64,000 bases of DNA from Deroplatys truncata. Lineage: Eukaryota; Arthropoda; Insecta; Mantodea; Mantidae. The stretch spans positions 462,281,321 to 462,345,320 of the forward strand of contig CM060990.1 in assembly GCA_030765065.1 (NCBI GenBank). The letters run 5' to 3'. A program made the translations under genes and the position numbers. Each line of letters starts with the position of its first letter. Position 1 is the stretch's first letter. Positions 1 through 64,000 of the stretch are shown in pieces. The notes under the pieces are model-generated. The model ran no database searches. It saw only the letters and a program-made list of their open reading frames with translations, and was not told the DNA's origin.

Positions 1-245
1 GTCGCTTGGTGCCAAATCCGGACTGTAGTGAGGGGGTCGAATAGTTCCCAATCAAATGAAACGATCAGATCTTGAGTTTGTTTGGCTATATGTGGCCGGG
101 CATTGTCACTCATTATTATTTCACCATAAACCTCACACAATTGGCGATGAATATTTGCTGGCGTAACATTTATCGCATTCAAAAAACGAATCACTGATCT
201 GACTTCACATTCGGGGGGTCACTCGAATGTTTTGAACATTTCAAA
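1..245 (-). pseudogene. Deleted mariner-type transposase relic
   Basis: Read on the minus strand, two parts of a mariner transposase are fused. The first (about 220 down to 107) resembles the N-terminal helix-turn-helix region, with the pattern ECEVRSVIRFLNA...ANIHRQLCEVYGE. It passes directly into the C-terminal catalytic region (about 106 to 5), with NARPHIAKQTQDL and, after a frameshift, SPDLAPS. The roughly 200 residues that normally lie between them, including the first two catalytic acidic positions, are missing, so this is an internally deleted, inactive copy. The gene runs off the left edge of the window. Family assignment is from recognised motifs; no terminal repeats were delimited. 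Confidence 0.7.
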
Positions 246-1466
246 ATGCTCTAACAACAGGAAAACCAAAGTGACCAAAAATCGGTCACAGCTACGTCTG
301 TCTTCCTAATGAATGGAGGAAGTGATCGCGCATGCTCAAAATCGCGACTGCAGCGGCAAAATATTAAAACGGTACGTACTTTATAAACACGCCTCTTAAT
401 TAACATTACTAGTGTCCATAACTGAATAGGATTTGAGAAATTCCATTCATGTGCTTATGATGTTTTGAGTGAAGAAAAAGTTAAGAACACAAACTGGCTA
501 TGTAAGAATTCCGTAAAATGCCATGACTTATGCAGTATTATAAAGAATGCAAGATTTTCAAATGATTACACATAACAATCATTTTCATCATACAGGAAGC
601 CTTGAATCCCATCACAGTGAACGCTTGAAGTATGCCCAGAATGACATTTTTCATTTCTAGGCATGTATGTCAGATCAATTAGCTGCTTGATCATAGTTTT
701 CACCAAGGGAAAAAGGTAGTGGGCATGAACACGTTCCAAGACGAGTATATTGTACTAGGAGTTAATGACCGCAGCGACATACTAGTAATGTTTGCTTACT
801 CCATAAAAGTAAACCTAATAAGTAGGAAATGGAAGGTCGGTACTTCTCTCGGTTTATATTACCTTTGTGAGAAAAAGGTGAGAAAAAAGAAGAAAATACG
901 TAAATAATGAGACGAGTTCAAAGAAGTGTAAGTTTTAAAGCATGGATACTGGCTACACATTCGACTACTCCGGCAGGAGCTACCTGCCTTAAGAATGTTG
1001 GCTAACAGTCCGACGTCACCACAGTGCGCTGCCGGTGCGGAAAATACCCACCAAATCCTGAGCGGTAAGTTGTATATTGTTCCGGTTTTCACAAACCAAG
1101 ATCTTGTAGAATATTAAATAAAATAGACGTGCGAAGTTTTAGTCCAGTCCTCCTTTAAGAATTACTGATTTCCAACAATACTTCCTCTTTCCTTTTTGAA
1201 CGGCTAATAATGCCTGCTGTACTATAGAGCGTGACTTCTGAATTTCCCTGTAGATTATAGTATTCATATAAAATGCTACGCATCTATTCACATTACGTTA
1301 CTCGGGATACATTTTTGACCATAAATAATCTAAGATTAAGAATTATGGACTTGGGTTCATGCATGATACGGAAAACAAAAGATAACTGTTAGCATAGCGT
1401 AAGTTACTTTTTGTTACTATTGAAGCCATTCGGGTACAAAAGAAGAATCACGTAATATACTTTATA
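246..1466. other. Unassigned AT-rich sequence
   Basis: I see no recognisable gene. A locally GC-richer patch at about 950-1070 ends in a good splice-donor-like GGTAAGT (1062-1068), but no exon is supported by coding similarity. Confidence 0.4.
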
Positions 1467-2111
1467 CAGGGAGGGCCATTTAATTTGAGACTGTACAATA
1501 TCTCCAAAACTAAGCATTGTAGAAAGAAATGTCTTAAATTAAAGTTGCTTGATATAATGGGAAGGTAAATGTCAATAGTCACGTTTTATTTGGAGGACAT
1601 TGTGATGATCATTTTAGGGTCAATTTAATTTTTTTAAATGGGAACCTACCTTTTTATGTTGTTTTCTCACTCCTCATAAAAAACTAAACATCATTTGTAT
1701 AAAGCACTTTGCAATTGTTCTTACACCAACGTAAATACAACGAAAATTCTGAATGGCTGTATACGAAGAGTGGAACGAATGATTGGGCCATATATGAATG
1801 GTCATTTGAGGGTCAAGTTACGTTTCGTAATTGGGAACCAACATTTTTTATTTTGTTTCCTTATTACTCATCACAAAATAAACAGCTTTTTATAAACCAT
1901 TTTCTAATGAGAAAACAACATACAAAATATAGGTTCCCATTTAAAAAAATTAAACTGACCCTAAAATGACCATCATAACGTCCTCCAAACAAAACACGAC
2001 TAATGGCATTTACTTTCCCCCATAATATCAAGCAACTTTTATCAAATACATTTCTTTCCGCAAGGCTTAGTTTTGGAGATATTGTAGTCTCAACTTAAAT
2101 GGCCCACCCTA
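1467..2111. mobile_element. Foldback (long-TIR) MITE, TA target
   Basis: A palindromic element. The left arm starts CAGGGAGGGCCATTTAA at 1467 after TA. The right arm ends with the complementary AAATGGCCCACCCT before TATA. The arms (about 1467-1660 and 1920-2111) pair over nearly 190 bp, with scattered mismatches. A TA duplication and a CAGGG-type terminus fit a Tc1/mariner-like non-autonomous element. The central part (about 1790-1890) carries a third, diverged copy of the inner arm sequence. It has no coding capacity. Confidence 0.7.
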
Positions 2112-5100
2112 TATATAAATACCAAAAGATTGTGCCACTTAGTAGCAACATTTTCATTCGACTATTATACACAGAAGTGGGAAATTTTAATTCTGAAAAG
2201 TGTAAAATTTTAACCTAAAGAAAAGAACATTATTTCAACGTATCTTTAAAATAGCTTATATGCTTAAAGCTCGCAATACAAAATTTGTTTTGAATAAAAA
2301 AAGAGCTAATTTCATTTCATAAAACGAAAAGAATGTCGAATTGGTTAGACCACACTTCCTTGTTCTATTAATATTCTGGATACACACAGAGAATGAACAC
2401 GATTGCCATTTCGGATTGTTATAGAAATATATGTACAGATACCTTGGTGAGAAAATTCAGGTTTATTTCATTAATGCTACTTAAAATGTTTGTCAGCAAA
2501 ACATAGCCATTTTGCAGATAACGGTTCGATAACTGAATTAAATCACCATCTTCTACCGTGTAAGAAAATTCTAAGGAAAGGATACTGTTTATTTATCATC
2601 TATCTACATTTTGAAGCCACTTATGCGAAACGTTTTCTGCAACATTGTATACCTACTTCAACACTTTTCATACCTTCAGTATTTTCTCCTCCCCTGTCAG
2701 TTTTGGATTAATAACCAATGAAATTCAGCATATTGCTCTCTTCTGCCATACTTAGAGCACTATGGCCAAAAGCAGGTTGCACATCAGGTTATTTTAAACA
2801 TTTAGAAACTGGGATGAGCCTGTTTTCCGTTCTGGTACCAAATGTTAAAGTTGCATTATAACTAAAGGCAGTATTTCAAAATCTTCTTTTAGGATAGATG
2901 CTGCTGAGCGTGTACATAAAAATACCAGGGGACTATTGTGGCAAGTAAAGAATAGGAATTTAAGTTTTCGTGACATGTATTTGCATTGAAATGAACAAAA
3001 GTTTTTCACAGCCGTCGCTTCGATACTCATTTATATACCAGATTCAGCTCACCTCTATCGCTCCCAGATTGAACTAAGCTCTCATATTAGTTTTTAAGAG
3101 CTGGGAACCTTCGAGATTGTTGCGAAAGTGCCGCTCCATCCCTTTCTAGATGCCTATAGGCTTCCGAAAACAAACATCTGAGGGAGCCATAGATGGAAAG
3201 TTGCTTCTAATGCACTGATGCTGCTTTTAACTTTGATGCGATAGGCAATAAAGAAGTTAACTGACGTTACGCATTATTAAAAACTGAAAACTGGAATTTT
3301 ATCGGGAAGTTATAAGGTTATCTACCCATTTCACACATTCAGTTAAATGTTGCGAAAAAAGGAATTATATTTCCTAAAAGAGAACAACTTCTGCTGATTT
3401 GATGCGACACTGCAAGCCTACCTTTTTGCCATTGCTCTCACGGAAACCCTTTTACTGCGTGTTAATGAAATGTGGAATGTGCATAAGGATCCATACCCGG
3501 TAATTATACATCGTAGTAAGACAAACACAGTAAAGAGGTCACTGGCAGCAAGGGGAAAACGTCCCTAACAACGTGTGCTTATGTTTGTACTGCCGAACTG
3601 ACGTGGACTCTACTTAGGTAGACGGTACATTTACTGCCGATTCATAAATGCCCAATACACGTTAGAAAGTAACAGGGTTTCCTACTAAGTCATGGGAACT
3701 AAAAAAATCTAAATATGAACACTGGAGATGGCAATATACTCAGTTTATGACAGCTGGAAAAGATTTAGACACGGGAAGAGGGCGAATGGCCACTATTTGA
3801 GTTTATTATTGCATATTGCTTTATTTCTAGCATAACAACGTTGGAAACCCCCAGCAGAATATATTAACCTTTTAAGTAATCTCCAAGACAGACAATCATT
3901 TTTCACCACTAATGGCGAGGAAACCGGCGGGTACCATCAACTTCAGACCCATAGCATCAGTCACAGCCCCTATCCCACTGACAATGGATTTTTCGGTTCC
4001 CAAACAATAGAATTTTCAATCTGAGTACCTAATCATTGTCAGAAATTCCGGTGAGTATGATGGGTCCTCCAGTACTTTTATTACCAACAGTGGCTGTACA
4101 CATATTAAACTTGCACTACATATCCTTCGATGTCCTTGATATCTAAATGGCGTTAACAAGCACCAGAAATATCTACATTTCACCGACACATTATAAACCT
4201 TTGACTTGGGCTTGGGTTTATGCACAAATGTGTTTCCATAGTTAGTACGCAACCCTGGTATATAAAATCCACATGAATCATAGTCGTTCTCAGAAATGAT
4301 ATACTCTACTGTTATTATCTATTATTTTTTACTGTCAGTTGTAATTCCTAAGATTTTAAGTTATTTCGCTAAGGAGACCATTGGGTAAAGGTTTCCAGGT
4401 GTATTAAGGGGGATTGGAATCATATTTCAATTAAAAAATCCATTTTTTGAAATAATTGTTGCTTCAAAATATCCTAAGTTTTCTGATTCTAAGGGAGCAC
4501 AAAAATGATATGGACATTACTACTAAGTGTACTAATTTATTTTAACAGCACTTCAGCCTTATTTCATGTGCTTATTATTTGATATACCTAAGAGTGATGA
4601 CTTGAGATTTAAATTGGAAGTTGTGTATAATGTAATTTTAAATTCAGAGCGTTTCTTTACTTTCCTATGTTTAATAGATACAAGGAGATGAAGATATTTA
4701 TATAAATGAGAAACTAGAATGAAGCACTTAATCGCGGGCCTAAGCCGCAGCTTAGAACTTCCTTTCGAAGCCTACTCTGCAAGATAAAATGACATAATAT
4801 TGCAAGCAGATATTATCAACAGAGCTTAACAGTTAAAACTTGCAAGTAGCTATCTAAAATGATTATGAAGAGAATAGATATTAAGAATATGTAAGGCAAA
4901 TTTGGATAATTTGGCGATAATGGGTAATTTGACAGTCTCTGCTACATTTAGAAATTTCAGTTTTTCACATTCCCTAAAAGAGAGTAGATACGTGGAAGAT
5001 AATCATATTTTTAAGGTATTTCATGTGCTATAAACAGATTAAGAAGGAATCACAAGAAATCATTTGCCGACCAGCTGGTGTACTATTGCTTAAAATTAGT

Positions 5101-7629
5101 ATTGCTTGATGGAGTGATGTTTTATTGACTTAAAAGATTTAAAAAAAGCGTTGTTAAGAGTGCATGTCACTTCCTCATTATAAAACAAACATTGTTAAAA
5201 TTATGGGGAAATTAAAAGGCCTATCCTGCCAATGTTATTTTTTCGAACTTCATGACTCATTATCTCAGAAACTATTAAAGATATCAGACTAAATCATGTA
5301 TGAATATGCATGCCTTCTATATTCACTGATCATCTTTTACATAACAATGTCATTTATTAAGCAGGATAGGAGTTATTCTTAATAATACATATTGTTTTTG
5401 AAAAATATTAATCAGCAATTAATTTTTTAAAAATAACTAATCATCTTATTAATCCAAAGTAGATCCACAACAGCAGTGAGGTTTTATTTTTATCATCTTA
5501 AAATTTTATTCAGCTATCTTCAATTATTTATGAGAAAAGAGTCATTTTTATCAGAAAAATAAATGCCATATACAGAAATGCAGAGGACATTATCATGTAT
5601 TTGGGAGAAAAAATAGAAAGCACGTGCCTCGCAAATACGAAAACTGCCATATTTAGTAGTGGTAAAAATTTGCAAATCAAAATCTTCCATAAAAGATGAG
5701 CTAAAATTTATCTACCTACTCCTAAGATTACATATAGGAGTTACATTTTTATGTTGCAGATGCGGTGCCATTTTAAAAATATATGTAAAATTGGAATATT
5801 CTCTGTGATAAACTCTAATGATGTAATGATAAGTGATAAAATCTATAATAAATTAAAGAAGGACTTTCAATTTATAAGACTGCACAAAATATTAAAACTG
5901 CGACTTTTTAGCAATTTAGTAATTTAGAAGAAAATTTTGATCTGACTGTGTAAAAAGTGGCAAAATGCTGTAGTATTAACACATCTAAGAATTTAAATCT
6001 AATGCAAACTTTGAGTTAAAATAACATCTTTCATAGATTATATGAATTAGAATTATGAGCATGCAGGTTGTTATTAAGTACATATCAATATTCCTCACGT
6101 ATATTAACAGACTTATAGAAATGCTAATAAAATAAACAATGAACACTTGGTTTATATTTTAAAACAGCTTCATAAAAAGTCTGTCGTTAGTAGCGATTTA
6201 TTTATTATTATTAGCATGTAACAGATCATACCAATATTTTACATTAACTGTTTTACACATTACTTCTTCTTGCATGCTATACTTGGGACATATCCCCAAG
6301 TTGTACCTCTAACCGAAATGCAATCTCTATTCAAGTTAAAACGATTTGAGGATGCATGCTTCACTACTTTCATATTGGTTGCAAACACGCTGTATTACAC
6401 CGGTATTCTCTTACTCTGCAAGTGTGGTATCAGCAGAGCTCGTTATGATCGAAGGATCTACTGACTTATGAGTGACTTACGCGGACGTACAACCTTGGTT
6501 GTGACTGCTCTTCATTTTGCGCAATTTCACCTGCCTTGTTTAACAGCTTATTTTGCTGTATTGTATTAAAGTACATTAACACAATGTTAAGTTTGATATT
6601 CAAGTTTAAAACATACATAATTATAAATCTGTATAAAAGGATAAATTCTGCCAACTGTTCCTACTCTCCCCCAACACTTATACTTCTGTCGCTTCTGCAG
6701 CACTATTCACCCACATAGGCAGCCTTACTTGACGGAGCTCTGTGCTTAGGCCACTTCTAAGATTTCAAACACTAAGCTAACCAATGATTCGTCTGAAAAG
6801 TATCGTTTTAAAAACGATCTACGCACCTCGCCAGGAATTTCGTATATGCCTCTCTCGTACAAAATCTCTATATCGTGACTCCCTTTAAATCCCTGGCGAT
6901 CACATGCGCAGAAGAATGTGAGGGTATTGCACACAGCACTTAGCAACGATTCTCAGATCTTGGACCGGCGGTATGTTCTGGTCGAGTGCTTGGTTGAAAA
7001 CCTTATCCTTGGCTCTTTTATGGTCTCCCTCCTCCCCCAGCACAAAAAGCGGCCATTTCTTCCCTGCCTCACAATAACACCGCCACCCTCTACTTCATAA
7101 CAACAAGACCAACGGCAATGGCTGAGTGGTCACAAAACCAGACTTCGATTTCCACTATATCAGCGCCCCTGAGATGTGGACCGTCCCGCACAGTTTGAGG
7201 CGCGCTCAAGAATTTAGTGGCTCTTTGGAAAACAAACCAAGTGCGTAACCATTCCTCCTGGTGCCTGTGTTATAGAGCTGTTGGTCATGAAAATCAATGA
7301 CTTCATTATTTCAAAAAAAACGGATTAATAAAAAAAGAATATGTATGTGAAGAACATGAATTATGTATTCCCTTCCAACACGGCAAACTTAAGATTCAAG
7401 ATCTTCTAAACCACAGCAGGAAACTTTGACTTTAGATCTATCGTCAAACTAGACAGCGGCTATCACTTAGCTTGAGCGCAGTACTAACATGCTGCTGAAA
7501 GAGTTAATCGCCAGCTTCACAAAGCCCTGTCTAAATGCTACCTAAAGGCTAGTGGTGTAAGCGCCAAAATTGCTGCCTTCCCGCATTCTCGGATTTCCAA
7601 TGGGAAACACTCTCAGCCCTATATTTAAT
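2112..7629. other. Unassigned AT-rich intergenic sequence
   Basis: Only short open frames with no recognisable domains. Base composition is AT-rich, particularly 4300-6270. No repeat boundaries, RNA genes or transposon proteins could be supported. Confidence 0.4.
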
Positions 7630-7672
7630 TCGTTACAGGTATAAAAGAGGCCTTTCTCCCCCTTGTCAGCAC
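7630..7672 (+). promoter_or_regulatory. Candidate TATA/Inr core promoter
   Basis: A canonical TATAAAAG starts at 7640 and is followed 28 bp later by an arthropod-like initiator TCAG (7666-7669). No supported transcript or coding exon lies downstream, so this is a motif-level candidate only. Confidence 0.25.
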
Positions 7673-9118
7673 ATGAAAGCGAAGCCGGTGGTTAACGTTT
7701 AAAACAAGTTTTTAATATACGCAGTAAGACCAGTCATTGAACTAGTACTCACCTCATGCAAAACTGGCCATGGTGTCTATAAGTTCGCAACTAAAACATA
7801 CATACTTTTTTTCGTTTTCCTGTTAAAAGAGAGTTGTCAGCACGCATTACTGTATTGGAGGTGATATCAGAAGTAGAAATACAATATACAGGCTGTTTCA
7901 AAAAGGAGCATATTTATTTTACGAATGTTATTGAAAGAAAAGTACGAAAGTCAGAAACACATTCTACACATCAATGTACAGAGAAAAGTTTAAATCTTTT
8001 AAAAAACAGGCTTATAACTACCATCCAGTGATATAAAGTACTGCTGGTAATTTACAGAACAATGAGCACAAGAAAACTAACTTGTGTGTTGTAGTTTGTT
8101 TTGAATCCATTGTTATATTACTAAACATCATTTCTGCAACAGATTCATCAAACAGTTTCCCCGTCATTAGCAAATTTACAATGGTAAAACAAGTTTGGTA
8201 ACTAGGAACCAACTAGTGTGGCAAGACTATCTAGACGTTTCTGTGTTATTTCGATTATTTTTACAAATACTCTATCTGCGTCACTGTAAGAAAATAACCT
8301 GTATGAATTTGGGAATAAAACAGTGTCATTGATTTAGAAAATCTTATAATTGTCTAAAGCTGCGATATCCTCAAAGTATGCCATAGTGCATTCAAAAATA
8401 TTGTGTTTATTTGCTGCAAATGTTTTATAGCGATATCTTCAGTAGTTCCTAAGATAATACATTATATATTTATGGTAAATTTAGCATTTGTGGCAGAGGC
8501 TATTTAATTTTAGCTTAATAGTAAATAGAATTGCCGTATATTAATAAAACCTGTAGTTCTACTCGCGTTATTACGTTAAATGCAGATATCCTACTGTCTG
8601 TCTGTCTCTCTCTCCCTTTTCCACCGTTTTTTTTCATTTTCCCCTGCATATCCATCTCTCTTCCACTCCCTTTTCCCCTTACCGTACCTTCTTCTCCCTT
8701 CTGAGCTACTTACAGGTAATGTGATGCTTTTAAAACCGGCAGTAAAACTGGTTTCCTCGGATGTTAAGAACATAAGTAAAAGGTTTAGTAGTAAATACAT
8801 ACATACACACACTCACACACTTCTTGCCTATTTCTTAGGCTTCCACTGTGATCGTAGCTACACAGTTTCCCATGATAACCGTCTTATGTGCACGAATAAT
8901 AGTAACCATAAATTCTTTTAAATAACAAGAATTGTTAGGAGCAGTATTCTTACAAATTTTGTACATAGGATAAAAAATAATGATTCTGAACTGCATTATA
9001 ACACCTTTTTGGGCAAGGTAATTAAAATAACTTATTGTTTTTCTAAATGGGACCTAAGGTATGTCACATTCCACGTACGATAAGAACCGGTTCCCTCAGT
9101 CCTGCGTGGAAAAGCTAA

Positions 9119-9145
9119 CACGCGCGCACACACATACAGCACAAA

Positions 9146-9196
<51 letters not shown>
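9119..9196. repeat. (CA)n microsatellite
   Basis: An interrupted CGCGCACACACA start, then an uninterrupted run of about 25 CA dinucleotides (9146-9196). Confidence 0.95.
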
Positions 9197-9197
<1 letters not shown>

Positions 9198-11530
9198 ATA
9201 AATTCGTGGAAAATTACAGAAAATGTACTATATGTATAGACAATAACCGAAATAATGGAAATGATGCTATGCCATCAAAATTATCTGGATAGCCCGTAGA
9301 ATGAGTAATAAGAAGGTAATCTTCCTAATTAAAATCTGCGAGTTGACTGTTTAAAGATCTCCAAAATATGATATTTGTTTCTGGAATTTTGTATAAATCT
9401 TTCATTTAACATTCTTGCTTATCTATTTCTTCTTCAAAAATTAAGCAGAAAAATATAATAAAACGCTATAACAATAATGTCAGGTGCTATTATTATCTAT
9501 GCGCACATGAAGGAATACACGGACAGTATTTGAGAGAAGATAGATATAAGTTGATACCATACTTGTCATTGGAGGTGTAATATTTGAAAGTTGTTAATAA
9601 TAACAACAATAATAATAAAAATGAATTAGGACATTTATAAATTGCTTTCATTTACCAGAACCAGTATGATTGCAACAGCCACGCCTTCTCTATTATATGC
9701 GTCGTTTACGTTTGTCGTAAAAGCCTGTTACTTTACGAGTATAGATAGGATAAACAGGTAGCGCGCCGCATTAACAACGGAAACACATAATACATCCAGA
9801 AAGTTTACATGATGCTATGTGCGTTTCTTGCGCGCCTCTGGGCAGAGTCAAAATTTTTGTGAAAACGCGCTAATAGTACTGCCGCGCGCATTAGATTAAC
9901 ATACGGCATGGCTTTGTAGCCGTGGCTGATTATCGCACAGAGCCTTAGTCACTGTAAATAATATCCCATTAATTGTTTAATATTAGCCAATCCCTACTTG
10001 CGCTGACAGTTACATACCAACTCCATGACTGTACACCGTTGCAATAGTTTTACCTTACTTCATATAACCCGGTCTGTTTGGTTCATTGAGAGCAGAAAGA
10101 TACGTGACAACATGCCACTGTCATTTTTGCGGTAAGTTTAAATTAAAGAGATAAGCAACGTTTGAGGTGCCAATGCTAATGTAATGAGCACCGCGGACCC
10201 ATGCCCTAGACTGGTCACAGGGTAACAATACCCTTTTTTCTCCCTTCAACGTTGTGATTTGCTGGAGCAGGTCTCGACGGAGACACTATGCTGATAAAAT
10301 AGGAACTAAGGTTTTTTTTCCCTTCGACGACACTTCTGCCCTAAAGGCCAGGAGTCATGTTCGTGTATCTGTAGTCATTGCTACACAACTTTGTAATCAC
10401 AGCTTCCAGTTCTGCACGTTGTGGGGCTAAATAATTCCTAAACTATTTCTGATACTTTGTGTTACGTCACAGTAAATTAAAATTTGGAATCTATTAAGTA
10501 TGTAAGATTTCAGCTGGTTTAATAAGCAGTATTTCTGTGTTAAAACTATTTGTCCGTAACCCGGGTTTTACACAACAACCAATCATAGAATACACGAGGA
10601 CAGGGTCTTGTACAATAACCTGACATGCAGTATACGTTCATTTTGGACCTTGAAAAATGAATATTTCTCACTGTGTTTGCAAACTGAATCAAGTTGCGAG
10701 GCTCGAAGTTATTACAACTGCGATACAGAAATGTTTATACATCGCGTTCACTAGGAAATTGGCCGGTAATAAACCAGCAAGAGCGCTCTCACTGGAAGCA
10801 TGTGCCGTTCAGTGTCTGCATTCTAGATGCCTAGATCCTAATATGTGTTCTATCGAATTAGAATTCATGTTAACCTAATGCTACTATAGAATTTACTGAA
10901 CAACTTCACAAAAAAGCCGTATTTATTAATAATGAGCATATTACCCTCAAATTCTCTGGATGTATGGGTTAGGTGTTCATTTTCTTCCAATGAAAATATC
11001 CAACAATAGTTTTAAAGTTTGAGGGTTTTATTCAGAATCTTAAGTCTTGTCGGAAGCAAAACAGAGCATGCTTCAGTTATATGTAAATCAATATATGAAT
11101 CTTATGATATTCAAATGAAACATATTCAGCAAATATTTCTGTTGCAACAATTAGAATAATCTCAAACACAAACGGAACATCCCTTATAGTCAACTTTAAA
11201 TGGATTCAAATTAAACTTTCTTTGAAACTGTAAGATAATTCCTCAGCAAATATTCCTATATAAACTATTTAATGGTTAGCTAAACTAAGAAGAATGTCGG
11301 AAAAAGGTTTTTAAATTGTGAGTAAATCAAGTTTAATAATACGATAATCATTCAGATTTAGGACGCCTTAATTACTATCTCAGAACTTCTTCAGAGAAAA
11401 CATGCTGAAGGTGTTGATCACCTTTATTGCTGATATATGATCGCAACGCCTTCTTTCTGTTTTTTCTTTGTTTATGAAACTCCAGCTATAATTACTCTAC
11501 TGATTGACTAATTAGTTTTATAATCCTGCC

Positions 11531-11532
<2 letters not shown>

Positions 11533-11573
<41 letters not shown>
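11533..11573. repeat. (TTA)n microsatellite
   Basis: About 13 tandem TTA units, followed by degenerate ACT-type trinucleotides. Confidence 0.95.
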
Positions 11574-11577
<4 letters not shown>

Positions 11578-12386
11578 CTACTACTATAGTGACATAGATT
11601 ATTATTTATCAGAATCACATAGTTCTCTACCGCAACCATGTATTTATCATACTTATCAATAAATGTTTAATGTTGCCTTTTTATACTCATATGTGTTATT
11701 TTAATTTCCACGTACTTACATCACTTTCACCATTACTCTGCAGGGGTATACATATTATATAAATAACTCGCAATAAATATATATTATTTGATATGGGTCT
11801 GACAGTGAGCAAAGCTTTCAGGAAACAAAACAATGAAATGCAATGTTTGCAGAATATGTCCTAGTCGCTTGCTCGGGTTTTCTCGCCGACTTCGCTTGTT
11901 AAAGCTGTACAACAGGAGCCGACTCTGAGTATGCTCGGTCGTTCGCGCATACCCTGAGAAAAAGTGAATATGCTCAGCATAACCGCTCACGTAATTTCTA
12001 CTTCCTGATAGAACTTTAAGACGTTAAGGAAAAGCTATTATTCCCCCTCTAACCTTCGTAGTGTTTTATATGGTGCACTTTATTTTGAGGCACACTGTAC
12101 CAATAAAACGTGAACCCTTGTAACACTGTCCAGTTTAATTTTTCTGCCTGGCGGTAATGCGAATGAAAGTGAACACTTGCAATAATGCTCAGTAATTTAA
12201 CAGTGCATAATAGTAAGCAGTGTAACAGAAATTTTGCTAACTTCACATAATTATTGTGAACGGAGGATTACGCAAAGGATTCCTACAATAACATAAGTTT
12301 AAGTAAGTTACAGTATTTATCTATTTAGTTCATTGCGCGCTTAGTTTTGGTGTCTTGCGACTCCTGTGTTGAAATCATTATTCATT

Positions 12387-14480
12387 ATGGATAAGTTTGT
12401 AGTGAAGTATGGAAGAGCTGGTCAGGATTGCGTCGACGTGTAGTAGTGTAAGCGATACTATTTGTGACAATGGGGAAAGCGTGTCAGCGTGGTAGACGTA
12501 GATCTTTTCAAGAAACACTGGATAAATTCATAACCGTAGATAGTGTATGACGAAAAGACGAACACGATTTTGTTTGTTCTGTAAATCTATGTTTGATGAC
12601 AAACTGTCTTCAAACACAATTTCAACAAATAAGGATTCCTATAATGTGCTCCTTGAAAATGACTTCAAGAACTGGTTCGTCACTCAAAAACGGTTCAAAT
12701 TACACGAGAAAAAAATTGCATAGATGTTCCAATTGTGTAATGAATTCTATACAACATGGAGTAAATGCTTTGTCATCAATTAGTAATTCCAGGTAAAAAG
12801 AAATACAAGCCGCTACTATTTGTTTGAAAGCGTCCATTACCTCAATATTATTCTTGGTTTACAAGAATCCCTCAGTGATCATGTTGATGTGTCTTCTAAT
12901 TTTCACCATTTTCTTGAATTACGTTCCGAAGATTTGACTAAAATGGAATTATGGCTTAATCTGTCTAGTTACAAGTGAATGTCACATGACATAAATCACG
13001 AAATTATAACATTGTTGAGAATTTCTGTTCAAAGAATTTTAATTAAAAACTAAAGAAAAGTGATTTTTCATGTCAGACAAAGCATGTATTACATCAGTTA
13101 ATCAGCACATGAGTGTTTCCGTATTGCTGACAAACATTTTTCTATCCACGAGTTGTTTTTCAGCTTCTATTAGCTTCCATTCACTGATTCAAATATTCTA
13201 TTTGGAACTGTGAAGGAAATAAGTATTCTTACTGTTTCTATAAATGTCAGAGGCAATGTTACGATGGCGCAAGAAATATGAGTGGTTCCTTAACAGGATT
13301 ACAGTCACATATATAAGAAGTTGAATCGAGGGCTATTGATATTCACTGCCAGGCTCCTTCCCTAAATGTAGCTGTCCAAGATTCTTTTAATAATACTTCA
13401 GTAGTAAGAGTAGCATTTGATTTTCTTTATTCATGAGTCACCAGACATAATGAAAAATACAAAATTCTTAAAAGTTTTCTATCCGTTTCTTATAATGCTG
13501 GAGTTTAAAGCCATTTTCCAACAATATGGTGCCTACTTGTTGTCTCGCTGTTATATTTAGATAATAATAATGAGGTTCTTCTCCAATTTTTTGAAGTTGC
13601 ACAGGTTGAGAAATATGAAACTGGTGCAAAAGTTAAAGAACTTTTTAGAAGATATTAAAAAAATTGAAACTCTGTTTAATATTAAGATGCTAATTTGTAT
13701 CTTGCAAAGAGTATAGAAAGTTAGTTCAGGACTTCAGAAGTTTCACTAAATTATCGTCTCTTGTGCTTCTTTAGATATTGTTTTGTCTTCTATAAAAGGA
13801 ACCAGAAATACTGATGCATTTTGTCACTTTCGAAAAATGCTAATGAAGAACCTTATGCACTGCAATTAAATCACCCTAAACTTTTACGATCAAGAAAAAT
13901 CTCATTAATATTTAGAGGTGGAGAGATAAGTAACCACACAGACTTTCAGAAAAGGTTCAGCGTTTTGTGTTATGAGGTAGTGGATCAAACAATAAAAAAC
14001 TTGAAAACGAGAATTCCACCCGAAACAATGTGACATCTTGTGTAAAATGGAACAGTTTTTACTAGGCTCAGAAGATAATAATTGTGTTATTTCTATATAT
14101 GGTGACAATTTTGACGGTGAAAGACTCACTATGCTTAGAGACATGTTATTGGATGTAATGAAACAATGATAGAGTAAATGGTTTTGAAAGTACAGTGAGA
14201 TATTTGAACACGGGAGATGACAAGTGTGTAGCTCGGAAGAACATAGTATCAGAATATGCGAAACTAATAAAGCTACTTTTAACGTAACCACTTGTACTAC
14301 AGAACGTTCATTTTCTGCGCTTAGAGACCCACTATGAATCAAGATCGTTTGAATCACAATGCATTATTGAATGCGCATTCTAATCTTGCTAGGACCTTCA
14401 ACATCGATGAAATAGTCCAGTTCATCAGTAAAGTAGCTATTAGGAGAAACACATGCCACCATGCACTTTCCAGCTTTTAA
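12387..14480 (+). pseudogene. hAT-superfamily transposase pseudogene (ZMYM1/DUF4371-like)
   Basis: Translated fragments in all three plus frames line up with one hAT transposase of the zinc-finger-MYM/DUF4371 type. A start-like MDKFV at 12387 is followed by a conserved NWFVTQKRF region, then LRSEDLTKMELWL and SHDINHEIITLL (about 12910-13020). The hallmark YDGARNMSG lies at about 13260, and AIDIHCQAPSLNVAVQDS follows at about 13335-13390. The C-terminal dimerisation (Dimer_Tnp_hAT) block has TTERSFSALRD and QDRLNHNALLNAH near 14295-14390, with a natural stop at 14478. Many stops and frameshifts break it, so it is inactive. The length, about 2.1 kb, is that of an almost complete gene. I did not find the hAT terminal repeats or an 8-bp duplication. 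Confidence 0.82.
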
Positions 14481-17440
14481 CATCTTATGCGAGTGATTAT
14501 ATAAAGCTTCTAAAGTGTTTATTTCATGTTTACACAACAAAACTATTTTACTAATTTTAAATATAGACTTGTAAGTAGCGCTCAGTTTATAAAATGACTG
14601 TAGACCTCGGGTTTCTAGGACATTTAGCGTAGGCTAAAACATGCGTTCCTTAATTATTGATAGACAACGTTTTAGGCAATATCATCTTTCGAGGGCTTAT
14701 CGTTTAGGATACATTTATTTAGAGATTTTTAAAGTGTTTGCCTACTATCCTATTTGAGCCTAGAAATCAGTCTAAACGTGAGCATGCCCCAAGATTTTAA
14801 AAAATCGGCGATTGTGGCTGTATATGAAAACCTATCTTAGAGGAATTGCTAGAAATGTCCTCCTCCCTCAGCTAAACAGCACTGTACCGGGTAAACACAT
14901 TGATTTATTTCGGAGATAGTAATGATTCTGATGACATTTGTATGTTTTCCTTGAGTTTTACCATTGTGCGAGGATTTGTTTTTTACACTCTCTTCCACGC
15001 TAGGCCAGCAATCAAAGTCACAGGCCGTTACATCTGAGGTAGGAGAGAGCCATACCGCAGCGATGGTCACTCTATCCTCAAACCTTCCCTAATTTCACCC
15101 AAGCACTCCTCTGCTGTATAAGCAGTGACGGAATGTTAACGAAGCTAGCTACAGGCATATTTTTTTCCTTACGTCAGCTGATTAGAACGTGGTAAGAGTC
15201 ATTTTGGTGCCTCTCTCCATTTATCCCTGCTCATTAAAACACTGTGGCGATTATGTACGAGTATTGTGCTTATTGCACACAAGTGAGTGGGGAGGGCAAC
15301 CGGCCTTGGCTGGGACGCAAAACTCCGAGCGATTGGTAAGGAGATACGTTTTGAAGGAAACTGATTATTGTCTCCACTTATTCCATGACTTTCCTAATAC
15401 CTGTATCTCCGAATAAGCAATTTAGGATTGGGAAACAAATATAAGATATATTGCCACCGAGTGCACAACGCAAATGCTGACGTCATGCGTCTGAAATTTC
15501 CCTTTGATGATATTTGACTCATTAAGAACCGCTGAATATTAAGCTAGGGTGTGCCTTTCTATATGACTCCATATTGTTCTTATCTTCTTGAAATTGCAGT
15601 TATTAATCTAGAATGGAATAATACTGTCGTTACAGAATATCTCTCTGCCGAAGCTCAACGAATATTCTATTCAAGAACAAGCACTCTTTTCTCAGAAATA
15701 GTACAGATAAAATGCATGATATTGAGTATTTTTGTTAGAGATTTAGTTGTACCTACAAGGGGTTAAGAATGATTGGGATGTTTCAGTGATGCTACTTCTT
15801 AAATACATACTGATAACATTCCGTTTGCTGAAAATTTTATTTTATACATAGATATTTCTTTAAGTGAAAAACTGATAATAATACAAACGTTATTCAGAAT
15901 GAAGAATGCTTTACAGGCTAAAACAGAAAATTCAAGATATACGTTCTATTAGTTGTGAAAATATCTTAAATTGCATTTTAATCAAGACACGCTGCATGGT
16001 CGTGAATAATGTATTAAAAACTTTATTACTGCCCAGTATATAATGTCTGCATTAGATAATCGTTTTCTTAGGACAATAATTGCTCTGGGGTATAAAAACG
16101 GCGTTCCATGATAGAACAAGAAAGTATATAAATTTTTAACTCATATAAAAAATCTATTACAAATTTAATGAAATTACGTATATTATGCTTCAGAAAAACA
16201 ACTCTGAATAAGGGTATTAAACTATTTAGTACTCCCATTATTAGGGTAAAATAATAAATTATATGCAGAAATGTTCATAAAATAGCATCCTTTATTATTC
16301 TATAGCCATATTCATGGTATAAACAGAGTAGAGCAATTAATACAAACTGTTAATACATAAAGTGCTTACTAGTATGCAGAGTCATTCGATTACCTACTAT
16401 AATTCATTTAACACTTACAGCTTCTGACATTTGGGGGATGGAAGAACTTAAAATACATTGTATGTATATCAAATTTAATTTTATCTAGACATGCTATATA
16501 ATAATTTGGTCATCCAATATTAAAATTAAAACAGTTTAATATCTTTACTTATAACATTAATTATATTCTGACATTGAATTTTGTAAATCCTTCTGTACTG
16601 TCCCTAACATGGGTCTGTATTGCTCTTTGGGTCCTTTGGCCAAATAAATAAATAAACAAAGTAAATGAAATGAAAACCGATATATTATTTTCAGAATTCG
16701 ACTTAACATCTTACCTTAAAGCTTATCAAAATCGTATTAAGTATGGAGAAACTGTAAAGCATTTTTAAAATGTTTAACCAAAATCCTTGCACAGGCTCCC
16801 TTTATTCGTGAAATTGTATGTAAATTGAGGAGATATAGGCAAACAATTTTAGGCTTATTATGGAGAGCTGTTTACACCCTATAGAAAGGAAGTGAGTAAA
16901 CAGCGGTGTGGAAGTGTCCGATACAGAGCAGCCCGGAGCCTGTTGCACGCATCGCACTGTATGAAGATAGTCAGTGGGTTTATGTGCTGGCAGTACAATA
17001 CCACAGAATGTGGGCAGAGGGAATACACAGCATTTGCAGGACCGGAAGCGTGGTCCTGCTCTACGTAGCGCAAATGACCGCGAGCACCACTTTAGCTGGG
17101 AATGCCAATTATCAATGATTCCGCCCTCCTGCCCATCCGCCCCTCTCCCGCCGACTGTCACTATGCCTAACACAGCTACAGAATAGCATAACAACATCAC
17201 ATAAATCAGGCGCGCGCGCACACGCACGCACACGTACGCGGGTGACACTTGTTGCATGGAGGGTCACTTTCCCTACACCTCCGGTTCTCGATGCCACACT
17301 AAAAACATCGGACTGCTGCTTTATGTTTTGTATTGCGCTGTTGCTTCATACCGGCTGAACCATTAACTACATACACTTTATGCTGCTTTAAACACTGGGA
17401 TTTTGTCACAAAAATTGGTAAACAATGAGATGCAGTAGCT
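14481..17440. other. Unassigned intergenic sequence
   Basis: No recognised gene. AT-rich apart from a GC/CpG-richer patch at about 16880-17260, which includes a GCGCGC/CACGCACG stretch (17208-17240). Short overlapping ORFs on both strands there follow from composition and match nothing I know. Confidence 0.4.
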
Positions 17441-17580
17441 GACCCCATAGCTCAGGCGATAGAACACCTGCCTGCTGTGCAAGAGATCCCGGGTTCGCTG
17501 GAGTGTGGGAATTTTTCTCTAGCCTAGATTATTCCCTATCTTCCCCAGAGAGTGTGTGATCTAATGTATAAAACCCAAAG
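17441..17580 (+). repeat. tRNA-derived SINE (head and partial body)
   Basis: An A-box-like TAGCTCAGGCGATAG (17448-17462) is followed by a B-box-like GGGTTCGCT (17491-17499) about 43 bp downstream, the internal pol III promoter geometry of a tRNA. The sequence around them does not fold into a full cloverleaf with paired acceptor ends, and it runs into a non-tRNA body. A degenerate SINE is therefore more likely than a tRNA gene. Confidence 0.55.
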
Positions 17581-18675
17581 ACAGAAATCCAATGACAATT
17601 GTATACACTACTGTGACAGACAATATGTTCCAAATATAAAATGCCGATATATGACGATGTGTAATTAAAGGCGGAGTATAAATGGAACAATAAAAATGGG
17701 ATGCATTATAAGTAGTCAGTGGATTTAAATATGAATGCTCGTTTTTATTAAAGATTCATATTTATGAAATAGTTATTGTATTTACAGTTAGAACGAAATT
17801 AATAAAGGAAGACCAATTTAATTCAGCTCATTTAGATTTTATAGGAAACTGTATGTATTTAATTTTGCATATAATTATATGTTTTACCACTTCACATTTC
17901 TCATTGAAATTTATAAATCAGTTAAATTCTTGAAGTTAGAAATAGTTAAGTTAATGAAAATATAGGCAAGGAATTTGTGCCGCCTATCATTTTTTCATAC
18001 ATAGCACGTTTTAACAACAAAAGGTATGTTTGTTATATTCAGGTACTGGAATCGTGTGCTATTGTTTGTTTAACAAAACATGTTGATCTTAAACATGTTT
18101 CTAAGAAACTATTGCACTAGGATTCCAGACAGATAGTTGGCAGGTGACATTTGGATCAATATATTTTCGGAAATATGTTTGCATTTGATTTCTGATGAAT
18201 ATTAGAATAACCCGAAAGTAACACTTGTTGGTTACGCTCTGGTTACCGAGCGGGAAAGATGCCTGCAGCATGTGCTCCGTAAAAGAAGTTCAACTTTTTA
18301 AGTAAAAACTGAGATATTTTTGATTAGTGATATACTAGAAGAAGTAGCCATGTAAGTAGAAAGTATTTTGTTTATATAGAACAGTTCTAAGGTTAATTAT
18401 AGTGGAGGAAATACAGAAAGAAAGTAAAGAATATTGTAATAAAACGCAACAGAATGGCTACTTGAAACACAGCAGCAAGTTGGCTTTGATGTCGTTACAA
18501 GTAGATATGTCACGCGCCTGTCAGCCGGTTGTTTGCCTGAGGTTATTAACTTTTGCTACCGTTGTGTTATTGACACTGTAAAAGTTTTTGATATTGAGAT
18601 TTATTGCATCAAAATTAATTTAAACTACAATAGTCTTAAGTAAATATTTATATTTGGGGCAGTAAATAGCTTTCG
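17581..18675. other. Unassigned AT-rich sequence
   Basis: No gene or repeat recognised. This is the sequence upstream of the non-LTR element and may include its 5' UTR. Confidence 0.35.
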
Positions 18676-19370
18676 ATGTGCTATTCCCCTCGTATAATTA
18701 AAATGGAAGAAAAGGAGGTTTTTATGCCTCAATACACTTTAGATAGATCACCTGATAGAAGGGGGAGAGAATGGAAAGAGAGAGAAAAGATGCAAATAAA
18801 GAGTCATCAAGAAAAGGATCAGTTACAGAAGCAAGTGTATTTAAAAAGAAATAAGAAATAAATGAGCATTTTGAAGTGAAGGAGATTTTGGTGAAATTAT
18901 AACAATTAAATACCATTGTGGGTAAACAAAAGATAAATGGCAATAAGAGAAAAGAAATTTACTCATAGCCAAATTACAACAAATACATGAGAAGGCTAAA
19001 TCTAAAGTCAATTTATTGAAGGAGTTGTATAATAACAAAAATCTAGAAGCACCCATGAGAACATTTGCCCAAGTAGCAGCAACTCCAGCACCACCCAACA
19101 GAGAAAATTCTGAAGTTACAAAAGACAGTGAAACTGAAAAAGCATACTGTTTTTATTACATCGACTAAAAATGCAGATATTAAGGAGGTACAGAAAATCG
19201 TGACTCAAAATCTCAAACCAGCTGATGAGAAAATTAAAATAAGAAGCCTAAGAACAGCAGGAAGAAATCTAATAACACAACTCAACAAGGTTTTGGGAAC
19301 TGGGAAGGGAAGTAGTGGATTTTATTGCAAATAATGTACTGATTACGATGCTGAAAACAATGTTTCTATC
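18676..19370 (+). pseudogene. ORF1 (gag-like) N-terminal part of R1-like element
   Basis: It begins with a lysine/arginine/glutamate-rich stretch (from 18703) and a probable coiled coil. A segment MRTFAQVAATPAPP follows (19057 onward), of the type that precedes the gag core in R1-family ORF1. The core then reads VQKIVTQNLKPADEKIKI and continues to about 19330. One or two frameshifts separate the pieces. Coding similarity ends near 19360, and the rest of the protein reappears at 21940, about 2.6 kb downstream. Confidence 0.65.
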
Positions 19371-21930
19371 ACGTCAGGGAAAAAGTTATCGCTGATTATG
19401 TTTTTCGCTGCTTGGCAATCTCGCCCCATCTGCATCTACACGCATACGTACTTGTGTAAACTTATCTGACCTTAGGTGAAGCGGATGATTACAGCTGTGT
19501 TTATAGAACTTGTCGGAGTGTGATGTTAGATTTCTATTCACTAGTATCCATGTTGAAACCGTGGTGGTATGTTCTACATCTTTCATACAGTGTGGAAATT
19601 TAAACTTTGCTGTAGTTCTTACGCTTAAACAATGAAGAAGCAGAGACGTGGATGTATTAATTCCCCGGATTGTTTTTGTTACATATGCGGAGAATTCATA
19701 ACTAGTAAACAAAGGAAACAAGTTACAACATTATTGAAAACTGCATATCGCCTGTATTTCGGCTGTCCGCTCGGTGACCACATATAAGTTGCATCCGATG
19801 CTATGTAAAACTGACTCAGTGGCTGAAAGGGGAGAAACAGCACATGCCGTTTGCAGTTCTAATTATGTGGCGCGAACAAGAAGATCATACCAACGACTGT
19901 TATTTCCGCATAACCAAAATAACAGGGGTTTCATAAAAAAATTAACAGAAAATCTCATATCCTGATTTGCGTTCAGCCATCCGACCAGTACCTCATGAGA
20001 AAGACTTACCAATACCAGTAGCTCCTTCAAATTGACAAGAAAGTTCAGAAATAGAGGGCAACGAATCATACAACGGTGCAATGGAACTAACATCCAGTGA
20101 GTCATCTTGCAGTGTTATGGAAGAAAGAAATCCACATTTTCCTTCACAAAACCAACTTAATGACTTAGTGCGAGATTTACACCTGTTAAAGCAAGATGCT
20201 GAAGTCTTGGATTCAAGACTTCAGGAGTGGAATTTACTGGGAAAGGACACGAAAGTTACCTTTCTTCGAAATAGGAATCAAGATCTGTTACCATATTTTA
20301 GGCAAGACGGTTCACTCTGTGTTTGTTGTGATGTGATTGGCTTGATGTGAAAACTAAACATTGTGTACAATATTGAAGATTGGCGTTTATTTATAGATTC
20401 TTGCAAAATAGGTTTGAAGCCTATACTACTTCACAATGGCAATGAACTGCCATTTGTGCCTGTGGCCCAGGCAATTGGTATGAAAGAAACACACGAAAGT
20501 ATGTCACTGATTCTAGAAGCCATTAAATACAAGGAACATAACTGACATATTTGTGGTGATTTGAAAATTATTGCACTTCTAGGATTACAGAGTGGATTCA
20601 CAAAATTCTGTTGTTTCCTGTGCCTGTGGGATAGTCGAGCTATTCAATGACACTACATAGTCAAAGAGTGGCCCAAGAGAGAAGAATTCGAACCAGGGAA
20701 GCAGAATATAAAACACAAGCCATTAGTGAACTCTTTAAATGTGTATCTTCTGCATTTACATATAAAACTGGGGCTCATGAAAAACTTTGTGAAGGGAATG
20801 GGCAAAACAGGGGAAGGTTTCAAATGCCTAACAGAACTGTTTCCCAGTATAAGTGCAGCCAAGATTAAAGAAGGAATTTTCACTGGTCCACAAATAAGAC
20901 AACTGCTTAAGAATTCACAATTTGAGGCTAAGCTGAAGCTCGTTGAACTTGCTGCGTGGTTGTCATTCAAAGAAGTGGTGAATGGGTTTCTAGGCAACAA
21001 AAAAGAACAAAATAGTGATACTTATCAATGATCTTTTAAATATCTACAGAAGCTTAGGATGCAGGATGTCTTTGTAAATGCATTTTCTACATTCGCACTT
21101 AGACTTCTTTCCTGAGAATTTGGGTGCAGTTAGCCATGAGCAAGAGGAACGCTTTCACCAAGATATACTACAAATGGAACGTAGATATCAAGGTAGATGG
21201 AATCCCTCCATGATGAGTGACTATTGTTGGTTTCTTTGGCAGGAATATCCATCTTCGCATAAAAGAAAATTCCATAGAAAAAGCTTCCCAACTGCTTCAG
21301 GATCCAGAGTCTAAAGGTAATGTAGTAGTAAATTCCACATATAAGGTTTATTTTTTGTATGATAGATGAATAAGAACTTCAAATTTCCGAATTTTGTCGA
21401 AATTCTGTCGATGCATCCAACCAAATCCGTGGTGTAATAAAAATAGAGAATTCGTCAAGACCTACCTCACTAATGAGCCATTATTTCAGAACGAGATATA
21501 GAGATCTGATATTTTTATAGGATGTTTATGCATTCTTTCTGAGTGTGCTACTTTGTTTTGATACAAATTTATTAAAATAAAAAAAATGATTTTCTTAATG
21601 AACTTCTAAAATAAAAAAAATCGACATTTTTTTTTTAAATTATGTACTACAGAAAACTCAATAAAATTTCACATACTCACTGTATTACCTGAATTGTGTG
21701 ATATAAATTTTATGTGCATAGGCCCAGTATTATCTGCACTAATATAGCATTAGTGCAATACGGATTGACGACACCCCTTAATAAGAAAGGACATCATAAC
21801 AAAAGAACTGAGGTTGATGGGAAAAAACGGATGGTAGATTCGAAATCAGCATGGCCAAATTGCTATAAATCAGGCACTTTCAAGTCAGTTCCTTAAAAGT
21901 TTTAAAAAATTGTAGAGTTGTATAATGGAA
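19370..21930 (+). mobile_element. Unclassified repeat inserted into the non-LTR ORF1
   Basis: ORF1 similarity stops before and resumes after this segment. It contains a long pseudogene (19632-21316) of a multicopy arthropod family plus about 600 bp of AT-rich sequence. Exact ends, terminal repeats and target duplication were not identified, so the borders are approximate. Confidence 0.6.
19632..21316 (+). pseudogene. Multicopy arthropod uncharacterised (TE-associated) protein, decayed
   Basis: The translation starts MKKQRRGC at 19632 with a cysteine motif CFCYICGEF, which looks zinc-binding. Blocks then follow in order in shifting frames: LNDLVRDLHLLKQDAEVL (20155), the DWRLFIDSCK / LLHNGNELPFVPVAQ region (20380-20480), HICGDLKIIALLGLQSGFTKFCCFLC (20548-20625), LHIKLGLMKNFVKGM (20750-20805), FTGPQIRQLL, and FPENLGAVSHEQEERFHQDI...ERYQGRW (21108-21205). 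I recognise these as the conserved blocks of a protein present in many near-identical copies in arthropod genomes. It is usually unannotated and presumably encoded by a transposable element whose class I cannot name. About six frameshifts or stops make this copy non-functional. Confidence 0.65.
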
Positions 21931-21939
21931 ACGGAAACA

Positions 21940-22530
21940 GCAGAGGATATAAATACAATTATTAATAGCCAAAATTTGAAGAATAAGGATCTTAAAATTG
22001 AACCACCCAAAAAGGGAAATCCGCTTCATCATGTATGATGTATTAGCAGGAATTAGAGATGAAGAAGTGAAGGAAGATATTTTTAAGCAAAATTTTAAAG
22101 GAATTATAATCAGAGAAGAATTTGAAAACAGCTTCAGACTTAGATTTAAAACAGGACCAAGGAACAGGGCAGCGATACACCATGTTGCAGAACTTTTGGC
22201 CAAGTTGAGGAAAATATTCATACAAAATGTAAGGATTTTATAGGTTTTCAGTCAGTTACAATAAAAGACTTCATTTCCGTAGCAAAATAACTAAACTCTT
22301 TTGATTACGGACATGTATCAAAATTTTGTCATAAGGATAAAATTATTTTTGGCCATTGTGGTGAAGAATATCACGTGAGCAAAGATTTTTCCAAGAAAGA
22401 ACAAACACACATTTGTATACCATGCTATACACCTTAATAAAAAGTGCGAGGAAAGCAAGCTTGTCCAATATATCGCATGATGTGGGAAAGGGTAGTTTCA
22501 CGTATTGATTATGGACAGTAAGTTTATAAA
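21940..22530 (+). pseudogene. ORF1 C-terminal part with zinc-knuckle region
   Basis: The continuation of the interrupted ORF1. It contains the DVLAGIRDEEVKEDIFKQNF block (22038-22100), then FKTGPRNRAAIHHVAE, and IKDFISVAK followed by degenerate CCHC knuckles (YGHVSKFCH and FGHCGEEYHVSKD, about 22300-22385). This order (gag core, then knuckles) is typical of R1-clade ORF1. Several stop codons interrupt it, and some knuckle cysteines are lost. Confidence 0.7.
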
Positions 22531-23890
22531 AGAAAAGCGAAGGAATAATTTTTAAAAAACGAAATACTCCGTGTCGCATCAGAAGGAATCTACAGAGAGT
22601 AATTTTACATAAATCAAGGTTAGCACAGATGAAAAATTATAAGGATATAGGAATACAAACATAGCAGGAAATATTAAATAACAACAGGGTCGATTATAAA
22701 ATAAAATCAATAACTAAAGAACGGTATGGATAAAGCAAAAGAGAAATTGGAAGTTAAACCGAAACTATCACCGAAATTAAGAATAAATAAAATAGAGCAC
22801 GAAATGGGAATAGGAAATAAAATAAAAATTGAGGTTGATTATAACGCTATTATAACGGAAGAAATAACTTCTGAAGAAGAAAGTGAAGAAGAAAAAGAAC
22901 AGGAGGATGAAATTGTGGTTAGAAAACATACATTTCATAGAAATGGTTTTCAAAATTTACTGTGGAAAGGAGGAAAACAACCGAAAAGTAATATAAAATT
23001 ACTAGAGGAAGAGATAAGACAGGATGAAAATATAGTTTCTGGGGATATTATGGGCATTAGAGAAGAAGAGGAAAGGAATAAAGAAAGAAGATAAAGAGAA
23101 TGAATACATCGAGAAATGTGGTGAAGAATATAAAACAAAATTATGCACACCCAGTGATATAGCTAATGAACAGGACAGCTCAAGGACGGCGGTCGAACCG
23201 AACACTCAGCAAAATCATGAGTTTGAATTATAACTGCAAGTCAGCAGGTTAGAGCAGCGACAGACATTGGTAGCAGCCTTGAGGCATCTTGTTCGCAAGT
23301 TACATCAAAATGGTGAAACGATTATAATCCGTGTACCTGACGCTGTTGATAGATTAGAACTAAAAACTCAGAATATAACTACAGAACCAGAAAAATTATT
23401 AAAACTACTAGAAACAGTTTTTAATAGAAGAAATGACGTCTTTGATATAGTTGAAGTCTACATACATTTTGTTTTATGCTATGGTAGAATCGTATTTGAT
23501 ATAAATCAAAGTTGGCCAAATTGTTATACATTAATTCGACATGATGGTGCAAGTTGTCCGAAAACCTCCTCAGTAACAACCCAACTTTTTAATAATCACA
23601 GAACCTTAAACATTTCCTTTAAGAATAAACAACAAACACCAAAACCAAACACACAAAGAATAATAAAAAATCACAAAAACAGGAAAACATAATAGGCACA
23701 TTTATCAAACATCTAGGCACTAATAATAATCACGAAAGGAAACAAATGCTTAAACAAAACCTATAAAATCACGAAACAGTAACAATTCGCAGTTAATTCG
23801 AGTACATAAAATGTCTAAAGAGTTGACAGAACAGGAACTTCGGACTGGCAGCAAGAATCATTCCTACGCGCATTCAGGAATCATATTCTA
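22531..23890 (+). pseudogene. Charged ORF fragments between ORF1 and endonuclease
   Basis: Two open stretches lie between the zinc-knuckle region and the endonuclease. 22726-23094 is very rich in Lys and Glu, with a poly-acidic EEITSEEESEEEKEQEDE run. 23267-23692 has no recognised domain. By position they are the C-terminal tail of ORF1 and/or the spacer before ORF2. I cannot assign a function. Confidence 0.4.
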
Positions 23891-23901
23891 TCTAAAACAA
23901 A

Positions 23902-24830
23902 ATGAACGATTACGAAGATCATAACAATTTAATTAAAATTGCACAAATTAACGCGCAAAGGAGAATATTAGTTATGTCAGAATTAAAGAGGATCACTGAA
24001 GAGTTAAATTTTGACATTTTACGCATTCAAGAACCCTACACAATAAGAGGGAAAGTAGTACATGCACCTCTAAAAGCTAGAGTGGTTAATGAAGGGGAAA
24101 ATTGATTGGCAGCAATAATTAACCCAAATTTACAAATAGTCAATATAACACTATTTAGTGACTCACATACTAATTGTATTAAACTTACATATGAACAAGG
24201 AAAATTTATCTTGGCCAATCATTATTTTCAATTTAGCCACCCAATTGGACCGTATTTAAATAAAATTAAAGAAATAGATAGAATTTCTTCTGATAGTGAA
24301 ATTATTCACACTTGTGATGCAAATGCTAAATCCAACTGGTGGTTCCACAACATTATAGACGAGAGAGGTGAGGAGCTAGAAGAAGTAATTGCAGAATTAA
24401 ATTTAATTATCAAGAATGATTCAAATAATCCAACAACATTTGAGAGTTGAACAGGCTCTACATCCAACATTAATTTAACACTTTGTAATTTAAAATCTGG
24501 AGAGAAAATTATGAACTGGAAAGTTGCTCAAGATATGACCTCCAGTAACCATAAATTAATTTATTTTTACCATTGCTTTGAAAATTGTCAAAAAGGAAGA
24601 AATAAGGGATGAGAAAAAATTATAATTATGTACAAGCAAATTGGCTGGAAATGAAACAGCAATTTGAAAATATTCAATTGGTGTATATTGGTTCTTCAGT
24701 GGATCAAGAAGCTTCCAAGTTAACAAGAGCAGTTCAAACTGTAATATCCAGAACAGTACCCAAAACCAAAGCAAAGAAAGATTCTGATAACGTGTGGACT
24801 GATAGTTTACAAAAGGCTAGAAAGGAATGA
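23902..24830 (+). pseudogene. AP-type endonuclease domain of R1-like ORF2
   Basis: Matches the exonuclease-endonuclease-phosphatase domain that nicks target DNA in R1-clade elements. Visible motifs are KIAQINAQR (Asn region, 23938), DILRIQEPYT (metal-binding Glu, about 24015-24045), HYFQFSHPIGPYLNK (24220-24265), THTCDANAK-type HTCDANAKSNWW (24308-24343) and ERGEELEEVIAELNLII. Two catalytic positions are changed: the expected I-D in the STGS-region reads NIN (24465), and the SDH triad reads SNH (24544-24552). With the in-frame stops this shows an inactive copy. A truncated linker with FKNPLEEIRKNSWQHFV (24930-24980) follows, but no reverse transcriptase. Confidence 0.75.
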
Positions 24831-24843
24831 GAAAAAGTAGACG

Positions 24844-24867
24844 AATATATATATATATATATATAAA
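24844..24867. repeat. (AT)n microsatellite
   Basis: About eleven AT dinucleotides inside the endonuclease-RT linker of the decayed non-LTR element. Confidence 0.9.
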
Positions 24868-25080
24868 GCTATAGTTACAGAAGAGAAGAAAATAAATTAA
24901 AATAATTATCGAGAATCAAAAAGGATATTTAAAAATCCCTTAGAAGAAATTAGAAAAAATTCATGGCAACATTTTGTAGAAAAAATTTTTTTGAAACAAA
25001 TATATGGGGTTAAATAAAGGGGATGAGGAATTGACAACAAACTGGAAAGATTCTGAGGTTTTAACATATGTTGGTTGTAT

Positions 25081-26470
25081 GTACTAAGACATTTATTTTA
25101 AAATGTATATAGCTGGATATGATCACAAATTGACGAACTTGCTTTCCTTCACTTGCAGTATTTTTGTAAAAATGCTTAGATTTACTACTGCACAAAATTC
25201 TGTTTAATCACATAGATATTAGAATAGGGTTCTCCTAGACATTGACAAATTACAGGCTTTTCATGTAATATACAAGTAATACGAGAAGAATTAAATCCTT
25301 AAGGTGGCTATTTGTTCCTCCACCCATTACATACGTTTCCTCTGAGACAATTCAGCCCATCGGGTGGACTTTATGCACGTTCTTAATATGGACTTGATAG
25401 TGAACTTGGGTTTATTAACAAACGTTAAAAATTCTTGCAGTTGTAAGAGGGGCTTATATTGGGGTTTTAAATGCCGCAATATCTATTTAAATCTACCCCT
25501 GCTAAGATTGGTGGTTCAAATAAGGTTAAAAGAATCACAGGGTTTTATTTTTTTTAAGTTTCTGTTATAGTGATCAAACAACAGAGGAGACATGTTGTGA
25601 AATATATTTTGCAGACATTTGAGGCTACACATACCTTTTTGAAAAACTTTTTAAAACTTTTCGTCATAAAATCCTCAAAAACTGAAGAATAATAATAATT
25701 CAAATGCGGTTTTGACTTTCAGGTCATTTATATGCAGCGTTTAAATGGGAGTTCGTAAGTGTGTGCAAATAGTGCTTGTGATTTTAAAAATTGATCCAAA
25801 ATCTTGTTTTCTTAAATTTTTGTCATTTAAAAATGTTCCCCATTATAGAATTCTTGTTCGAGATGTTTCAGATTTTTAGCATACGTTCTTTGAGAGTGTG
25901 TGGCGAAATCTTAAGAGCCTTTTTAATGCCAAGCTTAGTTTTCAATTTAGAGTTTAATAATTTATTACATGAATGAATTTTAGAAGATTAAAATGTGTAC
26001 GTATTTCATTTTTACCCAGGAAAAATTTGAACGTTAGCAAAATTAATCCTCAATCGCAAAGGGCTATATTTAATGAATATGCAGAATTTAATTCTTGCAA
26101 TTTTTCAAATTTTCGTCACTGGGGGCATTTCACCTGAGACACGATTTTAACTGTTTTTTTAATTTATTTTCTTTGAACGTTACGTAGATAGAAAAATGAA
26201 AATTAAATTTCTACTATAATTATTTTGAACAAATCTGTAATAAAATATCAGCTAAATTCGATGAAAATTTTAGAAATTAGCAAATTCAGTACAATGTGTC
26301 CTTAAGCATCCTCAAAGGAAGCACAAGAAAATTATGGAAATGCTGTTTGAACATCTCATATGAATGTACATCTCAATTTCAGAGACAAATGCATTTCCAT
26401 ATCGGGTAACTTAACTTTGCTGATATAGGCATCTGAGGTCAGGCGTAATCCCAGTAAGTTATACTGCAAT
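25081..26470. other. Unassigned AT-rich sequence
   Basis: No recognised coding or repeat features. T-rich short ORFs only. Confidence 0.4.
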
Positions 26471-26545
26471 TCAGCGCCATGGCTCAACCGGTAGCTCCAA
26501 AGGCTAGAATTCGGATCGTCCCGGTTTCAAAATTACAGGTATCAC
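26471..26545 (+). repeat. Possible SINE head
   Basis: An A-box-like TGGCTCAACCGGTAG (26480-26494) is followed 30 bp later by a degenerate B-box-like CCGGTTTCAAAATTAC. The remaining body to about 26750 is moderately GC-rich and unrecognised. Weak evidence. Confidence 0.35.
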
Positions 26546-27227
26546 ATATTTTCCTTTCCCTTCATTCTTCGGATTTCACTTTCAGAGAGCTGCGTCAGGC
26601 GCGAAGGGTGATGGTGTGCGGCGTATGCGGTAAATGTGCATTGAAAAGAGAACTGTTTCTACTCTGGCATCGATACCTCCCACCTGTACTTATCCTTGTG
26701 AATACGGTAGCATTGGAGGAATGCTCTGAGGGATGCGCAATCTGAAGACAGTAGGGGCCCTGCTGCTTTGTACTTGCCGCCAATAGAGGTGAAGTATCCG
26801 CAAAAGATTAGACTTTGCTGCACTCCTACATCGTTGAGGACTTCAGCACCTGATACCTGAAAGCTATACTGCAACAAAGCATATATTTTCAATAAAATTT
26901 ATGATGTATTTAGGGTAAAAGGGTTCGTTGTCACTTATTGGAAAATATTTGCTATGATTGGAAGCCGAGGCACATTTGGCAGTATTACTATTGCTTCTTG
27001 AATTAAAGAGAGAGGTTCCACTCTTCTCCAACTAGTATCTGTCCAGAGAACAAAGCTGTGCTCTATGGTTGATGATCTGATTAGTGCTAATACAACCAAC
27101 AGGCACTGCTTATAATGCTAAATTAAACAGGAGAGTTCCAAAAGTGCAGACTAGCGCAAGCACAGTATCGACGTTCTGCATCGTGTACAAATATTTAGGG
27201 ATGATCCATACTCTAACTTGTTCAGCA
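26546..27227. other. Unassigned sequence
   Basis: No recognised coding or repeat features beyond the possible SINE body at its start. Confidence 0.35.
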
Positions 27228-27238
27228 TCCACAAATAG

Positions 27239-27515
27239 GTCGTCCTCCGTGGACTAGTGGTACCATGCTAGCCTCTAGTAGCCAAGGTCGCGGGTTCAAA
27301 CCCGGCGGAGGGCGATGGCATGGCTACCTTCGGAAGGGAAGTAAAGCCGGTAGTCCCGTGTCGTAGATTTACGACACGTAAAAGAACTTCAAGCCTGATA
27401 AAGAGGCCTCTGAGCAAAATGACTGGTCTTTCACGCCCAATATAGAATGGGACACTAGGGACCATAGTAGTTAACGAGCGTCCATAGATAAAACTCAGTT
27501 TAATTTAATTTAATT
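27239..27515 (+). repeat. tRNA-derived SINE with TSD
   Basis: The tRNA-like head (27242-27315) has A box TGGACTAGTGGT and B box GGGTTCAAACCC. A 7-bp acceptor-type pairing joins TCCTCCG and CGGAGGG. A non-tRNA body of about 170 bp follows, ending in a (TTTAA)n tail at 27499-27515. The element is flanked by an 11-bp direct repeat TCCACAAATAG (27228-27238 and 27516-27526), which proves insertion by target-primed reverse transcription. It lacks CCA-type ends or an intact T-stem, so it is not a functional tRNA gene. Confidence 0.88.
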
Positions 27516-27526
27516 TCCACAAATAG

Positions 27527-28151
27527 AATATGTTTAGACTGCCAATGGAGTAGTTTTATTGCAGAGTGCATCAGTCCAAAGTAAAATCTATCTACCGCTC
27601 ATCAAGGTTACATTGAAGCATGCTAAGTAATTTTGTGGGAGTATGGCAGATGTGGCCAAACTGCAATTACGCAAAGGGAACCTGCAAGACACAGAATGGT
27701 CAGTCACGAGTTCTTATTCATTTACCCTCCTGAAGGTGAACTGAGTGCCTACTATCCTAACAGAATAGATAAACTAAGGCCGAATGTGCTTGGAAAGATA
27801 CACGATAAATGCAAATATAACTCCTGGAGCTACAACCATGCGAACCATGGACGGCGGCACTACTTGCGTCACATTTGCTACACTGGATGCCATGGCTAAA
27901 ATGCAGTGGTGGGGGTGGTATGTGGTTTAGTATGCCGCCTCCCTTTGGCCGATTGTATGCAAATATACTTGATTTATTGTGTTGTTGAATCCCTATTACT
28001 CTATTCTCGTTAGTGATAGGTGGAAATTATTCACAATGCAACTGTATTTCATACCTCAAATATGGAGTTTTAAGCATTTTTCCTCCGTTTCACTGAATGA
28101 AAGCAGTTACCCCAGTCATGTTAAAAAGTCCTAAAATAGTTTATTTATGAT
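27527..28151. other. Unassigned sequence
   Basis: No recognised gene or repeat. This is the flank of the LTR element that starts at 28156. Confidence 0.4.
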
Positions 28152-28155
28152 ACTT
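28152..28155. repeat. Left target-site duplication ACTT of LTR element 1
   Basis: ACTT directly precedes the TG of the left LTR. It is repeated at 43950-43953 directly after the CA of the right LTR, 15.8 kb away, because the right LTR is interrupted by two later insertions. Confidence 0.8.
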
Positions 28156-29094
28156 TGACAACGTCTGGTCGTGGTCACCTCTTGACGTCATCTCCAATAT
28201 ATGTTGTTGATTCTGCTGCCGGCTGCTACATTTGTTGACTATGAGATCTGTAGGGGTCGTGTGAAAGGATAACACCAGTTTAAATTGACTGAGAAATTTA
28301 ATGTGATCTAATACTTGAGCTATTGAAGCGAGTTGCCGACCGTTTGAAGGTATGGATTGAAACTGGTTATGAATCGTAGCAGTTGAAACTATAACAATTG
28401 AATTATTATACCCGCTAACTTCTGCAGCATCAACTGCACGGTTTGAAAAAACTGTTTTGCAATAAAAGAAACTAGAAGCGTAACTTGCCGTGAGTCGCTA
28501 AAATGCTTACCAGTAAAACTCCTTGGCGGCTACCGCTAAATAACTGATAACCCAGCGTTGTCTTAGGCGCTATGAACTGCCGATCACCGTAGAAGACTGT
28601 AAGCCCCTAAAGCTGTACACGGAAAAAAGACAGAAAGAAATAAAGAAATCCGCTAATTTTAGCAATACACTCTCTTTTATTAACTTAAGCTCTGACCACA
28701 TCAATACCCTTACCAACGTCCCTTCTCGCACGAGCCAATATTAACAACTTCTATGTGTGGTTCTCTCACCTTGTTACTATGCAAAACCTCCCCGAATCTA
28801 AGAAATTCATTTACCTTCCTCTTTCACATAATTTCTGTCTACGTAATTGTTCAAACATAATGAACTTAAATCCAACTGCATTCCAGGAACATTTACGCTA
28901 ATACACGGCTGTTGCTAATTACTTTGCTAGCCTGACCAGCTAATGATCCTTTCTTTCGGACAAATCTTTTAACTCATGCCTATTACATTAGCAACGTTCA
29001 GAAATATATTCAGAGATTATTATAATTATTTCTCTATCGTACTATTATTTCTTTATTTTATTATTTATATCTTCCTGTCAATAATTACGTATCA
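28156..29094 (-). repeat. 3' LTR of LTR element 1 (intact copy)
   Basis: 939 bp, TG...CA. It aligns with the split right copy over its length, for example the shared GTGTGAAAGGATAACACCAG near 28260 and 33070. It preserves the empty target sites: a single TA at 28390-28391 where the other copy has the mariner element, and a single TGCTTA at 28504-28509 where the other copy has the Polinton-like element. Confidence 0.85.
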
Positions 29095-29606
29095 AAATAC
29101 CCCGTTACATTCGTTTATAATTCTTAATAATAAAAGAATGTACACCTTTGCCCAAATAAAATTTTAACTTTAAATTTAGCTGAACCCTGTCGGCAACTCT
29201 TTCAATTTTCTTATATATTTTTACAAATTTCTTCTTTACAGCTCATTCATACATACAAGTACTTCTAGAACAATTGCTAACTCTTATCTTCACAAATTAA
29301 ATACAATATTAATTATGCTAAATTTTCTATACTATTTTAAATTTTTATTTGCTCTTCTTTTGAACTTATATACATTTCCAAGAGTCTTTGTTCTGGTATT
29401 TTATCGAAGCACTGACTTTAATGTTTGTTATGTTCACTTCACTTTCTTCTGCTTAATACAACTTTTTACAATTTTGAACTTATTCTCTGGTTAAAATTTT
29501 CAGAATCTTGGCTTCCATGTCATGCATATTTATTATAATCATCTATAAACAAAATTGCACCCACAAATTCAATTATCGAAAGTTAGAAGTACCTAACTGC
29601 ATCCTA
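29095..29606. other. AT-rich internal region of LTR element 1
   Basis: Lies between the 3' LTR and the gag remnant. No pol domains or clear polypurine tract. Apparently pol has been lost or was never present. Confidence 0.4.
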
Positions 29607-30748
29607 CTAATTGCACCCGTCTACTAAACTATTATTTACATTTCTATTTTCACTCATCTGATTCTGGCTCTTTCCTACTATCTTTCTCTTCATTTCAATT
29701 GCTTCTACTCTATCTTTGTCAATTGGTGAATTTCTCCAGTTTCTATTTCTTTCCTCTTGTCTAGGCAATCTAGTTCGAAATTCATAATTATTTTCAAGTC
29801 TCAAATATTTATTCCTCGAATTATGTATACCTCTAAACTAATGATTTCCTCCTCTAGGTCCATTTAATCTTCCCATATTCATATAATTAACCTGAACGTG
29901 CCTACCTCAATGGTCTGAGTTTCTATTTGATGACTTCTATCAAAACGATTTCTCTTCGTGTTTCCCACTGCGCTGGTTCTTATCTAGGAACTGGACCTCT
30001 ATATCTATTCCTAACGTCATTTTGATTTCCATTTCTATGAAACTGTGCTCCTTGCCCGAAGGAATCTGAACTTTTCATTGCATTTCTTGTCTGATTTCTG
30101 TTATTTTCTGCCTCGACTTTTGTTTGTTACTCTCAAGGGCTATCAGCAAAGCAGTTATTTCTGACACATTATTTGGCTTCAGTGTTACAAGATAGTGCTT
30201 AGTGGTTTCTGGAAAATGGGTCTAAGAATATTTATGAGATCTTTATCACTTAATGGTGACTCTTCTCGATTTCCTTGTTACCTTCATAAAACAATTAATC
30301 TTGAATAGTCAGCTCGCTGGTTACATTTTCCACTGCTTAATTCTAATCTGAAGCTTGCTTGCCTATTTTCTCCCCAATATCTACTCACGAACATATTTGT
30401 GAAGGCCCTGAAGTCATTTTCTAGAATTATATCTAGCCAAGTTGCTGCATTTCCCTTAAAACATTTCCTAACAATGATCATTTTGCACTCTTCCGGTACA
30501 CATTTTACAGTGACGTATTCCTGCAACTGTCTAATGAAAGATTTCGGATCGTCTGAGTCCTTATTTTCAAAAGTTGGTGGTGCAATTTCGTTTAAAATTA
30601 ATTTAGGCCAGTACATGTTATGGTTCTGATCTCTATTTCTTTGTACATTACCTCGTCTAGGTTCGCTGCTGGAAGTGCTATCACCTACATTTGGCAGAGA
30701 GATGTTCGCTAACACATTGTGTATCGCTTCGTCTCTCGCTGCTGATTC

Positions 30749-30758
30749 ACATTGCTAG
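30749..30758. repeat. Left target duplication of truncated non-LTR element
   Basis: ACATTGCTAG here corresponds to ACATTACTAC at 31881-31890, two mismatches in 10 bp. Both lie at the point where the gag reading is interrupted. Confidence 0.55.
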
Positions 30759-31880
30759 AGACAATATTGGCTATTGTTAGATCCACAATGACGTGTGGGG
30801 CGGAGATCTAGCGGCGAGAATCCCCGGAAAGGCTAGACTAAGTTAAAACAAGTTTTCTAAAAGGCACCTTAGGTGTGGGTAAAGGTACGGCAAACTGCAG
30901 CATTTTTAGAGAATATGGTACATACAGCGAAACAATTGAATGTAAGGTACGGGCGATAAAATATTGGATTAGAATTATGAGAGGGGATCAATCACTTATG
31001 AGAAGAGTATGCTATAAGGAACAGCTCAGAATCGGAAGGGATAAGATTTGGGCAGCGAAAATCAAGAGAGGGCTGAAGAGAATAGAGATGGTAATATTTG
31101 CTTTGAAGGACCTGGAAATAGAGCAAATGTGAGGAGAAAAGTACAGAAGCGACTGAAGGATATAGATCGACAGCGGACGCTGTCACAGTGTAACGAGAAA
31201 GTATTATTGCTTACAGTCAAAACTAAATATAGAATAGGGTATAGGACAATATATTTTGTCAAGAAATAGAGCGACATGCAAGGGCTCGCTTGGATCAGAC
31301 TGGGATCATGGCGAGCGATAAAGTTCATTAACGAAGAAGGCATAAGAATTTGTCCCTAGTGTAGAGAGGAAGTAACTTGGATTCATATTCTGGCGTATTG
31401 TACTAAGACAGAACAGTTGACAAAGTATCTGCCAGGTTCCTTTGTTAACACAAGGAGAGGGTTACAAGTTTGTTGGATCTTGCTGGTTGGGAGAGGGCCG
31501 GGGAGGCAATTGGTACATTTATACAAAACGTTACGCAGCTCAGATCGCAGTGTAAGGAAGAGGGCCAAGGGTGGTAGGGGGAGGGTGGTTGGCTTAGGGG
31601 CGGGTATCTGTTTTGTAAACAACAGCATGTGCTTGTCAGCAAGTCTTTTCTCTTCTTCTGTTCTGTTTGTGTGATTTTTGTTGTTAGTTTATCTGTGGTT
31701 TCTTTTTCGTTTCTTTTCATTTCTTGTAAATATCATTAAAGTTCACTGTGATTAATATAGTCTAAAAATATGAGCTACGGCATATTATATAAGCACGAAC
31801 GGTCTATCTGACCGTGAGATGCATGAGTTTGAACATGTAAAATGTTTAAGACCAATAAATACACCACTCTACTCTACTCT
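30759..31880 (+). mobile_element. 5'-truncated non-LTR retrotransposon in gag
   Basis: A 1.1-kb insertion on the plus strand, opposite to gag. It carries a decayed C-terminal ORF2 piece: LAWIRLGSWRAIKFINEEGI, then ICP-stop-C and HILAYC (about 31283-31403), the CxxC...H...C signature found after the RT in R1-like elements. An untranslated region with an AATAAA-type signal follows (31855), and the element ends in four ACTCT units. 5' truncation, a simple-repeat 3' end and imperfect flanking duplications are typical of target-primed insertion. Confidence 0.72.
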
Positions 31881-32953
31881 ACATTACTACAATTTGGATT
31901 TGGTACATTTATACCTATTCTTAAACTTTCTAATGCACATTTTATTTCTGTTGCTTCTGTTACTACCTCCTTAGCCTGATGTGTGATTCCTTCAAAGTTT
32001 CTAGTCTGTCTTTTACTTTCCCTTTCTGCTTTTTTATATCCATTTCTACTTTTCTCTGGTTCCTTTCTAGTTATTTCCCTAGCCTGTTGCATTTATTTGT
32101 TTGCTATTTCCCTTTCTGTTTGAAATTTATTTGCTGCTTCCTTCCTTAATTTCATATTTTCTATCTCTGATTTCTCAATAACTTGTTTAAAAATTTTCTT
32201 TTCAGGTTTTTTTCTTCCATGGCTAACTTCTTTCCTAACATTTTATATTTCTCCCCTAACATATTCTCTTTGACTTCACTTCTAACATTACCTATTTTAC
32301 CTTTAATTTTCTCCTTGAGTAATTCTAATGCTTGCTGTTGATTTTCTAGCCTCTATTGGCCTTTCCTAGCTCCGTTTGCCCCTTTTCTATCTTCCTTCCT
32401 AGCTTTATCTCTAATTTATTTCCTAGCTCTGGTCGACTATTTTCCAACCTCTGAATGTTACTCTCCATCTTTTCCTCCCTAGCTTTTAACATTTTTCTCA
32501 CTGCCATTAAATCACATAATCTAAATCCTGTATTATTTACTCTTTCTACCTGAATTCTATTGTTTTTGTATTTCCGAGCTATTCTGTACATGTCGACTAT
32601 TTTCTCAATTTCTGCTGCCTTGTTCTGTACAATTTCATGCCTACTATTACTGTCTGCTTCCTGAAGTTCCATTATTTCTATTGAATTCTTTTCACCTAAC
32701 ATTTTTGCACTTCTTAACCACATCTACACGAATAACATTGAAATAAATAAACTTACAGTCGGTACCTGATTAGCTGATGCACTCACTGTTGTCTACTGAT
32801 GCTGATGTATCTTTCTTCTTTCTGCTCGCCGTGTATCTGTGAAGCGTGAGCTACAGCCGTTCTGGATTGTCTTCCTTCCTTTTCGTGCTGTCGTCGCGCA
32901 CTGGGTTTGATTTCCAGTGTAGCCTCCTCAGCTTCTGATGGTCCTCACTTCGA

Positions 32954-32973
32954 AGCTCGGCCATGGTGCGCCA
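32954..32973 (-). promoter_or_regulatory. Putative primer-binding site of LTR element 1
   Basis: On the minus strand, TGGCGCACCATGGCC begins 4 bp inside the 5' LTR edge. TGG is the complement of a tRNA CCA end. The first six bases equal the tRNA-Lys-type site of LTR element 2, but the rest differs. Probably a decayed site. Confidence 0.5.
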
Positions 32974-32977
32974 AGTT

Positions 32978-33200
32978 TGACGACGAATGGTTGGTGTCAC
33001 CTTTTGACGTCTTCAACATCTGCTGTTGATTCTGCTGCCAGCTTCTAAAGTGCTTTGCATGGGTGTAGTGTGAAAGGATAACACCAGTTTAAGTTAACTG
33101 AGATATTTAATGTGATTTAATACTTGAGGTACTGATGCGAGTTGCCGACCGTTTGAAGACGACGAATGAAACTTATTATGAATCGTAGCACTCGAAACTA
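32978..33200 (-). repeat. 5' LTR of element 1, segment 1
   Basis: Homologous to 28156-28391 of the intact LTR. It is broken at a TA (33199-33200) by the mariner-type transposon. Confidence 0.85.
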
Positions 33201-34522
33201 CAGGTTGGGCGAGAAGTCCCCGTACCCCGTACCTCTGTGAGTATCAAATGTTATTATGCAGATTGGTAGTATCAATGTTATTATGCTAGGTAGCTATATT
33301 ATTTATATCAATTGTCGGAATCAATTGTTGGAATTCATGGTTACATGTTTTGGCAGTCGAATTTTAATTTGTAGCCATGGCAGATGTAAACAACCATAGT
33401 TAACACTATTGAGGAGCGCTTAGAGGCAAGTGTGTAGGTGCACGAACAACAACACACAGTGCAGACAATGAGACAGGTTATGGGAGCATTCCAGGAAAGA
33501 TTTAATAAGGCTCCACCGAGAAAAGCAATACTTCTAGATTGGGAAAGACGTGCTTTTGCTTTTGAGTGTTAAAAACAGGCCGCGGAGTGGAAGGAAGAAG
33601 ACACGAGAAGAAACATGTACTGGAGTCTCTGCTTCGATTGAACAATCTCCTATGAAGTCGATACGTAAACGTGCTTCGGAACTCGGTGTACCGAGGACAA
33701 CAATACGAGATCACATGCAAAACGACCTTAAGCTCACACCTTTACGACCGACGTTCGTAAACACTTATCGGATAGAGACCGGAATGAGCGCGTTTTAGCA
33801 TACCGTGCTTTGTTAACGCAATTTCCAAATGCAGTAAACCGTGCCAAGGTTATGTTTTCAGAGGAATGTGCGATTTATCGCAGCTCACGTGCTAGATATA
33901 TTGTCTTTTGGGCCAAAGAGAATCCTCATTGCACAGTCGAGTTAGAAAGGAACCCGCCTCACGTAATGATATGGGCAGCGATGACATCACATCTGCTTGG
34001 ACCTTACTCTTTTGAATGACGCAAATTATTTACACATGTTACAAACATGGTTAATACCTCAGCTTGAGGAAAGGCGGTCTCACAGTACGCATATGGTTAG
34101 AGCAAGTTGGAGCACCTTCTCACCTCTCTCTTGCAGTGCGCGATTTCCTCAATTAACCCTTTCTACGACGGTGGATAGGTCGTGGTTCATTAGCAACACC
34201 GGCTCCCTTGAAATGGCGACCAAGAAGTCCTGACCTCACCAAACCTGACAACTCGTTATGAGGCGTCATTAAGGCGCATGTATCTCCACGTCGTTATGCT
34301 ACAGACGAAGAACTAAACAATGCTGTTGAGGATGTATTTCGCAGTATAACACCGGACATGCTCAGGAATATGTCAAGAAAAACATGGGGGCGTATGGAAC
34401 TGTGTTTACAGCATGATGGAGAACATGCAGATATATTGGACACTTAATACGTAAGTACTTTGTTAAATTAAAATCAATTAGCATTCGATACTAGAGGGTA
34501 CGGGGACTTCTCGCCCATCCTG
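33201..34522 (+). mobile_element. Tc1/mariner-superfamily transposon in the LTR
   Basis: 1322 bp with inverted ends that start CAGGTTGGGCGAGAAGTC on the left and differ by one base on the right (CAGGATGGG...). It is flanked by a TA duplication (33199-33200, 34523-34524), and the empty site TA is preserved in the other LTR at 28390. It contains one decayed transposase gene. Boundaries are base-precise because the paralogous LTR gives the uninterrupted sequence. Confidence 0.92.
33377..34447 (+). pseudogene. Tc1/mariner-type transposase, decayed
   Basis: A start-like ATG at 33377 leads, through frameshifts, to helix-turn-helix segments (TKAPPRKAI-type, then MKSIRKRASELGVPRTTIRDHM, 33651-33718). 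The catalytic region follows: VMFSEECAIYRSSRARYIVFW (33850-33910), NPPHVMIWAAMTS (33952-33990), YLHMLQTWLIPQLEE (34030-34074), RPRSPDLTKPDNSL (34216-34255), then RRYATDEELNNAVEDVF and a natural stop at 34445. The first catalytic Asp, expected as SDE, reads SEE. A premature stop replaces the residue after PDNSL. The transposase is inactive. Confidence 0.88.
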
Positions 34523-34524
34523 TA

Positions 34525-34642
34525 TAACAATTGAATTATTATACCAGCTAACTTCTGCAGTATCAATTTTATGGTTTGAAATAACTGTTTCTGCAATAAA
34601 AAAACTAGAAGCGTAACTTGCCTGGAGTCGATAAAATGCTTA
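34525..34642 (-). repeat. 5' LTR of element 1, segment 2
   Basis: Homologous to 28392-28509 of the intact LTR. It ends in TGCTTA (34637-34642), the left target duplication of the Polinton-like element. Confidence 0.85.
34637..34642. repeat. 6-bp target duplication TGCTTA (left)
   Basis: Repeated at 43372-43377. The uninterrupted paralogous LTR has a single TGCTTA at 28504-28509. A 6-bp duplication is the length made by Polinton/Maverick integrases. Confidence 0.88.
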
Positions 34643-34854
34643 GGTAGTATAGAAATGAGAGATCCAGCGCACGTAATAAGCAGGAATGTGCCCCGGGTAC
34701 CTTTTCGTAGCAGCTGAGGCCATAAATTTTATGAAGTATAATGGAGAGGTTGACAGGCATGCAATTAAAGTTGTCCATCACCTGTCAAAAGGACCAATTC
34801 TGCAATAAATAATGCTTTCTAACAAAAGAGGAGACGCTATTCTCCCCATTCCAT

Positions 34855-35330
34855 TCCCTGCACACGTGGTCGTTAGGAAGGCCACACCTGTAGCAACCCC
34901 CTTCCCCAGCTGCATTCTCTCTCCAAACACGTGCACCCGGGCAAAATAACAAAGACCGTACCTTCTTCCTGTCAAAATGAATAATGGTGTAATAAATTAT
35001 GTCCTGTGACAAATCAACAAGCGTTATTGCCTCCATTCCATTGTCCCACGCAGGTGTTCGTTAGGAAGGCTCCACATGTAGCAACCCCACCTCCACAGCA
35101 TTCTATTCTCTCTCCAAACACGTGCAATATAACAATAGAACAGACTGTGCCATGGTAACAAAAGAAGCTAACAAAGCACAAGCGCTATTGTCTGCATTCC
35201 ATTGTCCCGCGCAAGTGTTCGTTAGGAAGGCTACACATGTAGCAACCCCTTCACCCCACAGCATTCTATTCTTTCCAAACACGTGCAGCGATAACAAAAG
35301 ATCAGGCTCGTGCCCGCGATAACAGAATAA
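34855..35330. repeat. Subterminal tandem repeats in left TIR
   Basis: Three diverged units share the core CGTTAGGAAGGC with starts at 34871, 35059 and 35220 (spacing 188 and 161 bp). Each is preceded by CATTCCATTGTCCC-like sequence and followed by a TGTAGCAACCCC motif and a TCCAAACACGTGCA motif with an E-box CACGTG. They are mirrored in the right TIR at about 42700-43120. Possible transposase/integrase or replication-protein sites, by analogy only. Confidence 0.65.
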
Positions 35331-35729
35331 TTCTTGGATCCAATGCTATTATACCTGTCGTGTGTTTCTTTGACGGTGAAAAAGAGAGAGAGACCCGCTC
35401 CCACCAGGCTAGCTTCCATTCACTATAGACGGCAACATGATGCTACCGACTTTGTCCCGCGGGCAGTTCTCTCTGAGAGCAGCCAAAAGTTCACGAAGAC
35501 CTACGGGCATTTGCGAAGATAGATACACAAGATCGAAATAACTCTAACACTTCCACCAAGCACATGAACCTGCACGACAACCTGCAAGAATCACCGAATA
35601 TAGTTATACATGCTCTAACTCTCTGTTTTTGCATCTATTGGCTCTTTCAAACAGTGATATCAAAATGCATTTAACATATATCACTACCTATATTAAACCA
35701 CTGTGTATATTTAGGTGTCCTTAGGTCTG

Positions 35730-36153
35730 TGTTCTAATCTTATTGCAGGCAAAAGCTTAATGTTTTAATTGCGAAGAAAAATTTATACTTTGATAGGGTT
35801 AAACATTATTATATCATTACCCTGATTAATGAAAGGCGTCCCCGGGTATTCAGAGGTCCGAGTTCGAGTCTTAGTGTAGTGAAACATTAATGCTTAATAA
35901 CTTAAAATTTAGGAACATAGATGAGTAGGGTAAATCATGTTTATTTTTTATATATCATTACGATGTTTAATGCAGTGTATTCTTAGGTACCCAGAGGTCT
36001 TAGTTCGAATCTTACCCTGCTAAACTCTTATGCTTAATAAATATTAAACTATGTGAGTATGCGTGGCCAAATTGAAATGTATTTAACTAATATAATTATT
36101 TTATATTAAACCTGGAGTATACTTATGTATCCCGATGCCTAGACTCGATTCTT
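35730..36153 (+). repeat. tRNA B-box-like motif ladder in left TIR
   Basis: Four motifs related to the pol III B box GGTTCGANTCC occur at 35731 (TGTTCTAATC, decayed), 35861 (AGTTCGAGTC), 36002 (AGTTCGAATC) and 36141 (AGACTCGATTC), spaced 130, 141 and 139 bp. Each is preceded by a GGT(A/G)(C/T)CC...AGGTC-type segment. The right TIR carries the same series inverted (about 41832, 41970, 42115 and 42245), where the motif decayed at 35731 still reads GATTCGAAC. Confidence 0.7.
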
Positions 36154-36385
36154 TATTCTTTCTTTCCTCTTTTCTCATTTTCTTTCTTTTCCCTCTTTCT
36201 ATCTATATATCTTTCTTTCTTATTGACATGCATATATCCAAGCATTCGTACACGAGCACACGAACAGAGCCATTACACATACATATACACACATACGTAT
36301 ACATACAACAATACACTTACATACACACACATACGCCAACAAGCATACACACATACACCGGTGCACACACAGACACACACGCTAG
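36150..36385. repeat. TC- and CA-rich low-complexity tract in left TIR
   Basis: Pyrimidine-rich (CTTT/TTTC) then ACATACAC-type repeats. Mirrored at 41583-41830 in the right TIR. Long ORFs here arise from composition. Confidence 0.8.
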
Positions 36386-36714
36386 CATTATTGTCTTTAC
36401 AGAATTCAAAAATCATTGTTTCATTTTCCCTGTAACCTAGCAAACTGTAATTCTTTTCAGGCTACCACATTCACATGATTTTCATCATCAGCGCATTTTA
36501 TAGCTCGTGTAAAGACATTATGGAAGTATTCGCAGGGGGAGAGAGAGTGAGAGTGAATGGGAGAGGGGGAAACTCAACTCAACGCGAATAGAAGTGATGA
36601 GAGTCTCTGCGCATGTGCAACAGGTGATAACTCCATTGGGTACAATAATCACGTCACGTGTAAACAACTCTGCTATGATGATGTGCTGACATAGACAGGT
36701 GGGATTTAGATCTC

Positions 36715-36746
36715 TATATAAACAGCTAACGACGCTGGCTGGAGTC
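36715..36746 (+). promoter_or_regulatory. Candidate inward promoter in left TIR (TATA + Inr)
   Basis: TATATAAA at 36715-36722 is followed by initiator-like TCATTA with its A at 36746, 31 bp from the TATA start, which is textbook spacing. It points into the element toward the capsid-like genes. The mirrored TATA is retained in the right TIR (41240-41247, pointing left). Confidence 0.5.
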
Positions 36747-36880
36747 ATTACGAGCTTATTAACTCTACATTTAAATTTTAAAGAACTTCATAAATAGCAA
36801 CGCAGGGTGTATTTTTAATTTAAGAAGAGGTGCGAGTCATCGATTTCTACACACACACGGCATTCATCAAGACGATACAA

Positions 36881-36892
36881 TGCAAGGTGAGT
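36881..36892 (+). promoter_or_regulatory. Candidate splice donor of a TIR leader exon
   Basis: CAAG/GTGAGT with GT at 36887, about 140 nt after the predicted start site. The same donor is conserved in the right TIR (41088-41098, inverted). This suggests a spliced 5' leader; no acceptor was identified. Confidence 0.35.
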
Positions 36893-37681
36893 GAGTTTTT
36901 ACATAACTATACAAATCAGTGTTGGCTTTTACGATGCATTTAATGTTGTTTAAACGATGCAGTGCATGAAAGACGAATCTTTGCAAGAGTATCATATTTG
37001 TTAATCTGAACTTTACACTCACATGGATTTCTCGGTACGCTCTTCTTGCATTCACATTAATGATGTTTACTCTACAACCTCTTCTTCCATTAACATTCAC
37101 ACGATTTTCACTACTCATTCTTTGTTTCTCTACACATTCTTCTTCCACGAACATTCATATAATTTTCTCTACACATTCTTCTTGCATTCACACGATTCTC
37201 TCAACCCACTCTGTGTTTCACCATGACAGGAATTTCTACACTCACTCTTCTTCCATTCACCATCACCTGCATTTCACCACCTACCACTTCTACCAAGCAC
37301 CCGAATATGTATGAAGACCTACGAGTATATCAGAACACAAAGATCCATAAACATACTTACTACCTCCTGCTTTTTTACAAAACTAGCACTTCTATCAAGC
37401 AGCCGAACCTATACGAAGACCTACGGATATCCCTGAACACAAACACGCATAAACATATTTATAAAAAACAGCGGTCATGTAGCACAAATACTTTAGTTCT
37501 AATATAAGGTTAGTGACATTATTCAGAAGCTTTATAGCGTGATTAGCATCCGTGGAATCTTGAAACTAGCGAGAGAGTTAGAAAGACCCCTCAGAGGTGT
37601 TAAGGTTCTGTATAACACTAAGAGGTTTCAGAATTTCAACTCAGTCATCTGCGGGCACTTGTGCTTGTAATTTGTATCGCA

Positions 37682-38169
37682 ATGAATTACACTGTTGCTG
37701 TCAGTGGCAACGAATCTGTTCCTACTACGTACCTAAATCCCCCTATTCAGATAGATCTAAAGGGACATTATAAGATATTGATTTGTTGAAATCTTCTATT
37801 CTACCCCCAATGCTGATCAGAGTAATAATCAATTTCTTTACATTCACAATGATGAAATTAAAGGCTCGATACACCTGATGGAACTTACGAAATTGCTGAT
37901 ATTAACGAATACACCAGAGATAAGCTAGGGGTGGATTAGAAAGTCTTCTTTATTAGATCAATTAATAATAACGCCATGAAGCCTGAAATTAAATGTCCTT
38001 TCACTATTGATTTTTTCCAATGATTGTTCTAAAGGAACGCTCTGGGGGCATCAGTGCCAATAAAGTTATTCCAGCTAATCTGTTGACTGAAGCTGATTTC
38101 CTGGTGAATATATTTAAATTGAGCATCATGCGAATCGAGCGCAGTATTGCATCAGTCTCTTTCATCGAC
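37682..38169 (+). pseudogene. Penton-like (minor capsid) protein of Polinton type, decayed
   Basis: A start-like ATG at 37682 leads to LNPPIQIDLKGHYKI, the PI-x-L/I-D strand that opens Polinton/adintovirus penton-like proteins. After a nonsense codon and frameshifts, further blocks are FYSTPNADQSNNQF (37796-37837), PDGTYEIADINEY (37872-37913), NNNAMKPEIKCPFTIDF (about 37965-38013), and ISANKVIPANLLTEADF with IFKLSIMRIE (38052-38138). These match, in order, the conserved blocks of the single-jelly-roll penton. The C-terminal part of the usual gene is absent; the frame runs on into capsid-like sequence. Non-functional. Confidence 0.72.
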
Positions 38170-39258
38170 GGTAAAAATGACGAGATTATAATCGCTTGAC
38201 AAGCAGAGGATTTATATACATTACTTAATTGAAGTTATCTATATATCAATGGAAGTATTACTAAACCTAATGGAGCAGCTACTACTGCAAAGCTTACCAA
38301 TAACGCTATTGCTTTCATGTTTTAGGATATTCGATTGGATATGAACGGGTCAACTATTGATCGAACCAGAAACCCATGGATCGTTTCTGCTGCTGTCAAC
38401 TCAATGGATTCTGATCGTCTGGCGAATGCTGGATGGTGTTATCCAGGAGAAGACATGGACATTGTACATGTAGCAAATGGAGCCTTCAATGCTGTAGTAC
38501 CGGTTTTGATGCTTCTGAGATTTTGCTGGCGATCACAAGGAGCTCATGCCCAATAGCCGGTTGGTAGTGGTTGGTGATTCGATCCAAGTACTCTAAAAAC
38601 TGTATTATAGTGCCTCAGGGTGAAGAGAATGCTGGTGTGAAACTTGCACGAATCGAGTGGATAATGTCTGTGATTCAACTTTCTGATGTTGAAATGCTTG
38701 AAATCCTCAAGACTGCCAAGCCGGATAAGACTCTGTTTCACTCATTTAGGACCATGGATCTGCATGCTCAGCCTGCTGTACCGCAAGCATGCACCTGGAA
38801 TGTCGCCACCACATCAAAATCTAGAAGTCGAGATTTGCCATTTTAGGCTCTCAGACTTCAAGATAGAGTTATGCATCTAAGGACTGTTCCCTTTTTTATT
38901 ATTCTAACTAACCAATTTTTGAGGCTTTATCCTGATAGTGAATGTTATTCCTGTCACGATAGAAGATTGGACTTTGGAAACTCGAGATATGCATCATTGT
39001 ATGATATGTACTCAAGCTCTTATTATGAAAAAGACAATTGCCCTTTATTGGAGAGAAAAGACTTTCTTAAATATGCCCCCTATATTTGCTATAGATTGCT
39101 CGCATCACACAGAGGAATTTGTAAATGGAGCTGTCAACATCAGAATAGAAATTCAAGTTAATGTAAATATCACTGCACAGGCCTCATTGTATTGTTTAAT
39201 AATTCATGATAAAGTATTCACATACAAGCCTCTGACTCATGTGAACCAGCTTACATTT
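38170..39258 (+). pseudogene. Double-jelly-roll major-capsid-like protein, decayed
   Basis: Blocks in order: DLYTLLN...YLYINGSITK (38208-38263), LTNNAIAFMF and LDMNGSTIDRTRNP (38292-38372), LANAGWCYPGED (38421-38456), then after frameshifts NAGVKLARIEWIMSVIQLSD (38629-38690), FHSFRTMDLHAQPAVP (38737-38784), FLRLYPDSECY (38919-38950), YASLYDMYSSSYY (38988-39026), IFAIDCSHHTEEFVNGAV and SLYCLIIHDKVFTYKPLT (39185-39238). I recognise an unannotated protein common in insect genomes. The NG-x-x-I/V-D strand and its neighbourhood with a penton-like gene in a Polinton-type element support a major capsid role. Four or more disruptions. Confidence 0.65.
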
Positions 39259-39319
39259 TAAACTAATCATTGTAATGTAGGGATTTCTTTTTCATTAGGA
39301 ATGCTAGGATTTTTTAATG

Positions 39320-39325
39320 AATAAA
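39320..39325 (+). terminator. Poly(A) signal after capsid-like gene
   Basis: AATAAA about 60 bp after the last capsid-like codon. Confidence 0.5.
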
Positions 39326-40483
39326 ACATGATGTAAAAGCATACCTTCATTCTTTTTTATCATACAATCCAAGCACTTTCCTACTCCAACTGCTCGTTGC
39401 TGCATATGGCATTACAATTGCAACGGTTAGGTTATGCAATCATCAACATTAAAAATTATTTTCACAATCATTTAAATTACTGCTTCCAATTCTTATTTTC
39501 GCCATTATATAGGGAGACTCGCTCGAGCTAACTCTCAGCTATGCCTTGGAATGTATACAAAATTGTCTGTGTTTTTCACTATAAGCACTGGAAGATCGGA
39601 GAAGAACCCTATCTTAACGTTGCGTGTTCTCGAGATGTAGACGTCTCTGTGCACGCTTATTGCATGTTTCGGTAATGTAGTGAGGGTGGTTATCTATCCA
39701 CCAAGAGCGTCAGAATTCTTTCCTGGGCTGCAAATCAGTTCTTCTTCCCCTTATTCCGTCTGAAACGCTACACACTGAAAGTCTTAGAAAACTTGCTTTT
39801 GGAAGTGATGGTAACCTGAAAACAATTTACATTTTTTGTTAGGCTACATGGAAATTGAAACACAAAAGATTTGTATAAACATTAGGATATCAGGCGTTAT
39901 TTCAATGTGAGATAATATATATATATATATATATATATAACTGAATACAAAACATGTGACATTATGATTTCATGAATGTTTTTTATAATTTCTATAACAT
40001 GTATCTTTTGTGTCTTTATATGTAATATCAATGAGTCAGCTGCTTTATTTATGATTTTTTTTCGTAGTAAAATAGGAACAACATTGAATACTTAGGTTTG
40101 ACATTTCTGCACACCTTCGCTGCGGCTACCAAAGACAATTTGCATGTCTTAAATTTCCCCATCTCTGCCATGCCCTTATATATCAAATATACTTTGTCAG
40201 ACAATTCTGCAAACCCTTCGAATTATAGCGTTCAGGCAAGAACACTTGGCAGTCCTGCAGCGAAGATACGATCCTGATACCGTATCTTGTTTGAGCTCTC
40301 TTTAAGGCATTTACTCATATTTAAGATCTATTTCGAGATCTTGAACTCACCGAGTCGGTAGGAAACTGCGCTCTTCAGCCATCTGGTTAAGTCTATCTGC
40401 TAAACACTCTGTAGCAGACATTGATCATGAATTGTTTTCTCAATGTATTATTCAGATGCAACGACAAGTTATGCATTTCTTAA
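39326..40483. other. Rest of the Polinton-like core, no gene recognised
   Basis: Contains an (AT)n run at 39917-39939 and a 45-codon open frame at 39541-39678 with no known similarity. Any leftward genes expected here are not recognisable. Confidence 0.4.
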
Positions 40484-43371
40484 ATTAGAACCAAAGTATG
40501 TGTTGTGCTACATGGACGGAGGTTTTTGTAGGTATGTTTATGCAGGTTTGTGTTTGGGGATATCCCTAGGTCATCGTACACGTTCGGGTGCTTGATAGAA
40601 GTGCTAGGTTTGTAACAAAGCAGGAGGTACTAAGTATGTTTATGCATCTTTGTGTTTGGGTATTCTGGTAGGTCTTCGTACAGGTTCGGGTGCTTGGTGG
40701 AAGTGGTAGTTTGTGTCAATCATGTAGGTAGTGAAATCTGTGTAATGGTGAATGGAAGAAGAGTGTGTGTAAAACTTCCTGTGATGGTGAAATAAAGAGC
40801 GGGGAGAGAGAATCGTGTGAATGAAAGAAGAATGTGTAGAGAAACAAAGAATGAGTAGTTAAAATCGTGTGAATATTAATGAAAGAAGAGATTGTAGAGA
40901 AAACCGTATTAATGTGAATGGAAGAAGAGCGTGCCGAGAAATCCATGTGAATGTAAAGTTCAGATTAAAAAATATGATACTCTTGCAATGATTCGTCTTT
41001 TATGCACTGCATCGTTTAGGCAAAATTAAATGCATTGTAAAAGCCAACACTGATTTGTATAGTTATGTAAAAACTCACTCACCTTGCATTGTATCGTGTT
41101 GATGAATGCTGTGTCTGTAGAAATCAATGACTCTCACTTCTTCTTAAATTAAAAAATCCTCGCGTTGCTATTTATGAAGTACTTTAAAATTTAAATGTAG
41201 AGTTAATAAGCTCGCAATGGCTCTAGCAAGCGTCGTTTGCTGTTTATATAGAGATCTAAATTCCCACTGGCTATGTCAGCACATCGTCATTGCAGAGTTG
41301 TTTACACGTCACGTGATTATTGCACCCAATGGAATTATCACATCTTGCACATGCGCAGAGACTCTCAGCACTTCTATCCCCGCTTGGTTCAATTCCCCCT
41401 CTCTCTCTCACTCACTCTCTCTATCTTTGAGAGTACCTCCATAATGTCTTTACACGAGCTGTAGAAAATGCGTTGTGGATGAAAGTCATGTGAATGTGGT
41501 AGCCTGAAAAGAATTACAGTTTGCTAGGTTACAGGGAAAATGAAACAAAGATTTTTGAATTCTTTAAAGACAATAATTTCCAATACTAGCGTGTGTGTCT
41601 CTGTGTGTGCACTGGTGTATGTGTGTATGCTTGTTGGCGTATGTGTGTATGTAAGTGTATTGAGGTATGTATACGTATGTGTGTATATGTATGTTTAATG
41701 GCCCTGTTCATGTGCTCGTGTATATATGAATGCCTGGATGTATGCATGCCAAGAAGAAAGAGATAGATAGATAGAAAGAAAGAAAGAGGGAAAAGAAAGA
41801 AAATGAGAAAAGAGGAAAGAAAAAATAAAGAATCGAGTCTAGGCATCGGGATACATAAGTATACTACAGGTTTAATATAAAGTAATCATATTTGTTAAAT
41901 ACATTTTAATCTGGCCACGCATATACACATAGTTTAATATTTATTAAGCATAAGAGCTTCGCAGGGTAAGATTCGAACTAAGACCTCTGGGTACCTAAGA
42001 ATGCACTGCATTAAACATCGTAATGATATATAAAAAATAAACATGATTTACCCTACTCGTCTATGTTCCTAAATTTTAATAGTTATTAAGCATTAATGTT
42101 TCAGTACACTAAGACTCGACCTCGGACCTCTGAATACCCGGGGACGCCTTTCATTAATTAGGGTAATGATATAATAATGCTTTACCCTATCAAAGTATCA
42201 AATTTTCATTAGCAATTAAAACATTAAACTTTTGCCTGTAGTAAGATTCGAACACAGACCTAAGGACACCTAAGTATACACAGTGATTTAATATAAGAAA
42301 TGAGATATGTTAAACACATTTTGATATCACTGTTTGAAAGAGCCAATAGATGCAAAAACAGAGAGTTAGAGCATGTATAACTATTTTCGGTGATTCTCGT
42401 AGGTCGACGTGCAGGTTCATGTGCTTGGTAGATGTGTTAGATTTGTTTCGTTCGTGTATATCTATCTTCTGAAATGTCCGTAGATCTTCGTGAAGTCTCG
42501 GCTGTTCTCAGAGAGAACTGCCCGCGTGGCAAAGTCGGTGCCATCATGTCGCCGTCTATAATGAACGGAAGCTAGCCTGGTGGGAGCGGGTCTCTCTCTT
42601 TCCAACCGTCAAACAAACACACGACAGGTATAATAGCATCGGCCCCTAGAGTTCTTTTGTTGTCGTGGGCACGAGCCTGATCTTTTGTTATCGCTGCACG
42701 TGTTTGAAGAGAATAGAATTCTGTGGGGAGAGGGGGTTTTTACATGTGTAGCCTTCCTAACGAACACTTGCGCGGGACAATGGAATGCAGACAATAGTGC
42801 TTGTGCTTTGTTAGCTTCTTTTGTTACCATGGCGCCAGTCTGTTCTATTGCTATATTGCACGTGTTTGGAGAGAATAGAATGCTGTGGAGGAGGAGTTGC
42901 TACATGTGGAGCCTTCCTAACGAACACATGCGCGGGACAATGGAATGGAGACAGTAAGCTTGTTGCTTTGTCACAAGAGATAATTTATTACACCATTATT
43001 TATTTTGACAGGAGAAAGGCATGGTCTTTGTTATTTTGCCCAGGTGCACATGCTTGGAGAGAGAATGCAGCTGGGGAAGGGGGTTGCTACAGGTGTGGCC
43101 TTCCTAACGACCACGAGTGCAGGGAATGGAATGGGGAGAACAGCGTCTCCTCTTTTGTTAGAAAGCATAACTTATCACAATATTGTTCATTTTGACAGGT
43201 GATGGACAACCTTAATTGCATGTCTGTCAACCTTTTCATTATATTCCACAAAATATATGACCTCAGCTACGAAAAGGTACGCGGGGGGCGTGGCAGGTGG
43301 AGGCATAATTAGCACATTATGTGCACATACCTGCATATTAAGTGCGCTGGATCTCTCATTTCTATACAACT
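40484..43371 (-). repeat. Right terminal inverted repeat of Polinton-like element
   Basis: The inverted counterpart of 34643-37509, including the B-box-like ladder, simple repeats, TATA motif and subterminal units. The two arms differ by many substitutions and small indels, so the insertion is not recent. Confidence 0.88.
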
Positions 43372-43377
43372 TGCTTA
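43372..43377. repeat. 6-bp target duplication TGCTTA (right)
   Basis: Matches 34637-34642. The LTR sequence resumes directly after it. Confidence 0.88.
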
Positions 43378-43949
43378 CCGGCAATATCCCTCCCGGCTAC
43401 CGATAAGCAACTGATAATCTAGCGCAGTCTTAAGCGCTACGAGCTGCCGGTCTCCGTAAAAGACTTTAAGCCCCTAAGACAGTACACGAAGAACAGAAGA
43501 AAAGACGCTAACTTTAGCTATTCACACCTTTTTATTAACTTAATCTCCACCCACATATCAATACCTCTACCAACTTCCCTTCTCGCGCGGACCTATACTA
43601 AAATCTCCTACCTATGCGTCTTTCACCTTGTTACTATGCGGCATCTCCCCGAATCTAAGGATGCCATTTGCCTTTCTCTTTTACAGAATTTCTGTCTACG
43701 TGACTGTTCAAACCTACTGAACTTAACTCTGACTACATTCCAGGAACTTCTATGCTTACACGTTCGTTACTCGTCTGTTGCTAATGACTTTGCTTACCCT
43801 GACACGCTAATGATTTTCCCCCGGACTGCTTTAGCTCACGCTTATTGCATTATCCATTGATTTAATATACAGAAATTACTTATTGCAATTATTTCTCTAT
43901 CTTACTATTATTTAATTATTTATATCCCCCTGTCAATAATACGGTATCA
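43378..43949 (-). repeat. 5' LTR of element 1, segment 3
   Basis: Homologous to 28510-29094, sharing for example the CACCTTGTTACTATGC block at 28768 and 43626. It ends TATCA and is followed by the duplication ACTT (43950-43953). Confidence 0.85.
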
Positions 43950-43953
43950 ACTT

Positions 43954-44437
43954 ATAGTCGTATATTCATTTCAATAAAACAGGCGTACAATACATATTCC
44001 ACGCTTATTAATATCTACACTTTTATATGCTCTTATCACATTATGTCAATAATATTAATCTAAATTTATTAGAATGGAAACCTTCAAGCTATATTTATCT
44101 TTTGAGTTCCAAAGTTATGGCAATTAATATATTTTCAATCAATGTATTTTCATTCACCTAACACCTCTAGTTCAGAAATTTCTTTCAGTTCTTTTCTCTT
44201 TCCTTTAAAAGTTCAACTTCTAGAAATAATAGGGTTTCACAGGAAGCTCTTCATAGGAAAACAAAAATATGTTTAAATGTCTTTACTAAACAAGACTAAT
44301 GTTATTTAAAAGAAGAAACGGAACTATATTCATTAGGATGTAGACTTTTGAAATCATACCATACACATAGGTGATGTTTATATCCATAATGTAGAAAAGT
44401 GGACACAAACACTACAGCTGCTCCAAAAATGTTATAA
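43954..44437. other. Unassigned sequence between the two LTR elements
   Basis: AT-rich. No gene or repeat recognised. Confidence 0.4.
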
Positions 44438-44441
44438 TGGT

Positions 44442-45412
44442 TGCGGTGGTATACTTCAAATGTTATATTTAATTTGTTGAGCCCCACGTTTGGGAGCCAA
44501 TTTGAGACGTTATCATTAATGTTGTTTGTATATTTGTGTTTACTCCATGTGGTGAAGCCATTTTGTGACGTGATTCTTTGTTAGGTTTGTTAGCTCCATC
44601 TGGTGTTAGCAATTTGCGGCAGTATTAGTGTTTGTTTGAAAGAATGCTAATGATATTTTATTTTTATTTAATTTTTGGTTTACTGTCCTCCGGCTAGCTA
44701 TGATCTTTTTGGTCGAGCACTTCTCTTTATACAGGTTGTGTAAACGGAAAGGAGTCTTTTATCCAAAGATAACACTGATGAAAGAATTTGTTTTACACTT
44801 TTATTGTCGAACACATTCACTATCACATTTACACATTGATCTTGACACTCACCAAACTGAAACTGTTATAATAACTTCATTACTGATCACTCTTAATTTG
44901 CGTACTTCAACTTTCTGTGTAATTAACTTTACAACACTTGAGATTTTTCATAACTCTGCTGGACTGAAGGCGACGTGTAACGTACAAATATTTTCGACGA
45001 ACTGACGGGGTCTATCTCTAACCTAGCCCTTTTTATACTCCTACACCCCGATATGCCTAAAGATTATAACTGAGCTGCAATTAGCTAATAAAACGCGCCA
45101 ACATTAGCGTCTATTTTTATATCCAATGAAAATTATGAATACATATGCTTTAGGGAAAATGTTCCAGAAGATTCTAAAGAAAAAACGCGCCAACATTACG
45201 TAACTTCCTCGTCTCCAATAATGATAAACAGCTCACCCCTTCGCTGTATTATTGCACGCTATTATTGTCAGTTTCAGTAAGGCCGTATATACTTACTTCT
45301 CAACAATAATTACAATCAACAAACATCTCAAATCAATGTCACATAAAAATGCATATTCATACTGTAATCACTCTTTACAGTTAAAGAATTTATGATACAA
45401 ATTACTGCATCA
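44442..45412 (-). repeat. 3' LTR of LTR element 2
   Basis: 971 bp, nearly identical to 47575-48542. It carries a minus-strand TATA box (TATAAAAA, plus 45030-45037) that in the 5' copy would drive transcription. Confidence 0.92.
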
Positions 45413-46133
45413 TATGCTCCACTAGAAACATAACTATAAATATTTACAACTTGTTTGGAAATTTTATAATTGGGTTTTTAGTCTCCTAAATCTTGAAACA
45501 CACGCTATCACTTTCACTTAACACTTCACACGTATTTAACACACGACATATGTTTCTCCTTTTCTTGCCACTACTTACTGGCTCTTGTTTAATGTGTTTA
45601 GACATTAATCTGACATTACAAATAAAAATTTTTTATAGCAAATACTGTACCCTGAATTATTTAATTACTGTTACAAAAATGGTTTATTTTTTAGATTGTT
45701 GACAAAATTTATGCATTCAAGAATGTTTGTAATTATTAAACATATTTACCAAAAATATTCACCCTCTACACAAATATATTTACATCTCTTAAATCTAGAC
45801 ACTGTTTCACATTTTTCTGTTTGCTACATAAGTATTTGTTTTTAATTATTTTACCCCATTTTTTGTACTTTATATTCACAATACTTTTGGAATTATATCT
45901 ACGTACTTTTACTTTAATATCATATTAAGTTTCAATTTTTACATTCTTAATTTCAAATACTGTTACAGTTACTAAAAAATGTTATTTTTCCCTTTTTAAA
46001 AAAATTAGTTATGTCCAAAATTTATTTCTTCTTTCTTATGACGTACATACATAATTAACCCTCTTACGTTCCAATACATTGCTCTGCTGGTCATCTTTAA
46101 CTATAAAGCATTTACTTTACATCTCATTGCTAT
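45413..46133. other. AT-rich 3' untranslated part of LTR element 2
   Basis: Lies between the gag stop and the 3' LTR, where pol would be in a complete element. No pol motif in any frame. Confidence 0.6.
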
Positions 46134-47159
46134 TTACCCTCCTGGATCAAATTGTGTGTGGCTAAACATTACTCGTAGCCGTATCCTAACCTTCCAAAAT
46201 TTGTTCATGAATAACCTCTTAAAGGATTCATATGATATTTCACCCCCTGATACCATTTGTAACCAATCTAAAGTTTCCTGAAAAACACATCTTTTAACAA
46301 CTGTCATTTTCAATTCTTCTGCTATCTTTTTAATCTGAGAATACTCTGACAAGTCTGTAATAAATTGTACTGGATTGGAGTTTTCATTTTGAACAGCTTG
46401 GTACTTGTTAATTTCAGAAGTTAGCTTTTGATTCAAATCTATAGACAAAACTTTAACCTCTTCGGACAATTTATTTCTTTGCATTACTGACTCCTTCTGT
46501 ATTTCTGATATCTCCCCTCTGAAATTAACTTGTGCCTGATTCACATCTACATTCATAACCTCTTTCATCTCTCTTATCTCATTTGAAATGTTACTCATTC
46601 TACTTTCTAACTCTGTACGTTTTACATCAACTTGTTCACTTTTAGTATTAACCTCACTTTCTTTGTTACCTATTTCCCTGCTCATGTCTAACATTTTCTT
46701 TGAAGCTTCTCCTATCTCACTTGCTATTATTTCCTTTTCATCACTCATTTTTGGCATACTACTATCTAGCTTCGTAACTTTCTTTTCAATTTCTTCCCTG
46801 CTTTTATCTACTTTTTGCTCTAATATCTGATTACTCCTACCAATATTTTCCATTAATTTCCTATGATCTTTATTTATAGCAACTCTCAATTCCTCAAAAC
46901 TCTTTTGCATATTATCATTCATAATTCTCAGCATTTCCATTATTTCCATCATCATACTAGCATCAAAATTAACATTTCCTGCTATTCTATTCTTACTTTC
47001 TGCACTAACATTTCCTCCCTCAAATCCTACATTGTTTGAGCTATTTTCTGTAACCTGTATTGAATTACAGCTAACTGTTACACTATCTCCCTCCATAATT
47101 ATTTCTTCTGTATTATTAGTAACCATTGTTTTCTTTATCCTACCGCTCCTAAGGTACAT
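46134..47159 (-). CDS. gag: Gag-like protein of LTR element 2 (341 aa, intact)
   Basis: A single open frame read leftward from 47159. It starts MYLRSGR, the basic start seen in many insect gypsy-type Gags and in the decayed gag of LTR element 1. Residues about 70-250 form a long heptad-like coiled coil rich in Glu, Lys, Met and Ile, probably for multimerisation. Residues about 260-330 are capsid-like: NPVQFITDLSEYSQIKK, LDWLQMV and FKRLFMNKFWK correspond to the fold blocks of retrotransposon capsids. There is no zinc knuckle, and the frame ends soon after the capsid block, so the C-terminal half of a usual Gag seems truncated. It lies between the leader/PBS and the 3' LTR with no pol behind it. 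Recent and apparently translatable; structural role inferred from the family. Confidence 0.8.
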   Translation of the reverse strand: MYLRSGRIKKTMVTNNTEEIIMEGDSVTVSCNSIQVTENSSNNVGFEGGNVSAESKNRIAGNVNFDASMMMEIMEMLRIMNDNMQKSFEELRVAINKDHRKLMENIGRSNQILEQKVDKSREEIEKKVTKLDSSMPKMSDEKEIIASEIGEASKKMLDMSREIGNKESEVNTKSEQVDVKRTELESRMSNISNEIREMKEVMNVDVNQAQVNFRGEISEIQKESVMQRNKLSEEVKVLSIDLNQKLTSEINKYQAVQNENSNPVQFITDLSEYSQIKKIAEELKMTVVKRCVFQETLDWLQMVSGGEISYESFKRLFMNKFWKVRIRLRVMFSHTQFDPGG

Positions 47160-47552
47160 TTAAATTTTTGCACTTTTTTTAGAATAATAATCACACTTTT
47201 CTAACCTTTCTGATGCTATCTGCTGATGTTGCTTTGATGTCCAGGTTTCTGCCCCTCTCTCCTAGATTTGTATGTCGCTTTTGCGTCGTATTATGATGAA
47301 TCTACGTCGTCTTGGTGTCCTGTAGTTGAATTCCCCTGTTGCCTTTTAATCGCGGAATTATGATGTCCACTCATCCGCGTCGTCTGTCGTCCCTGTAGTT
47401 GTTTCTGGAATCTGCGTCTTGTAGTTCAGTTCACTTCTCCATTCGCTCCACGTCCTGGTTCCTTTGCTCCTTTCTGGTTATTCTGCTCCTTCCTGGTCAT
47501 TCTGCCCCACGTTCTGGGTGCCAATTTGAAATAACATTATGGTTGTTTCGTT
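47160..47552 (-). other. Leader (5' UTR) of LTR element 2
   Basis: Untranslated leader between gag and the primer-binding site. It contains C/T-rich imperfect repeats (CTCCTTTCTGGTTATTCTG-like) and one decayed PBS-like motif at 47504-47528. Confidence 0.6.
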
Positions 47553-47571
47553 AGCCCCACGTTGGGCGCCA
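47553..47571 (-). promoter_or_regulatory. Primer-binding site, tRNA-Lys(CTT) type
   Basis: The plus strand reads GCCCCACGTTGGGCGCCA, the 3' end of insect tRNA-Lys(CTT) with CCA. On the element's own strand it is therefore the complementary PBS, 3 bp from the 5' LTR edge. It primes minus-strand DNA synthesis in several insect gypsy-type elements. Confidence 0.85.
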
Positions 47572-47574
47572 ATT

Positions 47575-48542
47575 TGCGGTGGTATACTTCAAATGTTATA
47601 TTTAATTTGTTGAGCCCCACGTTTGGGAGCCAATTTGAGACGTTATCATTAATGTTGTTTGTATATTTGTGTTTACTCCACGTGGTGAAGCCATTTTGTG
47701 ACGTGATTCTTTGTTAGGTTTGTTAGCTCCATCTGGTGTTAGCAATTTGCGGCAGTATTAGTGTTTGTTTGAAAGAATGCTAATGATATTTTATTTTTAT
47801 TTAATTTTTGGTTTACTGTCCTCCGGCTAGCTATGATCTTGTTCGAGCACTTCTCTTTATACAGGTTGTGTAAACGGAAAGGAGTCTTTTATCCAAAGAT
47901 AACACTGATGAAAGAATTTGTTTTACACTTTTATTGTCGAACACATTCACTATCACATTTACACATTGATCTTGACACTCACCAAACTGAAACTGTTATA
48001 ATAACTTCATTACTGATCACTCTTAACTTGCGTACTTCAACTTTCTGTGTAATTAACTTTACAACACTTGAGATTTTTCATAACTCTGCTGGACTGAAGG
48101 CGACGTGTAACGTACAAATATTTTCGACGAACTGACGGGGTCTATCTCTAACCTAGCCCTTTTTATACTCCTACACCCCGATATGCCTAAAGATTATAAC
48201 TGAGCTGCAATTAGCTAATAAAACGCGCCAACATTAGCGTCTATTTTTATATCCAATGAAAATTATGAATACATATGCTTTAGGGAAAATGTTCCAGAAG
48301 ATTCTGAAGAAAAAACGCGCCAACATTACGTAACTTCCTCGTCTCCAATAATGATAAACAGCTCACCCCTTCGCTGCATTATTGCACGCTATTATTGTCA
48401 GTTTCAGTAAGGCCGTATAAACTTACTTCTCAACAATAATTACAATCAACAAACATCTCAAATCAATGTCACATAAAAATACATATTCATACTGTAATCA
48501 CTCTTTACATTTAAATAATTTATGATACAAATTACTGCATCA
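47575..48542 (-). repeat. 5' LTR of LTR element 2
   Basis: 968 bp, TG...CA. It contains a minus-strand TATA box (plus 48160-48167) and, near its U5 end, three further decayed PBS-like motifs (47614-47637, 47676-47698, 47726-47750). Confidence 0.92.
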
Positions 48543-48546
48543 TGGT

Positions 48547-48878
48547 TATTTATAAGCGAAAAAATTTTAAGAAACCGAACCAATTAGGTAGTTTATTATT
48601 AATTACAAGAGGCTCAAATTCGATTCCCAGAACACACACAGGATGTTTTTCTCAGTTGGAAGGCCTGGCACAAGGTACACTAAGTGAATATTTACTATCA
48701 TTCATTGGAGTACTTGAAATTAAGGGTTTTATAAATTATTTGTAGATTAGTTATGAAAATATGGGAAAATGGTTAGATAAGGTCGTTTCAGTGCTACACA
48801 TTCAATTTTTTCGTATCTGCTTATTGCTAACCAAAATAGACATGTGATAATAACACAAAATGCAGGTAATTACTGTTG

Positions 48879-48911
<33 letters not shown>

Positions 48912-49590
48912 AAGTAGCCAAGTCTGTATTGCCTAATTTTAAAAACTTTCTAATCAAGAGTTTTATGATTAATTTAAAGTGAGAGGCAAGGTTAGCTGTT
49001 AGTTCATAAGGGGTCAAGAAGATTGTGTGAATGCTACACGTTTCCAAGGTAGACGGAAATGTACTTTCGTTGCATGGCCCTTCATCTCTAGCTACGTTTT
49101 GGGCTTATTAGTGGTTGTTTGGTTTCCCTCTGCTCTTTCTACATTGAATAACAAAGCTTAGCCCATGTTTTATGTTTCAGGTCGTATTTATATTTTTGAT
49201 GAATATACGTTACATGTCACCTCAGCTAATAAAACAACAACTTGCAAAACAATTCCCGCGTATGACAGTTCCAGGCTGTATACCAATTTTCGTGCTGGAG
49301 AATGCAAAAATATGTTTAGAAAACAAATTTTTAAATGCTAAAATGCTTTCAAAATATCGGTTGAAACACGTGCAAGCAACAGCTTGACGAATATCTTAGT
49401 GTGGACCATGATGATAAACCACCTTTGCTTCATTGGCCGCCATGAAAGATACATCAACCATAGTCTTCCATAGTTACGGTACCGCAAACAAGCACTTCTG
49501 TGCATCCCTTTAAATGACCAAATGCGTCATCCTCAATAATAAAAACAATGTTGATTATTTTTATGTAATTTAATTAACCTTAAAATGTTT
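48547..49590. other. Mostly unassigned sequence with a poly-T run
   Basis: Apart from the possible SINE fragment above, only a 30-bp T run at 48880-48909 stands out. It could be the minus-strand poly(A) tail of a retroposed sequence, but no coding sequence is recognised to its left. Confidence 0.4.
48590..48720 (+). repeat. Possible SINE fragment
   Basis: A B-box-like AATTCGATTCC (48618-48628) is followed by a body containing TTTTTCTCAG and GGCCTGGCAC. The A-box half is degenerate. Low support. Confidence 0.3.
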
Positions 49591-49595
49591 GTTCC

Positions 49596-49927
49596 GAGCA
49601 GAATGACTCAGGCGATAATGTTTGTGGCCCGCATTCGGGGGTTGCAGATTCAAATCCCCAGGGTCTGACGAATGTTTTTTCACGGTTTTCCTCGGTCGCT
49701 AGGCGAATGCCGGGCTGGATAACTTGATCCGCGAATTTTCATATCATCCCTTTCATCACTGCATTTCATTTCCTCCTTCTTCACCGCCATATCAGGCATT
49801 GGGCTGCTCACCCTTCCTGAATATGCGGTGATCTAGAGTTTGCTTGCTCCTCGACAGGCTACTGACCCAAGGCAATTTGACTTGTAAGCTCTACAAATAG
49901 GAGGGTAATCAGTTAAAGAAGAAGAAA
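49596..49927 (+). repeat. tRNA-derived SINE
   Basis: A tRNA-like head with A box ATGACTCAGGCGATAATG (49609 onward) and B box AGATTCAAATCCCC (49646-49659). The body includes the TTTTCCTCGGTCGCTAGGCG and AATGCCGGGCTGG segments that I associate with a widespread insect SINE body, and the 3' end is GAAGAAGAAAA. No target duplication found. Confidence 0.65.
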
Positions 49928-50089
49928 ATGTTTAATATAATGATAATTATTGCAAGGCTGAAAATAGAACTAATAATTATTTTATGACAGCAAACATAAC
50001 CTCACAAGCAAAATTAAATTACCATTGCGAGTTGTATACGGTATAATTATGCAACAGGAGAAACCCAGTTTTTCTTTCTCTATCACATA

Positions 50090-50375
50090 CATAGTAGGTA
50101 GAGAAGGTATTGCATTCCACCCAAAAATTCGATAACGAGATTTCACCAGAAATGCACGTTTTGAGCCCCCCGAATCCAAATAAAGCATTTTTAGAAAAAT
50201 GTCAATGTGTGTGTGTGTCTGTGGTATTTAGGCTCAGTACCTTTCAAAGATGCGACACGAAGATTTTCAGGAAAATCTTCCACCTCAAACTACACTTTAC
50301 TTGGACATTTTTCGAAATTGTTTATTTCCTAATATATGGCTGTACAGATTTTGATTAAAATACCATATATGAAAG
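50090..50375 (+). repeat. Unclassified dispersed repeat, copy 1
   Basis: Pairs in inverted orientation with 53345-53700. Shared blocks include AAAAATTCGAT, CGAGATTTCACC, TTTTGAG(C/G)CCCCC, a GTGTGTGTG run and GATTTTGATTAAAATAC. Identity is about 65-70% by eye. Class unknown. Confidence 0.6.
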
Positions 50376-51700
50376 ATATTTACATGAACCATAAAATTTA
50401 TATCTTGAATTTTCTGGGATAAGTCTATGAAGTCCTCTTCATACGGAAGGAATGTTGTATAATCTTGTATAACTGGTAAACGTTAAGCGATCGACGAAAA
50501 CGCTCTACACAAAAAATGTAGATCTCTTTAAAACACGCAGTTTATTTCAAATAAGTGTTTTGTGGCATAAGCCATTTCTGAGATATCCGATAGTAATGGT
50601 TCGAATTGTTCATTACTTTGCCATTCGCTTGAAGTACTGTCAACATTCACATGTTTCTTGCGATTGCATGGAAACAGTATGGAATTTTAAGGCAGCGTAT
50701 AGCGTCCAGTTCTTAAACATTTGACTATCGCTGTTTCGTTTGTGTCTGTAACGAAATACGTATTGCAGCTATTTCTACAAAGCCCTATCTTGATTAAAAT
50801 TAAGTAGATAGAAAAAATAAGCTTTCGTAAGAATAGTTTGTATACCCACTAACAAACGATAGAGGTTAGAGAAAGTCATGTAAATGTATCGCATCAGAAT
50901 GTTTCTTATTACATTTTATATAACATTGATCATCAAGACACTGATTTACCTATTTCATTTTTTTTAGTTCACGCACGACTTTTTATCAGTTTTTATTCCA
51001 AGCAGAACCCTGTAGCTATCTGAATATTTGAGGTTATGCCTACACGCTAACCACCAATACAGGAAAAAAGAAAGGTTTTCTCCGTCCGTTATAGAATCAA
51101 AGCAGATATGATGGGAGTAAAACAAACAAAAGTAGAGGAAGGAACTATTAGTAGCACTCTGTTGATTATAATTATCATGTGTAATACCACAAGATGTATT
51201 TAACAAATGTATTGGTACATAAATGATGAAATGTATACATCAGTCTATACTATAGCAATTAAGACTTTATATATAGTTACTGTAGTGCGATGTATCATTT
51301 GAATGCGCTGCTATGTTATTTCAATGACTTGTGAGTAATTAAGAGTAACGACATCTTGGGATAGTTTTCCCAACTAACTACAAAAAAAGACGAGGAAATA
51401 CATGTTTCTAAAGACATGTTATCAATTAAGAACACAATTAAAATTGGCACCCAGTGAAAGTAAAGGTAAACCCAGTCTGTGTATTTGAAGCCGAAATAGG
51501 TTATCACTATTTCTCAATTTGTTGATTATAACGTTACGATGTCTTCATTAATTTGTAAGGAAAGTGGGTTTTTCTTTCCATCTGTGTGGTTTGTGCGCAT
51601 GGCCTATTCAATTATTACAGAAAAAACAAATGCTATCAACTTCGACAAGATTATATCGAGAATATCACACTGAAAGGTGCCTGTGAATGGGTGAAATTTA
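50376..51700. other. Unassigned AT-rich sequence
   Basis: No gene or repeat recognised. Confidence 0.4.
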
Positions 51701-51711
51701 TACGTTTGTAA

Positions 51712-51955
51712 CACTCCATTGGTTGGTTATTTCATGAGTTAAACTTTGATTGACACTGGTCAGTCGAGGAGCAATGAGCTCATTGATTGGCCGAAAGGCA
51801 ATCTGATATGGAACGTATTAGTCGGAGCGCTATCTTGTTTCGCAATTATCTTCTAAGGTTCTGATTGCTCTCTTCTCTCGTGACGTCATAATGTGTGCTA
51901 TGGGATGTACTACCTGTCTTCTGAAGGATCTGTTCTTGTGAGTTTAGCTTCCTTT
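51712..51955 (+). promoter_or_regulatory. Candidate host promoter and first exon
   Basis: A locally GC-richer stretch with several ATTGG/CCAAT-type boxes (51718-51722, 51783-51787), a perfect cAMP-response/ATF site TGACGTCA (51881-51888) and a good splice donor (TTGTGAGT, 51937-51944). TATA-less promoters with NF-Y and CRE sites look like this. No downstream coding exon was recognised in the window, so this is a motif-based suggestion. Confidence 0.25.
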
Positions 51956-53344
51956 TTCCTGTTATTATAGAATCGTGTACGGTTTATAATATTATCGATT
52001 AGAATATAAAGCACTCACTTTCATATGCATTTTGTGCAGTTATAACTTTTCTCTCTATGTCTTACGGAAAACAAGCTAGTACTGGGGAATTTGACCCATT
52101 GTGCGGTGCACATGTGTTTAGTCCACCCTGAATTCACAGAAACTTAACAGCAGTCATGTTAACTTGCAGTAGAGGTAGCCTACGTATCCGGAAATATAAA
52201 TGAAGCAAGTTCATAAGGGTGCAAATCCAAACCGCGCGGAAAACATTCACCATAGAGGGAACAACGTCGGCGCGTGCGTCGGTGCCACTAGGCAGTCGCA
52301 GATTGTGCAAAATGGGTAGCAGCAACAGGGTGAATGCTACTTTTATTTTCAGGTGAAGCAGAGATTAATAACCAAATCCTGTAAGGCTAGCAAAAATTTA
52401 TTACATTAGTGACATGAAAACAAAGCTATGGTTGTAAACACCGATATGTGCAGAAATTTCAAAAGTGACGACAACACAAAATTGCTACTGCAAGTGGATA
52501 CAGAAAAACTGTATAGGCAATGAAGTAATCTTAGGGGTGTAAGAATAAATAACCAAAAATCCATCTTCAGAGAAAGTACTTTTAGTGGTAAAACAAACGT
52601 TGTAATCTCCAAGAAAAATGCTGAATTTTACATTTTTGTAAAATTAATAATGAATCAGACCAGACTGAAGGATACATAAAGAATACTTAAACAGTACATA
52701 TGTTCCGCGATTTCATGCAACCATAAAAGTTCCTCATCTCAGCTCAAATTTTGTTTTACCGACATAGAAGAAGCATTTTACTTGAAAATTAAAAAAATAA
52801 AGTCTGATGTTTTGCACCCACATGGCTTTCTCTTCTTTCTCTCTCTTGCACAAACTCTTCTTACAAACACTTATTCATCTATCTACTTCATGTTAATCGC
52901 GATAAACGTTTGCAAAAATTGCCTTATTGCATATTTTCTTAATGGTATAACGGGATTAGGGGAATACATCGCTTTAAGCGATGGTCAAATATTTTAAGAG
53001 CGGGTCGTTATGTAGGTAATGGCTTTGAAATTCCGTTCGGTTTGCATGACTAAGATAAGAAAAAGAAGCAAAAATAAATTACTTCCCATTTAAGAAAGGT
53101 ATAAGCAATTTAAAATGCAAACCAATAATAAGGAATATTTCTCAAATTGTTAGCTCAAAAAGAAGAAAGAAAGAAAGAAAGAAAGAGAAACTGGAGCTTT
53201 AACGAGATCTACATTTTGGTGTAGTAAGATTTTGTCTATCTCTTACGGTTTACCAGTTATGCAAAAGTCATTCAGAATTAAGTGGAATTCAGAGGCTATT
53301 TCCAGAAAATTCAACATACACATTTCCCTTGTCCTAAAAATATC
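51956..53344. other. Unassigned AT-rich sequence
   Basis: No gene recognised. Short AAAG repeat at 53163-53187. Confidence 0.4.
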
Positions 53345-53700
53345 TTAAACATACCGTATTTTAATCAAAATCGTTAGAGCCATTATTGAAAGATTAAATT
53401 TTCGAAACATTTTCCATGTAAAGGGTATTTTGGGGTGGGGGAATTTCTTGAAAATGGTTGTGTCGCATCCTAGAAGATGCTGAACATAAATACCAAACTT
53501 GGTTTTTGACATACTTTTCGTTTTTGAGTTATGCTGTTCACAGACACACACACACACACACTGACCTTTTTTCTAAAAGTGCTTTTTTGAGTTCAGGGGG
53601 GCCTCAAAACACCTTTTTCCGGTGAAATCTCGACATCGAATTTTTCGGTGGAATGTAATGCTTCTCTGCTTACTATATGTAGTAGAGAAAGTAAAAAGGT
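53345..53700 (-). repeat. Unclassified dispersed repeat, copy 2 (inverted)
   Basis: The inverted partner of 50090-50375, with an ACACACAC tract at 53543-53562 corresponding to the GT tract of copy 1. Confidence 0.6.
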
Positions 53701-54375
53701 ATTACACAATACTTATGAGGTGTATACCTATATAATACACAGTCTTATATACTAAATACTTTATAGTTTTATTTCTTAAAAATATATATATATATATATT
53801 ATAATTATATATATGTATATAGGTGTGTTATCTGTACCTAAGAAATGGGTTACGTGAGAGAGGGAGAGGGTGGGAGAGGCCATACTTCAGGTTTCTGTAC
53901 GTAAAATGTTTCGAGGAATACATAGGCCACTTTCACGTTGACTTATAAGAATTGTTTACTAAACCCTATTATTTGTAACCTTGCACTGTTGACGTGTATG
54001 CTTCTGCGCTCCCTTTCCGTTCCTTTCCCATGACTGGCTAAACTACACCTTTGAATGTATTACAAATAAGGCCTGTGCAATGTAAGGTCAGGCAATAAGC
54101 GCGATAAAAACACTGCCATACAGATGCACACGGGTTTTTCGTCATCTTGAGAGGCAGGCTTAAACTGAAGGATCCTCCTACCTATTTCATGATAAGAATT
54201 TACAAGCAATTCAGATGCATTAACTCTATTACGTAACATATCGTATTCATACCGTTATGAAAATTTAAATTTGACAATTCCCTTCAAATATATACTTTGT
54301 TTATTTTAAAGGAAAGGAGGACAATAAGTGCTATATGCACTGCGATCAGTTGTGATCAGTTGTGCTTCTCTTAAT
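53701..54375. other. Unassigned sequence with (TA)n
   Basis: TA-rich microsatellite at 53781-53820. The right part may be the 3' UTR of the minus-strand non-LTR fragment that follows. Confidence 0.4.
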
Positions 54376-54660
54376 TTAATTTCCTAAGATCTTTGCCTCC
54401 GCAAAGTTTGCGAATCTCTTAGTAGGAACTTCTTGAAATCCATGCAATTGCATTATTTTCTGATCAAAGTATTTAACCCTAAGAACTGCGAGAGCTTCAC
54501 AGTCACACAGCAAATGAGATACTGTTTCATTTGCTCTCCTGCATGTTCTACATACTTGATCGACTACTTTGCCCATTTTGTAGAGATGCCCATGCAACTG
54601 ACAGGGTCCTCTTAATAGACCAACTGTCTGCTTTATTGCAATTCCTCTCATTTTAAGCAC
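54376..54660 (-). pseudogene. C-terminal fragment of a non-LTR retrotransposon ORF2
   Basis: The minus-strand translation reads KQTVGLLRGPCQLHGHLYKMG, then CRTCRRANETVSHLLCDCEAL, a CxxC...H...C zinc motif followed by LRVKYFD. This is the segment after the RNase H/RT region near the end of ORF2 in jockey/R1-like elements. The 94-codon frame is open, but it is only the 3' end of the gene: a 5'-truncated copy. Confidence 0.72.
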
Positions 54661-55580
54661 TCACTGTATTCAAATATATTAAGATAAATGTTAATCCTAA
54701 ATAAGGAATAGTTTGTATAGCACAACAACCTATTGCACGACAGAAGCCAATGAGATATGACTAGTGCACGCGACAGTTAAGAGATATGGGGCAAAGTTAT
54801 ACGGTAGGTACAGAGTTTAAGAATAATTTCATTGTAGACGTACAGCACGCTAAGCAAACCTTCCTAGGCGATCCCCGTGGTCGCTTGGGCAGGGGAGAGG
54901 GTTTGTGTCTTTCTAAATATTGTGGGTAACCGAAACAAAACCCAAGCAATGGCAAAGTAGGAAAAAGGGCAACAAGCAGAACAAGAAACAAAAAAATTCA
55001 TTTTCCATTGCTAACTTATGAACAATGTTTTTCCGTTCAGGTTTCGAGCTTTGGTAATTCCTTCTCCCTTTCCACTCTATATGTCTCTTTCTAAATTTGT
55101 TTTAAAGCTACATACAGACTTTTTTTAAATTTCCAATGCCAATTAGAAATGAAATACCTTTCACAAACTGTCTCAGAAATATTCTTCCTTCTTATTTTGG
55201 TTTCACTTTAAAAAATCCTTCTAATAATAGGTATAAATTATATTAAGAAGCTAATATGTTGTGGAATTATTCTGTGCATTTGCAGGGTTAGATACGAGCA
55301 CCAGTTATCAATCTGAGCGAAAATAAAATGTAAAATGTCGGAATATCCATTTCGATATGCGACCAATGCAAATTGTGAGGGATGTTTTTGCATACTGAGC
55401 TTGAAATTTTCTTTGCTGAATGCATAACTGATTTCAGAGCGCAATTATAATCTAGGTGTAACTACATACCCAGGAAAATTTAAACGGATTTTATGTAATT
55501 ATATCTCGTAGTGATTGAAGACACCTTGAAAGTTTACCAGGATACGTGCATCCAATGAGAGAAGTATAATTAGTGTTCAG
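54661..55580. other. Unassigned sequence
   Basis: No gene or repeat recognised. Confidence 0.4.
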
Positions 55581-55660
55581 ACATCTCATCGTAGCGCAGT
55601 GGTAGTGCATCGGCAAGGAAAGGCGAAGATGCGTGGTTTGTCGTGACAATGAAGGTTTTG
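55581..55660 (+). repeat. SINE head remnant
   Basis: A strong A-box match TAGCGCAGTGGTAG (55592-55605) and a degenerate region where the B box should be. No cloverleaf can be drawn. Confidence 0.4.
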
Positions 55661-56039
55661 AAACCTGATTAATTCTTCAGACTAAACTACGATGTTTAAA
55701 ACGGTTTAAAATGTTTGGCTAATACAGTACATCGGTTGAAAGCGGTACTTTTACAAAGCCCTCTTAAGGGTAACTGAAATCAATTCATATACTTTAAGAA
55801 TATAGCAATGGACCGTTGTTGCGGGACACTGCGCATGCTCATTGCGGATTTCGAGAGTCTTCTAAAAATGATTCCACACATTGCGTTGAAATATCACCTG
55901 TTACGACTACCATCGTAACATATTCTAAGGGAATTGACTGCACTTGGGCAGGAGGAACTAAATGCGTTGGTTTTATTATCATTTGAAGCGGAATACATGA
56001 TTGCAATTTGTTTGTTTAGTGTTAGTAGAATAATTCAAT
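55661..56039. other. Unassigned sequence
   Basis: Nothing recognised. Confidence 0.35.
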
Positions 56040-56215
56040 TCCGGTAACCTCAGTAGCAGAGTGATGAGTATGCCCAACTATCACCTGGGGTACTGGGGTT
56101 CGATTCACTACTTGATAGGTAAAAGCTTTATCCACTCTAAATGTCGAACACTCCTAACGGCCTACAATTTGGCTGATGAACATAAGCGCTCATTTATTTT
56201 CTTTTATGTTATGAA
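56040..56215 (+). repeat. tRNA-derived SINE remnant
   Basis: A-box-like TAGCAGAGTGATG (56054-56066) and B box GGTTCGATTC (56097-56106), followed by a body ending ATAAGCGCTCATTTATTTT. Tail and target duplication unclear. Confidence 0.55.
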
Positions 56216-57180
56216 CAGATAATTTTCCTTTTAACATGCTATAGCCTACATCGGGGGATGTCTGGTGTGCTAAGGCCGTTGTTATGGCGTTTTCTCAAAT
56301 TAAAATAAAGCAAAGCCTACCTACCACATATGTAAGTATAACATCGGGAAACTGCATAGCTTTGTAAAAATGAATCAATGTTCGTTTAATAACAAAAAGC
56401 AAGGGTATCTATTGAGATGACAGGTGATTAAGAGTGGAAATTGCGTAAGTCCACCTCTTTTATTTTTGCTTTTTTTTTTAATTTTGTTCGAAGGCCTGTA
56501 TTACGATCCCGGTTATGGTTCCAGTTAGATATTAACCTGGAGTTAGGTCCACATTTTCGTATTACGACCTTCGGTTAATAGCTAACGTGGAGTTATAATT
56601 GTTTGTTTTTTTCAACCTTCACCCTAAGGTCTCTTACGACCTTCGGGGAAACCTCACTGCACCAAGAAATGGCTGGACCCATTTATTTAAGGTCTCTTAC
56701 GACCTACGGAAACCTCACTCCACCAAGAAATGGCTGGATCCATTAATTTTATTAGTTGGAGGCACCCTGCTGGTGATGTCCGTTACTTCCGATGGTAGAA
56801 TGGTGAGGATGGCGGTGTAGTGAGAGGACCTACATCTTTTACCTTGGACTTCGAATATCTCTGGGATTTGGGGATATTGTACATGAGCTAGTGAGAGGTG
56901 CAGGCTTGGATAGTGTCGACTTAAAATCAACATATAATGTTGTCCCCTTTGTTGCCTGTTCAACTGCGTGATTATAAGAGCCTTACTTTCCCTCGGCAAC
57001 CCTTTTCGACGAATCCTCACACGGATTCTGGCACACAGAGAGATGCCGACAAGTGATAAGCTTCTTTGTTCTATGCCGGCAAGCCCCGCCCATTTTATTT
57101 CTACTGTTTAATCGCTTATATCTCCTGAATGAAAATAGATACAACAATGAGATAAAAACTAATCAATTCTCTGGAATGCG
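56216..57180. other. Left flank or terminal part of the polymerase-bearing element
   Basis: No gene recognised. A 63-bp tandem duplication (56626-56688, 56689-56751; AAGGTCTCTTACGACCT... with AAGAAATGGCTGGA) lies here. By analogy with the element at 34.6-43.4 kb, the outer terminal repeat of the polymerase element may start in this interval, but I cannot place it. Confidence 0.35.
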
Positions 57181-57183
57181 CCG

Positions 57184-58340
57184 CGTCATTAGGGTATTAT
57201 TTCAAGTTGACTGGGATGCCTCGGTTCGAATCCTACGAGTGATTACAAATTCATCTTCTAATAATTCAGAGACTGATTAAGATAAAGACGACAAATAAAC
57301 TTTATTACATTAATGTCATTAGGTAGTTGCTTGTAAATGTATATATGGGTACCTGGTGTCCTCGGTTCGATCCATAATTTTAAAATCTCCATTATCTCGG
57401 AAACTAAGAGAGGTAGAGGGGTGGACCAAAGCATGATTGATAGCTCCTGTAATGGGTAATTAATACTGTAGATAATTTCCAATCAGTTGCCCTTACTTCG
57501 AATCCCGATCTTTCAATCACTTCCTTAATTTTTCTCTATACTCTATAATATATCACTTAAATTGATGCTGTAACTGTATACAGCTCTTTTAAACATATCA
57601 AACTAATATTGTAAATAATTTTGTTTCTGGTGTTCTGGGTTCGAATACCTATAAAATGTAATTTAATTATAAATTTCATAACATCTAAACTAATTAAGAT
57701 AAAGACGCGAAATAAACTTTATTGCATTTCTGTTATTAGGTAGTATCTTGTAGATGTGTAATAAGATACCTGACGTCCTGGGTTCGATCCTTAATTTTTA
57801 AATTTTCATTATCTCGGGAACTAAGTGAGGTAGAGGAGTGCACCAAAGCATGATTGATAGGTTCTGTACCGGGTGATTAATGTTGTATATAATTGTCGAT
57901 CAGTTGTACCTGGTTCGATTCCCCATCTTTTAATGACTTCCTTAATTTTCCTCTGTACACTAGAATATATCACTTAGATCGATGATGTAACTGCATACAG
58001 CTTTGTGTAACATGTCAGACTAATATTATAAATTATTTTGTTCCTGGTGTTCTGGGTTCGAATATCGATTCAATGAAATTTATTTGCAAAAATTTAATAA
58101 CTCGTAATTTAATTTAGATAGACATGTCAAGGTAAACGTAAATAGAGTATCTAGTCCTTAAATATCGTTATCATGACAAATATTACTTTAAAGTACTCAG
58201 ATCGAATCCCGAAGGGGTGATTTCATATATCTTCAAGCTTATGGATCATATCAGGTTCGAGTAAAGATTAAATGCTAGATGCTGATATTGGGGAGCTAAA
58301 ATACATTTATTAAAAGTATTACCGGGTTCGATTTAGAAGC
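57184..58340 (+). repeat. Array of tRNA B-box-like motifs in ~420-bp tandem repeats
   Basis: GGTTCGANTCC-like motifs at 57223, 57364, 57495, 57638, 57781, 57912, 58055, 58199, 58254 and 58325. The first eight are spaced 141, 131, 143, 143, 131, 143 and 144 bp. Three successive motifs form a higher unit of about 420 bp (57265-57684 resembles 57685-58105, including TAATTAAGATAAAGACG-type starts and a CATTATCTCGG segment). No matching A boxes at tRNA spacing and no cloverleafs, so these are neither tRNA genes nor simple SINE arrays. Confidence 0.8.
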
Positions 58341-58368
58341 TTAGAATCTGTGTAACTCTGGAAAAATT

Positions 58369-58885
58369 GCTTTTCTCATGATTGTAGTGAAATGTAATGG
58401 TCTTTCTGTGAGAAGATGGAAAGGAAGAATTGAAAAGGGAATAAAAACATGAAATAATTAAGTAAATAAGGGGGAAAATCTTCTACGTTACCTTTTAAGC
58501 TTTTACTCTAAGAATTGTGATAATACAGCTGGAATTAACCTTGGTACAATAGGTGATGGTGGTGGTGGTGGTGGTGGGGGTGGTGGTGGGGGTGGTGGTG
58601 GTAGGCTTTGAATTTGAAATATATGCCTGAATGAGCGTTTGCTTTTCTCGTGATTGCAGTGAAATGTAATGGTCTTTCTGTGGGAAGATGGAAAGGAAGA
58701 ATTGAAAAAGGAATGAAAACATGAAATAATTAAGTAAATAAGGGGGAAAATCTTCTAGGTTTCCTTTTAAGCTTTTACTTTTAAATATTGCGATAATACA
58801 GCTTGAATTAGCCTTGGTACAATAGGTGGTGATGGTGGTGGTAGTGGTGGTAGGCTTGAATTTGAAATATATGTCTGAATGAGCG
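58369..58885 (+). repeat. 272-bp tandem duplication with (GGT)n
   Basis: Two copies starting GCTTTTCTC(A/G)TGATTG at 58369 and 58641. Each has a GGT/GGGGGT microsatellite near its end (58552-58604 and 58825-58853) and a TGAATGAGCGT end. They sit between the B-box-like array and the polymerase promoter. Confidence 0.85.
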
Positions 58886-58959
58886 TGTGGGAATACCTCT
58901 CTTGCTGGTGTGACAGCATAAGCAGGTAGTTATGAGACGAGTTTAAACGTGTTTGATGC

Positions 58960-59145
58960 TGCCAGACATCCTGTCTCTGGGTGTGACGTCATAAACATCC
59001 TGTCTCTAGACTTGAGGTTATACGGCGGGGGTTAATACACGTTGAGTAATCATATACAGCTGGTTATGGAGCGAGTTTATGATTGATCTAAAAGGTTCGT
59101 GCTCCCTCTATAAATATGGTGATCTAGGGCATTGGACTTCATTGT
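58960..59145 (+). promoter_or_regulatory. Polymerase gene promoter (CRE, TATA, Inr)
   Basis: TATAAATA at 59109-59116 with initiator-like TTCATT 32 bp downstream (A at 59141). Upstream is a perfect CRE/ATF site TGACGTCA (58984-58991). Duplicated motifs include ACATCCTGTCTCT at 58966 and 58995, and a TTATG(A/G)...CGAGTTTA motif about 134 bp apart. The 5' leader to the ATG at 59275 would be about 134 nt with no upstream ATG evident before the ORF. The spacing matches the TATA/Inr pair in the TIR at 36715-36746. Confidence 0.6.
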
Positions 59146-59274
59146 GCTAATTAGTCTTGAGGTGTTAACATCGTGTTCTCTCCAAGAATAATCAGCTTTC
59201 TAAAGTGGTATCAAGGTGAAGAGGTCTACATTTCATTGATCAGTGATTAATACGTTATTACATCAAGAATAAAG

Positions 59275-62200
59275 ATGAATAACTCAGCGTATAAGGATAT
59301 TATTCCAAGCGCTACTGGATATGCATGCGGAAAATGTGGGAAGAAGTTCCTCCGAGTTTATCACAAGAGAAGGCACGAGATGAGCTGCAAGAAGCTCTTC
59401 AAATGTAAACATTGCAATGCAACCTTCAAAGATGGTTATAAGGGGCAGCGACACGAAGATATATGTGAAATAAGCATCCCTCAGAAGAAAAGAAGATTGG
59501 AGCCAACTAAACATCAGCTATTATTAACAATGGAGGACTGTGATATGAAAGAATACGAAACTTCATTCGAAGGACGATTGAAATCGTATTTTATACGATG
59601 CGAATCAGCTAAGGACCTAAATATGTATCTGCATGAAGCAAAACAACGCATAATCCAGGCTGTGCATAAAGAGCTTGGTATTCACAAGAGTGTTAAAATT
59701 AATCTGCTGGTTGAGTGTCGATTTGTTAACAGTATTGGAGAAACCTGTGACAAAACATTTAAAACACGGAATCAAGCTGTCTTCCTGGAAACAGATCTGG
59801 ACTCAACACTGGAAGCGAAATTCAAGAAATTGGTGACTGAAATGGAGGAGTCTCAGCTTAAGGGTAGCAACTGGGCTTTGCTTGCTGTGGAAGGAGTTCG
59901 ACTTCGTATCAACAAGTACAACCCGTCACGAGGAAGTAGCTACATACCACTACCGTCATCTGTCGGAGCTAAAGAAGCGTGTATAAACATTCAGAACTTT
60001 ACCGACGAGAAATGTTTCATGTACTCTATATTAGCTAAATTCATAGGGAAGAATGCACAGCGTGTGAACAAATACAAACAACTTCAAGACAAGCACGACT
60101 TCAGCCGTGTTTCCTACCCTACTCCACTTTCTCAAATACCTAAATTTGAGAAGCTTGACAATATGTCTATTAACGTTTTCGGGCTGGATGAGAAGCATGA
60201 AGTGTATCCGATAAAGGTTGCTGATATTGAACTACCTGAACATCGCGACCTGCTACTATTGAATGACAGCAGTGTAAAACATCACTACGTGTATATAAAG
60301 AATTTTGAGAAGCTCGTTCGACGCCAGAAAACTAAATGTAATGAACGTGTTTATACCTGCAAGCGCTGTTTTACACATTTTGATAATCGATATGGAAGAA
60401 GTGGACTGGAAAAACTACAAGAACATGCAGCTACCTGTAACCAACATGGTGTTGCAAGGGTAGTTATGCCTACCAAGGAGAAATCAATTGTACAGTTTAA
60501 AAATATTGAGAGGATGCTGAAACTACCTTATGTCATCTATGCTGATTTTGAGAGTATTCTCACTCCATGCCATAAGTGTATACCCAATCCTGAAACATCC
60601 TATACAACCCCTTATCAAGAGCACACACCAATGAGCTTCTGTGTTTACGTGAAGCCTACATCCAGTGTTGAACATCTCGAAACTGGTCTTCCTAAGCAAC
60701 CCTATGTATATCGTGGTGCTGATGCTGCTCAGAAGTTTATGCTGTACCTGACATCTCTTGCAAAAATGATTGATGACGTATACAAATCTGCTAAGCCTCT
60801 GAAACTTACGGATCAACAGCAAAAGGATTTTGAGTCTTCTACGACATGCTACTTGTGTGGAAAACCCTTTACAGAAGAGAACTATAAAGTACGCGACCAT
60901 GATCACATCAGCGGTGAATATCGTGGAAGTCTTCATAATGAATGTAATTTAGCCTGCAAAACACCTAAATATATCCCAGTCTTCATGCATAACCTTAGCG
61001 GATATGACTCGCATTTCATTGTAAAGGAGTTGGGGTGCACAAGTGAACGTGTGGAGGTAATTCCTAACTCTGAAGAAAGCTATATCTCATTCACCAAGTA
61101 TGTAGGAGATATAAAGCTTCGATTTGTGGATAGCTTCCGATTCCTCAGTACAAGGTTGGATAAGTTGGTAAAAAATCTAACCTCATATCCAGAAACACTA
61201 AAGTACTTCGGAGAAGACAAATTGAAGTTGATGACACGTAAGGGCGTATTTCCATATGATTTTGTTACGTCATGGGATGCCCTGAACGAGACCTGCTTGC
61301 CTCCTAAGGACTCCTTCTACAATAGATTAAATGAAGAAGAAATTACTGATACTGACTACGATCATGCCAGAAATGTATGGGAGCTGTTTAATGTGAGAAA
61401 CCTGGGAGAGTACAGCGATCTCTACTTAACTTCGGATGTACTTCTTCTAGCTGACGTCTTTGAGACGTTCAGAGAGCAAACCCTCAAAACACATAAAGTC
61501 GATCCGGTCCATTATTTTACCTCTCTAGGTCTTACATGGGACGCTATGTTACTGTATACTGGAATTAAGTTAGAGCTGTTACAAGATTATAATCAACTAC
61601 TCATGGTGGAATCAGGTATAAGAGGAGGTTTATGTCAAGTTTCTCATCGGTATGCAGAGGCTAATAACACTTATATGGAGAAGTTTGATCCGTCCAGACC
61701 AACCCAATTTATCACATACGAGGACGCTAATAACCAATATGGGTGGGCAATGTGTCACGCCCTTCCTTTTGCTGGATTTCAGTGGGTGTCACCAGAAGAA
61801 ATCAACTTAGAAACACTACAAGAAAATGATCCTCATGGGTACATATTAGAAGTCGATATCGAGTATCCTGCAGAACTTCACGATCTACACAACGATCTAC
61901 CTTTCCTGCCAGCGTGTATGAAACCATTGGAAGCATCTACAAAGAAACTGATACCTCATCTTGGACCTCGAAAGAAGTATGTAGTACATTACATGGCTTT
62001 GAAGCAAGCTCTTAGTCATGGACTACGAGTAACAAAAATCCATCGTGTGCTACAATTCCGACAGTCTCGGTGGTTGAAACCTTATGTGGAATTTAAAAAC
62101 AGGCTACGACAACAAGCTGGAAATGATTTCGAGAAGGATCTCTACAAGCTCTTTAACAACGCCATGTTTGGAAAAACTATGGAGAACCTGCGTAACCGTA

Positions 62201-62928
62201 TGGACATACGACTGGTGACCAATGAAAAAACTCTAGAGAAGCTGATCGCTAAGCCTACGTTTATCGACAGGACGATATATGCTGCTAATTTAGCTGCTGT
62301 TCATATGGCCTGTCGTCAGATTGTGTTCAATAAGCCCATATACATTGGAATGAGTGTGTTGGACATCTCCAAGACATTAATGTATCACTATCATTACGAC
62401 GTGTTGTTGCCTTATTACGGAGCTGGAAACCTGAAGCTTATGTATATGGACACTGATTCATTCATTCATCGTGTAACAACTGAAGATGTGTACCAGTACA
62501 AGCTACGTTTTCTTGAGCATCTCGATACAGCTCATTACCCTGTCAATCATATATGCCACTCTACTCAGAACAAGAAGGTATTGGGAAAATTTAAAGATGA
62601 GGCTAATAGCAAAATCATCCTAAGCTTTGTTGGACTACGTCCTAAGATGTATGCCTTAGATATTCAAGGCTCAATTATAAAAAAGATTAAAGGTATAAAA
62701 CGTAGCGCTATTAAGCAGTACATTACATTTGACAGCTATACAGACTGTCTTAAAACCTGTGAAATCATCAGAACTCCCATGAATCTAATCCTGTCACAAA
62801 AGCATGCTGTTACCACAGTACACGTGAATAAAATTACATTGAATCCCTTTGATGATAAAAGAATTATTGCCGAAGATGGAATAACTACCTATGCGTATGG
62901 ACATTACGCCATTACAAACAGTGCTTAA
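59275..62928 (+). CDS. polB: Protein-primed-type family B DNA polymerase of Polinton/adintovirus type (1217 aa, intact)
   Basis: A single exon with no disruption. Residues 18-64 hold two C2HC zinc fingers (C18, C21, H34, C38; C44, C47, H60, C64), followed by a basic KKRR at 71. Residues about 235-400 are a conserved module with DEKCF (C247) and HHY (H336), followed by a Cys-rich CxxC...H...C element; it may be an OTU-like protease fold. Exo I is D424-F-E426, Exo II N573...YD578, Exo III Y717LTSD721, giving 3'-5' proofreading. Inserted between Exo I and II is an endonuclease VII-like zinc module (C525, C528, D541-H-D-H544, H554, C557). Polymerase motif A is D817ANNQYG, motif B K958LFNNAMFGK, motif C D1059-T-D1061. 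All metal-binding residues are present. In the family this enzyme replicates linear element DNA from a terminal protein. Start chosen as the first ATG after the TATA/Inr leader. Likely the polymerase of a second, intact element extending past the window. Confidence 0.9.
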   Translation: MNNSAYKDIIPSATGYACGKCGKKFLRVYHKRRHEMSCKKLFKCKHCNATFKDGYKGQRHEDICEISIPQKKRRLEPTKHQLLLTMEDCDMKEYETSFEGRLKSYFIRCESAKDLNMYLHEAKQRIIQAVHKELGIHKSVKINLLVECRFVNSIGETCDKTFKTRNQAVFLETDLDSTLEAKFKKLVTEMEESQLKGSNWALLAVEGVRLRINKYNPSRGSSYIPLPSSVGAKEACINIQNFTDEKCFMYSILAKFIGKNAQRVNKYKQLQDKHDFSRVSYPTPLSQIPKFEKLDNMSINVFGLDEKHEVYPIKVADIELPEHRDLLLLNDSSVKHHYVYIKNFEKLVRRQKTKCNERVYTCKRCFTHFDNRYGRSGLEKLQEHAATCNQHGVARVVMPTKEKSIVQFKNIERMLKLPYVIYADFESILTPCHKCIPNPETSYTTPYQEHTPMSFCVYVKPTSSVEHLETGLPKQPYVYRGADAAQKFMLYLTSLAKMIDDVYKSAKPLKLTDQQQKDFESSTTCYLCGKPFTEENYKVRDHDHISGEYRGSLHNECNLACKTPKYIPVFMHNLSGYDSHFIVKELGCTSERVEVIPNSEESYISFTKYVGDIKLRFVDSFRFLSTRLDKLVKNLTSYPETLKYFGEDKLKLMTRKGVFPYDFVTSWDALNETCLPPKDSFYNRLNEEEITDTDYDHARNVWELFNVRNLGEYSDLYLTSDVLLLADVFETFREQTLKTHKVDPVHYFTSLGLTWDAMLLYTGIKLELLQDYNQLLMVESGIRGGLCQVSHRYAEANNTYMEKFDPSRPTQFITYEDANNQYGWAMCHALPFAGFQWVSPEEINLETLQENDPHGYILEVDIEYPAELHDLHNDLPFLPACMKPLEASTKKLIPHLGPRKKYVVHYMALKQALSHGLRVTKIHRVLQFRQSRWLKPYVEFKNRLRQQAGNDFEKDLYKLFNNAMFGKTMENLRNRMDIRLVTNEKTLEKLIAKPTFIDRTIYAANLAAVHMACRQIVFNKPIYIGMSVLDISKTLMYHYHYDVLLPYYGAGNLKLMYMDTDSFIHRVTTEDVYQYKLRFLEHLDTAHYPVNHICHSTQNKKVLGKFKDEANSKIILSFVGLRPKMYALDIQGSIIKKIKGIKRSAIKQYITFDSYTDCLKTCEIIRTPMNLILSQKHAVTTVHVNKITLNPFDDKRIIAEDGITTYAYGHYAITNSA

Positions 62929-63133
62929 AAGAATGTAAGTTAAAGATAAAGATTTTCTCGTGAGTCTACAATCTTAAAAAATTAAGTTTATCCGTGTGCT
63001 GTGTATGCAACTAGCAGACGCCTGATGAAGAAAGAAGAAGATGGAAGGGAAGGTGGTAACCCTGCCATTAGGAGCAATCCTAGTGCTAGTCTCAAGCCTA
63101 GATAAAAGGGGAGAGACAGCTACAACGAACTAA

Positions 63134-63139
63134 AATAAA
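63134..63139 (+). terminator. Poly(A) signal of the polymerase gene
   Basis: AATAAA about 205 bp after the stop codon; the first perfect hexamer downstream. Confidence 0.55.
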
Positions 63140-63289
63140 GGTATGTTGACGCAAAACTTTTCAATTTGTGAACAAATATGCAGTTTATCCCTCTCCGCAT
63201 AACTGTTTAACATATAATAAGTTTGTAATATTTAGAAAAAAGTATATAAATTGTTGTAACGTTGGATGAGAAATGTTTATAATCTAATT

Positions 63290-64000
63290 ACTCTCTATAT
63301 TACCATGAGTACCTTTGATACTAGTTGAATTAACTGTTAAAATGACTTAAATACCTGTGATACTACCCGAATCATGTGAAATTACCTTAACTAGCTCTGA
63401 TACGAATTCCTGCTCTAAATTAGCACGAGCACCTGTGATACTATCTGGTTTGCCTTAAATACCAATGATACTAGATGAATTACCTGTTAAAATGACACAA
63501 ATACCGTTGATACAACCTGAATCACCTGCATTTACCTTAAATAGCTGTGATACAAACCTCTGATCGAAATTATCAATAATATCTGTGAAGCTATGTCGAT
63601 TACCTCAAATACTTACGATATTACCCGAACTATCTGTGAAATACGAAGCTATGTTATAACCGACCCCTGGAACCTACCCTCCTGTAATGCTAGCTGAATT
63701 ACTCTAAATGCCTGTGATACTTGAATTAACCTAAATACCTACGATACTCTCTGAATTACCTGTGAAATACGACACTAAGCTATACCCAACCCTAGAATCT
63801 ATCCTCTTGTGATACTAGCTGAATTAGCCTAAATAGCTACGATACTAGCTGAGTTACCTGTGAAATCATGCATAGCTATGATGCAGTTAGCCTCCTGTGA
63901 TACTAGCATAATTAGCTTAAATGCTCACAATACTAGCTGAATTGCCTGTGAAAATGACTTAAATACCTGTGATACTACCCGAATCATGTGAAATTACCTT
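63290..64000 (+). repeat. Minisatellite with ~612-bp higher-order period
   Basis: Degenerate units of about 22-25 bp of the form TACCTGTGATACTAGCTGAAT, alternating with ACCTGTGAAAT(G)ACTTAAA. A stretch of about 48 bp beginning AATGACTTAAATACCTG at 63341 recurs essentially unchanged at 63953, giving a higher-order period of 612 bp. The array runs off the window end. Confidence 0.85.

Follow-up and report, generated by a model that had tools for sequence, protein, structure and literature searches.

A ladder of B-box-like motifs beside a DNA polymerase gene and in both arms of a decayed Polinton-type element in the mantis Deroplatys truncata

Overview

The stretch of Deroplatys truncata DNA analysed here (64,000 nucleotides, hereafter the window) contains an array of B-box-like motifs, partly built by a trimeric duplication, beside an uninterrupted DNA polymerase gene, and the same motif at the same spacing recurs in both arms of a Polinton-type element, E1. 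We read this ladder as what may be a subterminal tandem-repeat array of Polinton/Maverick-type elements, kept as multiple protein-binding sites, and assign this reading a probability of about one half. Polintons are kin of many eukaryotic DNA viruses and, to our knowledge, little has been established about their cis-acting sequences. A ladder common to two virus-like elements would provide a concrete candidate site of action for element or host proteins, and could also serve as a marker for the ends of decayed copies.

Sites and duplicated monomers of ladder 1

The first-pass annotation of this DNA had reported about ten copies of a GGTTCGA(N)TCC-like motif in 1.1 kb, eight of them at intervals of 131-144 bp. 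The array, here called ladder 1, comprises the following features.

57184..58340, forward strand: ladder 1, ten B-box-like sites in monomers of about 139 bp of types A, B and C (from motif positions and 7-mer counts)
57223..57233, forward strand: motif A1, GGTTCGAATCC
57364..57374, forward strand: motif B1, GGTTCGATCCA
57495..57505, forward strand: motif C1, ACTTCGAATCC
57638..57648, forward strand: motif A2, GGTTCGAATAC
57781..57791, forward strand: motif B2, GGTTCGATCCT
57912..57922, forward strand: motif C2, GGTTCGATTCC
58055..58065, forward strand: motif A3, GGTTCGAATAT
58199..58209, forward strand: motif AGATCGAATCC, in the phase of a third B, flanks without significant alignment to the array
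58254..58264, forward strand: extra site GGTTCGAGTAA, out of phase
58325..58335, forward strand: motif GGTTCGATTTA, near the phase of a third C, flanks without significant alignment to the array
57272..58120, forward strand: tandem duplication of a 417-bp trimeric unit (Tandem Repeats Finder, 82% identical)

All ten copies are indeed present between 57223 and 58335, every one on the forward strand, and the proposed rhythm holds for the first eight, which follow one another at 141, 131, 143, 143, 131, 143 and 144 bp, the ninth and tenth being off the rhythm at 55 and 71 bp. Eight of the ten sites carry GGTTCGA exactly. This word occurs 11 times on the forward strand of the window, eight times inside the 1,157-bp stretch of ladder 1 and three times elsewhere, and three times on the reverse strand, never within ladder 1. 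Among forward-strand 7-mers with at least three different letters, eleven reach six or more copies per 1,157 bp, namely GGTTCGA (eight copies), nine words of a different tandem array (63.3 kb) and a further word at 22.0 kb. Two solitary strong matches to the motif, GGTTCGATTCA (56097-56107) and GGTTCGAATTC (20684-20694, reverse strand), have no in-phase neighbours.

A duplication that had gone unrecognised in the first-pass annotation accounts for part of the array. The 417-bp unit, made up of three monomers of about 139 bp, is present twice with 82% identity across 300 ungapped bp, the monomers running in the order A-B-C-A-B-C-A, and three of the ten motifs are therefore copies. With the motifs left out, flanks of the same type compare at z 14.5 to 24.3 for B1-B2, C1-C2 and A2-A3, those of A1 at z 3.5 with A2 and 0.4 with A3, and those of A, B and C among one another at z -0.8 to 2.7, so that any common ancestry of monomers A, B and C would be very old. 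For the last three sites, no significant alignment of the flanks to the rest of the array was obtained.

The neighbouring polymerase gene

59275..62928, forward strand: uninterrupted 1217-aa DNA polymerase ORF with an endonuclease VII-like stretch, starting 935 bp past ladder 1

In a search of this ORF against Pfam, only an endonuclease VII-like domain scored above the cut-off, and no polymerase family, family B included, was matched even at E<=10. Twelve of its 111 database relatives carry PF03175, which we take to be DNA_pol_B_2. Named relatives are found in Halyomorpha halys (52% identity) and Rhodnius prolixus (52-53%), with those from aphid, mussel, spider and others being more distant. 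A 16-row alignment shows little variation in the stretches DANNQYG and YMDTDS, which we take to be polymerase motifs A and C. The rest of the polymerase element lies beyond the window end (64000), nothing else of it being visible within the window.

Two further repeats adjoin the gene. A 272-bp tandem duplication and a GGT microsatellite occupy 58367-58889, between ladder 1 and the gene, and a second diverged tandem array, in which CCTGTGATACTAGCTGAATTA-like words recur every 88-150 bp, lies 3' of it (63276-64000) and runs off the window.

Among viral contigs, a single-protein query with the polymerase found no match, and an alignment-based search gave seven polymerase loci, of which L001 and L002 hold most of the gene. 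The relative on L001 is 37% identical, and other ORFs of this contig, read by eye, appear integrase-, ATPase- and capsid-like. L001 and L002 contain at most one GGTTCGA and none of the seven viral loci has more than three on a strand; a generic three-rung motif pattern occurs in at least 120 stretches of the viral contigs and is uninformative. The phage collection yielded no match.

A second ladder in a decayed Polinton-type element

34642..43371 (first base 34642 or 34643), no strand assigned: E1, decayed Polinton-type element of 8,730 bp with inverted repeats and capsid remains
34644..37508, forward strand: left terminal inverted repeat of E1, 87.7% identity over 2,865 columns (34691-37508), plus 48 bp at 91.7%
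40479..43370, reverse strand: right terminal inverted repeat of E1, with 43287-43322 unaligned to the left arm
28390..29095, forward strand: paralogous empty site for E1, matching 34523-34642 at 90% and 43372-43950 at 75%
38326..39258, forward strand: broken double-jelly-roll capsid gene in the interior of E1 (PF21738, four ORF pieces)
35670..36181, forward strand: ladder 2 in the left arm of E1, motifs at 35730, 35861, 36002 and 36142, reading inward
41800..42314, reverse strand: ladder 2 in the right arm of E1, motifs at 42244, 42112, 41969 and 41829, reading inward

E1 is assigned to the Polinton type, in a decayed state, because it combines inverted repeats (arms of about 2.8 kb, 88% identical), a probable target duplication with an empty site, and remains of a double-jelly-roll capsid gene. 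The word TGCTTA flanks it at 34637-34642 and 43372-43377, which would give a target duplication of 6 bp, or of 5 bp with the terminal A counted as part of E1 (the element then starting with AG), and the paralogous empty site supports an insertion of E1 into another repeat. Searched separately, the four capsid ORF pieces match PF21738 at E-values of 2.1e-6, 1.1e-9, 1.6e-8 and 1.1e-10, each passing the curated cut-off; the frame is broken between pieces, and the final two, which lie in different frames, overlap. No ORF of 150 aa or more is found in E1. The outer part of its left arm also holds, outside ladder 2, about three tandem copies of a repeat of about 161 bp (34819-35314).

The association of the motif ladder with a virus-type element, suggested by the first-pass annotation, is strengthened by ladder 2, which lies in the same window about 20 kb from ladder 1 and consists of four units at spacings of 131, 141 and 140 bp in both arms of E1. 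Since the arms are copies of each other, it counts as one independent ladder. Its sites score 9.5 to 15.1 on a weight matrix built from the ten ladder 1 motifs, and the phased run of four sites per arm compares with a maximum of three in shuffles at a loose threshold (reached in 1 of 100) and of two at a strict one (4 of 100), a significance that applies to a matrix trained on ladder 1 only and to one window of 64,000 nt. The motifs point inward in both arms of E1, and toward the polymerase gene in ladder 1.

The three best other matches in the window to a profile of the seven ladder 1 monomers are units of E1 (16.3, 14.4 and 10.5 bits; E 4e-4, 1.5e-3 and 0.025), and of 100 shuffled windows 0, 0 and 2, respectively, scored as high; in the reverse direction, the three best non-self matches of an E1 profile fall in ladder 1 and are weak (E 0.13, 0.58 and 0.73). 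Once the motif is masked, the cross-element match drops to 4.1 bits (E 3.7), which is reached in 78 of 100 shuffles and is not significant, so that the demonstrable likeness of the two ladders lies in the motif, the period of about 140 bp and the inward orientation and does not extend to the spacers. In the 28 flank comparisons between the ladders z ranged from -1.2 to 3.3, and a conserved trimer phase between them was rejected, no pattern being seen across these comparisons. The monomers of E1 are tandemly repeated even without the motif, with z of 2.7 to 6.7 in five of six pairs and 0.5 in the sixth.

Other repeats of the window include direct repeats of 973 bp, 98.8% identical (44441-45413 and 47574-48543), which are probably the LTRs of a recent LTR retrotransposon. 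An ORF of 341 aa between them (46134-47159, reverse strand) has only a sub-threshold coiled-coil match in Pfam, and a protein search with it found no match at E<=0.001. Inverted repeats at 50069-50543 and 53188-53696, about 69% identical and lacking visible phased motif sites, perhaps belong to an old terminal-inverted-repeat element.

Conservation of the motif relative to the spacers

The first-pass annotation held that the sequence between the motifs had diverged more than the motifs themselves, and had named equal conservation of the two as evidence against selection. On alignment of the units, the statement stands for the old monomers. When ladder 1 was cut at phases independent of the motif, CTSGGTTCGAW formed the best-kept 11 columns in 7 of 7 cuts, with column-shuffle P of 0.005-0.16, one unit being misaligned in one cut and the duplicated units not being independent; across the older monomers A, B and C the motif is thus moderately better kept than the remainder of the monomer. 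Between the two recent 417-bp copies, equal conservation is what was found: the motif 11-mers are identical at 28 of 33 positions (85%) vs 82% overall (P=0.46) and the core hexamers at 17 of 18 (P=0.13), no excess over the spacers, which limits the greater divergence of the spacers to the old A, B and C monomers.

The CpGs of the motif are kept in 3 of 3 cases between the 417-bp copies vs 2 of 10 for other CpGs (P=0.035); pooled with the arms of E1, the figures become 6 of 7 vs 59 of 100 (P=0.24), with no significant difference. A comparison of one E1 arm with the other likewise gave no excess, motif identity being 95.5% vs 94.3% locally (P=0.53). GTTCGAATCTTA and TATATCAYTAC are the two prominent blocks of the E1 monomers. 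Of five cuts, one placed the motif block at the top, three placed it after TATATCAYTAC, and one gave it third place (tied for second).

Resemblance to the B box and to tRNA

Across the 18 units (ten of ladder 1 and eight of E1), T4, C5 and A7 are invariant and G6 is found in 17, followed by T9 (16), G2 (15), T3 and C10 (14 each) and A8 (9), while positions 1 and 11 are variable. To judge by sequence, this column-wise variation looks much like the B-box pattern GWTCRANNC, which is complete in 9 of the 18 units and has one mismatch in seven and two in two. The window holds 16 GTTCRANNC sites, half of them (8) within the two ladders. The palindromic TCGA is better kept in these units than the C at position 10.

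The sites had been described as not being tRNA genes, without A boxes at tRNA spacing and without cloverleafs, and the searches agree. No tRNA gene was predicted, no Rfam family reached its gathering score and no cloverleaf was found; the best A-box candidates at tRNA spacing have 2-3 mismatches in all 18 units, the same as at random positions, and T-arm pairing averages 2.6 of 5 vs 1.9 at random positions. At E<=10, no tRNA-family match lies over any motif in the three stretches scanned, and 57184-57800 gave no tRNA-type match. Two matches far under the gathering score, an 11-nt T-arm fragment of the tmRNA model over 57912-57922 (7.1 bits, E 3.3) and a tRNA match at 35911-35985 (13.8 bits, E 8.6) that falls between motifs, form no tRNA over a motif. 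With no credible RNA match, tRNA genes and known RNAs were rejected as the identity of the ladder units. A proposed likeness of the E1 core to the 3' half of tRNA-Pro was also discarded, the tRNA covariance model giving it no support.

Interpretation and alternatives

If the ladder is a subterminal array kept for protein binding, each monomer of about 140 bp would contribute one inward-facing GTTCGANTC motif, and ladder 1 would sit in a terminal repeat of the polymerase element. The motif would then be a retained, repeated binding site for a sequence-specific protein at the element ends, possibly one that the element encodes (the integrase or a replication protein) or one from the host, for example TFIIIC, and several sites at roughly nucleosome-sized spacing might raise the local protein concentration there. 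Counted against this reading are the lack of excess conservation in recent copies and between the E1 arms, the pooled CpG result, the loss of the cross-element match on masking, the polymerase ORF without a Pfam polymerase match and with no other part of its element visible in the window, and the viral contigs L001 and L002 with at most one GGTTCGA.

The main rival, which we regard as rather unlikely, is a SINE- or tRNA-derived satellite, in which Polinton ends acquired a tandemly amplified box B fragment, so that the motif survives by ancestry and unselected. Such an origin would suit motif columns that vary like a tRNA T-loop and recent copies with no excess motif conservation, and the accessible parts of a study of SINE-derived satellites describe a 67-nt snake unit spanning the 3' part of the SINE head with box B plus body, and a gecko unit of 139 nt (PMC10702118). 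However, plain ancestry leaves unexplained why the motif outlasted its flanks in two ladders, and the stretches tried gave no tRNA-family match over the motifs at E<=10 (one tmRNA T-arm fragment apart), with A boxes no better than random and T-arm pairing little above it. It is very unlikely, in our estimation, that ladder 1 is a local host minisatellite lying beside the polymerase gene by chance and ladder 2 a separate satellite: the spacers of the two are not demonstrably related and the window is rich in other tandem duplications, but the motif, its period and its inward orientation recur at two virus-like elements, inside one and beside the other, and phased runs exceed those in shuffles, both of which speak against coincidence.

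The ladders could also be TFIIIC arrays proper, in which TFIIIC, but not Pol III, would be brought to element ends by solo B boxes, with a role in boundary formation, nuclear tethering or integration targeting, an explanation we consider improbable. The invariant T4, C5 and A7, the near-invariant G6, the variable position 8 and C10 in 14 of 18 units come near the B-box pattern, the ladders account for half of the GTTCRANNC sites in the window, and partial texts of two papers supply precedents in the five-B-box boundaries of S. pombe (PMC4502379) and the Drosophila ETC loci (PMC4226948). Against it, half of the units lack the full GWTCRANNC, and C10 is less well conserved than the palindromic TCGA. 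The more specific proposal of an animal Polinton lineage with a conserved solo-B-box ladder in its long terminal repeats, recruiting host TFIIIC to both ends, seems quite improbable. If true, the element would exploit the Pol III machinery as a landing platform, whether to replicate, to target integration or to escape silencing.

No description of a cis-acting TFIIIC-type system for Polintons was found in the literature searched; Polinton combined with B box and tandem repeat returned no paper, and Maverick/Polinton with TFIIIC one general review only. Such a ladder is not described in the accessible parts of PMC8097293, PMC6431247, PMC8268682, PMC10702118 and PMC4502379, nor in those of PMC12220804, PMC5391098, PMC4226948 and PMC3573991.

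Comparison with known systems

E1 resembles Polinton/Maverick elements in its inverted repeats, its probable 5-6-bp target duplication and its double-jelly-roll capsid remains, and ladder 1 adjoins a virus-type polymerase. According to the available portion of one survey, duplications of 5-6 bp flank some Polinton-like viruses, and inverted repeats measuring between 100 bp and 8 kb were accepted (PMC12220804). The arms of E1, at about 2.8 kb, exceed the terminal repeats of 46-1,447 bp given for intact vertebrate Mavericks in the portion available of PMC8097293, and they differ further in carrying a 140-bp motif ladder, for which no description was found in the literature searched. Polinton-linked tandem repeats in themselves have precedent, since the oyster satellite CgiSat52 (1,656 bp) is annotated as DNA/Polinton in the text available of PMC8268682.

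The squamate SINE-derived satellites are similar in that their tandem units, of 67, 139 and 143 nt in the part of the source at hand, derive from parts of SINEs and the snake unit has box B (PMC10702118); there, however, the parent SINEs are known, and the array described here lies inside a virus-like element. The IR-L and IR-R boundary elements of S. pombe likewise present a cluster of five B boxes, but they form a host boundary of the mating-type locus and involve no transposon, and the role of TFIIIC rests, in the accessible text, on B-box deletions and inference (PMC4502379). The B boxes of the Dictyostelium rDNA palindrome differ in lying on extrachromosomal rDNA, and the sites targeted there by TRE5-A have, according to a partial source, A-box-like sequences. 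Galileo, of the P superfamily, has an unrelated transposase and repeats of about 210 bp in its F subfamily, and a B-box-like motif is not mentioned in the part of its description available (PMC3573991); its likeness to the present arrays lies in tandem direct repeats inside long inverted repeats, which were proposed there as secondary transposase sites.
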